From NCBI RefSeq assembly GCF_047663525.1, contig NC_092612.1, positions 1,397,501 through 1,461,500 of the forward strand: a stretch of 64,000 nt of DNA, given 5' to 3'. Under the pieces are notes generated by a model, which did not search any database, was not told the origin of the DNA, and saw only the letters and a list, made by a program, of their open reading frames with translations. The DNA is from Anas platyrhynchos (Eukaryota > Chordata > Aves > Anseriformes > Anatidae). Of the stretch, positions 1 to 64,000 are shown piece after piece. The translations under genes and the position numbers were made by a program. How positions within the stretch are numbered: position 1 is the stretch's first letter; every line of letters starts with the position of its first letter.

Positions 1-414
1 CAGAGGGCTCTGCTGCAGTCTGTTTGGATTCCCCTGCTTGGAAGTTTGACAGAATTTAAAATAATTTAAGGAATAAACCGGCTTTTTGCTTCAACCAGCA
101 AGTCTTTCATTTAAAATAATAAAAAAAAAAAAAAAAAGAGGGAACCGAGAATTTGCCAGGATGCATTCACGCATCTGGCTGCTCTTGAAGGAACCGTCAC
201 AGGCGTGGCCAAGGGTCACGTTTTGGGTGGTTTGGAGCAGAAAGAGCAGCAGAGCACCAAATTGCCATCCAATCTGAAGAGGTGAATTGCAGTTGCTCCT
301 GCTTCTGCCTCGTACTGTGAAAACTCACTCCACGTTAGCTAGAGACAAAGCTTTCCACCGTGACAGTCCAGATCCAGAGGGTTGAAAGGAAGGTTTCTCT
401 CCCACCCTCTGCCT
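1..414 (-). other. SLC25A44: SLC25A44 3'UTR (partial)
   Basis: This stretch lies just after the SLC25A44 stop codon (minus strand) and has no supported coding sequence. It includes a short A-run near 120-138. No AATAAA or ATTAAA hexamer in the right orientation stands out, so the poly(A) site is probably beyond the window edge. Confidence 0.7.
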
Positions 415-606
415 CTACCAGTGTCTTGAATCCACCAGCTCCGGGCGGAGGCTCAGCTTCTTCAGGGTTTCGTAGCCCACCACGATGACGATGGTGGAAG
501 GCGTGGCGGAGATGATGCGGGCAGAGAGGCCTTTGGTCAGGCCCCAGGGCCCTTCCTCTGCCATGAGCTGCTTGAAGGTGAGGATGATGGAGCTCTTGCC
601 TTCCAC
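415..606 (-). CDS. SLC25A44: SLC25A44 last coding exon
   Basis: The acceptor TTTTCAG precedes V-E-G-K. The exon is 192 nt including the stop and encodes the final 63 residues ending VDSRHW. It begins in phase 0, matching the previous exon. Confidence 0.96.
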   Translation of the reverse strand: MEGKSSIILTFKQLMAEEGPWGLTKGLSARIISATPSTIVIVVGYETLKKLSLRPELVDSRHW

Positions 607-3431
607 CTGAAAATCAAAAGAGATTCACCGAGCTGCTTGATTTCATCCTGAGCTGCCCTGGGGCTCTGCTCCAACTGAATTCTATGGTTCAGCTGCTCCA
701 ATAACCTTCATCTAGCATCCAGAACATCAAAAGGGGGACCAAAAAAAAAGCAGCAAGCCCTAACGAGGCATCGTGAAGTTTCTTAGACCTGTTCCCTCCT
801 TCCTTCTGTCTGCCCCTTCCTCAAAGGGGCTGGGGCTCGAGTTTTGCTCAAACCAATCCTGCTGGAAGCACCTCTCCTCTCCTGACACACTCCAGGTTTG
901 AAGGGGAGCTTTATTTCAACAAGCAGGTAGCGAAGCCACCCGAGCTGCCTCCTCCTAACACCAAATGCAAACGAAGCAGGGAGACGGCAGCACAGAACAG
1001 CCCACGGAAGGCGAGCAGCTCACCCGAAGCCGCAGGGATCAAAGGGAGCAAACCCCACCCCGGCGTCACGCTGCTGCTGCTGCAGGGAGAGGGCAGCCAG
1101 CTTACCTGCACCCGAGCTCTGATCACATCCATGGGGTTGGTGAGCGTGGAAGCGGTGGCAGCCGCGAGCGGCCCCGAGATGGCTTGCAGGAGGAGGTGGG
1201 GACAGTCCTTAGGAGTCAGGCTGGAAAGCTGCTCTGAGGACAGGAGAGAGAATAAGGATTCAGAGAGAAGCAGCTGCTTATCGGTTCCTTTATTACACGT
1301 GCTAATTTAGCCCGATTTACAGTGGGCAGAGCTCCTGATTCACCTCCTGCCACCTCTCCTCTCCCAGCACACCCACCCGGTGCTTTCCAAACCACCAAGG
1401 ACGATGGCAGAGTGCAGGGAGCGAGCCTGCGAGCACCCCAGCGCCTCAGCCTTCCAGCAGCCTTTGATCAGCTCTCAGGCCTGCTGGGCAAAGCTTGGGG
1501 GTCCCCAAAACACAGCAGGGAAACAGCCCCCCCACACCTTTTTTTAAAGGCAGGGGGGAAGCCTTTAGACAAGGCTGGCAGAGCTTCGTGGATCCACGAA
1601 GCAGACGCTGCTACCCACAGATCACCTGAGAAATATCAAGCTGAAATCCTGCTGTGTGATCTCCCCGAAGGAAATTGCCACAAGCTGCTCGTCCCGGGAA
1701 TTTCCTCAGCCTGCCCCGAACTACCTGGCACACAGGATGTGACTCTCCTCCCTCTCACACTTTTATTAGCTAAATTTGCATAGGACAGAGGCCAGAAGTC
1801 CCAGCTGTTGTTTGTTTTTGTTTTTTTTTTTTGATGGTTTGGTGGCTGTGCCTAGCTGGAAGAGAGGAGAGGAGGAAGCTGCTCCATTTATGACCCAGAA
1901 CACCTGATCTGAACCGCAGCCAGCTGCGGACTTTGAGCCCTGAGGAAAGTTCAGTGCCCGCTGCTGCTGGCAGCCAAAACCTGCACTCTGCCCAGGGACC
2001 GAGCACGGGAAAAGCAGCTGAAGCAGGGTTTTGCTGTGAAAAACTGCTGCCACGGACAGCAAAAGCCTCACACAGCGGGATCTGAGCCTGCCTCTACCGT
2101 CACTTTTAGGCAGATCACTGCACGACAAACCTCAAGGATTACTGAGCACGGGGAACGTTACCTGGCCGGGTTCCTTCAGCATTTGGGAACAGCCCAAGTG
2201 TTACCAGAGCTGAGCTGGAGAGGGAACAGCGTTAAGGATATCCCAAGATTTCTATCACCACGCTTGGTGCCAGTTTGAAACCCAAGGAAACCAGAGCACG
2301 ATGTACACCCTACCCACAGCTGACCGGCCTTTGTTTCTGCCTATCCCTTGGTTTCGTTCTGGAATTTCAAGCCCTGGAAGTCTTTTTGCCATACACAAGG
2401 CTCCTGAGTCCACGTGAACTGCCACACAAATGGCACGGTGACTTCAGAACTCTGCCTGGTGCCAGCCAACGGCCTTCCTCGCCTCCATACCGACAGCAAG
2501 AATTATTTGGGGTTAGCAGGAGGCGAAATCAGCCACATCGAGCCCCTCTCGCCCACAACCTTCTTGTTTTTAAAGTCCTTTAGCACTCAGACCCATTCTT
2601 TACCTGCATTAAAACAAAGGCTGCTCTGCCAGGCTTCCACCTGTAGGATTCATTTCAACCAGACCCAGCTCTTTGTTCTCGCCAGCTTCTGCTCCCACCC
2701 CAAATCCATCAGAGAAAGCAAATCAGGCTGGTCCCACAGCTTCAGAGGCGACCTAAATGCCTTCAGGGCCTGTTGGGGTAAGACCTGCTCAAAGCCAGCC
2801 CTCACTTACCAGCATAGAAGTGGTAGAAGGGCCACCAGACCGCGCTGTTGGGAATATAGGTGAGCAGAGAGGCCACGTAGCCCCTGTAGAACCCCCGAAA
2901 ACCGTCAGCCTTGAAGATCTGCACGATGATGTCCTTGGTTTGGCCAAAAACCAGCATTCGCTTGCCATCCGGGTTCTGCACCTTGAACCTGCCCATGCTT
3001 TCCCCTTTCCTCTGCATCATGAGGTGCTGGGAGATGACATCGATGGGCACCGTGATGCTCTGGGCCACCAGGGAGGCCGAGCCCCCGGCCACCAGCGATT
3101 TGACGGCGTTGTTGTTGTTGTAGCGGGCCACGTACTTGCGAGTCAGCTCGTAGGTCGTCACGTAGCACTGCCCGGAGATCAGGGTGAAAGTGTTGACCAA
3201 AAAACCCCGGTAGAGCCCGGCCGTCCCTTCTGTCCGCAGGATTTTCACGAAGGCATCGAAGGTCCCGTTGTAGAGGCTTTTGCCCTTCTGGACCTGCAGC
3301 CGCGTCCGGATGAGCGTGAAAGGGTAAACGCTCACCCGGATCATCATGGTCATGCAAATCCCGAAGACGTAGAATTTCCTTTTGTCCAGGTGCTCCCACT
3401 CGATGATGGGGATGTTGCGTTTGTCCTCCAT
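415..3431 (-). CDS. SLC25A44: SLC25A44, mitochondrial branched-chain amino-acid carrier
   Basis: Coding exons 3431-2810, 1233-1106 and 606-415 join in phase into 942 nt, or 313 aa (human about 314). The product is a mitochondrial inner-membrane carrier of the SLC25 family. SLC25A44 is known to import branched-chain amino acids, notably in brown fat. Three carrier repeats are visible. Repeat 1 has PFTLIR at about residues 37-42, where T replaces the usual acidic residue. Repeat 2 has PIDVIS at 129-134. Repeat 3 has PMDVIRAR at 241-248. The start ATG at 3431 sits in GCCATGG context and gives the family N-terminus MEDKRNI. In-frame sequence upstream of it is 5'UTR. The C-terminus VDSRHW also matches the family. 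An asparagine run lies at 105-108. Identification rests on remembered family sequence and is strong. Confidence 0.97.
607..1105 (-). other. SLC25A44: SLC25A44 last intron
   Basis: This GT-AG intron is about 0.5 kb. I see no additional gene or repeat in it apart from a short A-run near 740. Confidence 0.85.
1106..1233 (-). CDS. SLC25A44: SLC25A44 coding exon B
   Basis: The exon is 128 nt between acceptor CTCAG and donor CAG|GTAAGC. The two leading bases complete Glu208. It encodes the start of carrier repeat 3, including TNPMDVIRARVQ. Confidence 0.95.
1234..2809 (-). other. SLC25A44: SLC25A44 intron between coding exons A and B
   Basis: The intron is about 1.6 kb and contains only short chance open frames. 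A T-run at about 1818-1832 is the only simple repeat I see. Confidence 0.85.
2810..3431 (-). CDS. SLC25A44: SLC25A44 coding exon A (start codon exon)
   Basis: The exon is 622 nt from the ATG and encodes residues 1-207 plus one nucleotide. The donor after 2810 is G|GTAAGT. The exon continues upstream as 5'UTR to 3536, where a T-rich tract ending AAG forms the acceptor. It holds carrier repeats 1 and 2. Confidence 0.95.
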
Positions 3432-3536
3432 GGCTCCCTGGAGAGGGGCAGCCCCAGATTGACCTCGGAAGTTCGGGATGGGTCCGGGTCCAGCTCCTTT
3501 ATCTCGGGCGCCTCTCAGGCTCGGATGTGCTGGCAC

Positions 3537-6500
3537 CTTAAAAAAGAAAAAAACAACACAGAGACACTTTCAGAGGACTGCTAAGAACTGGAGAGAGCCT
3601 AAACAGCCTCCACCACCCAACTTCACTGATTTTGGAGTTCCCAAAGAGCCCGTGGATGAACAATTCTGCTGGGGAAACCCCAGGAAGGAGGACCTGGAAG
3701 CATGGCAGAGTGATTTGTCGCCCTAACGGCGCTCTGTGCACGCAGCAGGGCTCACTCTGCTCCGGATTGCTCTGCCCCAAATTTGGAAAGCAGCTTGGAG
3801 AGGGAGGGCGCTGCTCCAGCAGCGAGCACTACCTTTGAACGAGCACTCGGGGATACGGCTCGGCAAGCAAAGCAGCTTCGTCCCGCTCATTCCGGGTTTG
3901 TGATGCTCAGGATGGCAGGATGCCACTTGTGGGTTCCGGGCTCTGTAAGAAAACAACCAAAATAAAATAAAAACAAGAAGTGAGAGGCTGTGAAGCCCCT
4001 GCTTGCGTTCCCAGGTTCCCTGCACAAAGCAGAAAATCAGACACAGGTTTCTGGGCACGTCCTAAAGCTGAAGGGAGACACAAGGCAGTGAAGAGGGGAT
4101 CACGAAAGGAGGAGAAACAACGGGAGAAAAAGGCTTAGACCCCGAGTTATGCAGAGCATCCACGTCGACGACAAGATCCTGAAAAGAAAGGGCTCAAAAT
4201 CGCCGCCCAGGGATCTCTTCACATCTCAGCATCCCAGGAGCTGAGGGATCAGGAGGGGAGCAGCAGGTTCAGCCTCCTCGAGCAGCCCCCACACCCCTTC
4301 CCCAGGCCAAGGCTCGGGGCAGTTCCTCCCCTCCCCATTTTGCTCTCATTTGATGCCAAAAAAAAACCCAAAAACCTCCCTGAGAGGACAGAACCCACAC
4401 ACAGCCGATGGCCACTGACCACAAAAGGGCTTTCTTTCATAGAAAGCCCCCCCAATTTATTTTCTTTGTGTTTTAATTTCTAGGAATCGCGCCGGCTTCG
4501 TGAGGAGAGCTCCACCACTCAAGATCTGGTCAGAAAGGCCAGACCCAAACCAGCTGTCATTCACCTCTGGCACGGAGAGGAAGCGAAGATGACGAAATTA
4601 CGCCCGGCTGCCAACAAAATATTTACCTCGTGCCAGGAAAGCGTGCGGCCACGCGGCCTGCTGATGGGCAGGGAGTTAAAAATACCCCAGGAGAGCGGGG
4701 AAAATGCTCTTGTACCTACCCGACAGAGAGCTACAGGCCATCCTTAGTCAACCGGCTCGATAAATAACAAATAACAAACACCACGGCTTGTCTAAGCCAG
4801 AGGTGCACGGCTTTCACTCTAATTAAACCCTCACCGCTTCGTTAAGGCGTAATTAGCCAGCAGAGAGCTTCCTGCGCAGGAGCTGTCTGCAAAGAACCTG
4901 GAAAAACGTGGTTCTGTTCCCATCAGGAGCCCCGCTGGCTTCAGGCTTTATTTAAAAACAATTTAAAGCCTGGCCACAACGCAGCTGCCCGGCGAAACCT
5001 CACGCGGGGTTGTGGCCACGCTCCGAATTCCTCCTCCACCCCAAACCCGACCTCGCAGAGCTCCCCACGTGGAAGCTGCACCCATGAGAAAAAATCCTCA
5101 GGAGGGAATTAACTAAAACCAACCTCGCTGTTTTTTTTTTGGCATTCTCTCCACGTACGGCAGCGCTCGGCGTTTGGCACCCGAGCCAGAACTTCCCCGG
5201 GGAGCTTATTAAAACCCCATTTCCATGCAGGATCTAAATTAGAGGGGTGATGTCACCCAAAAAAAGCACCGAATTGCTCCCACCAGGAGCTGAGGAGGGA
5301 AGGAATGCCTGAAACCACCAGCGACGTCCCCGTTCGATGGCCACGGGCAGATCCTCGCTCTGCTGAGAGCTTTGCTCGTGGCAACGCTCCTGCGGCAGCC
5401 AAAAAGTTCCAGTTTTGGGGCTGAATTCGGGCAGGCGGAGAGAAGAGGAACCTCTACATCTCCGAGGTCCTGTCTGCACCTCAAACCCAGCCCGACCCTT
5501 ACCGGGGTCCCCCCTCGCGCCCCGTTTGTCCCCTTCTTGGTGCTGCCCCCTCAAATCCGCCCCCCCAAACCCTTCCTGCTCCATCCGGGGCTGAATTTGA
5601 GTCTTTGGCAGGCAGAGACGGGCCCTTTGTGTGCCTCCCCGGCCGCCTCCTGCTCCGCATACCAACGCCTCTGCCAGGAGGGCTGGGAGCCGGCCAGGGG
5701 CGGGCGAGCCGCTGCCGCCTCCCGCAAAATCCTGGGGGGGGGGGGGGTTTCTTCACCCCGACAGCTCGGGAGCGAACAAATCCCAAAATGTGAAATTTAT
5801 CCCTCCGGGATGAACCTGGCCGACGCAGGCAGCTCGTTTTATAAAGCTGGGAAATCTCCCTTCTTAAATTCCCCCTCCCAGGGAGTCTCAAAAGCCCCCG
5901 GAGGGGTGCGGATGAGGCTGAGGGGCTCCCGTGCAGGAGCCCCCCCGGGGCCACGCCGCCTCCTCGGTGGTGTCGTCGGGAGGAGGAGAAGGGGGGGGCA
6001 GCCGAAATCTGGAGCTGCTCCGAGAGGCTGCGAACGGCGCGGGGCACGCTCAAGGTCACGGTGGGGTCGGGAGCGGCCGTGCCCCCCCCCGTGCCCCCTC
6101 CCCAGCTCTGCGGCCTCCATCCCCTCGCAGCCTCCCCCCGGTGGCTCCGCCCCGGCCGCTCTCTGCGGCCTCCTCCTCATCCTCAGCTCCCCTCTGAGCA
6201 TCCCTGCACCCAGAGCCCCCCCCCAGCCCCCCTTACAGTGCCCCCACCCCTCAAGGCGGGTCCTGCCCCCCCCAAATCCCAGCCTCCAACCTCCCCCCAG
6301 GCTTCCCCCGGCCTCCAGCCTCCCCCTAACAACCCCAGCTCCCCCCCAGCCTCCAACCCCTTCCCAACTCCCCCCAGCCTCTGGCCTCCTCCCCAACCCC
6401 CCCAGCCTCTTCCTCAGCCTCCAACCTCCCCCCGACCCCCAAAGCCTCCATCCCCCCCCCACCCCCCCAACCCCCATCCCCCCTCAGCCTCCCCCCCACC

Positions 6501-6741
6501 CCCCCATCCCTCCCCACCTCCCCCCAGCCTCCTCCTCACCCTCCCCCATCCCCTCCAGCCCCCCCCTTCCTCCCAGCCTCCCCTCACCCCCCCTCAACCT
6601 TCACCCCCCCAACCTCCCCCCCTCGGCCTCCAACCTCCTCCCAACCCCCCTCAGCCTCCAGCCTCCCCCCCCCGGAGCCTCCATCCCCCCCCCAATCCCC
6701 TCAGAACCCCCCTCAGAACCCCCCCCCGGAGCCTCCCTCAC
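3537..6741 (-). other. SLC25A44: SLC25A44 intron 1
   Basis: The inferred intron joins the non-coding first exon (donor GAG|GTGAGG at 6742/6741) to the coding exon (acceptor at 3537-3538). It contains an AT-rich island at about 4740-4960 and a very C-rich tract at 6085-6740. No coding gene is supported. Confidence 0.65.
6085..6740. repeat. C-rich polypyrimidine low-complexity tract
   Basis: About 650 bp are almost entirely C with CT and CA interruptions on the plus strand. Irregular units built on CCAACCTCCCCCCAGCCT repeat throughout. Long proline-rich and glycine-rich open frames cross it on both strands, as expected of composition bias. The minus strand, which is the non-template strand of SLC25A44, is correspondingly G-rich. 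Confidence 0.9.
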
Positions 6742-6930
6742 CTCAAGCCGGTGGCCGGGACGCCCCCACCCGGCCCGGCCCCGCCGCCGGCCGCCCCCGC
6801 CGCCCCATGGCCGCTTCCCCTCGGCTCCCGCCCGCCGGAAGTGAGCGGCGGCGGCGGCGGCAGCGCGTCGGGCCCCGCGAGCCGCTCGAGCAATCAGCGC
6901 CCGCCCGCCGCCGCCATCTTGGAGAAGGGC
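6742..6930 (-). other. SLC25A44: Candidate SLC25A44 non-coding exon 1
   Basis: A good donor, GAG|GTGAGG, lies at 6742/6741 on the minus strand, downstream of a CpG-dense promoter-like block. The coding exon has its own acceptor at 3537, so an upstream 5'UTR exon is required. The 5' limit is approximate. The exon contains a 21-codon upstream ORF at 6808-6743. Confidence 0.55.
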
Positions 6931-7060
6931 TGAAGCCACGCCGGAAGTGGGTCCCACTGAGCGCTTCCGGCCGTAACCAACATGGCGGCTATGCCCGGGG
7001 GAAAGAGGAGAGGGCGGAAGGGGAGCGCGCATGCGCAGAGGGATGGAGCCTTCTAGGGGC
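6880..7060 (-). promoter_or_regulatory. SLC25A44: SLC25A44 CpG-island promoter
   Basis: The block is dense in CpG. It has a CCAAT-type box (CAATCAG near 6891), YY1-like GCCGCCATCTTGG near 6910, ETS sites CCGGAAGTG near 6941 and CTTCCGG near 6965, a second YY1-like AACATGGCGG near 6980, and a perfect NRF1 palindrome GCGCATGCGC at 7027-7036. ETS, YY1 and NRF1 sites are typical of TATA-less promoters of genes for mitochondrial proteins, which fits the gene. The strand is inferred from position. Confidence 0.7.
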
Positions 7061-7168
7061 AGCGCCAAATTGTTCCTCTTAAAGGGGCAACGGCTCTTAA
7101 AGGGGCAACGCCAAATAAGTCATCTTAAAGGGGCAGCACCAAATAATTCCTCTTAAAGGGCCAGCGCC
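7056..7168. repeat. 28-bp tandem repeat upstream of SLC25A44 promoter
   Basis: Copies begin at 7056, 7084 (10 bp deleted), 7102 and 7130, with a partial copy at 7158. Each pairs GGGGCA(A/G)CGCC with a CTTAAA end. Copy 1 carries GCGCCAAAT and copy 3 ACGCCAAAT; the reverse complement of the first resembles an E2F site. Confidence 0.85.
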
Positions 7169-7289
7169 CCACCCCGCCTGGCAGTGAGATGTGCAGACGT
7201 CGCCCCCCCAACCTCGCCCACCCCCCCCCGCACCCACCCGCGCCGACCCCCCCCCCCGGTCCCGAGCTGCCCTGGAGCCAGCCGAACAA

Positions 7290-7827
7290 AGTTGGTGCCT
7301 TTTGGGGTTTTTAATACAAAAACGAAGCTGTACAAAGCGCAGGGGGATTTGCAGCCCTTCCTTCCGCAGAAATAAGGCAAAACATGGCCAAGCGAGCAGC
7401 AGGGGGGGGGGCAGCAGAAGGAAAATTGGGGGGCCCCAGGGCGAGGCTGGGGGCACCGTGGCTGGGGGGGGGGGGGACAGGACAACGCCACCACCCCCCC
7501 AGCCCCGTCCCCGGCCTCCCTGTCCCCATCCCCACCCCATCCTCACCCCTTCCCCATCCCCGCATCCCTCCCTTGCCCCTTCCCCACCTCCCTGCCCGTC
7601 CTGGCGCCCCCCCCCTCACCCCCATCCCAACGCCGCCGCGATGGCCAAATGCTACCACGTGTTAAAACAATTGTATTAAATTAAAACCAAAACAAAAAAA
7701 AAAAAACATAAAAACAACCAAAAACCAAAAAAAAACTTCACATTCATACTCCCCCTCCTTCCACGGCCCAACGGGGGCTCAGCTCCCGCGGCCTCCCCCC
7801 AAATTGCTGGTGGCGGGGGTCCGGGCG
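7290..7827 (-). other. SEMA4A: SEMA4A 3'UTR
   Basis: This is the region between the SEMA4A stop codon and a candidate poly(A) signal. It is C-rich on the plus strand and includes A-rich runs at 7690-7735. The length of about 0.5 kb depends on the poly(A) call. Confidence 0.5.
7310..7315 (-). terminator. SEMA4A: Candidate SEMA4A poly(A) signal ATTAAA
   Basis: ATTAAA occurs on the minus strand about 510 bp beyond the stop codon and about 250 bp before the SLC25A44 CpG promoter. No AATAAA was noticed nearer the stop. Cleavage would fall near 7285-7300. Confidence 0.4.
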
Positions 7828-8426
7828 TCACGCCGTGACCGGGAGCCGAGCGGTGCCGGTGCCGTCCCCTGGGCCGTTGTCCCCATCCAGCTGCAGGCAG
7901 CAAACGGGGGAGCCCCCCCGCTCCTCCTCACCGGCCGGGGCCCCCCCGTTGAGCGGTGCCTTCTCCCGATGACGGCCGGGGGGGCTTTGGGGCACGCTGC
8001 ACCCCTGCACCTTGCTCTTGGCCTTCAGCTGCTCGCAGTAGGCGGCGAGGGCCAAGGCGCCGGCGGCCGCCAGGGTCACGGCCAGCAGCACGGTGACGGT
8101 GACAAATTGGGGCCAGTAGGAACGGGGGCCACCGGGGGCCACCGGGGTATCCCAAGACAACCCCTCCTGGGCCGGTCCGTCTTGGGGGGTCTCTCCGAGG
8201 GGGTCCTGTAGGTGGTAACGAGCCACGGGCCAGGTGTAGCCGTTCTCGGTGGCCAGGCAGGTGTAGGTGCCGGCGGTGCCGTGCCGCACGATGACCACCA
8301 GCGTGTGGTTGGGGAGCAGAGCCCCCGAGCCCCCCCGGCCCCCCGGCTGCTGCCAGCTGTAGGTGGCCAAAGCCGAGCGCTGGGGGCACGCCAGGCGCAC
8401 CACGGCGTTGAGCGAGGGGCTGAGCC
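7828..8426 (-). CDS. SEMA4A: SEMA4A last coding exon (Ig, TM, tail)
   Basis: The exon is 599 nt from acceptor CCCCTAG to TGA at 7828-7830. It encodes the Ig-like domain, the membrane segment [19 protein letters not shown], and a tail with KAKSKVQGC and EKAPLNG. Confidence 0.93.
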
Positions 8427-11400
8427 CTAGGGGAGAGGAAAACCGGGCTGGCATCGGCCCCACTGTCCGTCCGTTCCCCCATTGCCCTCCCCGCTGTCCC
8501 CAAATTGTCCCCGTTACTCAACTCTCTACCGGCGGCCCCTCGTGCACGCCGTGGGTGTGCGGCATGGCCAGGCTCCTCCCGCGGTGGCACATGGCGGCCG
8601 GGCTCCCTTCCTCGATGTCCTGCAGCCACCCGCTACTGGGGACGGGACAGCAGTGTCAGCACCGAGGTCCCCACCCCAAACCCGTGTCCATCCCCCCCCT
8701 GTGGCCGTCCCCAGGCTCACTTGTCCCCGCTGGCAGCCCGGGTGGGTTGGCAGGAGCTGCGGGCGATGTGCCAGGCGCAGTAGGGGTCTCGTGCCAGCAC
8801 GCACTCGGCGCAGCTCCGGTGCTGGCTGCAGTTGGCCAGGGGCACTTGGAGGATGCCGCCGGAGTAGCCGATGTAGAGGATGCCCTGGGGAGGGAGCAGC
8901 GTGGGCCTGAGATGTGGCTTGGCCGGGTCCCTGTCCTGATCCCATCCCTGTCCCTGTTCCTATCCCCATCGCCATCCCTGTCCCCGTTCCTAAACCCTGT
9001 CTCTTTCACTGTTCCCATTTCCAGCCCTGTCCCATTCCCCTCCCCATTCCCTCCCCTTCCCATTCCCATCCCCATCCCCATCTCCATCCCCATTCCCATC
9101 CCTGTCCCCATCCTCTGTCCTTCTCCCTGTCCCCATCCCCATCCCCATCCCCATCCCATCTCATCCCCATCCCCATCCCCATCCCCATCCCCATCCCCAT
9201 CCCCATCCCCATCCCCATCCCCATCCCCATCCCCATCCCCATCCCATCTCATCCCCATCCCCATCCCCATCCCCATCCCCATCCCATCTCATCCCCATCC
9301 CCATCCCCATCCCCATTCCCATCCCCATCCCATCCCCATCCCCATCCCATCCCATCCCATCCCATCCCATCCCATCCCATCCCCATCCTCATCCCTCTCC
9401 CTATCCCCATCCCTGTCCCCATTCCCATCCCTCTCCCTGTCCCTGTCCCCGTCCCCGTCCCCGTCCCCATCCCCGTCCCCATCCCCTACCTTCCCCGGGG
9501 CCAGCAGCAGGTTCTTCACCGGCTCCGCCGTGCCGAAGAGCTGGATGCTCTCCACGATGTGTGTGCCCGCAGGCAGCTCCACCGCCTTGTGCAGGAAACC
9601 CTCCTCTGTCGGGGTACAGGGGGGGGTCACCGTGGGGGCCGTCTCCGACCCCAAAAGTGGTGACCGGGGCAGCACAGGGCGGGCGAGCGGGCTCCCCGTG
9701 CACAAACCCACCGGTAGCCAGGAACATGACCCGGTACATGGTCCCCAAAATGCCGGGGGTCTCGTCCACCGCGATGCGCGTGTATTTGACGTCCGTCTTC
9801 ACCAGCAGCGGCCGCCCCTGGGTGGGGGCCACCTTCCCGTCCATCAGGAAATGATCCTTCATGAAGGTCAGGGCTTTATCCGAGGAGGGGCCCATGGAAC
9901 ACTGCAGAGGAGAAGAGTTGGTTGGGGAAACCGAGGCACGGCCACCAGTACGGGCGCACTGGGATGAACTGGGAAATCGGGGAGGTGTCGTCCCAGGGCA
10001 GGAGGCACTCACACTCCCGGGGCGGGGGCTGATGTGGGGGCCGCTGTAGACGGTCCAGCGGGAGCTCTCCTTGTTCAGCTCCTTGTACTTGCCCTCGAAG
10101 ACCTCCTCCAGAGCCTCCTGGCTGTAGACGCAGACGGCCGCGCTGCCCGCCCTGCCCGCTTGCCTGTGGGGACAGCAAAATGCCCGCGGTGCTGAGGACA
10201 CGGATCCCCGGCACCCCCCTTCCCACGGCACCCATGGGTGCTGGGGGCTCACCACTGCGAGGTGAAGACGGCGTAAAAATCGGCGCCGCCGCTGCCGTCG
10301 CGGCGGGGCAGGGCGAAGGCGTGGTGGATGACGTTGAAGGGGAAGCGGCCGGGCTGCGAGCACACCAGCTGCGCCTTCAGGAACGTCGTCCACTTCTTCT
10401 GCAGCACCTTGTCCCCCCCGACGTCGCTCTGCGGGAGCGGGGTGGGCGCTCAGATTTTTTTTTTTGGGGGGGTGGAGAGGGGTGTAGGCATCCCCGCTCG
10501 CCCCAATCCTTGCTCGGATTTTGGGGAGGAGGGCGGGGAGGGGTGCAGGGGTCCCCGCTCGCCCCAATCCTCGTCCCACCTTGCAGACCCGGGCCACCCG
10601 CGGCACCAGGAGCCTCTCGAAGAAGTCAAACTCGTCGGCGGTCTCCTCGAAGAAGAAGTAGACTTTGTCGTCATTGGGGATGCTGAAGGAAGCCACGAAG
10701 GCGGCGTCGGCTGCGGGGCACGGCCAGGAGTGAGGTGCTTGATGAGGGGGGTCCCTCAGGCCCTCCCCAGCGCTTTGGGGATTGATGGGGATGTGGTGGG
10801 GACCCTGCAGGATCCAGCTCCTCGCTCACCCGAGAGCCAGCGGAGGAAGGCGTCCGTCTTGAGCAGCGTGCGGCTGCCCAGCGAGCGGGAGATGATGGGC
10901 TCGTTGCCCTGGAAGTTGTTCATGGTGCCGGCGTAGAGCTCGCCATCTGCTCGGGGACGGGCACGGGGGTGAGCGGGCACCGGGGCGACCCCCTCCCACC
11001 CACGGATCCCCCTCAGCCCTCCCCGGGGGACCATGCTGGGGGGCTGCCAAAGCCCGTACTCACCCACCAGCAGGGCCGTGTAGGTGTGCTGGGGGTCGAA
11101 GGGGCACTGGCCCTTCCCGTCCAGGAAAGGTTGGCTTTTGCCGCTGGACACCAGCGTGAAGTTCTCCAGGTGCTGTGGAAAAGGGAGGAAAAACCTTTTT
11201 TTAGAGTGAAAACGAAGCCAAAACCTGCAAAAATCCGGCTGCAGGAGCTCTACGGACTGCGGAGGGGCTCCAAGAGCAGGGAAACAGAAGCAGGAGGGGT
11301 GGCAGGACCAGGAATTGGGGTTCTGTTGCCCAAATCGGACCCGGCAGGGGCAAATCCTACCAATGGTTTTGGCACCAAGAGCGCAGGACCCATGGCGCTG

Positions 11401-13142
11401 TGTCACGGTGGTGGGGGGCACCCAGCGTCCCCCCTCCCCAGCCCCGGGGGCACTCACGATGTAGGTGCAGGCCGGGCTGAAGGCGTAGGTGCCGCAGACG
11501 TAGAGGTGGGTCTGGTTCAGGGCCACCAGCACCCGGATGAAATTGAAGCACTCGGTCTGCACGGGGGGAAAAAGAGCAGAAAGGGGTGACGATGCCGAGA
11601 GTCCCTGCATCCCAATTCCTCCCCCCGCCCCCGGGTCACCCCGCGGTGTTCCTCACCTCCCGGCTCTTTTTCTTGAAAGCACACTCCGAGGTTTTCTCAG
11701 CTGTGGGGCCCCACGTTATCTGGGGAGGGAATTGAGAGGGTCCGGAGCTGCCACGCAAGCAGGGAGCCCGGCCACGGTTTCCCAGCCCGAGCAGGGAAAC
11801 TGAGGCACGGCAGGGCTTTTGGGGGGGGGGCACCCCTCCACCCTTCTGCTCACCGAAGCTTTGGCATGGATGGTGCCCGGGGCGCCCACGGCCAGCGCCA
11901 GCACCCTGTCCCGAGCCCCCACGTACAGCTCCTCCTCGCCCTCGCCCAGGAGGAAGATGTCGTAGTGGGAGACGTTCTCCTGGCTGAAGCGGGTCAGGAT
12001 CCTCCGGGGGTCTCCTGGCAGGGGGTAAAACGAGCTGAGGGGACGCCGAGGAGGCGAACAAACACCCCGGCGCCGCCGTCGGCCCGGATGGATGCGGTGA
12101 CAGCAGCTTCTTCCCCCGGCCCACGCTGTGCTGTGCCCACTTCCCTCTGTGGGTCCCCGCTTCCCCTCCTCGTCCCCAGCCAGGCCCTGCAGCAGAAGCC
12201 GGCGTCACCGCACCGCGAGGGCCCTAAAGCCCGTGCCCTCAGAAGCTGCTTTGCTGCCCCGAAAGATTTGGGGTGTTTTTGGTTTTTTTTCCCTGCAGGG
12301 TGCAGGGTTTTGCCCCTGCTGCTGCAGGGGGCAGCGCCTGCGGGGCCGGCTGTGGGGTGAGTGGGGTGGCTGGGGGGCTTCCCAAAATCCCCGCGGTGTC
12401 GCCACGGGCAGCCGGGCTCCGCAGGCTGCAGTTTGCCAGCGAAACGGGGAAAGAGAAAAGGGAGATTTTACAGTTCTCCAAATGGCTGCGTGGGGAAGTG
12501 GAAGTGGCAGCTCAAGCAGGAGATGGCTGCGGGGTGCAGACCTCCGCCACGCCGCCGACCTGCAAGTGGCCCGGACACCTCCAGCACCTGCCTGTGCCAA
12601 AAAATCCCTACAGACACGGGCAGGGCACGAGGATCCTACTGACCCCTCGTTGGCTCCATCACACCCCAGAGGCAGAAGATGCCCTGGACGGGGTGGCCCT
12701 GAGCAGATCCCCGGCTGCCAGGTGGGTGCTAAAAGCCCTCTGCCAGAATTTGGGTGGCCGCCAGCCTCACCCCACGTGCCCCACGCTTCAGCCCTGCAGC
12801 CGTCTGCATCACCGGGCTGCCTCCCCTCCCAGCCCCACAGCCATGGCCCCACATCCCTGGCCCCACAGAAGGCGAGGGAGAGGTCTGACGAGCCGGGGAC
12901 CGGCCGCCACCCATGGGTGCCCAACACCAGCCGCCTCCTCCCAGGGCACGGAGGCGCTCCCAAGCCCGTGCTCCCCGCTCCCAAGCCATTTTGTCCCCGT
13001 CCCCATCCCCTCCACCGGTTTCTCCCCTCTCCGTGCCCCCCCACTCACCGCTGGGGAAGGCGACGCGGGGCAGGGGCTCGGCGCAGAGCATGGCGGCTGG
13101 CACCACCACGCCGCAGAGCAGGCGGAGGGCGGCTGTGGGCAT
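7828..13142 (-). CDS. SEMA4A: SEMA4A, class 4 transmembrane semaphorin
   Basis: Fourteen coding exons give about 760 aa (human about 761). Class 4 semaphorins signal through plexins; mammalian SEMA4A acts in T-cell co-stimulation, angiogenesis control and photoreceptor support. A signal peptide spans about 1-21 and is followed by a sema domain to about 470. The sema domain contains the family stretches [24 protein letters not shown] and [22 protein letters not shown] domain starts at Cys488 ([11 protein letters not shown]). An Ig-like C2 domain has Cys575, Trp586 and Cys618. The membrane segment is about 669-691. The cytoplasmic tail of about 69 residues carries KVQGC and EKAPL, which mark SEMA4A rather than other class 4 members. 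Putative N-glycosylation sites include NVS, NFT, NQT and NHT. Every intron phase matches except at the PSI-Ig junction. Position between SLC25A44 and LMNA agrees with human synteny. Confidence 0.95.
8523..8635 (-). CDS. SEMA4A: SEMA4A coding exon 13 (PSI-Ig linker), 3' end uncertain
   Basis: The acceptor CCCCAG|T at 8635 joins exon 12 as Asn. The exon encodes [19 protein letters not shown] and onward to HEGPP. The best-looking donor, CCG|GTAGAG (exon end 8530), is phase 0, but the next exon needs phase 1. A|GTTGAG (exon end 8523) keeps the frame but is a poor donor. The end given here is the in-frame choice. Confidence 0.7.
8721..8884 (-). CDS. SEMA4A: SEMA4A coding exon 12 (PSI domain)
   Basis: The exon is 164 nt, phase 0 to 2. 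It encodes [20 protein letters not shown] and then the cysteine-rich PSI core [14 protein letters not shown]. Confidence 0.95.
8931..9487. repeat. (CCCCAT)n hexanucleotide satellite in SEMA4A intron 11
   Basis: About 550 bp of CCCCAT/CCCAT/CTCAT repeats nearly fill the intron between exons 11 and 12. The minus strand, sense to SEMA4A, reads GGGGAT repeated and can form G-quadruplexes. The long Pro-Ile and Gly-Met-Asp open frames here are composition artefacts. Confidence 0.97.
9490..9605 (-). CDS. SEMA4A: SEMA4A coding exon 11
   Basis: The exon is 116 nt, phase 1 to 0. It encodes [12 protein letters not shown] and [19 protein letters not shown]. The donor AAG|GTAGGG opens directly into a hexanucleotide repeat in the intron. 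Confidence 0.94.
9712..9901 (-). CDS. SEMA4A: SEMA4A coding exon 10
   Basis: The exon is 190 nt, phase 0 to 1. It encodes [20 protein letters not shown] and ends VMFLAT, the last part of the sema propeller. Confidence 0.95.
10013..10163 (-). CDS. SEMA4A: SEMA4A coding exon 9
   Basis: The exon is 151 nt, phase 2 to 0. It encodes [20 protein letters not shown] and ends with PRPGS before the donor AGT|GTGAGT. Confidence 0.93.
10253..10428 (-). CDS. SEMA4A: SEMA4A coding exon 8
   Basis: The exon is 176 nt, phase 0 to 2. It encodes [20 protein letters not shown] through DFYAVFTSQ. The split Trp codon joins exon 9. Confidence 0.95.
10580..10710 (-). CDS. SEMA4A: SEMA4A coding exon 7
   Basis: The exon is 131 nt, phase 1 to 0. 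It encodes [11 protein letters not shown] and [19 protein letters not shown], then VPRVARVCK, the semaphorin signature region. The donor is AAG|GTGGGA. Confidence 0.95.
10830..10946 (-). CDS. SEMA4A: SEMA4A coding exon 6
   Basis: The exon is 117 nt, phase 1 to 1. It encodes [20 protein letters not shown] and [11 protein letters not shown], conserved semaphorin blocks. Confidence 0.95.
11064..11172 (-). CDS. SEMA4A: SEMA4A coding exon 5
   Basis: The exon is 109 nt, phase 0 to 1. It encodes [18 protein letters not shown]. The donor is GG|GTGAGT and the acceptor CCACAG. Confidence 0.93.
11458..11556 (-). CDS. SEMA4A: SEMA4A coding exon 4
   Basis: The exon is 99 nt (33 codons), phase 0/0. It encodes [10 protein letters not shown] and [13 protein letters not shown], a highly conserved part of the sema beta-propeller. 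Confidence 0.95.
11657..11719 (-). CDS. SEMA4A: SEMA4A coding exon 3
   Basis: The exon is 63 nt (21 codons), phase 0 at both ends. It encodes the semaphorin stretch [11 protein letters not shown]. The donor is GAG|GTGAGG. Confidence 0.93.
11854..12014 (-). CDS. SEMA4A: SEMA4A coding exon 2
   Basis: The exon is 161 nt, starts in phase 1 and ends in phase 0. It encodes residues 33-85 at the start of the sema domain, including [20 protein letters not shown]. The donor is TCG|GTGAGC. Confidence 0.93.
12015..13048 (-). other. SEMA4A: SEMA4A intron between coding exons 1 and 2
   Basis: This is a GT-AG intron of about 1.0 kb. No separate gene or clear repeat is visible in it; chance open frames only. 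Confidence 0.85.
13049..13142 (-). CDS. SEMA4A: SEMA4A coding exon 1 (signal peptide)
   Basis: The exon has 94 coding nt from the ATG at 13142. The donor G|GTGAGT leaves one base. It encodes a hydrophobic signal sequence with [14 protein letters not shown]. 5'UTR in the same exon extends to an acceptor (TTCCCACAG) at 13190. Confidence 0.9.
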
Positions 13143-14193
13143 GGCGGGGGGCGGCAGGCTCGCGCCCCTCGGGGGCCCCGGCACCGTCCCTGTGGGAAGG
13201 GTGAGGGTTAGGGAGCCGCAGGAGGGTTGTGCGTGCGTGTCCCCCCCCCTCTACCCCGACGAGGCGAGCGGAAACGAGCCAGGGCTCAGAGCGGGGAGGG
13301 GTTGGGGGGGGGCCCCAGCGCATCGAGCTGTGCACGGCCTCAGATGTGGGCGAGAGCTTCCCCCCCTGCCACCGCAGCCCCAACGACGGCGGCGCCGGGC
13401 CCCTCGCACGGCAAATCCTCAGCACGGGGGTGTCCGGATGCACCTGCCTCGAGCCCCGGGGACCCCGTCCTGTCCCGTCCCTCCGTGCTGGCCCCAAAAA
13501 TAGAGGAGAAAGCGCTCAGCCGCCCCCCCCTTCCCCTCCTCCCCATCCCTCGCAGCTCTTTTTGCAGCTCTTGCTGGAAACACCGGGGGTAGAGCGATGC
13601 CTCAAGAGCCGTTCAGTCCCCGGGACCCATCACGGGTGTCCCCAACGAGTGACATTTACCTCTCCGACGGCGAGGACAGAGCCAGCTCACCTCTGCCCCT
13701 GCAGCATCGGTGCCCAGCGGGTGCCAGGCCCCGGGGGGCTGCGGCTGGGAGACCCCCGCGGGTCCATGCCCAGCACCCGGCCGCGGTCCGGCCGAGCTGC
13801 CAGGCTCCGAGCCCGGCTCGTGGCGGGGCTCGTGGTGGCCCAGCCCAGCCCAGCGTGGCCCCGCCAGGGCCTCTGGGAACCAGAAAGTCCTGCTGGAAGA
13901 GGACGAGCCTCAGCAGGTTGGGGACGCAGGCGCCTGCTCCCCGCCTCGCCTTCGCGTCTTCCCCCCCCCCAAGGAAGGCAGCGAAGCCTAGTGGAGGGAG
14001 TTGGGATGGGAGCTGGGGTGCTTCCCGCTATGAATTGGGGATGAAGTGGGGGGATTTGGGGTGCCTGGACACACGGGATCCCTTTCTGGCTCTGGGGAGG
14101 CCTTTAGGGTTAGAGCCAAGTGATGGCGCCTGCCTGAGGGTGTGGGTCAGTGCTAGGCCTGAGCATCGTCCTGTGGAGCTGAAAACAGACTGT

Positions 14194-14660
14194 GGGGCCA
14201 AGCATCACCCCACAGGCAGTCCTATGGGGCCAAGCATCACCCCACAGGCAGTCCTATGGGGCTGAACATCACCTCACAGTCAATCCTATGGGGCCAAACA
14301 TCACCCCACAAGCAGTCCTATGGGGCCAAGCATCACCCCACAGTCTGTCTTATGGGGCCGAGCATCACCCCACAGGCAGTCCTATGGGGCCAAACATCAC
14401 CCCACAGGCAGTCCTATGGGGCCAAGCATCACCCCAAGGGCAGTCCTATGGGGCTGAACATCACCTCACAATCAATCCTATGGGGCCAAGCATCACCCCA
14501 CAGTCTGTCTTATGGGGCCGAGCATCACCCCACAGGCAGTCCTATGGGGCCGAGCATCACCCCACAGGCAGTCCTATGGGGCTGAACATCACCTCACAGT
14601 CAATCCTATGGGGCCAAACATCACCCCACAAGCAGTCCGGCCACCCCACAAGCAGTCTGG
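14194..14660. repeat. 32-bp minisatellite between SEMA4A and LMNA
   Basis: About 13-14 copies of a 32-bp unit occur, containing CAGTCCTATGGGG and AAGCATCACCCCACA. Variant units with CTGAACATCACCTCACA recur at about 14259, 14450 and 14579, showing multi-unit duplications. Two short partial copies follow at the 3' end. The period is not a multiple of three, so the repeat reads open in several frames. Confidence 0.97.
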
Positions 14661-17600
14661 CCACCCCACTGGCTCCGTTCTCCAACCCTAATTTCTCTAG
14701 GATGGCTGCGGGTCAGAAACCCACCAGATCCAGACACCCTCACACCACACCTTCACCCACACCCCATTTAGGATGAGGTGAGGGGACAACCCCGGCCTCC
14801 TGTCCTCACCCCGTCCCCACCGGGGCCTCCCTACCTGCCTCCCCCGGCGCCGCCATCTGCCCGTTGTGCCACCAAGCCCCGGGGCGGGCAGCTCCGTCCC
14901 CGCCACCTTGCTTGGCCGGAACAGAAAGCTCCTTGTGAGCACAGAAATTGGGTTATTCTGCCCCGGATTTCCCACTTGGCTGACGTTTGGCTGAGAAACG
15001 GGGGCTGCACAGAGCCTCGGCCCGGCCACATTGTTCTGCCCTGGGCCGGAGCCACCGTGGGCTTGGAGGAGGAGGAGGAGGATGGGTGGGAACGGGAGCA
15101 GCGGCTCCAGGGCAAGGCTGGAGGCTGAGGGGGGGTCCCGACGGGGCTGGGGAGCCCCCACAGAGCCTCCCCAGTTAGGCTACTGGAGCCTTACTGGGAG
15201 CCAAACCCTGGCCCAGCACCGTCTCCCCTCTGGATCTCCCAAACTAAAGTTTTGGTGCACACAGGGGGCTCTGTTACAGCCCCCCCTCCCCACACACACG
15301 TGGGAATTGGCACAGGGAAATGGGAGCCCCCCCCCAGGGCCTCATAGCATCAGGGGGGGGTTCAATTTTTCCCTGTTTCCTTCAAGTTTCACCCCGGTGG
15401 CACCGCGGGGACTCGGTGTCCCCTCCCAGCCGCTCTCCACATTCATTGCGTGCCCTAACGGGTGGGGGGGGGACACACACAACACCCACGCGTCCCGCTG
15501 GCAAAATTAAGTTTGACTTTAACCCATTCTGTGGCAAATTGGGTGGTGGGAAGCAGGGGGGGTTTAGGGGAGGACATGGGAGAAATCCAAAGGGGTGCGG
15601 GGGAGGGATGTGAGGAGGGGGGGACAAAAAGGGAGGCGGCCGTGGTGGGGTATAGGAGGGATTTTGGGGGGGTTTACGCAAGGGGGGATGCAGGGGGGGG
15701 GATGCAGAGGGGAGGGGGGAGGAAGAAAAATGGGCTGTGGCAGGGGAGGGGTGTGGGAATGCCCCGCTTGGCCCCAGGACCTCAGCCCCTTTGTACAGAG
15801 ACATCTGGGGAGTCCCCAGAGCCCAGCCCCGCCATGGCGACAGCCCCCAGCCCCAGCAATCCCTCACGCGCCCCCCCCTCCTCACCCAACCCACCCCCAA
15901 AATCCCCCAAACCACCCCCAAAAAGGAGCCTGCCCGTCCCCCCCCCCCTCCCCAAAACCTGGGGCCCAAGCACCTCGGTACCGACCTGTGGCAGCGCCCG
16001 CGGGCGAGCGGGCGGCCGGGGGGGGCCTGGCGGGTGCAGCATCCCCCGGTGGGGGGGCTGCTGACGGATCCCCCCCCCCCCCCCTCACGTCTCCATGGCT
16101 ACGGCTTTTCCCTCGGCCGGCCTCACCCGCCGCCGCGCACGGACACACGGACGATGGGGTCCTTGATCCCACCTTGATCCCAGCCCCAAATTTTTTTTGG
16201 GGGGTGCCTGTGGGTGCTGGAGACCCCCACAGGCCCCTCAGGCTCCCGCTGCCCCACAGCACCGGGGTCTGGATGGTGGCACCCCCCCCGTCAAATATCC
16301 CCAGGGATGCAGCCCCCACGTCCCCCCCGGCCACCTTCCCCTGGCTTCGGGGTGCCCGGAGCCCCCCATGGGATCCCCCTGCTGCTGCCCACCCTTGGGG
16401 ATTTCTTCCCCAGCCCGTTGTGGGGCTGTGACCCTACAATTTTTTTTCCTTAAATTATTTTTTTTATGCCCCCCCCCAGCTCAGCCCTGCCAAGCAGGGA
16501 GGTGGAGGAAGGGGGAAATTGCACAACGGGGCACCCCGGATGCGTGCCACAAACCCCGTGCCGGTGTGTCCCCCCCCCCCCCAGGCATTGAGCCAGGATG
16601 AACCCACACGGCGATTCCAGCCCCTGCCCACCCCAAAACGGGGATTTCTGCCCCCTTCTAGGGCTGGGGAGCTGATCTGGGGGTCCTGTCCCTCGTTCTC
16701 CCCCCCCCACCGCCCTCCTTTTCCACTGCCCTGCTTCCCACGGGGCTTGGGAGCTTGGAGCTTTCTCCTGGGTGTCCTAAGGAGCTTGTCTCTCGTGCCT
16801 GCCCGCCCGCCGGCACCGGGGGCTTAGCCAAAGCCCGCTGCGGGGAGCCAGAGCTGCCCCAAACCTTTGGGGTCGGGGTGGGGTACCCCCCAACCCAGCC
16901 TGGCTCTCCCCACGCTGCCCCCGATGCGCCCTGCGCTGGGCAGCAGCACCTTGGGGTGAGACCTTGGGGGGTGGCAGCGTGAGCAAGCTCCCACCTTAAC
17001 CCCCCCCCCAATGGGATTAGCGGGGAGGCCTGACCTTAATCCCCCCGGGCACGCAGGGGGCTGGATGGGGCTGCTGGGGGACTTGTGGGGCCCCAGGAAC
17101 CCGCTGAGATGAGCCCCGGGTGGGCAAACCCTGGTGGCTCCCAAGTATCAGGGTCAGTCCTGGCTCTGTCCCCAGCTGGGTGCTTGGTCCGGGGACCCCA
17201 ATACCTGAGGGTTCCCCCCCCCCCAAGCACCCTTGTGTGTGGTGCCCATGGGGATGTGCACGGTCCCAAGGGGTCAGGCACGGGTTCCATGGGCCACGTG
17301 AGGTCCCCAGGGCACCGATGGTGACAAAGGGCACTGAGCAACGCCGCCAGCTCAGCCCTTCCCGTACAGGACTCTGGGGTCCTCTATGGGGTTTTGGGGG
17401 GCACCGGGACATCTCCTACTGCTCCCAGATGGGATCACAGCCAGGATGGAGCACGAGGTCCCCGCAGCGTGTCCGGATTCACCCCATATCCAAAAGTGTG
17501 CAGCCTCGTGATTTTTGGGGTGCTGAGCTTGGGTGGGTTCCCACCTTGTGGGACACAGCACAACTCCTAGGCACCTCCAATTTTGGGGTTCACCCCCCCC

Positions 17601-18375
17601 AGGGGTGCAGTGTGGGTGTCCCCAAGCCTCCAGCACGCCGGGTGCCCTGCTGACATGGGGTCAGGCACGTGGTGGTGCTGGCACCAGAGCCAAAATGTGC
17701 CCAGCCACCCCAAAAGTACGGAGAGCACCTGACCCCGAGCCCCCCACCGCAATCCCTCCTCCTGGGGGGCTGTGTGTGTGTGTGGGGGGTGGAGATGCCT
17801 TGTGTGCCCCCACAAATTGGCACAAAATTGCACGCACCAAAGCCACATCAGCTCCCCCTGTCCTCAGCCCTGCTCGCACCCGATTTTTGGGGGTGATGGG
17901 ACCCCGACACGGCCAGGAGGCCCCATGCCCAAGCCCCTGGTTGCGCACTGGTGTTGTGGGGGGGGGTGTTTGTCTTGTAGGGTGGGGGTGGGCACGCCGG
18001 GCACCTACCTGGCTGTGCCTGCGCCCCGGCCGCCCGCCGGTGCTCGCTCACATCGCGGCTCCCCGGTGCCCGTGTCCAGCAAAGCCGATTACGCGCCGGC
18101 TTTGCAGCTCTCCCCTTTCCCCAGCGCCCCTCCTACCCGGCCACGGTGCCTGGCACGGCCCCCCCCGGGTCGGGGGGAGCAAATTGCAGCCCCCTCCATC
18201 CCCACATCAGGGGAGCATCTGTCCCCAGAGTCCCTGGGGGAGGCAACCCCTGATCCCGCAGCCTCTTGAACCTCAATCCCCTGGCTCTGCAGTGGGAGGA
18301 GGGCTCCTGGCTGTCCCCCCCCCACAGCATCACACCCCGGACCCCCCCATTTCCTGACGGCAATGACAACAGCAC
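14661..18375. other. SEMA4A-LMNA intergenic region / SEMA4A upstream region
   Basis: No gene is supported here. Besides 14835, two further minus-strand donor-like sites end CpG-rich blocks and could mark non-coding SEMA4A first exons: GGCGG|GTGAGG at 16127 and GCCAG|GTAGGT at 18009. Long C and G homopolymers are frequent. Choosing between the sites needs transcript data. Confidence 0.4.
14835..14856 (-). CDS. SEMA4A: Candidate alternative first coding exon of SEMA4A
   Basis: On the minus strand, an ATG at 14856 in AGATGGCGG context opens seven codons (MAAPGEA). It ends at a good donor, CAG|GTAGGG, leaving one base. Joined to the acceptor at 13190, the frame stays open through the 5'UTR into the signal-peptide ATG, adding a proline-rich extension of about 24 residues. 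It may simply be 5'UTR. There is no transcript support. Confidence 0.3.
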
Positions 18376-18379
18376 ACAG

Positions 18380-19677
18380 GGTGGGAAGGATTCTGCTGTA
18401 TTGATTTCAGAAGGCGATACAGGCACGGGTACAGAAGCTTGGCAAGCACAGGTCCGAACGCGGGGTGGCTCCTGCTGGGGGCCTGAACCTGCCCCACGGC
18501 CACGCTGGAGGCAGAGGGGCCGGGGGCTGCCCCCCCCCCCCCAGCGGGGCAACACGTGGAAATCTCTGCTGGTAGCTGGCTGGAGCCTTGCGGGGAGGGG
18601 AGCTGCCTGTGCCAGACCCCGAAATCCCCCTCCCCAAAAAAGCCCAGCCCGAGCATCCTTGGCCTCATCCTGCCCTGGAACGGGCGCCCGAACTCCTGCA
18701 CCGGAGGAGAGCCAGGCTGGACACGGCAGGATTGAAGCCCATGGGGCACGGGGCCGGATCCAGCCCCCAGGAGCCCCCCCAGGAGTGGGGGCCGCTGCCC
18801 CCTCAGCCGAATCTGCCAGGAGCAGGGCACAGCTTGGCCATCGGGGACCCACCTCGGGGCTACGTTGGTGGCAAGGCTCCTGGCTAAGGCACAGCTCGGC
18901 TGCTGAGAAACCCTTGGGGGGGGTGGAAACGGTGCCCGGGTGGGGGGTCGGCAAGGTGGCAATGCCCAATGCGAGCCAGGACGCTGCCCACAAGCTGCCG
19001 GGAGCCCCCTGAGATGTTGCAGCGGAAAAATAACCAAAAAAAAAAAAAAAAAAAAAAAAAGGGAAAGTGTGGGGGAAATTTGGATACGGATTAAAAAAAA
19101 AATAAAGGGGGGGGGATTACAAAGGCTCTGGGCTCTGCTGGAGCCAGCAGCCCTCCAAGGCACGTGCCCAGGAGTGTAGTGGGGTCACTGCGGCAGCGCT
19201 GGTGTGGGTGGCCCAGCCCCTGCCCCAGCACCTCTGAGCTCCGGTCCAGCCACCGCGCGCAGCGCCCGGCACAGACCCGGGCTGGCTTCGCTTGTCTTAG
19301 TCCTATATAAAAAGCTTTGGCAAAAAAAGGCATCAGCTAGAGAGCTATTAAACTACGATCTCTTCCTGCATTGCTGTTCGGTAAACACGATTCGTCGGTG
19401 TCTTTGGCTGAAGTTTTAAAAAAAGTTGTGAAGCTGAAAAGCTTTTTCTTTTTTTATAGAAATAGATTTTTTTTTCTTTACAAAAAAAAAAAAAAGCATC
19501 TTTTAGCATTTTTAATATATATATATATAAAATTCCTGCTATAGAAAACAAAAATTTCAACCTTGGTTTTGATATCTTCTTTTTTTTTTTTTTAAAGGAA
19601 AAAAAAAAAAAAACTTTTGCTTTGGGAATCAAACTAGCTCGAGATGGCCAGGAAAACACAGGAATGGTGCCACGGAG
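18380..19677 (-). other. LMNA: LMNA 3'UTR
   Basis: This is the non-coding stretch from the prelamin A stop to the candidate poly(A) site. It holds an A-run of about 25 at 19037-19062 and several T/A-rich runs at 19440-19612 on the plus strand. No other gene is seen. Confidence 0.55.
18397..18402 (-). terminator. LMNA: Candidate LMNA poly(A) signal AATACA
   Basis: The minus strand reads GAAATCAATACAGCAG, a variant poly(A) hexamer. It is followed within about 30 nt by a GT-rich stretch (TGTGTGCTGTTGTC) typical of a downstream element. It would give a 3'UTR of about 1.3 kb, similar to the mammalian gene. Confidence 0.5.
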
Positions 19678-19710
19678 TTACATGATGCTGCAGTTTTGCG
19701 GGGCCTGAGC
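19678..19710 (-). CDS. LMNA: LMNA exon 12 (CaaX exon)
   Basis: The exon is 33 nt encoding [10 protein letters not shown] and a TAA stop. CSIM is the canonical prelamin A farnesylation motif. The acceptor is CTCCCAG. Confidence 0.96.
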
Positions 19711-22700
19711 CTGGGAGGAAGTGGAAAGAAGAAAAGAAACGAAACCACGGCGTCACCCTCCGCTCGCTACGGCCGCCCAGGCGACGCCAGGCGGCGGCAT
19801 CCAAGCGGCACCGCGGGGATGCCGCGATGCCCTCGGCACCCTCGGCACCCGTTACCCCACTGACCTGCCGGCGAGGGCTGGAGCTGCCCAGGATGTAGGA
19901 CCTGGTCACCAGGTTTTCCCCGAGGCCGCTGCCACCTCCGGAGCCTCCGAGGCTGCGGTAGCTGCGGGTGACGGTCACGCTGGAGGAGGAGCCCGAGGAC
20001 ATGGAGCTGAGGCCGGCGTTCTGCGAGCCCGACTTGTCGGCTGGCTGACCGCAGCTGCTGCACACCACCGTGCGCGAGCGCAGGTTGTACTCGCCGGGGT
20101 CCCCGGAGTCACCACAGCTGCCCTGGATGGGGAGGAATGGAGAAAAAAAAACAGCCCTGAGTGAGAAAAAATGGTCCTGAGCGCCCGCCCGAGTGCCTGC
20201 TGCCTCAAGCATCCCACCCCGATGCAGCGGCACCACCGTTTGGTGCCAGGCTTTCAAATAATCCCCCCAAAATCCCAAATCATTGGGTTTGGGTCTGGCG
20301 CACGGCACAGGGTGGGTGCTGCCCCCCACCACGCTGCTGCTCGCAGCCCCAGGCTCTCCGCGTGCCGCAGGAGGTGTTTCCACCACGCTTGCCCTGTGCT
20401 CAGAGCGTCCTCTTCCTCACTGCCTGGCACAGCCCCCGCTGACGGCTTTCCAAAAGGAAATTTGTTCTTGGAAAGGACTCGGGGCCCAGCAGAGCTCGGT
20501 CCTCGGGGGCACCTGGGTTCTGCATCCAGGGATAATCGATGCTGGGCTTGGCAGGGCTCTTCCCATCCAGAGCAATTCCCAGGCAGTGCATCCAGAAGCC
20601 TCCAGCAGTTGTTTTTTTTATCGAGGAAGGACAGAGGCACCCCCCACCTCAACCAGGTCCGAGCCGGGCTGCCCCAAAACCCCCCCACGAGAAACGAGCG
20701 TGGCTCTCACGTGGTGGTGGCGGTGGCCGGTTTCGTCATCCTCGTCGTCGTCTTCGTTGTTGATGATCACGGTGCGGACCAGCTTCCGCATGGCCACCTC
20801 CTGGAGCGGGGAGAATCCCAAAATTATTAGGGTTGGAGAAACCCTCCAAGCTCACCTGGTCCAACATCCCCCTACCACCAATGTCACCACTGAACCCTGT
20901 CCCCAAACACCGCGTCCAACCTCTCCTTGAGCCCCCCCAGGGACGGTGACCCCACCACCTCCCCGGACAACCCATCCCAAATCCTGGCTGCTCTTCCTGA
21001 GCAGAAATATCTCCTCATTTCCAAACTGACCCCCCCCGGCACAACTTGAGGCCATTCCCTCTGGTCCTAGCACTGGTTATCTGCGAGAAGAGGCCGCCCC
21101 CCAGCTCCCCACCCCTTCCTTTTGGGTAGTTGGAGAGAGCAACGAGGTCTCCCCTTCTAAAGAGCTCATAGCCATCCACTGCAGCACCCCACCACATTTC
21201 AGGGACCATCGTAGAGCAGCTCGGGTTGGAAGGGACCCCAAAAACGATCTGTTTGTGTCTCCCCCCCCCCCCCAAGGCTCTCACCTCCCCGTTGGAGTTG
21301 ATGAGGGCAGTGCGCAGGCTGTCCCCGCAGCCCCAGCTGCTCTGGTTCTTCCACACCATGTCGGTGGGGGGGCTGTGGGTCGCCCCGGCCCCCGAGGCCC
21401 AGATCTGGGGAGAAAAGCACGGAGAAAACGAAGGGCTCAGGACCCTGGGGCTGTGGGTTGCCCCCCACCCCACCCAGGAGCCGTCAGGAGAGACTCACCG
21501 TGACCATCTGGCCAGCCTTCAAGGTGAACCTTGGGGGGAAGCGGTAGGTGATGACGGGGTCGTCCCCGTTCTGCCTCTTGATCTGCCAGTTCCCTATCGC
21601 CTGGTCCTGCGACAGCAAAAACAACAACCTTGAGACCCCGCCGCCTCCTCCCCACCCTGAGGGGCTGAGATAAAATGCTGGTGAAGAGCCTGGACCCTCC
21701 TGGAGGCGAACCCACCTCGTTGGATTTGTTCTTCAGGCGGACGAAGCGGCCCTCCAGGTCCACCTCCTCCACACCGATGCGGCCGCTTGTCCGGGCATGG
21801 TGGGAGAAGCTGGTCCGGCTCTCGCTGTCCTCCAGCTTCCTCTTCTTGGACGAGCTTGAGCCGGAGAAGTGGATCCCGTGTCCTTTGTGCGAGGACGGGC
21901 TGGGGGACAGCCTCAACCTGGGCAGGAAAAAAGGAGAAGGATCCCGTGAGGATGCGAGGGTTGGGACCTGCGCCCTACCTGGGGGCACCCGGGGGAGCGA
22001 TTCCCACCCACCTCTCCTCCTCGCCCTCCAGCAGCTTGCGGTAGGCGTTGATCTCCATGTCCAGAGCCAGTTTGATGTCCAGCAGCTCCTGGTACTCGTC
22101 CAGCTGCTGCTGCATGCGTGCTCGCATCTCGGCCATCTCCCGGTCCTTGTCGGAGAGCAGGCGCCGGTTGGTCTCGCGCTCCCGGGACAGGGCATCCTCC
22201 AGATCATGCAGCTTTGCCTCCTTGGCAGCCAACTGAGCAGGGAGAGAAGGTCAGGGCGGCCACCACGCCTGGGGTCATCCACGCGAGGGGACCAGCCCGG
22301 GGTGGGGGGACAAGCTGGGGGAGCCCCTCGGTCCCCAACTCACCTGCTTCTGCAGGTGGCTGACTTCGGAGGAGAGGCTGTCGATGCGGATGCGGACTTG
22401 CTGCAGCTCTTCGTGGGCAGCTCCTGCGATGTTGCTGTTCCTCTCGGCAGACTGCTTGGCGTTCTCCAGCTGGACGGGGGCACAAGGAGGTTAGAGCCCC
22501 CCGGTCCCCTCCATCCACCGGCGCCCCGGGAGGCGGAGGAAAAGCCACGGAGCAAAACCTTAGCGTGGGGCAGGGTTGGGAAGGGGCACGGCCGCTGCTC
22601 ACCTTCGCGCTGTAGGTCTTCTCCAGTTCTTCCTTGTACTGCTTGATCTGGTTCTCGTGCTGTCTCCGCAGGTCCTGCAGGGCCTCGGACAGCTTGCTCT

Positions 22701-25700
22701 CAAATTCCTGCTGCCTCCCGTTGTCGATCTCCACCAGCCGGGTCTCGTGGCGGCGTTTGGTCTCCCGCAGCTCCTGGGGACGGGGCAGGAGACACGGAGT
22801 CAGCTGGGGGTGGCACCAGCTCGGGGAGAGGGGCTGGAGATGCGGCGTGCGGGGCTTGCCCCGAGCACGCTGCCTGGATCAGCCTTCTGCAGGGAGGCAC
22901 CGGCAGGGAATTCGCCCTGCACACACCCCAGGGCAGCTCTGCCTGCTTCTCACCTCGCTGTAGATGTTCTTCTGGAACTCGAGCTCTTCCTTCAGCGTCT
23001 GCAGCCGGTTCTCGGCATCCACCCGGCGCAGCATCTCGTCCTGCAGCTGCTTCTTAGCCTCGTTGCAGGCGCTTTCCAGCTGTGGAAAGAGAGGGATCGT
23101 CACTGCTTGCTCCCGGGGCCAGCCTGGCTTGGCCTCCAGCTCCTCCACCCCACAGCCCCAGCACACAGGGGACGGCATCAGGGGTCCCCAAGGGGGACAG
23201 GGACGGATCCACCACTGCTCACCTTGGCCACCTGTGCCCTCAGGTCCCTCACTTCAGCCTCCAGGTTCCTCTTCTCGCTCAGGGCGGTGGAGAGCGCAGC
23301 CTCCTTGGAGTTGAGCAGCGCCTCCAGGTCCTTGAGGCGCGCCTGGGCGGACAGCAGGTCCCCTTCCTTCTTGGCATTGCTGCGAGGCACCGAAAAAAGA
23401 GTTTTTGAGGAGGGGGGGGGACCACCCTGCAGCTGCGCCCCTCCGCTCGCCCCCCAGCATCACCGCAGGGTTGAGGCTGGAGCGCGCCCTGCGCGCACCC
23501 GCTAGGGGTCACTGCGAGCCCGGCTCAGCCGCCGGTGCCGTGGAGGGGGGGCACCAGCCGTGTCCCCCCCTTTTTTCCCCTTAACTCCAAGCCCTCTGAC
23601 AGCAAGGTCAAGGCCGGCTCTCGCAGGCAGCAGGCGCAACGCTGCGGAGCCGGGGAACCTGAGCCGAGCCAAGCGCAAGGCAGCCCGGCGCTATTTTGGT
23701 CGGGTCTATAAAAAGAAAAAGTTCAGGGCTTTTGCTGCAGCATGGAGGCACTGGGGGGGTGTTGACACCACCAAGTTTGCACCCCCAGCTCCTGACAGCA
23801 GAGCCCCCGCTGCCCACCAAGTGGGGTGCTCGAGGGATGGAGCCAACCGCGGTGGCCCCACGGTGGGCGAGCAACGGCCACGTGCTGGCGAGCTCCTCCG
23901 GACATTCCTGGGGCAACGAGCGTGCACCCACGCCGTTAGATCATGGGTAAAGTTAGACACGGCGCTGAGCCTGCCCCAGCTGCAGGATCTGGCCCGGGCA
24001 GGACGGGAATCACCAAAAACCAGGCACTGGGGAGCCGTTCGCCTCCCTGCGCAGCGGGGCGAGCAGGGACCGGTGACCCCGACACCTCTCAGCCAAGGTG
24101 GATTTTCCTGCGTGGATTTTTTCTGTTCCACCAGGACATCATTTGGAGACTTTTACACCTCTCAAAGCCCGGCCACACTCGAGCAGCCCCACAAGCCAGC
24201 CCAGCTCCCCATTTTGTGGCTCGGTTTGCCAGGGCCGGCCGCCCAAGCGCTGTGCCGGGGGGGGGTTCTGCCTGCGCACCACCACGCTCCTTCCATGCCA
24301 GTGACTCATAGGAGAAAAATGCCATCTGGGAGCCGAGCCCGAGCCTCCTCGGCTGAGCACAAACACCCCTGGAGGCTGAGCTTTCCCAGCTGGCAGCAGC
24401 TCGCCCTCGCAGCCAGCGTGGCTGGCTCGCTGGCCACCGCTGGCACGGTTTAATCCTGCTTCCCCTGATCGAGTTAATCGCTGCTTAACTCCGCGGAGAG
24501 CTCTGCCTTCGTTTTTTTTTTTGCATCTGGAGCTCTTTGCTCTTCCTTTGAGGGACCGATTCAGGCACTGCTTGGGCTGCTCGGGTGCATGTCCTGCAGC
24601 CTACAGCTCTTCAGGGGACACCACCGGCACCATCAATGATTAAAAGAGGGAGGGGAGGATGCCAAGTGGATGGTCACATTCCTGTCTGCACAATGATTAA
24701 CAGGTTTGCGCTCTCAAGGGACCAGGAGGGCCGCAGGGCTCAGGGGAGGACCTGTTGGTGCCTGGAGAGCCCCGAGGTAAATCCCAGAAGACCCAAGAAC
24801 AAACCACTTGTCCTGAAAACCTCCCCCCATCATCCAGGGTGAGGCTGGAGAGGAGCGGAGAGGGGAGCTCGGAGCCCAGTCTGGCCCACATGAGGCTCTG
24901 GGGGACCTGAGCATCTCCCCAAAACTCCGGCACCTCTGGGTGAGCTCCCCCCTGGACCCAGCTCACCCCTGCTCCAGCCCAGCCAGGATTTGGGGTTTCC
25001 CTTGCCCCCCCATGGTTGCTGCCTCCCGACGGGTCCTATTTCCCCTCCAGCCTCTTGGCTCCAGCTGACGGGGGGCTAAAAATAAGAACGCTTACGGCAG
25101 CTGCGCCGCTCCCGCCTCCCTAAACAGGGAGACAAGAGGGGATGGAGGGGGCTGTCGGTCTCCCTATCCTGCCCGCGGCAGCCTGAAGGATCCCAAATTC
25201 TCCACCGGGCAGAAGGGAAGAGTGGGTGCACCCCGAAGGGCCCCCCCCATGCCCGGAGAGCCAAGCCAGTGAAAAACAAGCAGCATTTATCAAAGCCCAG
25301 GGTGGAAAGATGCAACGGAGGCAGCAAATCCTCGAGAAACAAATGTCTCGGGAGAAAAAGATGGAGGGAGAAGGGGGCCTCAAGACGGTTTTATTTTTAG
25401 CCTTTAAAAGCAGGAAGGAGGAAAAAAAAAAAAAAAAAGAAAAAAAGAAAATTGCAGCCGAGCTGCCAGAAAATGCAAACATTAATGGAAAGTTGGATCT
25501 GCTCTGCCTGTGCTTAACGCAGACACGGGGAAGAGCCCGGCCTCGGAGCGGGCTGTGGCTGAAGGGGCCCCAGGGTGCGTGGTCCCCGTGCCCAGGCACA
25601 GCTCTGCCTCTTTTCCCCCCAAATCCCAGCCCAGCGGCTCCGGGCTCCCCTCTAGAAAGTTTGAGAGATTTTGGAGCCGTTGGGGGCTCACGGGAGGAGG

Positions 25701-28700
25701 CAACCAAACGGCTTTGGGCACGTGCGCCGGGCTGGGTGGCGAGCCAAAAACCCCGCTAAGCCCACGTCGGGAAACACCCTCCGGTTTCCCCCGGCCCAGC
25801 CAAATCACACCGAGACGTTTCAGAAGCTCCCACGGACCCAGCAGCTCCTGCTCGGCTGCTGGAAGGAGCCCAGCACAGTGGGAGAAGCGGGCGTTCCCCC
25901 GCCTCCGAATCGCAGGCGCCCCACCCTGGGGACCTCGCGGGTTTGTGCTGGCTCCTGCCACCCGTTTCTCGATCCCCTGCACATCTGCAAAGCCCCTGGG
26001 GAATTCGGTTTCTCGCCTCGCCACGAGGCTGGGGGGCACGCCGTGCCAGGAAAGGCTTACGTTGTACTGATGGGTTTGGGAAACTGAGGCACGGAGCAGC
26101 GCGGGGTGCCCAGGGAGCTTGGTGAAGGATCTGGTTAATGGGAGGACCCGGAAAAAATGCTCTGCCCCCGTCTTGGGTTTGCTGCTGTGCACGGTGCTGC
26201 CTCTGGCATCGAGGATCTGTTCCTCATCCCAGGGATCCACACCCACCCCAGGGATCTGTCCCCATCCCAAGGATCTGCCCCTGCCCCAAGGATCTGTTCC
26301 CCACCCCAGGGATTTGTCTCTATCCCAGGGATCTGTACCCACCCCACAGATCTTCCCCCATCTCAGGGATCTGTCCCCATCCCAGGGATCTGTTCCCATC
26401 CCAGGGATCTGTCCCCACCCCAAGGATCTGTTCCCCACCCCAGGAATCTGTCCCCACTCCAGGGATCTGCCTCCACACCACGGATCTGCCCCCACCCCAG
26501 GGATCTGTCCCCACCCCAGGGATCCGCACCCATCCCAGGGATCCGTCCCCACCCCAGGGATCTGCCCCCATCCCAGGGAGCTGTCCCCATCCCAGGCATT
26601 TGTCCCCATCCCAGGGACTTGTCCCCATCCCAGGGATCTGTCCCCACCCCAGGGATCTGCCCCCCATCCCGGGGGGCTGGCAGGCACTGCGGGAGGAGAT
26701 GTGGGGCTGGGAGAACCTCGGCAGTGGGGCACTGGGAATGCGGCCGAGCCGCTTCTCCCAGCTCCTGACTCATCGGCGCTCGGCGGGGCCTTGGCCAAAT
26801 CACCAGGATAAACAGGGGCTGGTCTCCTAGCAGGGAGCTGTAAATAGCCAGCGCGACGTATAGGGAGGACCAACATCTGCACACAGCCAGCATCCTGTTA
26901 GGGACCAGACCCCGGTGCCAAACGGCAGCCGGGGGATCCCGGTGCCGGCAGCGTTCGAGGTTGTATGGAAACGGCCCCCGCCCGCCGGCACCCGCGGTGC
27001 CAAAATCCCTTCCCGGGGCCAGGGCTGGTGCCAACCACGCTGCACGGCCCCGGCACGCTCGTCCCCTGTGGCCAAAGGGCTCGGCTGCACGTGGACAGAG
27101 CAAACAGCTCATGAGAGCTGGGGTTCCCCGGCCCCAAATTGGGATTTGGTCCTCTGGGGACCGCAGGAGTGGGCTTCGCAGGGATGCCAAGGCAGCTCGC
27201 CACTGGCACAGGGGGGAAGTCGTGGCCATTTCAGGCTCCCAAAATCTTGGTCATCCCCGTCCCACCTCAAATCCCATCCCCAGGAGCCTTGCTGGGAGCC
27301 CTGGGCACACAAAACCCTGCACAACGGGACCGGAGCCCAGCCAGGATTTGTGGCCATCAGCCACAAACCCCCTGCGCCCACACCCCTCTCCATGCAGCCT
27401 CGCCTCTCACAACAGGGGAAAAAGCAATTTGTGTCCCTTGGCGCTCTGAAACGTCGATACAACTGACCACAGCGGGGGCTGGAGGGTTTCTTCCCCCTCC
27501 CTTGCTATTTAAAAAGGGGGGGAAACAAGCTGGCAAAGCATCAAGCTCACTGAAAAGCCCGGCGCAACCCGTGCCGCTTGGGAGCCCCGGTGTCACTCGT
27601 TCCCTTTCCCGTCTGCCTGCGCCAGTGCCGATGACTCACCCCAGCCCTTGCCGGCGGCACGAAATGGAAATCCCAAGTCACCGAGCGCCGACGTTGCTGT
27701 TTGGGCTGAGCCCCCCCCTAGTAACAGAAGGGCTCGTGGTTTTGGTGGCAGTGCTGGATAGAAAAGGGGGAGGTTTTGCTGGTACCCCTGAATCGGGACG
27801 GGGCCAGGCTCCTCGCTGCCCACCCCGCACGATCGAGGGCCATGGATGAGGTTTGCGGGAGGTGTAAATCCTAAAAACTGCCTGCACAGAGGACGGGCAG
27901 GATTTATCCTCCGTGGCCACTCAGCCCTGGGAAAACAGCTTCCAAACGGGTCTGCTGCTGGCTCGCCGCCTGCGAAGCTCCTTCCACTGCTGCTTTAACT
28001 ACTGCAGGGTGCAGCGAGCTGCAGAAAGAGGATACAAGGGGATGAAAAGAGCTGGGAAAGAGCAAACGAGCATCAGCTGCTGGAAGGCGGCGGAGCTGGG
28101 GGGCACACACGGCCCCCCCAGAGCCACCGGTGCTGCCAGTGGCCGCGCCTCGTGCCATCCGGAGACGTGCACGCAAAGCGAGGACAGGATTTCCCTCTCC
28201 ATTCCTGGCTTTGCCACCAAGCCCTGGGTTATCTGCAGCAAAAAAACTTGTGGTTCCCATCGTAAAAAATGGGAAAACCTTCAAAACCCTGAATATCTCC
28301 ACTCCTCTGCAAATTGCAGCCAAACGCTGATCCCTTCCCAACTCGCCAGCCATGGCACGCACATGGCGCTGCCCCAACCACCACCGAAAGGATGGAGACG
28401 AAGCGAATGTTCCCAGATTTTCCTCTGGGGGCTTGATGATGAGGGTAGGGCTTATAATTGAAGTTAAAAAAAAAGGGAGCTGAGTCACTCCCGTTGAACA
28501 CATCTGTGGGGTTGGGAGCGCTGGGGGGTGGCAGCTGGCAGTGTGGGGCAGGAGAGGAGCGGGAATGCAAATCCTGGCCCCATGAACCGGGAACTGCGGC
28601 CACCATCAGGCAAATTGGGTGGCTGAGCCCCACGGAGCATCAAAAGGAGCAGGACCCCGGAGAGGGCAAGCAGGGAGCGAGCTCGAGCTCTCCTCCCCAG

Positions 28701-31700
28701 CAGCTCGCCCCATTTTCCATAAATCTGGGTACGCAAAACTGGCGGAGAGCAAAATTTGCTTGAGAAACAATGCAGGGGATTGTTGGGTTCAGCTGCCACC
28801 CATCGACCTGGGAACAAAAGGCTTTGCTGTGCGGGCTCCCCGGGCACAGATAAAGGCAGGCGAGGTGTTTACTCTGCCCCAAGGCCAACCACGGGTTTAC
28901 TCGGAGGCAGCGAGGTCTGGAACTGCCTCGTTTGCCCACTCTGGCAACCGAATCCCTGCCCCTGGCCACGCTGCCACTGCTGGGGAGGGTCCGAAACTGG
29001 TGGCACTGGGAAAATGCACCCGGGTGGCAGAGCGCAGGAGATGCTCCCAGCACCTCTGCGGCTGTGCCAGGCTGAAACCTGGCTGTGGCCAGCTCAAGAG
29101 CTGCAAATCGCAGAGCCAGACCCCAAGCCCAGCAGCTTTTTGCAGGGGGGGGCAGAGGAACCGAGGCTGGCTGGCACGAAGCGATGCCGCCCGCTTGCCG
29201 GGTTTGGGTCTCTGCCCCGCAGCCGGGGGTGCAGGGCACAAGCCAGCCTGCAAAAGCAAGGAGCCAGCTCCCCAGCAGCAAAACCACCGCGAAAAGTCTT
29301 GGGTTTGCAAAAAAAAAAAAAAAAAAAGACACCAAAAAAAAAAGATTTCTCCTAGGGCTACAGGGAGAGAGCTGGGGGAGCGAGCCTGGTGTGACGCCCT
29401 GCGGGGCCACGTCCCTGCACCCCACAGACCCCGCTGGCAGCGGGGGGACCCCCCCGGCACGTGAGCTGCCGTGGCACCAGGAAGGAAGGGGCAGGCGAGC
29501 GTGGTTGATGGAGTGGCCGGGGCCTCCCGAAAAGGCAGAGGAGCCCGGCCCAGCTGCACCCAGCCTCAGCCCCGGGGCTCAGCGTGACTCACGGCCCCGC
29601 TCCGCGCCTCCTCCTGCCTCCCAACCCTACAGAGGCCGGGGTTTAAACACCCCCAGAGAGAGCCTGGGCTGTTATCTGGGTGGCTCAGAGCTGGGGCTTT
29701 TTAAGAGCGTGGCCAAAGTGCTGTTAAATAACCCCCCCGAAGCGGGGCTGATGTGCTCAGCCCCCATCCAAACCTCGGCGGGGAGCCCCGGGGTGGGCAC
29801 AGGACGAGGACGTGGAGGTTGGAAGCAGGAGCAAACGGATGGGGTGACCCCACTGTGGGATGCACCCCCCTGGAGACCTGCTGGGGAGCTGCTCGTGGCC
29901 TTGATAAAAGAATTTGAAAGCTCCAGGAAAGCCCTCAACCCAACCCTGGCATATCTTGGCACGGATCTGGCCCCGACACCTGCAGTGCCGCACCCCTGTG
30001 AAGGGAGGTTTCGGACACGTACCCAAACCGTTGGGGTACTTTGTCCTGCCGACAGTGAACTTTGCAGCCCCGAACGGTGCCAAGAACGTGGCAGAAGGAC
30101 TGGATAAGCTGAAAGGCCCCGCTCGCAGCACCCACTTGTCCTTGTCGAAAGGAACCGGGACGGCAGCAAACCAAGGCGCAGTCGGGCGCTGACTCAGCAA
30201 CACCCACAACGGGGGAACCCTGACCCCAGCTGGGTTTTGTGGTGTCTGTGGGGTGGGTTCAGTGTACCTCAAACAATTTTCCACCCCAAGCAGCCTCTCC
30301 CAAGTCCCCGTAGCCCTTGGGGACAGCGCAGGGGCTGCAGCTGCCACCGTGGCACAGGGGGGGGAGCGCAGGGCACCCCCAGCAGTTGTTCAGCCTCACA
30401 CTGGGGCCATTCAGCTCTCGGTTGGAGGGGAGAGGAGCAGGGCAGGTGGGAAGCCAACCCACAACACGCTGGCCTTCGGAAATGTGCCGAATTGATGGGC
30501 TTAAGGAAAGCACAGAGGGCAGGGGAGGGGGCTGCAGCCAGGGCTGGGGGCGATTCCCAGCTCCCACCCCCCCCCCAAGCTCCCTGGAGACCCTTCCCAT
30601 GCCAGCCCTGGCTTTGGATGGGACCCAAGGGAGAGCTCCGGTGGCTTCCTCCTGTCCCGGTTGGCAGCAGCAGGGAAGGAAACTGCAGCTCCCAAGGGGC
30701 TCAAATTTAAGCAAAAAAAAAATATACATAAATAAAAAAATAAAAGTAAAAATAAAGGAGCTGGCAGGAGCCCAGCGGCCCCACCCCAACTCCTCTCGCG
30801 TGCCTCCGCCGAGCGCAGCTCCAGGAAAAGGCTCGCGCTGCCGCCAGGCTCTGAAATTTCGGCGTTAATGGGATCCAGAGAGCTGGAGTGACGTGAGCGA
30901 GGCCGAAAAACACGGCCAGGGCGGGCTGGGACCCGCTGCGCGGGGTGGGCGCTTCCCCGTGCCAAAACCAGCCCCGTTCCTCTGCGATCGCCCCCTCTTC
31001 AGCCCCCCGGTTTTGGGGCTGAGAAACGCCGCAAGCGACAGGATTTCCTCCCGTCCTGCTGATCCCTGTTAGGAGGAACAGGCAGGGAGTGGGGCTGCAA
31101 AAACGAAAGCGCCGCGGCGATTTCCTCCGCCTGCTGACCGCGCAGGGGGCCGGGAGCGAAGGGGGGGACGGGTGCTTGTGGGGGTGAAAAAATAACCCCC
31201 CGGCACCGCTGGGAACACGAGGAGCGTGGCTAAAAGCAAGCAGCAGCCTCGGAGCAGAGCGGGTTTTGATACAGAGCCCCTTGGCCAGGCTGAGGAAAGG
31301 TGTAGGGGGGGGGAAAAAACCAGCGCTGGGGAGCTGGAGCCGAGGGGTCGGTGGCAAAGTGTGGGCAGAGGCACCCGGGAGGGGCTGGGGGGGCTTGGGG
31401 CAGCCCCAAAGCGGTGGCGCCGCCGGCTCCCTGCAAGGATCGGGGCCGCACAAAGCGGGTTTTGTGTGCTCCAAAAGGGCAGATCCCACTGCTGGCATCT
31501 GTGGGGTCAGGGGAAGCAGCCCCCGAGCTGGAGGTTTCTCCCCACGCCAAACGTGCCGGGAGAAAGGAGGCGGCTGCGCGGCACGGGCAGCACCAGCTCA
31601 CGGGGACGTGGCTGCTTTCCACCTCCACCGGCCTCCGGGGTCACCGGGAAGAACTGGCCGTGGACAAAATCCAGCCCAGCATCGAACGGGGCAAATTCCA

Positions 31701-34700
31701 CCCCTGCCACCCGCAGGGCTGGAACTGGGGGGGGGGCTGCAGGGCTGACCCCAACCCCTTCCATCTCTGCCACCGGGGTTTGGTTGCTCTGCCCTTAGCA
31801 AGCTTCCCCCCTCACCAGCTTTGGAAGATGGGAGATTGTTATTAATTATTATTATTATTATTATTTTTCTCCTCATTAAGGCCCGGGATGAGATCTGGGC
31901 CCGTGGAGGAAGAGACGCTGCCAAGGCACCGACTTAATCGGGTTAGGGGCTGCAATTCAGGAAGCCATCGCTCATCAGCCGCGCTCCTAACGAGGGCCTG
32001 GTTCCTGTTTCGGAGGGAGCTGTCTGCGGCACAGCCACCATCGCCCGTGGGGCTCTGGAAACCTGGGGGCTCCTCTCCCGGGGCACCCAAGGGCCGTATC
32101 CGTACCCCCCCTGCACTCCCTGATGGGGGCTTACAAACGGTTTGCACCCCATAAACCAGGGGCTGATGCGCAGGCCCTGCTCCAGAGGGACCCCGTGCCC
32201 CACGAGACCCCCAACAGCACAGGTTGGGGACACCGGTGACACCCTAAACATGGTGCTTTTGGCCCAATCCTGGCTCGCCACATGGCTCTGGAAAAAAAAA
32301 AAAAAAAAAAAGGGAGTCTCCGGGCATTGCCAGCACCCGTGAGTCACGCACGGGCTGTCCTCGCCGCACCCCACGCCTTACACGCAGCACAAGCGGCCCC
32401 ATATCGGGCTGGGAGCCGAGAGGGAAGCCCAGATGCTGGGGACACCGGTGCCACCGGACCCCACGGGGCAACCACTGGGACCCCAAATCACGCGCAGCAC
32501 CCTTGGGTGCCTCTCCGCAGCGCGAGCATCCCTTTGTGTGTGCGCACCCAAGGGCGAGGGGGCTGCTCGCACGCCCTCGCCTCGTGTCCCCCCCCCATCA
32601 CGGAGCCCCCGCTGACTCAGACCCGCCGGGCACCCTGCCCAGGGCTCGTCTCGCTGCCCCCCCCCGGCCCTGCACAGCCCAGACAACCCCAAGCGAGGGC
32701 TGTGGTGGGGCTGTGGGCGCTGATAATGAGGACCGGGGCGCCTGCCCCGCCGGAGATACGCGGCACGGTCCCCGTTAGGATGTGCCGGGTGCCACCGGCG
32801 CCCCAAGGCTGACAAAAAAAAAACCCGGGGGATTTTTTTTAGGGTTATGGGGAGAGGCTCTGATGCAGCCAGCATGAGAGGGACAGCACCGGCTTCGCTG
32901 CACGGAGCTGTCCCCATCTCATCCGCCGAGACTCGGAGATGACACGGAACAGCGCAACTCCCCCAAAACCGCAACTGCAACCTGTCCTCCGAAAAAAAAA
33001 CCCAGAGCTGCTCACCAGGAACCCACCCCCCCAGCCTCAGGGGAGTGCTTTCCAGGTGCCTGGGGAGCACGGCCCCACTCAGGACAAAACCAAACATATT
33101 TTCGCCGAGCGGCCAGGCAGGCTGAGCACGCCACTCCCAGCCAGGCGGCGTGGGGACGGCCGCACGCCGGGCATTTTTTCCAGGCACAGCCCTCGAGAGA
33201 TCGCAGCCAAGATAATTCGGGGCTTGCATAAGGCAGCAGAAGCTTTTCCGACAGCTCAGCTCCGCATCTCGGCGGCTCCCAGCCCACGGCTCTGCCCGCC
33301 CCGCACGATCCCAAATCCCAGGGACCCCGCAGGCAGGGAGCAGCCCGACGCAGGATGGGTGCAGCCGCCTTATCTTGGGGACGGAGCCGCCGCGGCGCAT
33401 GGGAAACCGAAAGCTAAATATAAAAAATGCTGCACGGTTGTTCGAGAGGCAGCTGTGGAAGGCTGCGCAGTCACTCCCTTCCCAGTAGGTAGATTATTTA
33501 TGGCATATTCCGAAGAAGTTAATTTTAGCCTCGTTAGCCTATCGGGCTCAAAAATGAGGTGGCCGGTAAAAGGGGCAAAGGAGCAATCGGGGGAATTGGG
33601 ATTTCACCTGGCCATCGCCCAACCCAAAACCCTGCCTTGGAGAGGGAAAGGACCCGCGGGGAACCACGGCCACGGTGCCTCCGGGTTTGGGTGCGGGGGC
33701 TTGGCGGAGACAGGGGAAAGCCAGGGGCTGGTCCCCATATCTGAGGGGGGGGGACCTACGCTGGGTGCCTGCCACAGCCCCAGGGAGGGGGCAGCAGAAG
33801 GCAGGGGGCATTTTCCACGGCAGGGAAGTGGCCGGGGGGGATTTGAGCCTTGAAGCAGACCTGGAGCGTGGCACCAGGCACGCGGGATGTGGGCGCTGTC
33901 CCCGTCCCCGTCCCCCCCCCACCAAGCAGGGGACCCCGCCGAGCGGGCACAGCTCGGCACGGGGAGGGTTAAAGGCAAAACAAAACCGGAGCAGGTCCTT
34001 CAAGCCGTGCCAAAGACAGCAGAGGAAAATAGGACGAGCAGGCGAGGTCTGTGGGCAGGACGGAGCCAGCTGGCTGGCACCGCTTCCCCGCTTGCGCAGG
34101 ATCGCGCTTCGGAACAGCTCCAAGATGACGAACGCCCAGGGGGGGCCGCGAGCTCAGCACCCGACCAGCCTCGAAGCAGCCCCAGGACCCCACCACCCTC
34201 CAAGGGCATCCCGAGCACCCCGGGGCGAAGATGGCGCTGCGAAACGGAGCGGGAATGCCGGGAGAAATTCCCCTCCTCTCCCGGCCCCCTCGCTCCAGCC
34301 GGGTCACGCGTTTCCCCTCTCCGTGCCCGTCCTGGATCTCCCCCTGCCTCTCCCTCCCCGCTCCCCCCCATTCGGTTCAACCCCCCCGGGTGCTCACCGG
34401 GCTTTCAGCTCCTTGTGCTCCTCCTGGACTTTGCTGAGCTCCAGCTGCAGCCTCGCTCTCTCCTTGGCCACCGAATCCAAGGTCTTGCGGGCGTCCGCCA
34501 GCTCCGACTCGTAGGCGGCTTTGATGCCCGACACCTCGCGGCTCACCACCTCCTCCGACTCGGTGATGCGGAGCCTCAAGCCGGCGTTCTCCAGCTCCAG
34601 CGAGCGCACCTTGTCGATGTAGACGGCCAGGCGGTCGTTGAGCTCCTGCAGGTCCTCCTTCTCCTGCAGGCGGGTGATGCGGGTGGGGGACAAGGGGGTC

Positions 34701-34747
34701 CCCGAAGCCCCGCTGCGGGTGCTCCTCTTCTGCGAAGGCGTCGCCAT
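19678..34747 (-). CDS. LMNA: LMNA, prelamin A
   Basis: Twelve exons join in phase into 1962 nt, or 653 aa (human prelamin A 664). A-type lamins form the nuclear lamina, tether chromatin and carry mechanical load. The head carries the mitotic CDK site LSPTR (Ser20). The coiled-coil rod runs from about 30 to 384 and ends in the intermediate-filament motif [13 protein letters not shown] second CDK site, LSPSP, lies near 387-391, with the nuclear localisation signal KKRKLE at 408-413. The Ig-fold is at about 415-540. The tail has RSY/ILG at 631-636, the expected ZMPSTE24 cleavage site. The C-terminal CaaX box is CSIM at 650-653 (farnesylation). Exons 2-6, 8, 9 and 10 have exactly the human lengths, while exon 7 is 21 nt shorter. 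The start is MATPSQ, with Ala where mammals have Glu. Confidence 0.98.
19865..20122 (-). CDS. LMNA: LMNA exon 11 (lamin A-specific tail)
   Basis: The exon is 258 nt (86 codons; human 270 nt). It encodes [20 protein letters not shown], a serine-rich linker, and [16 protein letters not shown] with the ZMPSTE24 site. The donor is CAG|GTCAGT. Confidence 0.96.
20711..20800 (-). CDS. LMNA: LMNA exon 10
   Basis: The exon is 90 nt (30 codons). It encodes [11 protein letters not shown], an acidic run [10 protein letters not shown], and a histidine cluster HRHHH. In mammals, reading through this donor yields lamin C. Confidence 0.96.
20820..21180 (-). mobile_element. CR1 LINE 3' fragment in LMNA intron 9
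   Basis: From about 20830 the sequence reads as the reverse complement of a CR1 3' end. Visible CR1 hallmarks include CTGGTCCAACATCC, ACGGTGACCCCACCACCTCC, GCACAACTTGAGGCCATTCC and TATCTGCGAGAAGAGG. CR1 is the dominant avian LINE. The fragment is in the same orientation as LMNA transcription, and no intact coding sequence remains. Confidence 0.9.
21215..21252 (-). mobile_element. Short second CR1-like remnant
   Basis: GGGTTGGAAGGGACCCCAAA followed by ACGATCT is the conserved antisense CR1 3'-end core, directly upstream of LMNA exon 9's donor side. It could be a separate insertion or a rearranged end of the neighbouring fragment. Confidence 0.55.
21285..21404 (-). CDS. LMNA: LMNA exon 9
   Basis: The exon is 120 nt (40 codons). 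It encodes [20 protein letters not shown] and [16 protein letters not shown] of the Ig-fold. Confidence 0.97.
21499..21606 (-). CDS. LMNA: LMNA exon 8
   Basis: The exon is 108 nt (36 codons), phase 0/0. It encodes [20 protein letters not shown] and [12 protein letters not shown] of the Ig-fold. Confidence 0.97.
21716..21917 (-). CDS. LMNA: LMNA exon 7
   Basis: The exon is 202 nt, which is 21 nt shorter than human exon 7; the missing codons lie in the serine-rich linker before KKRKLE. It encodes the nuclear localisation signal and the start of the Ig-fold ([19 protein letters not shown]). Confidence 0.96.
22012..22232 (-). CDS. LMNA: LMNA exon 6
   Basis: The exon is 221 nt, phase 0 to 2. It encodes [20 protein letters not shown] and the conserved rod end [11 protein letters not shown]. 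The donor is GAGAG|GTGGGT. Confidence 0.97.
22344..22469 (-). CDS. LMNA: LMNA exon 5
   Basis: The exon is 126 nt (42 codons), phase 0/0. It encodes the coil 2 segment with [16 protein letters not shown] and RIRIDSLSS. Confidence 0.97.
22603..22773 (-). CDS. LMNA: LMNA exon 4
   Basis: The exon is 171 nt (57 codons), phase 0/0. It encodes [20 protein letters not shown] to ELEKTYSAK. Confidence 0.97.
22954..23079 (-). CDS. LMNA: LMNA exon 3
   Basis: The exon is 126 nt (42 codons), phase 0/0. It encodes [20 protein letters not shown] of coil 1B. Confidence 0.97.
23223..23379 (-). CDS. LMNA: LMNA exon 2
   Basis: The exon is 157 nt, identical to the human length. It encodes [20 protein letters not shown] and the rest of that coil 1B segment. 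The donor is AAG|GTGAGC. Confidence 0.97.
23380..34397 (-). other. LMNA: LMNA intron 1 (11 kb)
   Basis: This large first intron is conserved in position with mammals. It contains a 19-20-bp minisatellite at about 26.2-26.7 kb, A-runs near 25420, 29310 and 32290, and an ATT repeat near 31840. It also has eight perfect AP-1-type TGA(C/G)TCA sites and an AT-rich MEF2/TEAD-like island near 33.4-33.55 kb. No additional coding gene is supported. Confidence 0.85.
26200..26680. repeat. 19-20-bp minisatellite in LMNA intron 1
   Basis: More than 20 degenerate copies of a unit like CCCCATCCCAGGGATCTGT occur. Point variants such as CCACCCC, AAGGATC and GGATTTGT are scattered through the array. It creates long repetitive open frames on both strands, which are not genes. 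Confidence 0.95.
34398..34747 (-). CDS. LMNA: LMNA exon 1 (coding part)
   Basis: The exon has 350 coding nt ending GCC CG|GTGAGC in phase 2, as in human exon 1 but two codons shorter. It encodes the head, coil 1A and linker: [20 protein letters not shown] to EHKELKA. The ATG is in GGCACCATGG context. Confidence 0.97.
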
Positions 34748-34759
34748 GGTGCCCGGCGT

Positions 34760-34900
34760 CGAGGCGAAGGACACGGCACAGGACACGGCACGGGACACGG
34801 CACGGGGCCCAACGCCACCCAGCCGGCTGTCTCGGCTGCCCCCGGTCCTCCGAGTGACTTATATCCCAGCTGGGCTGTGCACTGCGAGGAGGAGGAGGAG
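34760..34900 (-). promoter_or_regulatory. LMNA: LMNA proximal promoter and 5'UTR
   Basis: The minus strand carries a TATA-like ATATAAG (34864-34858) about 110 nt upstream of the ATG. It is preceded by an E-box CAGCTG and a pyrimidine-rich tract (plus-strand GGA repeats at 34887-34916). The 5'UTR includes three near-identical 10-12-bp copies of GTGTCC(C/T)GTGCC. The start site is inferred to be near 34830. Confidence 0.55.
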
Positions 34901-37900
34901 GAGGAAGAGGAGGAGGGTGGAGTTTTTCGGGGACGGGGTGGAGACAGCCGGCTTGCGTCAGGCCACGGCTTGGCTTGGGAATGGCTGGAAAAGCATCCCT
35001 AGGAAAAGCAGCCCCGGGAGAGCAGCCCTGGGGTGGGCAACCCGCAGCAACCCCGTGGCGAGCCCCACACGTCCCCAGCTCACGGCAGCAGCTCCCCAAA
35101 ACCCGGCTGGGCAGTGCCAGGCTCTTGTTGCACCCCCACTGCTGATGGGGGTCCTGGGGTGCTGCAGGGTCTCGGGGTACCCCTGCTGTGGGACCCCTCA
35201 GGCTGCAGCAGACCCTCCAGCACCCCAAAACTGGGCTCTGGAGACCCAAAATCATGGGGGTCCTAGGGCACTGCTGGGGAACTCAAACGCAAGGCAGCAG
35301 GTCCCGCAGAACCCCGCTGCCCGGGGGAACCCCCGAGCCCCTCGGCATCGGGGGGACCCCCCTGGAGAAGGGGGTGCAGTGCTTGGTGCTCCCCCAGTTT
35401 CCCCAGCACCATTTTGCCCAGTTCCCCCAGCACTAGCTGCACCCCTTTCCTAGCCCCCCTCCCTTAGCCGCAGCCCCCCCTCAGCTTTATCCTTTCCCCC
35501 GATTTCCCTGCGCTAGGATTTTAACTTCCCCCAAATTTTGCGCACCAGCTGCGCCCAGCTCCAACCCCATTCTCCCATCACCACCATTCTCCCAGTACCC
35601 CCAGTTCCCGGATGCCCCAGTTGCCACCCCCAGTGGAGCCCAGGCTGTGTCCCCCCCCCCCTCGTTGGGGCCGCTCCTTCTGCAGACTTTGTCCCTCCTG
35701 CAGGGGACGGGTGCCCTTTGCGCGGCAGCGGGATCGGGCTGGGGGGCAACGTCTGCGCCCCCCCAAAAGGATCTGCGGCCGGCCCAGCCCATCCTGCCCG
35801 GCTCGCCATCCAGCCCCGGTCCCTTTCCAAAATCGCCGACGAGCGGCGAAGCCGCGGGCAGGCCGGGAATGACTCACGCAGCAACGGGAGCAACAGAGGC
35901 AAACAGGCGCACGCAGCCGCACGCCTGCGCGTGCTCGTTATGAATGATTAATCCGGCGCTGATGAGTCACCGACGGGGAAGGGAAGGGAAGGGGGGGGGG
36001 GAGAGAGAACGGGATATTGGGCGGGGGGGGTTGGGGGGGGGGGGAGGACACACACAAGCACAACGAAAATCCAGGGTCAAAATTTCAAAAATCAACAGCC
36101 ACGCACCAGGATGCTGCTTTGGCACTTGGAGAGGGTTGGGGGGGCAAGGGGGGGTGCTGGGCGCAGCGCTGCTCGGGGTGGGAGCCCCGCAGCCCCTTCC
36201 CCGTCCCTGGGAGGGTGTCGGGGCAGCCAAAGCCCCCGGGGGCTCTCCGTGCACCCAGCGGCACCCTTGGGTGCATGGTGCAGCGGGGAACGGGGGGGTC
36301 CCCACACAGCCGCCCCCTTCTCCATGCACACGGGGGGCAGCGAGGGCCACGGGGGACCCAGCCCAGTGCCCCCCAGGACCCGGCACCGCTCTCGGGGGAT
36401 GTGGGCACAGATATGGGGGGCCAGGAGGGGGCCGGGGGGCCCCCGGGACGCCCACGGCCTCGCTGCCGAAGGCGGGGTCTGGGTGCGGCGGCGGCCAAGC
36501 CGCGGGGCAGTGTGGGATGGAAGCCGCCACCGTCCGCTCCCCACCTCGGTGCCGGCTTCAAAAAAGCCACCCCGGGGGCAGGAGGGGAGAGTTTTCCCCC
36601 CCCTTCAGGATGCCTCCGTATTGGGGAGGGGGCTCCAAGGTCCGGAGCATCCCCTGGGATCGGGGCTGCTCGGCCTCACGTGGGAAAGCGCAGCCGCTGG
36701 GACGGCACCGAGGGGCCGGCTTGGGCAAGAGCGAAAATCACAGCCAAGGGTCACCGGCGCCGCCGTCCCCTTGCTCCTGGTGTCCCACGGGGATCCCCGG
36801 CTGCCCCTTTTTGGGGTTGGGGCAGCAGGGGGGGCACGGGGGCTGCTCGGGACGCAGCCCTCCTCGGGGGGCTCCGGCTGCCTCGCACGCTTGCTCCACG
36901 TTTGCTCCCCTTTGGGGCCAGGACGGGGCACCCCCAAAAATCCACTCAGGGCGCAGATATCCCCAAGCACGGAGCCACACAGCCTCGACACCACCAAAAC
37001 ATCCCCTAACAAGGGGGGGACAGGCAGGGCTGCAGCCCCCCCCCGGTGACTCGGAAGGCAGGAGGCACTCACAGCCCTGCAATCGCAGCCCCGTTGCCGC
37101 CCCCAAAAGCTCTTTGGCCTGCAAAAAGCGTCGCTGCTCCAAGGGCTGCACGGGGCACCCTGCGTGCCACGGGGCCAGCCCTCTCAGCTGCCTTTTCCCA
37201 AAGTTTTCCCTGCTGCTCTCCAGTTTTGGTGCTGTTTGAGGGTTCTGGGACCCATTTCCCTCACCCTGCAGGTTTTTTGCCACCCTACAAGCCAGGACGG
37301 AGCCAAACACCCCCCCAGCTCCCCACACTCCTGACTCCAGCTCTTCCCTTTCCCAGCAGGCACACAACATCTCCAAGTGGGGATTTTCCCTTTCCAAGCC
37401 ACCAGGACATTGTCACCCGCATCCCAACCACCCCGTCACCAGCTCCCAGCCCCCAGATTTGTTCCCGGCACGGGGCTGGGAGTGTTTAGGGTCCCCCCCC
37501 CTACATCCAGAGGCTAACGAGCGATGCGGTGCTGGGGACAGGAGGGGACCCGGCTGTCCCTGCCCCATGTCCCACCCCGTCCCCTCGCTCCCTGCTCGGC
37601 GCTGACCTGGCTGATTGTTGGGCTCCCCCCCAACAATCCACCCCCATAAGGGGCTTTTGCGTGTGTGTACAGAGGAGTTTTAATTAGCTAATAATCTTTA
37701 ATAGGGTTTAATTGCCTTGTTATAAAAGGTAATTACAGCAATACATCAATTAGAGCTGTAAAATTAATAGATTTACCAGCTCTGTTTGTTGAGAGAGCCG
37801 AAACTTGCGGCGAGCGGTGGCCGGGGCAGCGCTGGCGGCTGCACTCTGCAGTGACAGCCAAGAGGATGCCCGTGGCTCCTGCGAGCCCTGTGCTTTGCTC

Positions 37901-40900
37901 TGAGAAGCAGAGTGGGCGAAAAGCATCCCAAAACCCAGGCTTTGAACCCCACCCCGCAAAGCAACGGGGACCCAAAGGCGCGGGGACCCAAGGGCGCAGC
38001 AGCAGAGGTCCCCAAAGCAGCAGGGCGGGGGCTCCGTGCTCCCTGGTGCTTGCCAAACCCCAAATTCTGGGGCTGTGGTGGGGCTGCCAAGCCACGAGGA
38101 TGCAGCAGCCCGATGGAAAATGTATCTCACGGCTTCCCGCAAGGGCAGGGCTTGAAAGGAAAAGCTGCTCCGGTGGCACATCGCTCCGCTTCCCCCTGAT
38201 CCAGCTGGTGCCCACCGAGTGTGCCAGGGATCAGGGGGGGTGAAGGCTGTGCATTGAGCTCCTCTGCCCCCTCCCAGCCTCACCGAGGGTCGTTCCTGCA
38301 GAGCAGGATCAGACCACGTCCCATAAAGTCCTCAGACCACACATGCATCCACCCTAAATATCCCATTTCGCTGCAAGCAGCAAGTTTCGGAGGGGAAAAA
38401 AAAACCCTGAGCAAGCCACTTTTTCTCCTCCTTCCCCCAGCGCCACCGGGCTGGGGTCACAAATATTTTAATGGCCATTTTTTTTTTTTTTCCTCTCTGC
38501 CTGCCCCAAGCAGCGAGCTTGGCGCGCACAGGAAAGGCGAGCACAATGAGCTGGCGGCAGCCCAGGCCGGTGTGGGGCAGTGGACGGAGGCACGCACACG
38601 CGTCCCAGCCCAGGACGTGCCCCGTTAAATGCCAGCTCGGGAACGGCACCCGGAGAGCTGAAAGGAGTTAAAATCCCCGTGCGCTTCACTCGGGCACCTG
38701 GGGGAACTGGGGGAACCTGGGTGATGCTCTGGATTAATCTGGTGCAGCAGGGGGGGGACCAGAGGCTTTGGGAAATAAAAAAAAAAAAAGGGAATAGCTC
38801 CTGGGGGTTCCTGGGCATGTTCCCTATTATAAAAAGGTGCCATAAAAAAAGCCTCGAGCAGCCACATCCCGCACGGCCAGGGCTGGGGTGTGAACTGTGG
38901 AGGTTTCCCCCCAGGCGAGAGGCATCGACTGCAAGAGGTGCCAGAGGGGATTTCTGCGCAGGATGGAGCTGGAGAGGATCAAGGATGTCTGCAGGGCTCA
39001 GCCTGCCCCGTTTCTCCTATTTTCCATTTTTGCCATGGGATATACACCTGGGATAAAACCCCCGGAGGCTGTGCGAGGCCAGGACGCCCTGCAAAGCGGA
39101 GCAGCCTCCAGGCATCACCCAACTCCCTTCTGCAGCCCTGGAGAGGGGCTGGTGACAGGGACAGGACCTGGACCCAGCATTTTCAGCCCAAATGGCAGCA
39201 AAACCAGCACCCAGATGGGACGGGGCGGATGCGCCCTGCGGTTCCCAGCAGCGTCCACCCTGCAGCCCCTACCTGCAGCGGGTGCCCCTTCTCACAGCCT
39301 GGCAGAGGGAAGCCCCCGCGCCCCCAGCTATCAGCAGCTCGAGGTCTTCCCAAGAGATGTTTCACAAACTCTCCAAGCCCTCCAAAACCACCCCACGTCC
39401 CTTTCTTGAGCCGATTTGTCCTTTTGGCCACCCTACAGCCACCAACCCCTCGGTCTTTGGGAAGCGCCAGGCTTTGAGTTCGCCTCTTTTAGCTCTGAAC
39501 CCCAGCGAGATGGAAATCTCCGCTCTTCCTTTCCGTCCTCCTACAGCTGCAATCCCTGCAGCTGCAGAGGAAAAGCTGGAAGCGGGACCGAGCAGGGATG
39601 GAAAGCTCCGAGAGCAGCGCCCCGAGCCCGTGCTGGCCGCGAGGCTCTCCGGCGTGGTTCTGCCTCCTCTCCGTGCCAGCACTGCTGGTTTGTGGGCTGC
39701 CGGGATTCACCTTGCTGCTGCAAAACCAGCCTAAAAATAGTGCGGAGAGGAAGTGCTGGGGGAGTCCCGCAGATTAAAAGAGAAAAAGAAACAGGCTTGG
39801 AGGCAGAAAGGAAGGCAGGCGGTGGCACGAAGCAGTGGGAGGCAGCGGTCAGGGCACGGCACGGTGCAGCCCGGCGGGGTTTGGCACCTCCTTGCTCCAG
39901 CCCAGCCCCGCAGCCTCTGTGCTTTGGGCAAAAAAAGGTCTGTTCCTGGAGCAGAGTGAACAAATTTGCCCGGTGTCCCCTGCTGTGCTGAGGATGGGAC
40001 CGGAGGAGGTTGAATTTGGGAGCAACCGGGTGACCGTACACGGGGCACCAGGAACCATCCCGTTTTCTTACACGGTTTTCTGAAGGGTTTTCGGCCATAA
40101 AAGGCAGCAGAGGCTGAAAATGAAAGGACTGACATCGAAGGAAAAACAGGATGCAGAAGTGCTTCGGCTCGGGCCCATCCCTTTTCAGCCTGTTAATTAA
40201 TGACAGGTTGTGGGGTGGCCCAGCTCGGTGCCAACCTTGCAGCCTTGTGGTTTCAGCCCCACGGATGTGTTTTTTTTTTGGGGGGTGGGAACCCTGCGAT
40301 GAGGTTCCCCTTCCCGTTGCCTCCACTTCTGCCTTTGCACTTCCACGGCCCCACGGATCTGCCGTGCCAGCTCTGCAGCACTAATTAAGCAGCCCCATTA
40401 AGCAGCCCCATTAAGCAGCCCCTCCACCCTGCAGTCCCTGGAGCTCATCTGCACCCACGGCGCACCCGAACGGGTCCGTGCCTCAGTTTCTCCACTTGCT
40501 GGGCTGGGAAATGACCTCCTCCCAGTCCTTTTCCCATCTCAGCCACCAGCTGGGGGCCGTTCTCCAGCTCTCTGTGCGCCCACAGCCAAGCCCTGCTCCC
40601 ACCCGAGGATGCCAGAAGCTCGTGTAAGGCAAAAAACCCACAAATTTGGACCAAATCAGCACTGCTCGCACCCTCCGGCACGGCGAGCGAGCACCCGGGC
40701 AGCTCCAAGACCCCTTCCTGGAGGCAGCAGGAGGCGTGAGCTGGGGGGTTTGGGGGCAAGAATGGGGGGGTTCAGCCTCGGAACCTGTCTCTCCCCCCCC
40801 AAAATCCCAATCCCCATCCACGTCTCCCATCCCCATCCGTGCGCAGCCGAGCGAGCGGCAGCACCACCTCGTGTCCGCCGGGCGAGGTGCGCGTGGGGGA

Positions 40901-43900
40901 GCCCCAAACCGAGCCAAAAAAACGCTGCCCACCCCCCCCGGGGACCAAAACCCACGGGGATGGGGGTGGTGGGGGGGCTGCCAGCACCACAGCCTCATTC
41001 AAGAGGGGCTGCTTTTTGGGACAAACTGGAAGAAAATGGGCTGGCATCCTACAGGGGGGTGCAAAGGGGACGGGGAGGGGGGACATCCCTCATGGGGCAC
41101 ATCCTGGACGCAGCGTTTGTCCCCAAAGACCCTGTGTGGTGGCCCTAGGGAGGGGAGCACCCCCTTTTTTCCACCTGACCCCACTGTGGGGGCTCCTCCG
41201 TGGGGAGGAGGACCCCTGCCCGGGTGCCTGGCCACTCCTGCCTCTCCCACAGCACCCGGCTGACGGGGCCGTTTATTGCTCGGGGCCGCTTGCCAAGCAA
41301 AAGGAGGAGAGAAGGGAAGGGCAGAAGTTCCCCCAGACAGCAGACAGCCCCGGTGAGCCGGCCAGGAGCGGGACACGCTGCCAACGGAGCTGCTGGCTCC
41401 AAGCAGGACTGGGAAACCAGCCGTAACCCCCCCGGGCAGAGCCAACCCAGGACCAAACCCACACCGCAGACCACCGGGGTCTCGGGGGTGCAAACAACAG
41501 CTCCTGCACCCCGATCCCTCTGCAAGGAGCGTGCTGGGCATGGAACCGAGGGTCCCTGAGCCCTGGCTGCCCCCTGCTGCCCTCCCCCAGCTCGAATCCC
41601 ACCCCCGCTTGCTCTCACCAGCACATCGCTGGCGCCGGGATCTCGTTGCTCCCGAGGCAGAGAGCCAAGCGAAGCGGCCGGGAATAGTTAGCGGGCTGCC
41701 AGCCGGGCCGAGCTGCAGGTGTTGGGCTGACAGCAGCACCTCCCTGCTGCCCGGGGAGGCGGCGGGGGCAGCGCCGAAACTTCTCTGGTTTCCAGCAAGG
41801 AGATCTCCAGGGAGGCTGCCCCTGGCACGGGCACCAACTGGCGAGCGCCGCCGCGGTGGGGACGGCGTGGTGGCTCAGGGTTTGCTTTCGAGGAGCCCCT
41901 GCAGCATCCATCCTGCAGGTCCTGGAGCAATTTGGTGGCTCCGGCACAGTCCAGGGACCCCGCTGCAGTCTCCAGGTGCCGGGATATGGGATGGGCCCCC
42001 AACGTGTCCTGCGAGGGGCTTGGCCAGCTGAGCTCTTTTCCAAAGTGCTGAATTGTGCCGCGTGCGAGGATTTCCACCGCCCTGTGATCGCCCACAAGGC
42101 AGGCTCCAGCCAAGGAGGGAAGAGCAGGGTGAAAACCAGGTCCTAGGGTCGCTGCCCCACACATCATTCTGCTGTCCGACCCGCTGCCCCCTCCCAAAGC
42201 GCCTCGTTGTGGGGATGGCACAGCACCAGCCACCTCCTCGCCCTGAGATGCTGGAGCCAAGAGGTTCAGGCCGTGGTGGGATGCGGTGAAGGTCCTGGGG
42301 TTTGCAAATCCAGAGCCGAGAGCTGCTCCTTGGCCACCCCAAAAAGGGCTCTGAGCACAAGACCCCGGGGGCTGCCTCCTGGCCCCTTTGCACAGCCCCA
42401 CGGCACCCACGGCTGGGGCGGTGCTGGCGTTTCGGGGCGTAGCCGAGCTGGGGTTTGCACCAGGTGGCCCTTTGCTGCTCGCAGAGAATCCAGCCCCTTG
42501 GCAGGCTCTGAAATGATCCCAAGCCCCCCCTGCTTTGTTATTAAATCAAATCCATCTGGCCTCGACCGCGACGCTTGTTATTCGAGATCCCTCTCGAGCG
42601 GAGCTGGGATTAGCTGCCGGGCATGGGGGGATTCTCCCTCCCTCTCCCACCCGCTCCGGCCCCTCCTGCTTTTACTCTTTTGTGTTTCTCCACTTCTTGG
42701 AGGAGCAGGGGGAGGCGCAGGCTCTTAAGGCAGCTTTTGTGCAGCACTGGGGTCCCCGCGGGACCATTATTGCCACCGAGCTCCCAGCGGGTCTGGTCGG
42801 GACGTAATTGCCTGCACCCGACCTACCTGTGTGGGGGGCAGCCCCTGGCCTCGGGGACACCCCAAAAAGGCTGACCTAGGGCTTTGTCCTTGCCACCTGC
42901 TGTCCCCACTGCTGAATCCATGCAGCCTGAACCCCGGCAGGGCCACAACCTCCACCGAGGCAGCCAATTTGCGCTGCTCTCTCAACCTAAATAAGTGCCG
43001 GGGAAGTGCAGCCGCTGCTGGCACGACGCAGAGGCTGGGACACTTGGTTTGGAGAGCCTCGTGCCTTCCCGCTGCCATCCTGGGGCCAGCGGTGGCCAAA
43101 ACCACCAGGCAGGGACGAGGTGACAGCACGTCTCTCCCCAGACCCCATGGGGACCCCTCAGTGGGCGCCAGGATCCCCCCAGCACCGAGCTGCCAGCAAA
43201 ATGCCAATTAGTGCAAGAGCTCGGCCATGGGCTGCTGCTTAATGAAATGGGGGGGGCTTGGGCATCCCCCTGCCCTGCTGCGCTCGGTGGAATCCCACCT
43301 GAAACCCGGAATTAATGCACTAATTAGCAGCAGGTTCGTTCGCTCGTGGGTCACGCACGCACACATGACCGATGCTACCGCACCAACGCTGCTCTCAGGA
43401 GGATCCCCAGCATTTTGGAGCGACATCTGCACCCCGTAGGAACTTTTTCGTGGTGTGAGGGACCGCTCGGTGACAGTGGCGGTGCTGTCACCATCGCTGG
43501 GGAGCCCCAGATCCCCTCGGGGTGCCGCCAGCCCGCTTCGGGGGCGGCCGGGAACACGTCCACTTGATGTGCCTGAAAAGCAGCATACATCTCCCCGTTG
43601 CTATGGGAACCCTCCTTTTAAAGCAAATGAATAATAATAATTAACACGATCTATTAAATAATAGTAATAAAGGCGTTGGTTAATGACTTCTAATTGGGAA
43701 AGCACCCTTAATGACAGAGGCTGGCTCCGTGATCCGCCGCAGGATCGCCCACCCCAAGGGGAGCCCGGGCTGGGGCGAGTGCCCTCCGCGGTCAGCCTGC
43801 AGCGGCAGGAGCTTAGCAGGATTCGGCGAGGATCAGACACTTATCTGGATAATGAGGATGTCTAGACTGATAAGAAGAAGGGTTAAATTGGCTCAGGGCC

Positions 43901-46900
43901 TGATTCTGCCTCACCGTGCAGCCTGCGGGGTGCCTGAGAGTCAACTGGGGGGCGAAACGTGGACGGGTCCTGCGTGCCCTGTCCTGTTCCTTGGCACCTG
44001 GGCTGGACTCAGCCCTTTTTCCTCCCCTTTTTTAAGCCCAGGAGGCAGGGGCAATGCCAGGAGCCTGAACCCTGGCAGGCAGAGGCAGGACAAAGACTCT
44101 GACACCTTGAACGTGCTCTAAATTGCTTTTCTGCACTCTCATTTTTCTGTCTCAGGCATCCCCTCACTCTCCGTGGAGCAAACCCACGGGCACGGACTTG
44201 CATGAAACTCAACAGATTTGGTATCTCCAGCCCTCTGCCAAACTTGGCTAAGGCCAGTCCGGAGGTTCAGAGGGGGAGGACAGACGGACAAAGCAGGGAT
44301 CTGGTGGCCTCCCCAGGAGACCACCCCAAAACCCGCTGTGAGGTGCTGCGGGAAGGACCTGGGGCTGCTGAGAGCAAATAAAAGCAAAGAATGGATGGGG
44401 TCACCTCTTGGTTAGCGCCAGGAACACCAAACCAAAGCTGCAGCCCCGAGGGCAGTGGACCTGCCTGGCTCATCCCCACAACAGCGTGCGGTGAATCTCA
44501 CCGCGAGACTAAAATTAATAGTGAGGGGCAGAGCTCCCTAGCACAGCATCCCTGGCAAGGAGGCATCATGAGGCGACACCCGCCTTGTCTCTGGCATGAC
44601 GTGGAGAACAGTTTGGGTAAAGATTGGAGGGGAGAAAGAGAACGGTGCCCCTAGATGAAACCGGAGTGACACCGCTTGGCTAGGGGAGTCCGGAAAATCT
44701 GGGAGCGTGGGCTCGATTGCTCAAAGAACTCCAGGATCAGGCACGCTGCTGCCCGAGGTTCATAAACTGCTTCGGTTACAGGTAAGGAACAAGATTAAAG
44801 GGATTTTTTTTTTTTTTACATCTCTTTAACTTTGTGTGTTTGAGAGTTTTGTGAATAATTAGTGTCGTTGCTTTCGAGCACAGGCAGTGGGGATGAGACA
44901 CCGATCTCTTGCTGCGTGCCAGGATATCCAAATCCAACCTTCTGAGCTCTCTGTTGGCCTTGTTTAGGCCAAAAAAGTGACTGCAGCCAGCCCCATCACC
45001 CTCACGCATGCTCCTGAAGGGCAAAGGGACTTCACTGCACCTTACCCTTTAGCAAAAACCTTCCCCATTTCCATTGTCCTCGAGGCTGGAACCACGGCAC
45101 GTTGCCCCCCCGTGGGCACACTCGCCGCAGAGTGTCACATTTGCCACGGTGACGGGAGACGGGTGAACCCCCTCGGCCAGGGCTGATGTCCTTCTGCAGC
45201 AGATTTCCTGGCCAGAAATCCCTCTGCATGCACCACGCAGCTTGACGAGCCAGATTTGCTGGGCACACGCAGACCATCTGTCCGGCACGCGGTTTTTGGG
45301 ACCAACACGGCCAGGACGCATCCGACCACGGCGGCACCGGGTGCCTGGTAGGAGCGCCCGCGTTGGACCTGCCCCACTACCCCTTCTTGCAGAAGGTGGG
45401 GGTCCAACGGGAAGAAAAACTACTCCTTGACAAACACAAACCACATTTCTAAGCAGCAGGAATATGACAGAACGTGACCCTGACACTGAAAGACCCCCTA
45501 GGTCCCAAATCTAAGAGCACCGAGATCTCCACTTGAAAGCGTTGCAACAAACTTAGGGCGTTTTTTTCCAAAAACCTCGTGTCCAGAAGTCCAAAACCTC
45601 AACTCTTACAAGCACAAGCAGTCCTGCAAATCACTCAGCACCAGCAGTGCCACCACCAGATTGTGCCCCTAGCTTAGCGCTCCATCTGCAGCCAATATGC
45701 TGAGCTCTTAACCAAATTGAGGGTTTTTTTTCAATCCGGTCTCCCGAGCCTGATCCCATGGCCGTGGACTCAACAAAACCAATGGACTTCAAGGAGCTTT
45801 GGAGCAGAGCTTTACAGTAATTTACTTATCTCACAGAAGAGCTTAATTAACAAATGTTTGCAAAGCACTTTAGGATCCCTGCACGGAGGGAGAAGAGAGC
45901 TTTTGCTATGGGGCCGGTCTAGAAAGCAAAAGGGTTTGCGATGGGTACGCGGCGCCCCGCAACCACCGCAGCTCCGGCACACGGGGAGGTCTCGCGGTGA
46001 AGGTTACCAGCGCCAAATCTTTTCCAGCAGCTGCCATCCCACAAACACCTCTTTCCCCCAAAACGCGGGTATATTTGAGGAGAAAAGGGATGCAGGGCTG
46101 GGAAGGGGAAAAACTTGGTTTCTTTGCCGCGCTTGCTCTTGGCGATGAACGTCAGTCGCCGTTTTGCCTGTTTGCAGCCAACGGCAGCTTTATTCCTGCC
46201 TGCCACGAGGCTTTCTGTGACACGCTGTAATGCCCACACTCCCCCCTGGCATTTCTGGCATCAGCAGCAGCTGCACTTTGCAGTTTCTGCCTTTTTTTTG
46301 GGTATTGTTTTGCAACCCATCGCTTAGGAAAGGCGCGAGGCGCACGACACCGCCGCCGATCCCCACCCCTCCGCGCGGCACAGCCTTCCTGGTTGTGGCT
46401 CATCCTCTCTTCCCTGCCAGTCATTGAGGGATGAGGAGTTTAAACCGCTCGGACGTACCCACTTTTGAACTAGAAACACCGTGCGGCTGCCAAGGGGAAG
46501 TTTGCAGAGTGCCGTAACCGTGCACGGTCCACACCCGCAGCAAAACGCCCCAAGTGTGCAACCCGGAGCAGGAAAATTCCTTCTTACGACGACGCCAACA
46601 TCCCCGTCCTGGGATAGGAGCTCTTCCAGCTCATCGAGGCAGCTCTAGAGCCCAAACTTGAACCCGAATCGCTATCAAAACCCAGCCGCCCCAGAGGGCA
46701 GCAGCGCCAGACGGGAGGTAAGATCATTCCTAAGCAGCTGATATCACCGGGAGGAGGATCAAAGCCTTGGTCGGAGCCCAGCTACGCCCCCAAAATATTG
46801 TACGAACCCAGCAGCGCGGCTATCAGGGACCCATCAGAATTAGTCATGGCCCACGGTGCCAATTCTCGCAATTTTGCTGCGAGCGTTCGTGTTTGTCTGA

Positions 46901-48436
46901 AATTCCCAGCTCCGTGAGTCATGTGGATATGTGCGAGTCGGAATTTTTCATTTTTTAAAGCAAGTTTCTAGACCCTGTGGCTGTGCAGAGAAGCGAGGTG
47001 ATGTAATTCAAGTGAAATCTGGAAGCCCTGGGAGAAGGTGAGCGAAAAGCGGCCCATATTCTCCATTTTTACGCAGTCACACAACTTTTGAGCTAGTTTT
47101 ATTATTTCTGGGCCTGTCGGCGAGCTCGGAGCTGGAGCTCTGCAGTTCTACCTTTGTGTTTGTTTTTCTTTTTTTTTTCTCTTTTCACTTTCTGACTTCA
47201 CTTTCTGACCTCAAAGCTACAGGACAGAACCTAAAATGGAGGTTGGAAGCACACCGGTGTCCCTCAAACGATGCGGCGCCCCCAGGCCAGGCACCGCCAC
47301 CGCCTTCATGAACGGGACCAAACTTTGACGAAAATCCAGACAAAATGTAAATTACAGGACAAAATACACATTCCCAACCAGGCAATGCAACGTACGGGTG
47401 TTTGTGCATGTGGACGCACGCGTGAACCCACACCTGTGTGCGCACAAAGCACTTTGTATCAAATCCCATTCCCACTTTATGGACTTTTTTGGGGTAAATG
47501 CTCACCCCTCGCACACTCGCTTCCCATATCTGCACCTTGCACGCACGTGTGCTTAGGCAGTCTCACGCCCAACCTCACCGTGGGTTGTTAGGTGTGTGAG
47601 TGAGCCATACCTGGGGGCGGGTACGGGGACACCCACGGCCACCAAACGCCCACCTCGACCCTCTCCAGGCCACGCGACGTGCACGGGGCTGAGCCAAACG
47701 CTGCCGTGCGTGCGCAGGATGAGCCCCCCGTCCAGCACCCATGTGGGACATTGCCCACCAGCAAACGCTGCCTCTCGGACGAAGGAACCCCTCCCCGAGC
47801 TGCCAGACCTCAACAAATCCCAGCACCGTGCAAAGGTTAAAATAAAACACGAGCGACTCAGGACGCTGCTCCACACTCGTGACTGAAAGGAGACGCGCGA
47901 AATGCAGCAGCACGAGGTGGGGTTTTTCTCTTCTTAGCTCTACTTTTTTGCTCTTTTTTTTTTTCTTTTTTTCAGAAGCTCGCAGCACGGATGCCAACAC
48001 CTCCAGCCCCAAAGCTGCTTTGTCGCATGTCCTGCAACGAAGGGAACCTGCCCCAGCCCCTCCTGCGCTGTCCCAGCATCTGCCCGACTTCGCGCTGCGG
48101 TTTTTGGGGTTGAAAAGGGAACAAAAGCAAATCACCCATTCCCAAAGTGCCTGGGCAAAGTTGCCGGGAGAGCTCTAGCAACACCTTACCGTCTGAGTCA
48201 CTGGATGAGACATTTCCTTGTGCTGTGTGCCCCATCTGCTTAGTTCATCTGCAAGCTGAGCTCTTCTGCTGGAGACCCAGAAAGAGAGACGGGGAGGGGG
48301 GGGGGGGGAAGAGAGAAACCTCGCGGCGAGGATCGGAGAGCCGGGGAGAGGAAAGCAATGCAGAGTGGGATACGGGGAGAGGGAAGGGGGAAGAAAATTC
48401 CTGCCTCGGTGACAAGGCACCAGTGCCACCATCCAT

Positions 48437-48484
48437 ATCCATCCATCCATCCATCCATCCATCCATCCATCCATCCATCCATCC
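48437..48484. repeat. (ATCC)n tetranucleotide microsatellite
   Basis: About 12 uninterrupted ATCC units. Confidence 0.97.
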
Positions 48485-48834
48485 GTCGCGCCGCAGCCGT
48501 CGTCGCCTCTCGCCAGGGCTGCGGAGCGCGGTGTTGGCGGGGCTTGGGGTGGGGGGGGGGTTGAGCATTGTCTCTCCCCAGCGTAAGCTCGTGGCAATCC
48601 CATTTCATGGGAGAGAGACATCTGGTTTGATTCAAGAAGAAAAGGGGAAGAGGGGAGAAAGGCGCACACACAACACACACAGAGACGCAGGGCCCAGCCC
48701 CAGCCTGGCTGGCGGGGAGCTGAAAAGCTATTTTCAATGCTTCCCGGCGCTGAACCGCTCCTCATTTCAATGAGAAAAGGGAGAGGAGGAAGAAGGGCTG
48801 GCCCCTGGCTCGCCCCCAGCAGCCCCACTTGCCG

Positions 48835-49020
48835 GGGGGGGGCTTTGCTGGGGCTGGGGAGGGGGATTTGCTGGGGGTTGGGGGGCTTTGTTGGGGTCTA
48901 GGCAGGTTTTTGGGGGCTGGGGGGCTTTGTTGGGGTCTAGGGGGCTTTGCTGGGGTCTATGGGGAGGGGGGTTGCTGGGGTCGGAGGGGGCTTTATTGGG
49001 GTCTGGGGGTTGGAGGCTAA
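48835..49020. repeat. G-rich ~20-bp minisatellite upstream of MEX3A
   Basis: Repeats of a unit like GGGGCTTTGTTGGGGTCTA run on the plus strand. Multiple runs of four to seven G make it strongly G-quadruplex capable. It lies about 1.1 kb upstream of the MEX3A start codon. Confidence 0.9.
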
Positions 49021-49499
49021 GAGTGGAGGCTCCGGAGGCTGAGCCCCAGCGCTCCCCGATGTGCTCGTGCGGCACCAAAGCCTCGGGGGTCCGGAACCCC
49101 GCGCCCCCCCACCCCCCACCCCCGCCCCCTTTTTCCGTGCCCCGTCCCCCCCCAAAAAAAAAAAAAAAAAATTAAAAAATCCCTCCAGGCTCCCAGCCCC
49201 ACGCCGTGCCCCCCAGCACCCCCGTGGGTTCCGCTGGGTCGCCAAATCCCCCCCAAAAATTCCCCCCCATAAGGATGCGGCTCCCCACGCCCCCCCCATG
49301 AATTCCCACGCCCCCCCCTTTCCCCTCGGGACCCCCCCCCCGCCCCTTCCACGCGTGCCCGGGGGACTCCCCACGCCGTGTGCGCGTCCCCCGGGGGGGG
49401 CCAGCGAGAAACACCCCCCTCCTTTAACCCCCCCACCTTATCCCTTTCCCACCCCTGCTATCCCCACGCACCCCCCCCGTGCTTTTTCCCACCCGCTCC

Positions 49500-50054
49500 C
49501 CATCCACGGAGCTCCTTTGGGGGGGGGCGTGCGAGCAGGGCTCGGGGACTACATCCCCCAGCAGGCCGTGGGCCGGGGCAGGCTCCCGCTGCGCCCAGCC
49601 GCCTTCAAACAAAAGAGTTTTTCCCCCCCCCATCCCTCCATCCCCCCCCCAACTCCCCCCCTCCGGCGGGGCTCGGCGCCCCCCGGCCCCTCCGAGCACC
49701 GGCGGCGGCTGCGAGCCGGGGGCGGAGGCGGCGGCGGGGGGACCCCGGCGGGCTTGGAAGTGCCTGGGCTCGGGTTACAGAGAGAAAAGGGGCTTGGCCA
49801 GGCGGAGGGGAGGTGGGCGGAGGGTCCTTTTCTCTCTCTCTGCCTTTTTTTTTTTTTTTTTCCTTTTTTTTTTTTTTTTTTTTTTTTCCCCTCCCGAGCT
49901 CTTTGTGTGTCCCCCCCCCCCCCACTCCCCTCCTCTCTCTCTCTCTCTCTCCCTCTCCCTCCTCTCCCTCTCTCTCTCTCTCTCTCTCACACCCCCCCCC
50001 ACCCTCCCCAACCAACCACCACCACCCAACCCCCCTCTCAAGTCTTTGTTAGCC
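49500..50054 (+). promoter_or_regulatory. MEX3A: MEX3A CpG-rich promoter region and 5'UTR
   Basis: The block around 49640-49800 is CpG-dense. It is followed by long T-runs (49845-49887) and CT repeats (49930-49990) leading to the start codon. No TATA box is evident. The exact start site cannot be placed. Confidence 0.5.
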
Positions 50055-50278
50055 ATGCCTAGCCTGGTAGTACCAGGGATAATGGAAAGGAACGGGGGTT
50101 TCGGCGATTTAGGCTGTTTCGGTGGGAGCGGCAAAGACAGAGCGCTGCTGGAGGATGACCGGGCGCTGCAGCTCGCTTTGGACCAGCTCTGCCTGCTGGG
50201 GCTAGGCGAGCCTTCCTCCTCCTCCTCCTCGGCCGCCGTGGTGCTGGTGGAGGACAGCAACAACAACAACAATAACCC

Positions 50279-50311
<33 letters not shown>

Positions 50312-50538
50312 CCCGCCGCCGCCACCGCCGCCGCCGCCGCAGCAGCCGCCGCCGCCGCCTCCTCCTCCGCCGCCCCCGGCCCCGAAGGGTCCCCCGGTTC
50401 CCAGCGCCGGGGCGGCGGAGCCCAAGTTGTGCGCCCTCTACAAGGAGGCCGAGCTGAGGCTCAAAAGCAGCTCCAACACCACCGAGTGCGTGCCGGTGCC
50501 CAGCTCCGAACACGTGGCTGAGATCGTGGGGAGGCAAG
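50055..50538 (+). CDS. MEX3A: MEX3A exon 1 (coding part)
   Basis: The exon has 484 coding nt ending CAA G|GTGAGA inside the KH1 GXXG loop. It contains ten pure CAG codons at 50280-50309 flanked by CCG-rich proline codons. Confidence 0.97.
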
Positions 50539-53500
50539 GTGAGAGGAGCCGGGGGGGGGGGGGGAGCCGGGACAGGACCCCCCCCCGGATGGCCACGATC
50601 CCCCCTTGGTGGCCAGGACGACCCCCACTGATAGCCAGGATCCCCCCCTTGATAGCCAGGATCCCCCCTTTATGGCTAGGACCCCCCCTTTATAACCAGG
50701 ACCCCCACCCCTTTATAGCTAGGATCCCCCCCTTTATGGCTAGGATCCCCCCTTTATAGCTAGGATCCCCCCCTTTATGGCTAGGATCCCCCCTTTATAA
50801 CCAGGACCCCCACCCCTTTATGACCAGGACCCCCCTTTTAGCCAAGGCCCACCCCCCTTTACAGCCGGGACTCCCCGACTTTTCGGCCAGGACCCCCCCA
50901 CTTTTTGGCCAAGCCCCCCTTTTCTAGCCAGGACCCCCCTTTATCACCAGCACCCCACTTTATGGCCAGGACCCCCCTTTAGGACCAGCACCCCCGTTTC
51001 TGGCCAGGACCCCCCCTTTTCGGCCAGCACCCCCCTTTTCGGCCAGCACCCCCCTTTTTATCCAGGACTCCCCTTTTGTCGGGAGGCACCGTGCAGCACC
51101 CCCCCCACCCCCTTTTCCCCCTTTTTAGCACCGGGACCGCCCCGCTTAAAAAGGGGGGGGGGGACCGCGAACTTCCCCCCCACCCCCCCACAAAGCTTTT
51201 CCCCCTGCCATTGTCCGAGCCGAGCCGGGCCAGCCCCGAAGGGGGGGGGGGACAAAGGGGAAGGGGCGACCCGGGAGCACCCGGGCACGGCGGGGAGCCG
51301 GGGCTGAGCCCCCCCCCCAAGTCGGTGGAGGGGTGATGGGGATGCCCACGCGTGTCCGTGTCCCTGCGCCCCTGAACCCCAAAAAGGAAAAAGCGGGGCT
51401 AAAAGCAGCCGGGGGGGAGGCAGGGGGTCGTGGCTGGAGCGGGGAGAAAAAAATCCCCTTTGTTGGGCTCGGCGTGGAAGCGAGGGGGTGTGGTTGGGGA
51501 GGGTTTTGCCGGGCCGGGCGGCAGCCCCCGGGCCTAACGAGGCCCCCAGGAGAGGATTAAGGAAAGTTGAAGTCGTCCTGGCACCGGGGGGGGACAAGCG
51601 GGGACCCCGCCATGGGACGCGACCCCCCGTCCCGAGTGGGGTGTCCCCGTCCCCCCCTTGGCATCAGCCGCCGAGCGCCCGGCCCCGCTCGGTGACAGTG
51701 ATGCTTTTGTTCTCCTCGCGGCTCTGTTCGGAGCGAGGTGGAATGGAGGAGGGCTTTAAAAATTATATATATATTTATTTTTATATATATATATATATAC
51801 ACACACACCACACCACACCCACTCTTAAGTCACCCCTCGCCCACCGCTCCGGCTCCGCGAGTGGGGGGCGCAGGGGGCTCGGCGTGGGGCTGGCGAGAGA
51901 AGTTTGTGTTGCTTGCAGAAAGGGGGGGGGGGAAAGAAATAATAATAGTGTGGCTAAGTGGGATTTTTTTTTTTCTCTCTCTCTCTCTAAGCAAGTAACT
52001 TGACGCTCTGGAAGTGTGACGGGCAGAGACTGCGGCTCCACATCCAGATGCTTCCTCTTGGGTTGGGGATTGAAATTGCTTGAGCTGGGAGGTTTTTTTT
52101 TTTTTTGTTTGGTTTTTGGAGCCCTGCTGCTGCTGGGGTGGCAGAGGGGAGCTTGTGGGGGGGTGGGGGGACACCCGTATGGGTGAGGCCGCTGCCACCA
52201 GCCGGGGACCCGAGGGGCGCGAACGGGCTGATGGCCGCGCGTCGCTGGGCTGGAACGCGAGCCGGGAACAATGGGGCCTCCGGTGGCTCGGCTCGCCCGG
52301 GGACGAAGCCGGGGACGGAGGGGGCGTGGGGGCCACCGTGCGCTCCCCGAGCCCCCTGAGTTGGTGGCGAGGTGTCCTGCTTTGGTTTCCGTCCCCCCCC
52401 ACCTCGTGCCAAGGGCTGGGGTAGGGGCGAGGGCACGGCCGCCCACCCGGGCAGGGGGTTTGGCAGCAGCCCCGCGCGGCGGGGGCACGGCCGTGGAGAA
52501 TCAGGCCCCCTTTGTTCCCTAAAGTTGGGAGACAGACGGGCGGCGTGGGGGGGGGGGAGACGCTGGGCGATGCAGGAGGTGCCCCTGCTGTACCCCCCCC
52601 TCGGCCTCGCTGCTGCCCTGACTTCAGGTGCGAGGGTATTTTTTTGGGGGGGGGGTTTGCTTGGCGGGCAGCGGTGTGCGCGGACATGGAAAACCTGGGT
52701 TTCTTCCACCATTTTTCGTGTGCGTGAGGCTTTTCCCACATCTGGGAAGCGTTAGCGGCCGGAGCCCTGGCTGGGTCAGGCTGCGCCCCCCCAACAGGGC
52801 TCAACGGGGCCGGATCCCGTGCGTGCTGGGACCCAAGGGTGCTTCGGCACAGCCCGGGCATCCACAGCTCTGCGCCCCAGCAGCCATCCTGAACCCCGCC
52901 GGTTATTTTCGGAGGCCTTCAGCCGTGTCTCCCGGGTCTGGTTTTGTCGGGAGGCTGGGCTGTGCCGGCCGCCTCGCCGACGTAGCTGGGTGCGGACGCT
53001 GCAGGGACCTGGCGCCATCCCTGGGGGCCAAATCCTGGCCCACGCTGGGGGGCTCAGCACCCCCCCTGGGGGATGCTGCAGATGGGGAGGGGGGAGCTGG
53101 CTCTCGAGGGAAGTGAGTGGTGTGAGGGTACTGGTGAATGGGGCGAGGAACGTCTCGGAAAAGAGGAGGGTAACAAAAAAAAAGTGTTATTAAAATAAAA
53201 ATCGTATCGGGGCTTTGATGGGTAACAGGGTTGAGCGTTTTCTTTAACTTGGTCTTTTTTGATCCGACGAGCCGCGCCATTCGTGTTATCGCAAAATGTT
53301 TTCCACCTCTGGAAGTGTAACTTGCTGGCATGAGCGCACGCGAGCGGCCTGGACCTGGGCACGGGGGGGCCCTTGGTGTGCCTCTGGCCTTGAGATTTCC
53401 ACCTGCTCCAAAACCGCCCTGTGCGTTGCTGGAGCTGTGTGCAGGCACCTGGGTGTAAATGGGGCTCAGCCCCGGGTGTTTTACTTGGGATGGACGCAGG

Positions 53501-56500
53501 TGTGACTGGCGAAGAGGTTTTGGTTTGGGGGGGACCCTGCTTTGGCTGGGGGATGCTGCAGGAGTTTGGGCCGAGCTTGCCAGCTCCGGCTTGCCCCAGG
53601 AGCGGAGCCAATCACCGGCTGGAGACCTCGTCTGGGTCCGTGACAGCTCTGGGTTTGGCACCAAATTCAAGCAGCGCTTCCTCGGTGGCACGAGAGCCTG
53701 CCGGGAAGCGTGGGGGCTCTCATCGGGACAGCGTGGAGCCCCACAATTGGCACTTTGGGTGAATTGGCCCACCGGGAGCCACTCCTCCCGGGGAGGCCGG
53801 TGCCAGGGAGCAGGAGCAAAGGGGAGGACACCAGAAAGGGAAAGATGAGGGGACAGGGATAAAAAAGGTCCCTTGAGTAGTGTGGGACCACGCTGCCCTG
53901 CCCGTGGTTGGCAGTAGGTCCCCTTCCCTGGCTGGTGGCGGAGCCGTGGCCTCCAGGTGTGCCCACATTTTATTCACTAGGGTGAGGAGCGGGGACACAT
54001 CGTGCACGTGTGATGCAGGTTCTGGAGCCGTCGGGGTCTGCAGGGTGCTCCGGGGTGCTTGGTGGCACCCACGTTTCACTTGTCACCTCCTGCTGTGGGC
54101 ACCTTCCCTACAACCCCCTCCCCGGGACCCCGCCTGTGATGGGAGCTGTGCAGGTCGATTTGTCAGGGTGTAAGGACAAAGCACCACCGTGCCTCGGAGG
54201 TGATGGGGCAGGGGGGTTGCAAGAACCTCGTCCTTTGCAACCCGAGGGTGTGGTTGTAGCGGAGAGGGGAGCGATGCTGGGAAGGGCGGAGGATGTGCAG
54301 AGGTGTCATGCTTTGGCCGTTCAGACCGAGAACTTCAAAAGAGGCAGAAATCCCCAGCCCCCAAGACATCCAGGTTCTTCCTAGAAATCAGCGGAGGTGT
54401 GGATGAGCGAAGGCACAGCTCTCGCTTCGCTGCCAGGGTAAAAAATCTGCTCCCTCTGGCAAACTGGACCGCTGTCAACAGAGCCAGGGAGGAGGCTGCA
54501 GGACTCGGAGGGAAGCGCGTTTGAGGTTTTGTCCCATTTCTTTGTGCGCTTGGGGTGTGCAGGCGTGGGGAGAGGAGGTGCTGGGTCGGTTTGGCTTTCC
54601 GCTGCTCGGAGCACAGCGGGGCAAAGCTCCTGGTGGATACGTTCCCTCGGAGAACGGTGCTCTTGGTGTTGGTGGCAGCACCCATTGTCACCTGCACCCA
54701 GAGCCACCCTTCGGTGAAGCATCTCCCAGCCTGCTCTAACCGGCCCCGCTGTCAACAGGAATGAGATTACGCGAGAGAGGAGCTTAGCATAAATTGCTCT
54801 TTCTTGGCAAGGTGAAGTCAAATAACAAGAGGCCCCACTAACCCCAGGTGATTGGGCTCTTTGTGTAGCTCCAAACATGCTCCAACGCTTCCAGCATTTA
54901 AAAATAGTCCAAGGAAGCCTTTCCCATTGAGGAAGTCTGATGACTGCAGCTCCCCCACCCACCATGTGGAGGTGGATGTACAGCATCCGCGAGGCAGCGA
55001 GGGGGTCAGATCCTGGCGGCTGCTGGCTGCGTAAAGCTGGGAGCCAACGCCATCCACCCGGCCTGGGGGGGCCCCCGGCAGCCCCCCGTTAACGCCGCTC
55101 CAGCAACCGGAGCCGGGCCTCGCCGGGAGAGCGGGACCGCAGGCGGTGGCAGCCCCGTTTCGCCGAGTGTTAACGAGAATCCGTCCGAATTTACACCATT
55201 TGGGGGGGGAAAAAAGTGCCGAGCGGGATCGACTTGGCGCGGTTTGAACTGGAGGTGGGAGGAGAAAATGGGTCTGGGAGAGAGACAAAGGGAATTTTCC
55301 AGGGAGACGTGCGCGCTCCGCGCCCGAGATCCGGCTGCTGGATGCCCGCGCGAGCCCGGCCGCGGCACAGCCGGCCCCGAATCTAGGGCAGTGGGAGCAC
55401 GCTACCCCCCCCCCATACTGCCCCCACCATGCTGCCCCCCCCTTGCCCTGCCTTTGTCTGGCAGCCCCCGACCCGCCGTGCCCCCCAGGAGCCGTCCGGC
55501 GCCACGCGTGCCGCGGTGGGATCGGGATCGTGGCGTGCGGGGGCCACGGACACACCCACCCCGGTGCGGCGAGGCGATGCCGAGACCTGGGGGGGCTTCG
55601 GCACCGTTCCCCCCCCCCTCCACCACCACCACACAACAAGGCGGTGATTGTCTGCGGCGGGCGGGCTGGTGGGGTCTGCCGCTGCGGGGTCGCGTTGTTT
55701 TTTCCATGGTGTGTTTCACGTTTTGCTTTTTTTTTTTCTTTTTAACACAACTTTCATCGCGATGTAAAATCACCGCACCAAAATGAGGCGGTTGCTTTTT
55801 TTCCTGCCGTATTGGTTTCTCTCTTTCTCTTTTTTTTCTCCCCCCCCCTCCTTGTAAACACAACTTGCATCATCAGTGCAATAAAACCTCGATGCGAAGG
55901 GATTTAGTTGTTTGTTTGTGGTCCTTTTGTGCGCGCCTGTGTTTTTTGACACCACTTTCATCAGATTTCCAATGCAGCAAAATCTTACCCCACAGATATT
56001 CAGGAGGGTGTATTTGTGATGTTCTTTGTGTGCTTGTCTTTTAACGTGGCTTTCATCTTAAATGGGAAAGGAATGCCCCACCTTACCAGAGATATTGGAT
56101 GGTTGCTGATTTTATGGTCCTTTAATTTGATGATGGTGATAACAGGAAAAAAAGACAAAGTCCTAATTTGCCCTTAGGCTCTTTAATACCACACCATGTC
56201 AAAATGTGCGAAGTGGGGTATTTACAGGTGTAACTTACACCCGAGCAGCGTGACGGAGCCTCGGTGTAAATGAGAAGAGGACTAAAAATCTTTTGTCTGG
56301 AGAGCTGGTCTCGTGTCTGACAAAACCACGAAATTCAGGGACCCGGAGTGATTTTTGTGGTGTGTTTAAGAGCTGTGAGGATGACCTCGGGGCTGTCTGC
56401 TGTAGGTGAAGCCCGTGCAGGGGCTGCAGGAGGTGTGCCAGCTGATGCCAGGTCAGATCCTTCCAGGCTGCATCAGTGGCACCGTGCACCCCTTCAGGAT

Positions 56501-59500
56501 CCGGCCTTCCAGCAGCGGCAATGGGAAGGGTGTCTGTGGGTTTCACCCTGAATTTACACTGGGGTAAAATTCCCGATGGTGGCCACGCCTGGGTTTTTTG
56601 TCACGCCATCCTCCTGCTGGCATTTGCCCCGTGCAGGGGGCACGTGCAAGGTTTGGAGCTGTTTTAAGGCCTTTTGGCACCGCCAGAGCAGCGCACGGGA
56701 GCCTCGGTGTAAACCAGGAGGTCCCACAGAACCACACTGGTTTCAGGCCTCTCCGAGTGAGGAAAGGTTTGGGATGAGCCCCTGCAAAGTAGACGGCAGT
56801 CAGGTTGGACATATCCTACACCCTCGTCGCCTTGGCAAGGTGGCTCAAGCTCCTTAAGCCTTCCCCGTTAGTTTTGATGGATTTGCTTACCCCTAATTCA
56901 GAGGAGAATTTGGCTCTGCGTCTGAATCACCCCCTGACTTGCCCCCGTCTCCAGTTTGGCAACGTCTAGGCCAGATTTATTTATTTATTTGTAGCCAGAG
57001 CTCGTGCTCTGTGGGCTCCTTCCAGTTAGGTGACTGGTCTGGGTGCCGGAGGCTCGGCAGCCCTCAAGGGTTCGCTCCTGGTTTGTGGCTTACTGGGGTA
57101 ATTTGCAAACACATTTACTTGGAGTCAATTGGCAATCAGTTAACCGAAGTTAGAAAGGAAAAAGGGGTGGGGGGAGGAAATGATCCTACGAGCCTCCTTC
57201 GCAAAATGCTTTGGGATCTGTGTTACTGGCAAAAAAAAAAGAAAATCAGAATAATAGAAGCTAGGTAGTGGAAACACAACAAGAAAGAGCTTAATTCTCT
57301 AATATAAAAATCCAACTGGCAGGAGTCTGCCAGGGATCAATTAGCTGATGTCTGCACACTGCCTTAAAGAGTAGAATGCTACCGCAAAGTTACACATTAT
57401 TATAGTTCCTACAGGTCCTTTTCTCTTAGTTTTACATTTTTAACACCACCTACTAAGCAGTTCTCTCCCCTTTTTTAACAATCTACCAAGCAAAGCAGTT
57501 TGTTGCATGTTGTTTCCAAATTTCGGTTACGCACAAAGAAAGCCTCTCACTAAAAAAAACACACAGGGCAAATTTCATATTTTTTTTTTAAAAAAAGCAC
57601 TCCAGACTGTGCTGCTAATCTGGCCAGGACATGAAGGGCCATATTCTGATCTTGGCATGCTCTGTCAGAAGCAGAGCGGTGTCAGGGAGCTCGGCCCCTA
57701 TTTTGTGGTGTGCGGCAAGGTCGAGGTTGGGGCTGGGGTAGGCAGGGAGCTGCGGCTACATCAGGGTGCAGCGCAGCCTGGTTTTAGCCGATGTAAATCA
57801 GTGCAGCCCTCCTGGAAGTTGGTGGAGTTATCTGGATTTGCGCTGCTTACGGCTTGGCCCGTTGTCTGCACCGATTTAGGGCTGCAGGAGATCTGGGCCA
57901 CTGAACCTGCTGGTCCTGATGGAGTTGGTCTCATTTCCTGTGGGGTTATTTTCTCCAGTTTTTAAGCGCAGGATCCCCCATCTGTCTGCCTCCGCAAAGC
58001 TGGCTTTCCTGTCTGCAGGCCTGCACAGAGACCCTCCCTCCCTCCTCCCCCTGCTTCTCACACCATCGACTGCACCATGCGTCCTTTTGTCCGTTTCTCC
58101 ATCTTCCCTCCCCTTCCCTTGCCGTTCTCTCTCCTCGCCCGTCTCCCGTTTGCGTCTTTGGGGTGTCTTCCCTTGGCCTCCACACCCCTCATTCTCCTCC
58201 TCGCCCTGCGGGATCACAGCCTGCCTCTCCCCTCCATTTCCATCACCTTTCCTCCATCCCTGGCTCCCTCCCACCCTCTCCAGCTCATGTAACTCGCTGA
58301 CGCTTGCCCTCATTCATGTGTATTCCTTGCCACTGCTCCCTTCCATCTGGCCCCAGCGTGGAGCCCCTGTCCTTTGTCACTGCTCTGCTTGCCTGACCCT
58401 CCGTGTCACCTCCTCGATTGTTCCCTGTGATGCGGGGCTCGGATCCCTCTCCCCCCACACACGGGCATTGTCCCGTGCCTTAAAAAACGCCGACCCCGCG
58501 CCCAGCCCTAATGAATCCCTACCTACGGACCCTGTTCAAGGTCCTAGGAGGCAGGACGTGGGGCGTGGGGGAAATTCAGCAAACCCTGCCTCAGTCCCCA
58601 GCAGTGCACGGGACTCATCTCCAGCGTGGATGCTTGTTGCTAACACCCCCGTTTCTTGCCGTGTGACGCTTTGGTGATATCCCTGGGGAAATGGTGGCAT
58701 CTTGGTTAATCTTCCTAAGATGGAATCTCCATCTTCGGAGCCAGAGTCACAGATGTGGAGCAGGCGTACGTCTGCCCAGGACAGGCCAGGAGCAGCCTCG
58801 GGGTTGTGGAGGGTGCAGGTAACCCCATACAATTTTATCCTGCCCTCCGTAGGCACCCTGGGGGAGCCTTTATTCTCTTACTTTGTGTGCATGTTTTTAT
58901 TCTGCTTTTATTCTACAGTTGTCCTGTTCTTTGACCGAGTTTCCCAAGTACTAATAATACACCGCTGTAGGTTGCCATTGGTCCACATCAACTGTTTAAA
59001 AACTTTGCTAAGCAAAGCATTGCAGATATAATTCAGGGTGCAAGCTCCGTGGGGAGCAACGTGTTGGCTGCACAGGACTGGTAGGGGCTGGATTTGCTTT
59101 GGACTTTCAGGATTTGCCTGGCTCTTTCTGTGTCAGATCTTGCGTTTCCATTCCCCGGGAGCGTGAAATCAGTGGCTGAGAGATGCGTTTAATGCAGCAG
59201 CATCACCACACTAATTGTTACAGGAAGTTTTGTGGTAACGCAGAGCCAGAGACAGCAATTCTCACCATTTTACAAACCGGGGACCGAGGCTCGGCGAGCC
59301 GAAGTAACTCTGAGGAGTTAAAAGTTGCAGTGGGAGTCTGCAGCAAAGTCAGGATTTGCCTGCACACGCCCTGCGTTTCTACACCCATGGCAAAACCCTC
59401 TGACAAATGAGGGGAAGGGGGGTTCAAAGCTGTGCCGGGAGGTTTCCTTGGTGGATGAGGCTGCACTCCAGTGCCCGCGTGGTGTTGCGAGAGGGAGTGC

Positions 59501-62500
59501 GACCCGTCGGGCTGGCTGCCTCTGCTTCGTGCAGCTGGAGCTATTGCTTGAGCCGCGCGTGGCGCATGGCACTGCTGCGAGCTTGGAGAAACATTCCTGC
59601 CATCTGCAGCGGCACCAGGTTCTGCTTTTATCGCTGAAGGTGCAGGGTTCAATTCTCCCTAATGATAAGGGGTGGTGGGATCGTTACGTTCCTGCAAGTA
59701 CCCCAATGTCACAAGTCCGCGTCTCGTGAGACGAGCTGCAGAGAAGTGGCGGCGCTAAGCGAGTGGCAGCCCCCAACTCCCAGCTGGGAGAGATGTTGTT
59801 ATTTATTAGGGTGTGTATAAATAATAATGTTCCAGCCTACCAGCTGCGGAATCTTAATTTCCTGGTCACAGAAGCATCGTTGGCGGGTCATTTTGTGTTA
59901 GAAGTGTGATGTTGGCATAGTGTGCTGTGGAAAGCTAGGGTGGTGTCAAACAGTCGCAGGAGAGAAGAGGTGGGCTCATTTTGGGGAGAGGAGGTTGCAG
60001 GGACAGGTGATTTTATGCAGTATCCTGATCTTTTTGCTCCATGAGCACTGAGCCTGATGTGTCCAGACACCTGCATGCCTGGGAAGCCAGGGCAGAATGC
60101 TCCCCTAACTCCATTTTCACTAGGAGGAATGCAGTACCCTGGAGAAGCACATTTTTTAGTTTTTCTTAGAGACCCAAGCTTGGAGCAAACCTCCTCCCAC
60201 AGAGGAAGCCCCAGTCTGAATGGGAACTCGGTGCCAAGGCTTTGAAAATGCCTTCAGGCACTGAGCGAGGCTTTTGGAGAGCAGGGTCAGAGGGGCAGCC
60301 GCGGGGAGGGCTTCCAGAAGTAGTTTAGAAAACTGTGCCACATCTGTAAAAATATTTAGTGGCTCGATGGCATCCTAGTGTCATCGAGGAACCTGGAGTC
60401 GCATTGCTGCCTCTAAACCCTTCTGAAAAAAAAAGACTTGGAAGCCAAAGCACAGTGAAAAGTCTCTTGCCTTTTTTGGAAAAGCAGAAAGACATTTTCT
60501 GAGCTGTCGGGAGCAGAGGGAATAGGCTTGGTGGGCTCCAGGGGGTGGGTGTTGGCATCACAAGTGGGTGGCATGGGAAGTGATCTTGGGAAAGGGTCCG
60601 AGTGCCTGGGCCGCTGTGGTGGGGAGCCATGTGGCACCGGTGTTCGATGCCCCAAAGCAGGGGCCAAGAGCAGAAGGCAGCCCTGGGTGGGGAGCAGGGC
60701 TGCACACACCGTGGCAGGGCTCTGCCTCAGTGCAGGAGGTCAGCCCTGCCCTGTTCTGTGCTTTTTTAGCCCCAAAGTAAATGGTAGCATCCCGCCAGCC
60801 CCCAGCAGTGCTGACAGCGGGGGTCCCACAATGTCTGAGGTGGGAGCCTGAAGTGCTGCATCTCTACCGCTTTCCCCAGGCTTGTCCTGCAAGAACAGAG
60901 TCTGGCTCGCACCACAGATTCACACCAAAAGCCCCATACTAGGACAAAAGTCTCCATGCAGAGAGGAATCCTGCCGCTGTACCGAGAAACACGCTGACTA
61001 GTGGCAAGGGGCAACTGGGGCGGCCATCTTCGCTGAGGGGCAACATGGCAGGGCCCAGGTCTTGGCCAGGATGGGCTTCCCCACAGAGCCCGCTGGCCCA
61101 TTGGGAGGGCTCAAGCTCTCCCTGGTTCCTGGGGGTGGGAAATTTCTGAGGGGTGGTTTCTGAAGGATGGCTGCTTTCTGAGGGGAAGCATCCGAGGGGG
61201 ATTGCGTAGTGAGGGGCAGCGCACAAAATGGCGGCGCCCTCCTGGGCATGGCAGAAGAGGGGGCTCCTGGAGGGGGCGACGCTCCTGCTATGCTATGAGT
61301 GAGGGGGAACCTTTGGCATTTTGTCTGTCCCCGTTAAGGGAGTAAAGGTCTTTCCCTCGTGTTTTGCCCCTGGGCAGTGGCACGGTGCACACAGCCTGCT
61401 GGAAACGAGGTGGCTTGTCCTGGTTTCCTGAGAAGAAGGGAGGGTGGTGAGAGAGGCGTCCTTTCTAACCTCCCTGCCTTGTTTTCCTTCTCTTCCCCAA
61501 GGCTGCAAGATCAAAGCCCTGCGGGCAAAGACCAACACCTACATCAAGACGCCGGTGAGAGGCGAGGAACCGGTCTTCATGGTGACAGGGCGGCGGGAGG
61601 ATGTGGCCATGGCTCGGCGGGAGATCATCTCCGCAGCCGAGCACTTCTCCATGATCAGGGCCTCCCGCAACAAAGCCGGGACCACCTTCGGCAGCGCTCC
61701 CACCTTGCCGGGGCAAGTCACCATCCGGGTACGCGTGCCCTACCGCGTGGTGGGCTTGGTGGTGGGCCCCAAGGGCGCCACCATTAAGCGGATCCAGCAG
61801 CAGACCAACACCTACATCATCACGCCCAGTCGGGACCGGGACCCCGTCTTCGAAATCACAGGTGCACCGGGCAACGTGGAGCGTGCTCGGGAGGAGATCG
61901 AGACCCACATCGCGGTGAGGACGGGCAAGATCCTGGAGTACAACAATGAGAATGACTTCCTCTCCAGCAGCCCCGATTCCGGCATGGAGAACCGCTACTC
62001 GGAGGCCTGGCGGGTCCATACGCCGGCGCCGGGCTGCAAACCCCTCTCCACCTTTCGGCAGAACAGCCTGGGTTGCATTGGCGACTGCTCCGTTGACCCC
62101 GTCTACGAGACACCCCGGCTGAATGACCAAAACGACTTCAATTATGGTTACCTCTTCCCCAACTACGGCGTGAACAAGCAAGATCTGTATTACGGGGTGC
62201 CGGAATCGGGCGCCCCGATGTGGGCTGGGCAGGAGAACACCAACCCTGTCTCGGTGCTCTTCTCGAAACAGCAGCGTTCCAGCAGCACTGGTGCCATCCA
62301 CCCGAATTCACATCGCTCCCCATCCTCCTCCATCCAAGAGCCCAATCTCTCTGGTCTCCCCAGGCGGTCCCAAGGAGAGCCGCTCCAAGGGTTTTCCAAG
62401 CTGGGGACGACTGCCGCTGCCCGGACGTCTGTCTCCAGCAGCCGCGAGTGCATGGTGTGTTTCGAAAGCGAAGTTACGGCAGCGCTGGTGCCGTGCGGCC

Positions 62501-62607
62501 ACAACCTCTTCTGCATGGAGTGTGCCGTGAGGATCTGCGAGAGGACTGATCCGGAGTGCCCGGTTTGCCACGCTGCAGCCACTCAGGCCATTAGAATATT
62601 TTCCTAA
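50055..62607 (+). CDS. MEX3A: MEX3A, KH/RING RNA-binding protein
   Basis: Two exons (50055-50538 and 61502-62607) join in phase to 1590 nt, or 529 aa (human 520). MEX-3 proteins bind RNA through tandem KH domains, act in post-transcriptional control and carry a C-terminal RING E3 ligase. KH1 spans about 145-215 with GXXG loop GRQG (159-162). KH2 spans about 232-302 with GPKG (250-253). The C3HC4 RING has Cys478, Cys481, Cys493, His495, Cys499, Cys502, Cys514 and Cys517. The N-terminus [20 protein letters not shown] is family-specific, so the start is secure although an open frame continues upstream. The linker holds Ser6, Asn6, Gln10 and long proline runs. The C-terminus is ATQAIRIFS. The gene is divergent from LMNA, as in human. 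Confidence 0.98.
50280..50309 (+). repeat. MEX3A: (CAG)10 polyglutamine tract in MEX3A
   Basis: Ten uninterrupted CAG codons encode Gln76-Gln85, followed by about ten prolines, two Gln and about eleven more prolines. Confidence 0.97.
50590..51075. repeat. ~20-bp minisatellite at start of MEX3A intron
   Basis: More than 20 degenerate copies of a unit like CCCTTTATGGCTAGGATCCC occur, drifting to CCCTTTTCGGCCAGCACC toward the 3' end. It begins about 50 bp after the exon 1 donor, behind a G-run of about 14. Confidence 0.95.
51762..51820. repeat. (TA)n/(CA)n microsatellite
   Basis: TA dinucleotides run into ACAC repeats. Confidence 0.95.
55738..56225. repeat. Degenerate ~90-140-bp tandem repeat in MEX3A intron
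   Basis: Four or five diverged units start near 55741, 55853, 55941, 56036 and 56178. Shared landmarks are (T/A)AACACAACTTTCATC, (C/A)AGATATT(C/G)(A/G)GG and TGGTCCTTT. AT content is higher than in the flanks. Confidence 0.65.
57636..57899. mobile_element. Possible ancient MITE with GGGCC termini
   Basis: The left end, GGGCCATATTCTGATCTTGG, and right end, GGAGATCTGGGCC, form degenerate inverted termini. The interior contains GATGTAAATCAG and GGTGGAGTTATCTGGATTT, like the amniote non-autonomous DNA elements with GTGTAAATC/GGAGTTA motifs. The assignment is from memory of the motif family only. Confidence 0.4.
59255..59370 (-). mobile_element. MIR-like SINE remnant
   Basis: CCATTTTACAAACCGGGGAC, CGAGGCTC, GAAGTAACT and GTCAGGATTTGCCTG, in order and spacing, match the reverse complement of a MIR 3' half (the ACAGATGAGGAAACTGAGGC ... 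AGGATTC type). It is heavily diverged. Confidence 0.6.
61502..62607 (+). CDS. MEX3A: MEX3A exon 2
   Basis: The acceptor CCCCAAG precedes GC TGC AAG. The exon is 1106 nt including TAA and encodes the rest of KH1 ([20 protein letters not shown]), KH2 and the RING domain. Confidence 0.98.
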
Positions 62608-62685
62608 AGAGACAGAGCAGGGCATTGGGGTGGGGTGGGGGGTAGGAAGGGAGCATGGGGGGGTCCAGGAAAGAAAAGTGATGAT

Positions 62686-62709
62686 AATAATAATAATAAT
62701 AATAATAAT
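62686..62709 (+). repeat. (AAT)n microsatellite
   Basis: About eight AAT units lie in the MEX3A 3'UTR. Confidence 0.95.
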
Positions 62710-63693
62710 GACATCTGAAGAACAAACGAATGAAAGAATAAATTAATTTAAAGAAGAAGAAGAAGAAAAAAAAAAGAAATTATTTTACAAGCAATGTATG
62801 TTATTTTTTAAAAAAAAGTGAATAATAAAATTAAAATGAATAGCAAAGCCAGAAATTTTGAAGGGCGAACGATGCTCCAGCCTGCGATGTCTTTTTTAAA
62901 ACAAGTACTCTGAACGCACACTCGGATCTCGCAAGCAAAGCGGTTTAGTTCAGTTTTTTTTGGTGGTGAGATTGGGACTTCTCTGCATTGACCAAGCCAG
63001 GCCATCTCGATCGGACGGGGAAGGGAGCAGGGATGCGGGGAGGGCCCTGCCAGCCTTTCTTCTCCAGCCATGTTCAATCTTCATCTTGGTCTGAAGCCCC
63101 TACTCTCCTCCCCCCCAGGGATGTCAGCCCAACTGGGAGCTCAGAAAGAAACAAATAGAAAGAAAGGAAAACGGATGTCGGGGATTTAAAAAAAAATAAA
63201 AAAAAGAAACCATCAACCTCTGGGAACCTGTTAGAACGAGGGCACAACTGTATTACCTCAAAGATTTAAACAAAAAAACCACAGCAGCTAAAGAACTTTT
63301 ATTGTTTTCCTTTTTTTCTAAAAAAAAAACAAAAACAAAAAAGCCACAAAAAAAAAAAAGAAAAGAAAAAAAAAAAGACGAAGAAGAAATAAAACTGACG
63401 CCGGTGAAGCTGAAGAAGGTTTGGAAGAACCTATTGGAATCACACTGGGCGATTAGCATTTATTTTATTATTCTGAGCCACCATGGAGTTTGGAACTTTG
63501 TTCTTTTTTCCTTATCCGAGCAGGGATTTGTTCATCAGACGAATCAGGAGTCACTAACAGGGTATTTCAAAAGCAGTCCTGAGTTCCCATCCGTGGGGGG
63601 AGTGTATCAACTTCCGCGTTTCTGTAGTTCACTCTTCATCCTTTTTTCCAAGTGATGCCAGCTGCAGCTACATGCAACACGCAAGCGCACGTG

Positions 63694-63716
63694 CACACAC
63701 ACACACACACACACAC
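63694..63716. repeat. (CA)n microsatellite
   Basis: About eleven CA units lie in the MEX3A 3'UTR. Confidence 0.95.
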
Positions 63717-64000
63717 TTGTAACATTGTGCTTTTCTTTTCTTAAAAAGTATATATATCACACCAAAACCTAAGAAAGACGATCATGCAATACAGGCAATG
63801 AGCCCATATGAAACCAACATGCATCCCAACAGAAAGCAAAAAAGAACCCCGAGTTTATATATATAATTTTGTTGTCGTCGTTTTTAAACTGGACCAAAAC
63901 TTTTGTTACCCAAAACCGAGTGGGGGGAAAAAAAAAAAAAAGAAGAAAAAGTATTTCTTTATGGACCAAAACCTCTTCAGCTGTCCTTTACCTGGATCTT

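Follow-up and report, generated by a model that had tools for sequence, protein, structure and literature searches.

Homotypic transcription-factor site clusters occur in vertebrate enhancers, and the level of lamin A sets nuclear stiffness. Regulatory motifs and DNase-hypersensitive sites reportedly lie in the mammalian lamin A/C first intron (the work is said to be that of Arora 2004 and of Nakamachi and Nakajima 2000), and the factors that Arora 2004 is said to name are others, HNF3-beta and RXR-beta. An alternative first exon, that of lamin C2, is placed inside LMNA intron 1 of mammals in the available part of PMC3183053. The human LMNA promoter fragment of another study was chosen to include the AP1 site recognised from the rat promoter of Tiwari 1998 (PMC9468711, available part). 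At the protein level, lamin A/C binds c-Fos and holds it at the nuclear envelope, and Ser22-phosphorylated lamin C is located at c-Jun-bound sites (available parts of PMC7588210 and PMC7504305), while stiff surroundings keep lamin A/C high according to the accessible portion of a review (PMC13024949). No title on AP-1 at LMNA intron 1 was recognised among the matches listed in a literature search, a weak negative since subscription papers fall mostly outside its coverage. Here, AP-1 heptamers (TGASTCA) were analysed at LMNA in a window comprising the whole 64-kb stretch of DNA.

The LMNA gene and its heptamers

LMNA, probably that of a bird, was identified on the minus strand with its start codon (ATG) at 34747. 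Exon 1 (34398..34747) matched Pfam Filament with an E-value of 5.8e-27, and its top PDB match was lamin A/C (6jlb, E 3.2e-57). Splice signals set the limits of intron 1: a GT donor follows exon 1, and an AG acceptor precedes exon 2. The features are as follows (no strand is assigned to the heptamers).

34398..34747, minus strand, LMNA exon 1, coding part from ATG to donor (Pfam Filament, lamin A/C match, GT donor)
23380..34397, minus strand, LMNA intron 1, 11,018 bp (GTGAGC donor, TCGCAG acceptor, lamin frame on both sides)
24302..24308, AP-1 heptamer TGACTCA (heptamer scan)
26766..26772, AP-1 heptamer TGACTCA (heptamer scan)
27632..27638, AP-1 heptamer TGACTCA, within ATGACTCAC (heptamer scan, flank inspection)
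28481..28487, AP-1 heptamer TGAGTCA, GC on one side (heptamer scan, flanks)
29585..29591, AP-1 heptamer TGACTCA (heptamer scan)
30190..30196, AP-1 heptamer TGACTCA, near-T-MARE, holding TGACTCAGCA (scan, T-MARE scoring)
32340..32346, AP-1 heptamer TGAGTCA (heptamer scan)
32613..32619, AP-1 heptamer TGACTCA, GC on one side (heptamer scan, flanks)
35870..35876, AP-1 heptamer TGACTCA, roughly 1.1 kb 5' to the LMNA start codon (scan)
35963..35969, AP-1 heptamer TGAGTCA, roughly 1.2 kb 5' to the LMNA start codon (scan)

The remaining two sites of the window are at 46915 and 48194. A scan of the window reproduced exactly the 12 coordinates given in a preliminary description and found that list complete, with all eight sites assigned to LMNA intron 1 inside 23380-34397. 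Perfect heptamers were absent from positions 1-24301, from all positions after 48200, and from the 1.1 kb directly upstream of the LMNA ATG. The count of four sites outside the intron was right, but 35870 and 35963 belong to the 5' side of LMNA, 1.1-1.2 kb from the start codon, and thus 10 of the 12 sites fall in the LMNA 5' region. This placement bears on whether the elements act on a neighbouring gene or an unannotated intronic transcript instead of LMNA, which we judge quite unlikely: intronic elements can bypass their host gene, and 46915 and 48194 lie between LMNA and a KH-domain stretch at 61.4 kb, but 10 of the 12 sites occupy LMNA intron 1 and the near-upstream block, and no sequence of the window scored at the gathering threshold of any Rfam family.

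Gaps between the intronic sites ranged from 273 to 2,464 bp, and the only close pair was 35870 and 35963, 93 bp apart. A tight homotypic cluster, with several sites per few hundred bases, was not found in intron 1. Several AP-1 elements are therefore likelier than one enhancer; in the proposal of a "distributed enhancer", the distribution stands (gaps of at least 273 bp) and the single enhancer does not.

Excess and exactness of the heptamer

All background estimates were drawn from one 64-kb window. For intron 1 (23401-34396), the eight sites compare with 0.79, 0.71, 0.19, 0.20, and 1.41 expected under Markov models of orders 0 to 4 fitted to its own composition. The order-4 model was the least favourable null (P 1.1e-4) because the sites contribute to their own 5-mers; base and dinucleotide models gave 0.7-0.9 expected and P of about 1e-6. 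Nulls trained on the 52,982 bp outside the intron gave 0.85, 0.36, 0.26, and 0.47 expected (orders 1 to 4; P 3e-6 to 5e-10). A chance rate of about 1.3 per 11 kb, as first proposed, is somewhat high against the order 0-3 expectations, and perfect sites occur in the intron at about 10 times chance. Composition-matched shuffling had been set beforehand as one of two refuting tests, and the density was well above the shuffles: dinucleotide shuffles in 400-bp blocks had a mean of 0.78 and a maximum of 4, with none of 400 reaching 8. For the full window, 12 sites were observed vs 4.66 expected (0 of 100 shuffles reached 12), and, conditional on 12 sites, the P of finding 8 of them in some 8,317-bp span of it was 0.0011.

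Out of 8,192 heptamer families, TGASTCA ranked 64, 15, 2, and 1 at orders 0, 1, 2, and 3, with 0.19 expected and P 3e-11 at order 2 in this unselected ranking. The excess over background looked for in an AP-1-responsive enhancer region is present for consensus TGASTCA, with a rank that depends on the model. As a null for real DNA, the order-1 model is badly calibrated, since 15 families reach P <= 9e-7 under it. By our reading, most of the 14 families that outrank the AP-1 word at order 1 are A-runs, AT repeats, or words of a 19-bp tandem array, with CAGCTCC a clear exception. By raw intron count TGASTCA was fifth among 128 odd palindromes; at least eight copies were reached by 8 of 1,760 families having three G/C and no CpG, and each of 21 further odd palindromes used as controls occurred 0-3 times in intron 1. 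The control TGAWTCA had 0 copies there, but with 0.57 expected it has little power. Coincidence, with heptamers that accumulated by chance in a GC-rich intron and were spotted because the motif is famous, is considered unlikely. It would fit a motif chosen after the fact in a single window, a conditional clustering P of just 0.0011, and the 63 (order 0) and 14 (order 1) families that deviate more; it fits poorly with second and first place among 8,192 families at orders 2 and 3, with the repetitive nature of most families ahead at order 1, with local shuffles that never exceed 4, and with an extreme ratio of perfect to neighbouring words.

That ratio of perfect to single-mismatch sites was 8:2 in intron 1 and 4:59 elsewhere (Fisher 1.5e-6). 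The AP-1 word had the top such ratio of the 616 heptamer families with at least five copies (76; next 14), and the two intronic single-mismatch sites were below every one of 300 simulations (minima 8, 4, and 4). Such scarcity is not what simple site turnover predicts. The extended AP-1 consensus is VTGASTCAB, that is, non-T before and non-A after. All 12 sites comply, as do 42 of 61 single-mismatch sites; for the intron (8 of 8), P was 0.006 and 0.037 under two nulls, modest evidence from a test devised after the flanks had been seen.

Vertebrate repeats often spread AP-1 sites, and a mobile element or dispersed repeat with the heptamer in it could in principle produce such a series by copying. 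This origin is highly improbable here: within the window, the 300-bp flanks on each side had no similarity to one another or to any other part of it (E 1e-3, low-complexity filter on), the near-misses expected of decayed copies are depleted, and none of the 12 sites is inside a listed tandem array. Composition bias likewise fared badly against the Markov nulls of orders 0-4, the local shuffles, and the comparison with single-mismatch neighbours, with the caveat of a rank of 15th and 64th at orders 1 and 0. Composition and decayed repeats both fit poorly because of the excess over the nulls, the absence of a common flank repeat, and the 8:2 vs 4:59 ratio.

Maf-type sites and other motifs in intron 1

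Sites were scored against the 13-bp T-MARE consensus. The site at 30190, described earlier as close to a full T-MARE, reads CGCTGACTCAGCA and matches at 12 of 13 positions; within it is TGACTCAGCA, which we take to be NF-E2/NRF2-like. The other seven intronic sites score 7-10 of 13, where the core by itself scores 7, and a 13-bp T-MARE or TGASTCAGCA was found at one of eight intronic sites instead of at most of them. For the "AP-1/Maf" label, the AP-1 part is borne out by the sequence statistics (excess over all nulls tried, few near-misses, compatible flanks, no common repeat found) and the Maf part is weak, with support from that one site of the eight. A CNC-Maf (NRF2/BACH/small Maf) response region in place of AP-1, tying LMNA to oxidative stress, is very doubtful. 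It draws on the 30190 site, on 28481 and 32613 with GC on one side, and on TGASTCAGC in either orientation, which occurs four times at these three positions vs 0.16 expected (P 2.4e-5, unconditioned on the AP-1 excess). It is countered by the low T-MARE scores of seven of the eight sites and by the Maf half-site TGCTGA, which is not enriched (4 vs 6.2 expected).

Thirty motif patterns were tried in intron 1. TEAD, RUNX, ETS, and C/EBP are frequent AP-1 partners, a supportive rather than strictly defining feature, and their words had no significant enrichment in intron 1; nor had SRF, NF-kB, and STAT words. AP-1 is not the sole motif in excess among the 30, because MEF2-like, GATA (5 vs 0.77 expected), and GTTAAT (5 vs 0.70 expected) words were enriched.

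Candidate AP-1 input to LMNA and known systems

From the sequence, LMNA intron 1 is probably a spread-out control region, given the roughly 10-fold excess of perfect sites and the near absence of imperfect ones. Beyond the directly observed sites, their excess, their exactness, and their placement at LMNA, we infer selection, occupancy, LMNA as the target, and the direction of the effect. The reading we favour, at somewhat better than even confidence, is a dispersed AP-1 input in which ten sites (intron 1 and about 1.2 kb upstream) would be individually retained by selection. JUN/FOS-family dimers would occupy several of them under growth-factor, stress, or mechanical signalling, and bound sites would open separate small regulatory elements that jointly raise or tune LMNA transcription; 30190 could also accept CNC-Maf dimers (NRF2/BACH plus small Maf).

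A more elaborate proposal, which we hold to be speculative and rather unlikely, is that intron 1 is a dispersed AP-1 sensor closing a negative feedback loop with lamin A/C, its perfect sites kept and near-misses purged. Signalling would raise AP-1, AP-1 would act through numerous separate elements of the intron to raise lamin A/C, and the added lamin would hold c-Fos at the envelope and stiffen the nucleus. With an AP-1 input encoded at LMNA, such a loop would be open to testing through edits of defined sites, since lamin A/C reportedly binds c-Fos and phosphorylated lamin C is at c-Jun-bound sites (PMC7588210, available part). An ortholog search gave 22 pattern matches in viral contigs and 157 in genome contigs of a prokaryote collection, with none confirmed in either.

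Homotypic clusters, like the LMNA sites, repeat a motif several times near a single gene, but are packed in a few hundred bases, whereas the LMNA sites extend over 8-12 kb. The mammalian lamin A/C first intron is reportedly also a regulatory region of LMNA, but the factors that Arora 2004 is said to treat there are HNF3-beta and RXR-beta, not AP-1. The mammalian lamin A/C promoter has an AP-1 site at the same gene as here (PMC9468711, available part); in contrast, the LMNA sites described here lie within intron 1 or 1.1-1.2 kb 5' to the ATG, with none perfect in the ATG-proximal 1.1 kb. Lamin control of AP-1 involves the same two players in the direction from lamin to AP-1 (PMC7588210 and PMC7504305, available parts). 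The LMNA intron sites would add the reverse direction, from AP-1 to LMNA, and a sequence-encoded AP-1 input would link growth, stress, and mechanical signals directly to lamin A dose.

LMNA locus and its AP-1 heptamers

In the window, LMNA is a compact minus-strand gene.

34398-34747, minus strand: LMNA exon 1 coding sequence (Pfam Filament; PDB lamin A/C match)
23380-34397: LMNA intron 1 (11,018 bp, 62.6% G+C)
23379, minus strand: start of LMNA exon 2
Within about 3.7 kb after exon 2, down to the CSIM C-terminus near 19692, minus strand: later lamin peptides
Near 61.4 kb, plus strand: KH-domain stretch

At this length, intron 1 makes up most of the gene. The KH-domain stretch was taken for MEX3A. 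A minus-strand reading frame at coordinates lower than LMNA appears semaphorin-like on our reading. The gene order presumably agrees with the LMNA neighbourhood of other vertebrates.

The perfect AP-1 heptamer TGA(C/G)TCA (TGASTCA) occurs 12 times in the window, exactly at the positions given in the preliminary description. Eight copies lie inside intron 1 (24302, 26766, 27632, 28481, 29585, 30190, 32340, and 32613). The sites at 35870 and 35963, the closest pair in the window (93 bp apart), are 1.1-1.2 kb 5' of the LMNA ATG, in CpG-rich sequence (CpG observed/expected 0.96 and 0.92) and are counted here as part of the LMNA region. The 1.1 kb from this pair to the ATG holds no perfect TGASTCA and two single-mismatch near-misses, TGACTTA at 34855 and TGCGTCA at 34954. 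The only sites away from LMNA, 46915 and 48194, fall between it and the KH-domain stretch; TGASTCA is absent from 1-24301 and 48201-64000.

Site counts against chance

Given the composition of 23401-34396 itself, 0.79, 0.71, 0.19, 0.20, and 1.41 copies are expected under Markov models of orders 0-4, against 8 observed; the order-4 value is raised by what the sites add to their own 5-mer counts, and even there P is 1.1e-4. With the sites excised, or the model trained solely outside the intron, the expectation is 0.07-0.85 at orders 1-3. The claimed excess also withstood composition-matched shuffling in 400-bp blocks, which yielded 0.78 copies on average and never more than 4 in 400 trials. Conditional on the 12 sites in the window, P is 0.0011 for 8 within 8,317 bp anywhere. 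The excess is statistically firm against the nulls used.

As a check on hand-picking, all 8,192 heptamer families (heptamer plus reverse complement) were ranked within intron 1. TGASTCA was 1st at order 3 and 2nd at order 2 (behind poly-A alone), dropping to 15th and 64th at orders 1 and 0. In our own comparison, the next ten families at order 2 were AT repeats or words of the tandem array at 26213-26664; the 14 ahead at order 1 were mostly of poly-A, AT-repeat, or tandem-array kinds, CAGCTCC being an exception. The order-1 P of 9e-7, about 0.007 after multiplication by 8,192, is unreliable, since 15 families attain it and that null is therefore too generous for real DNA. By raw count, TGASTCA is fifth among 128 odd palindromes, behind four GC-rich ones, and at least 8 copies are reached by 8 of the 1,760 families with three G/C and no CpG.

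Were the sites products of composition or of decaying repeats, many single-mismatch versions would be expected. Together, the 38 single-mismatch words have 2 copies in intron 1 and 59 in the rest of the window, compared with 8 and 4 for perfect sites (Fisher 1.5e-6); with the upstream block included (23380-36000), the inside:outside counts are 10:4 perfect and 2:57 near-miss (P 9e-8). The perfect-to-neighbour ratio of 76 is the highest among 616 families with at least 5 intronic copies, the next being 14 (poly-A). This test is the strongest point and is independent of any Markov model. Simulated near-misses at orders 1-3 averaged 16.8, 9.4, and 10.6, with minima of 8, 4, and 4 (100 runs each); the observed 2 in 23380-34397 is below all 300 simulations, a shortage that is unexplained. 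The control TGAWTCA has 0 intronic copies, but its expectation is just 0.57. A non-T before and a non-A after the heptamer are found at 12/12 sites (for 8/8 in intron 1, P is 0.006 and 0.037 under two nulls), which is modest evidence for AP-1, the test having been picked after the flanks were viewed.

Spacing, Maf-type matches, and other motifs

The intronic sites are separated by 2464, 866, 849, 1104, 605, 2150, and 273 bp, and at E 1e-3 their 300-bp flanks resemble neither one another nor any other part of the window. Intron 1 had been proposed as a distributed AP-1/Maf enhancer; the dispersed, single sites fit the distributed part and speak for several small elements, not one enhancer. Also within intron 1, a 19-bp tandem array of about 24 copies (GGATCTGTCCCCACCCCAG; 26213-26664) lies ~100 bp from the 26766 site.

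The AP-1 half of the proposed AP-1/Maf identity finds support in the sequence statistics, while the Maf half is clear at 30190 only, which matches the 13-bp T-MARE at 12/13; the remaining seven intronic sites match at 7, 7, 7, 9, 9, 10, and 10 of 13. Copies of the Maf half-site TGCTGA show no excess in the intron (4 vs 6.2 expected), and TGASTCAGC in either orientation (4 vs 0.16) is enriched largely because the AP-1 core is.

TEAD, RUNX, ETS, and C/EBP words in intron 1 are at chance, which argues mildly against a typical AP-1 enhancer. MEF2-like words (YTAWWWWTAR) lie at 25076, 25391, 33414, and 33519, 4 vs 0.07 in local shuffles (0/400 reach 4), with three more elsewhere in the window and 0 intronic copies of each of three scrambled AT controls; they are a possible muscle input to LMNA. 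Under a dinucleotide model, GATA-type AGATAA (5 vs 0.77 expected) and GTTAAT (5 vs 0.70) are likewise overrepresented in 23380-34397. CAGCTG, CACGTG, and a forkhead word show weaker excess in intron 1.

Proposed AP-1 input to LMNA

On the plainest reading, JUN/FOS dimers would activate or tune LMNA through several of the putative sites. Judged from sequence, the odds that the candidate sites function at LMNA lean slightly in favour. HDAC4 sites are reported to be enriched for AP-1 as well as MEF2 motifs (PMC11317144), whose possible bearing on LMNA is our own link. Other published work describes an LMNA promoter construct selected to contain an AP1 site (PMC9468711), Ser22-phosphorylated lamin C at c-Jun sites (PMC7588210), and c-Fos bound by lamin A/C at the periphery (PMC7588210; c-Fos also PMC7504305), which together make an AP-1/lamin feedback loop conceivable.
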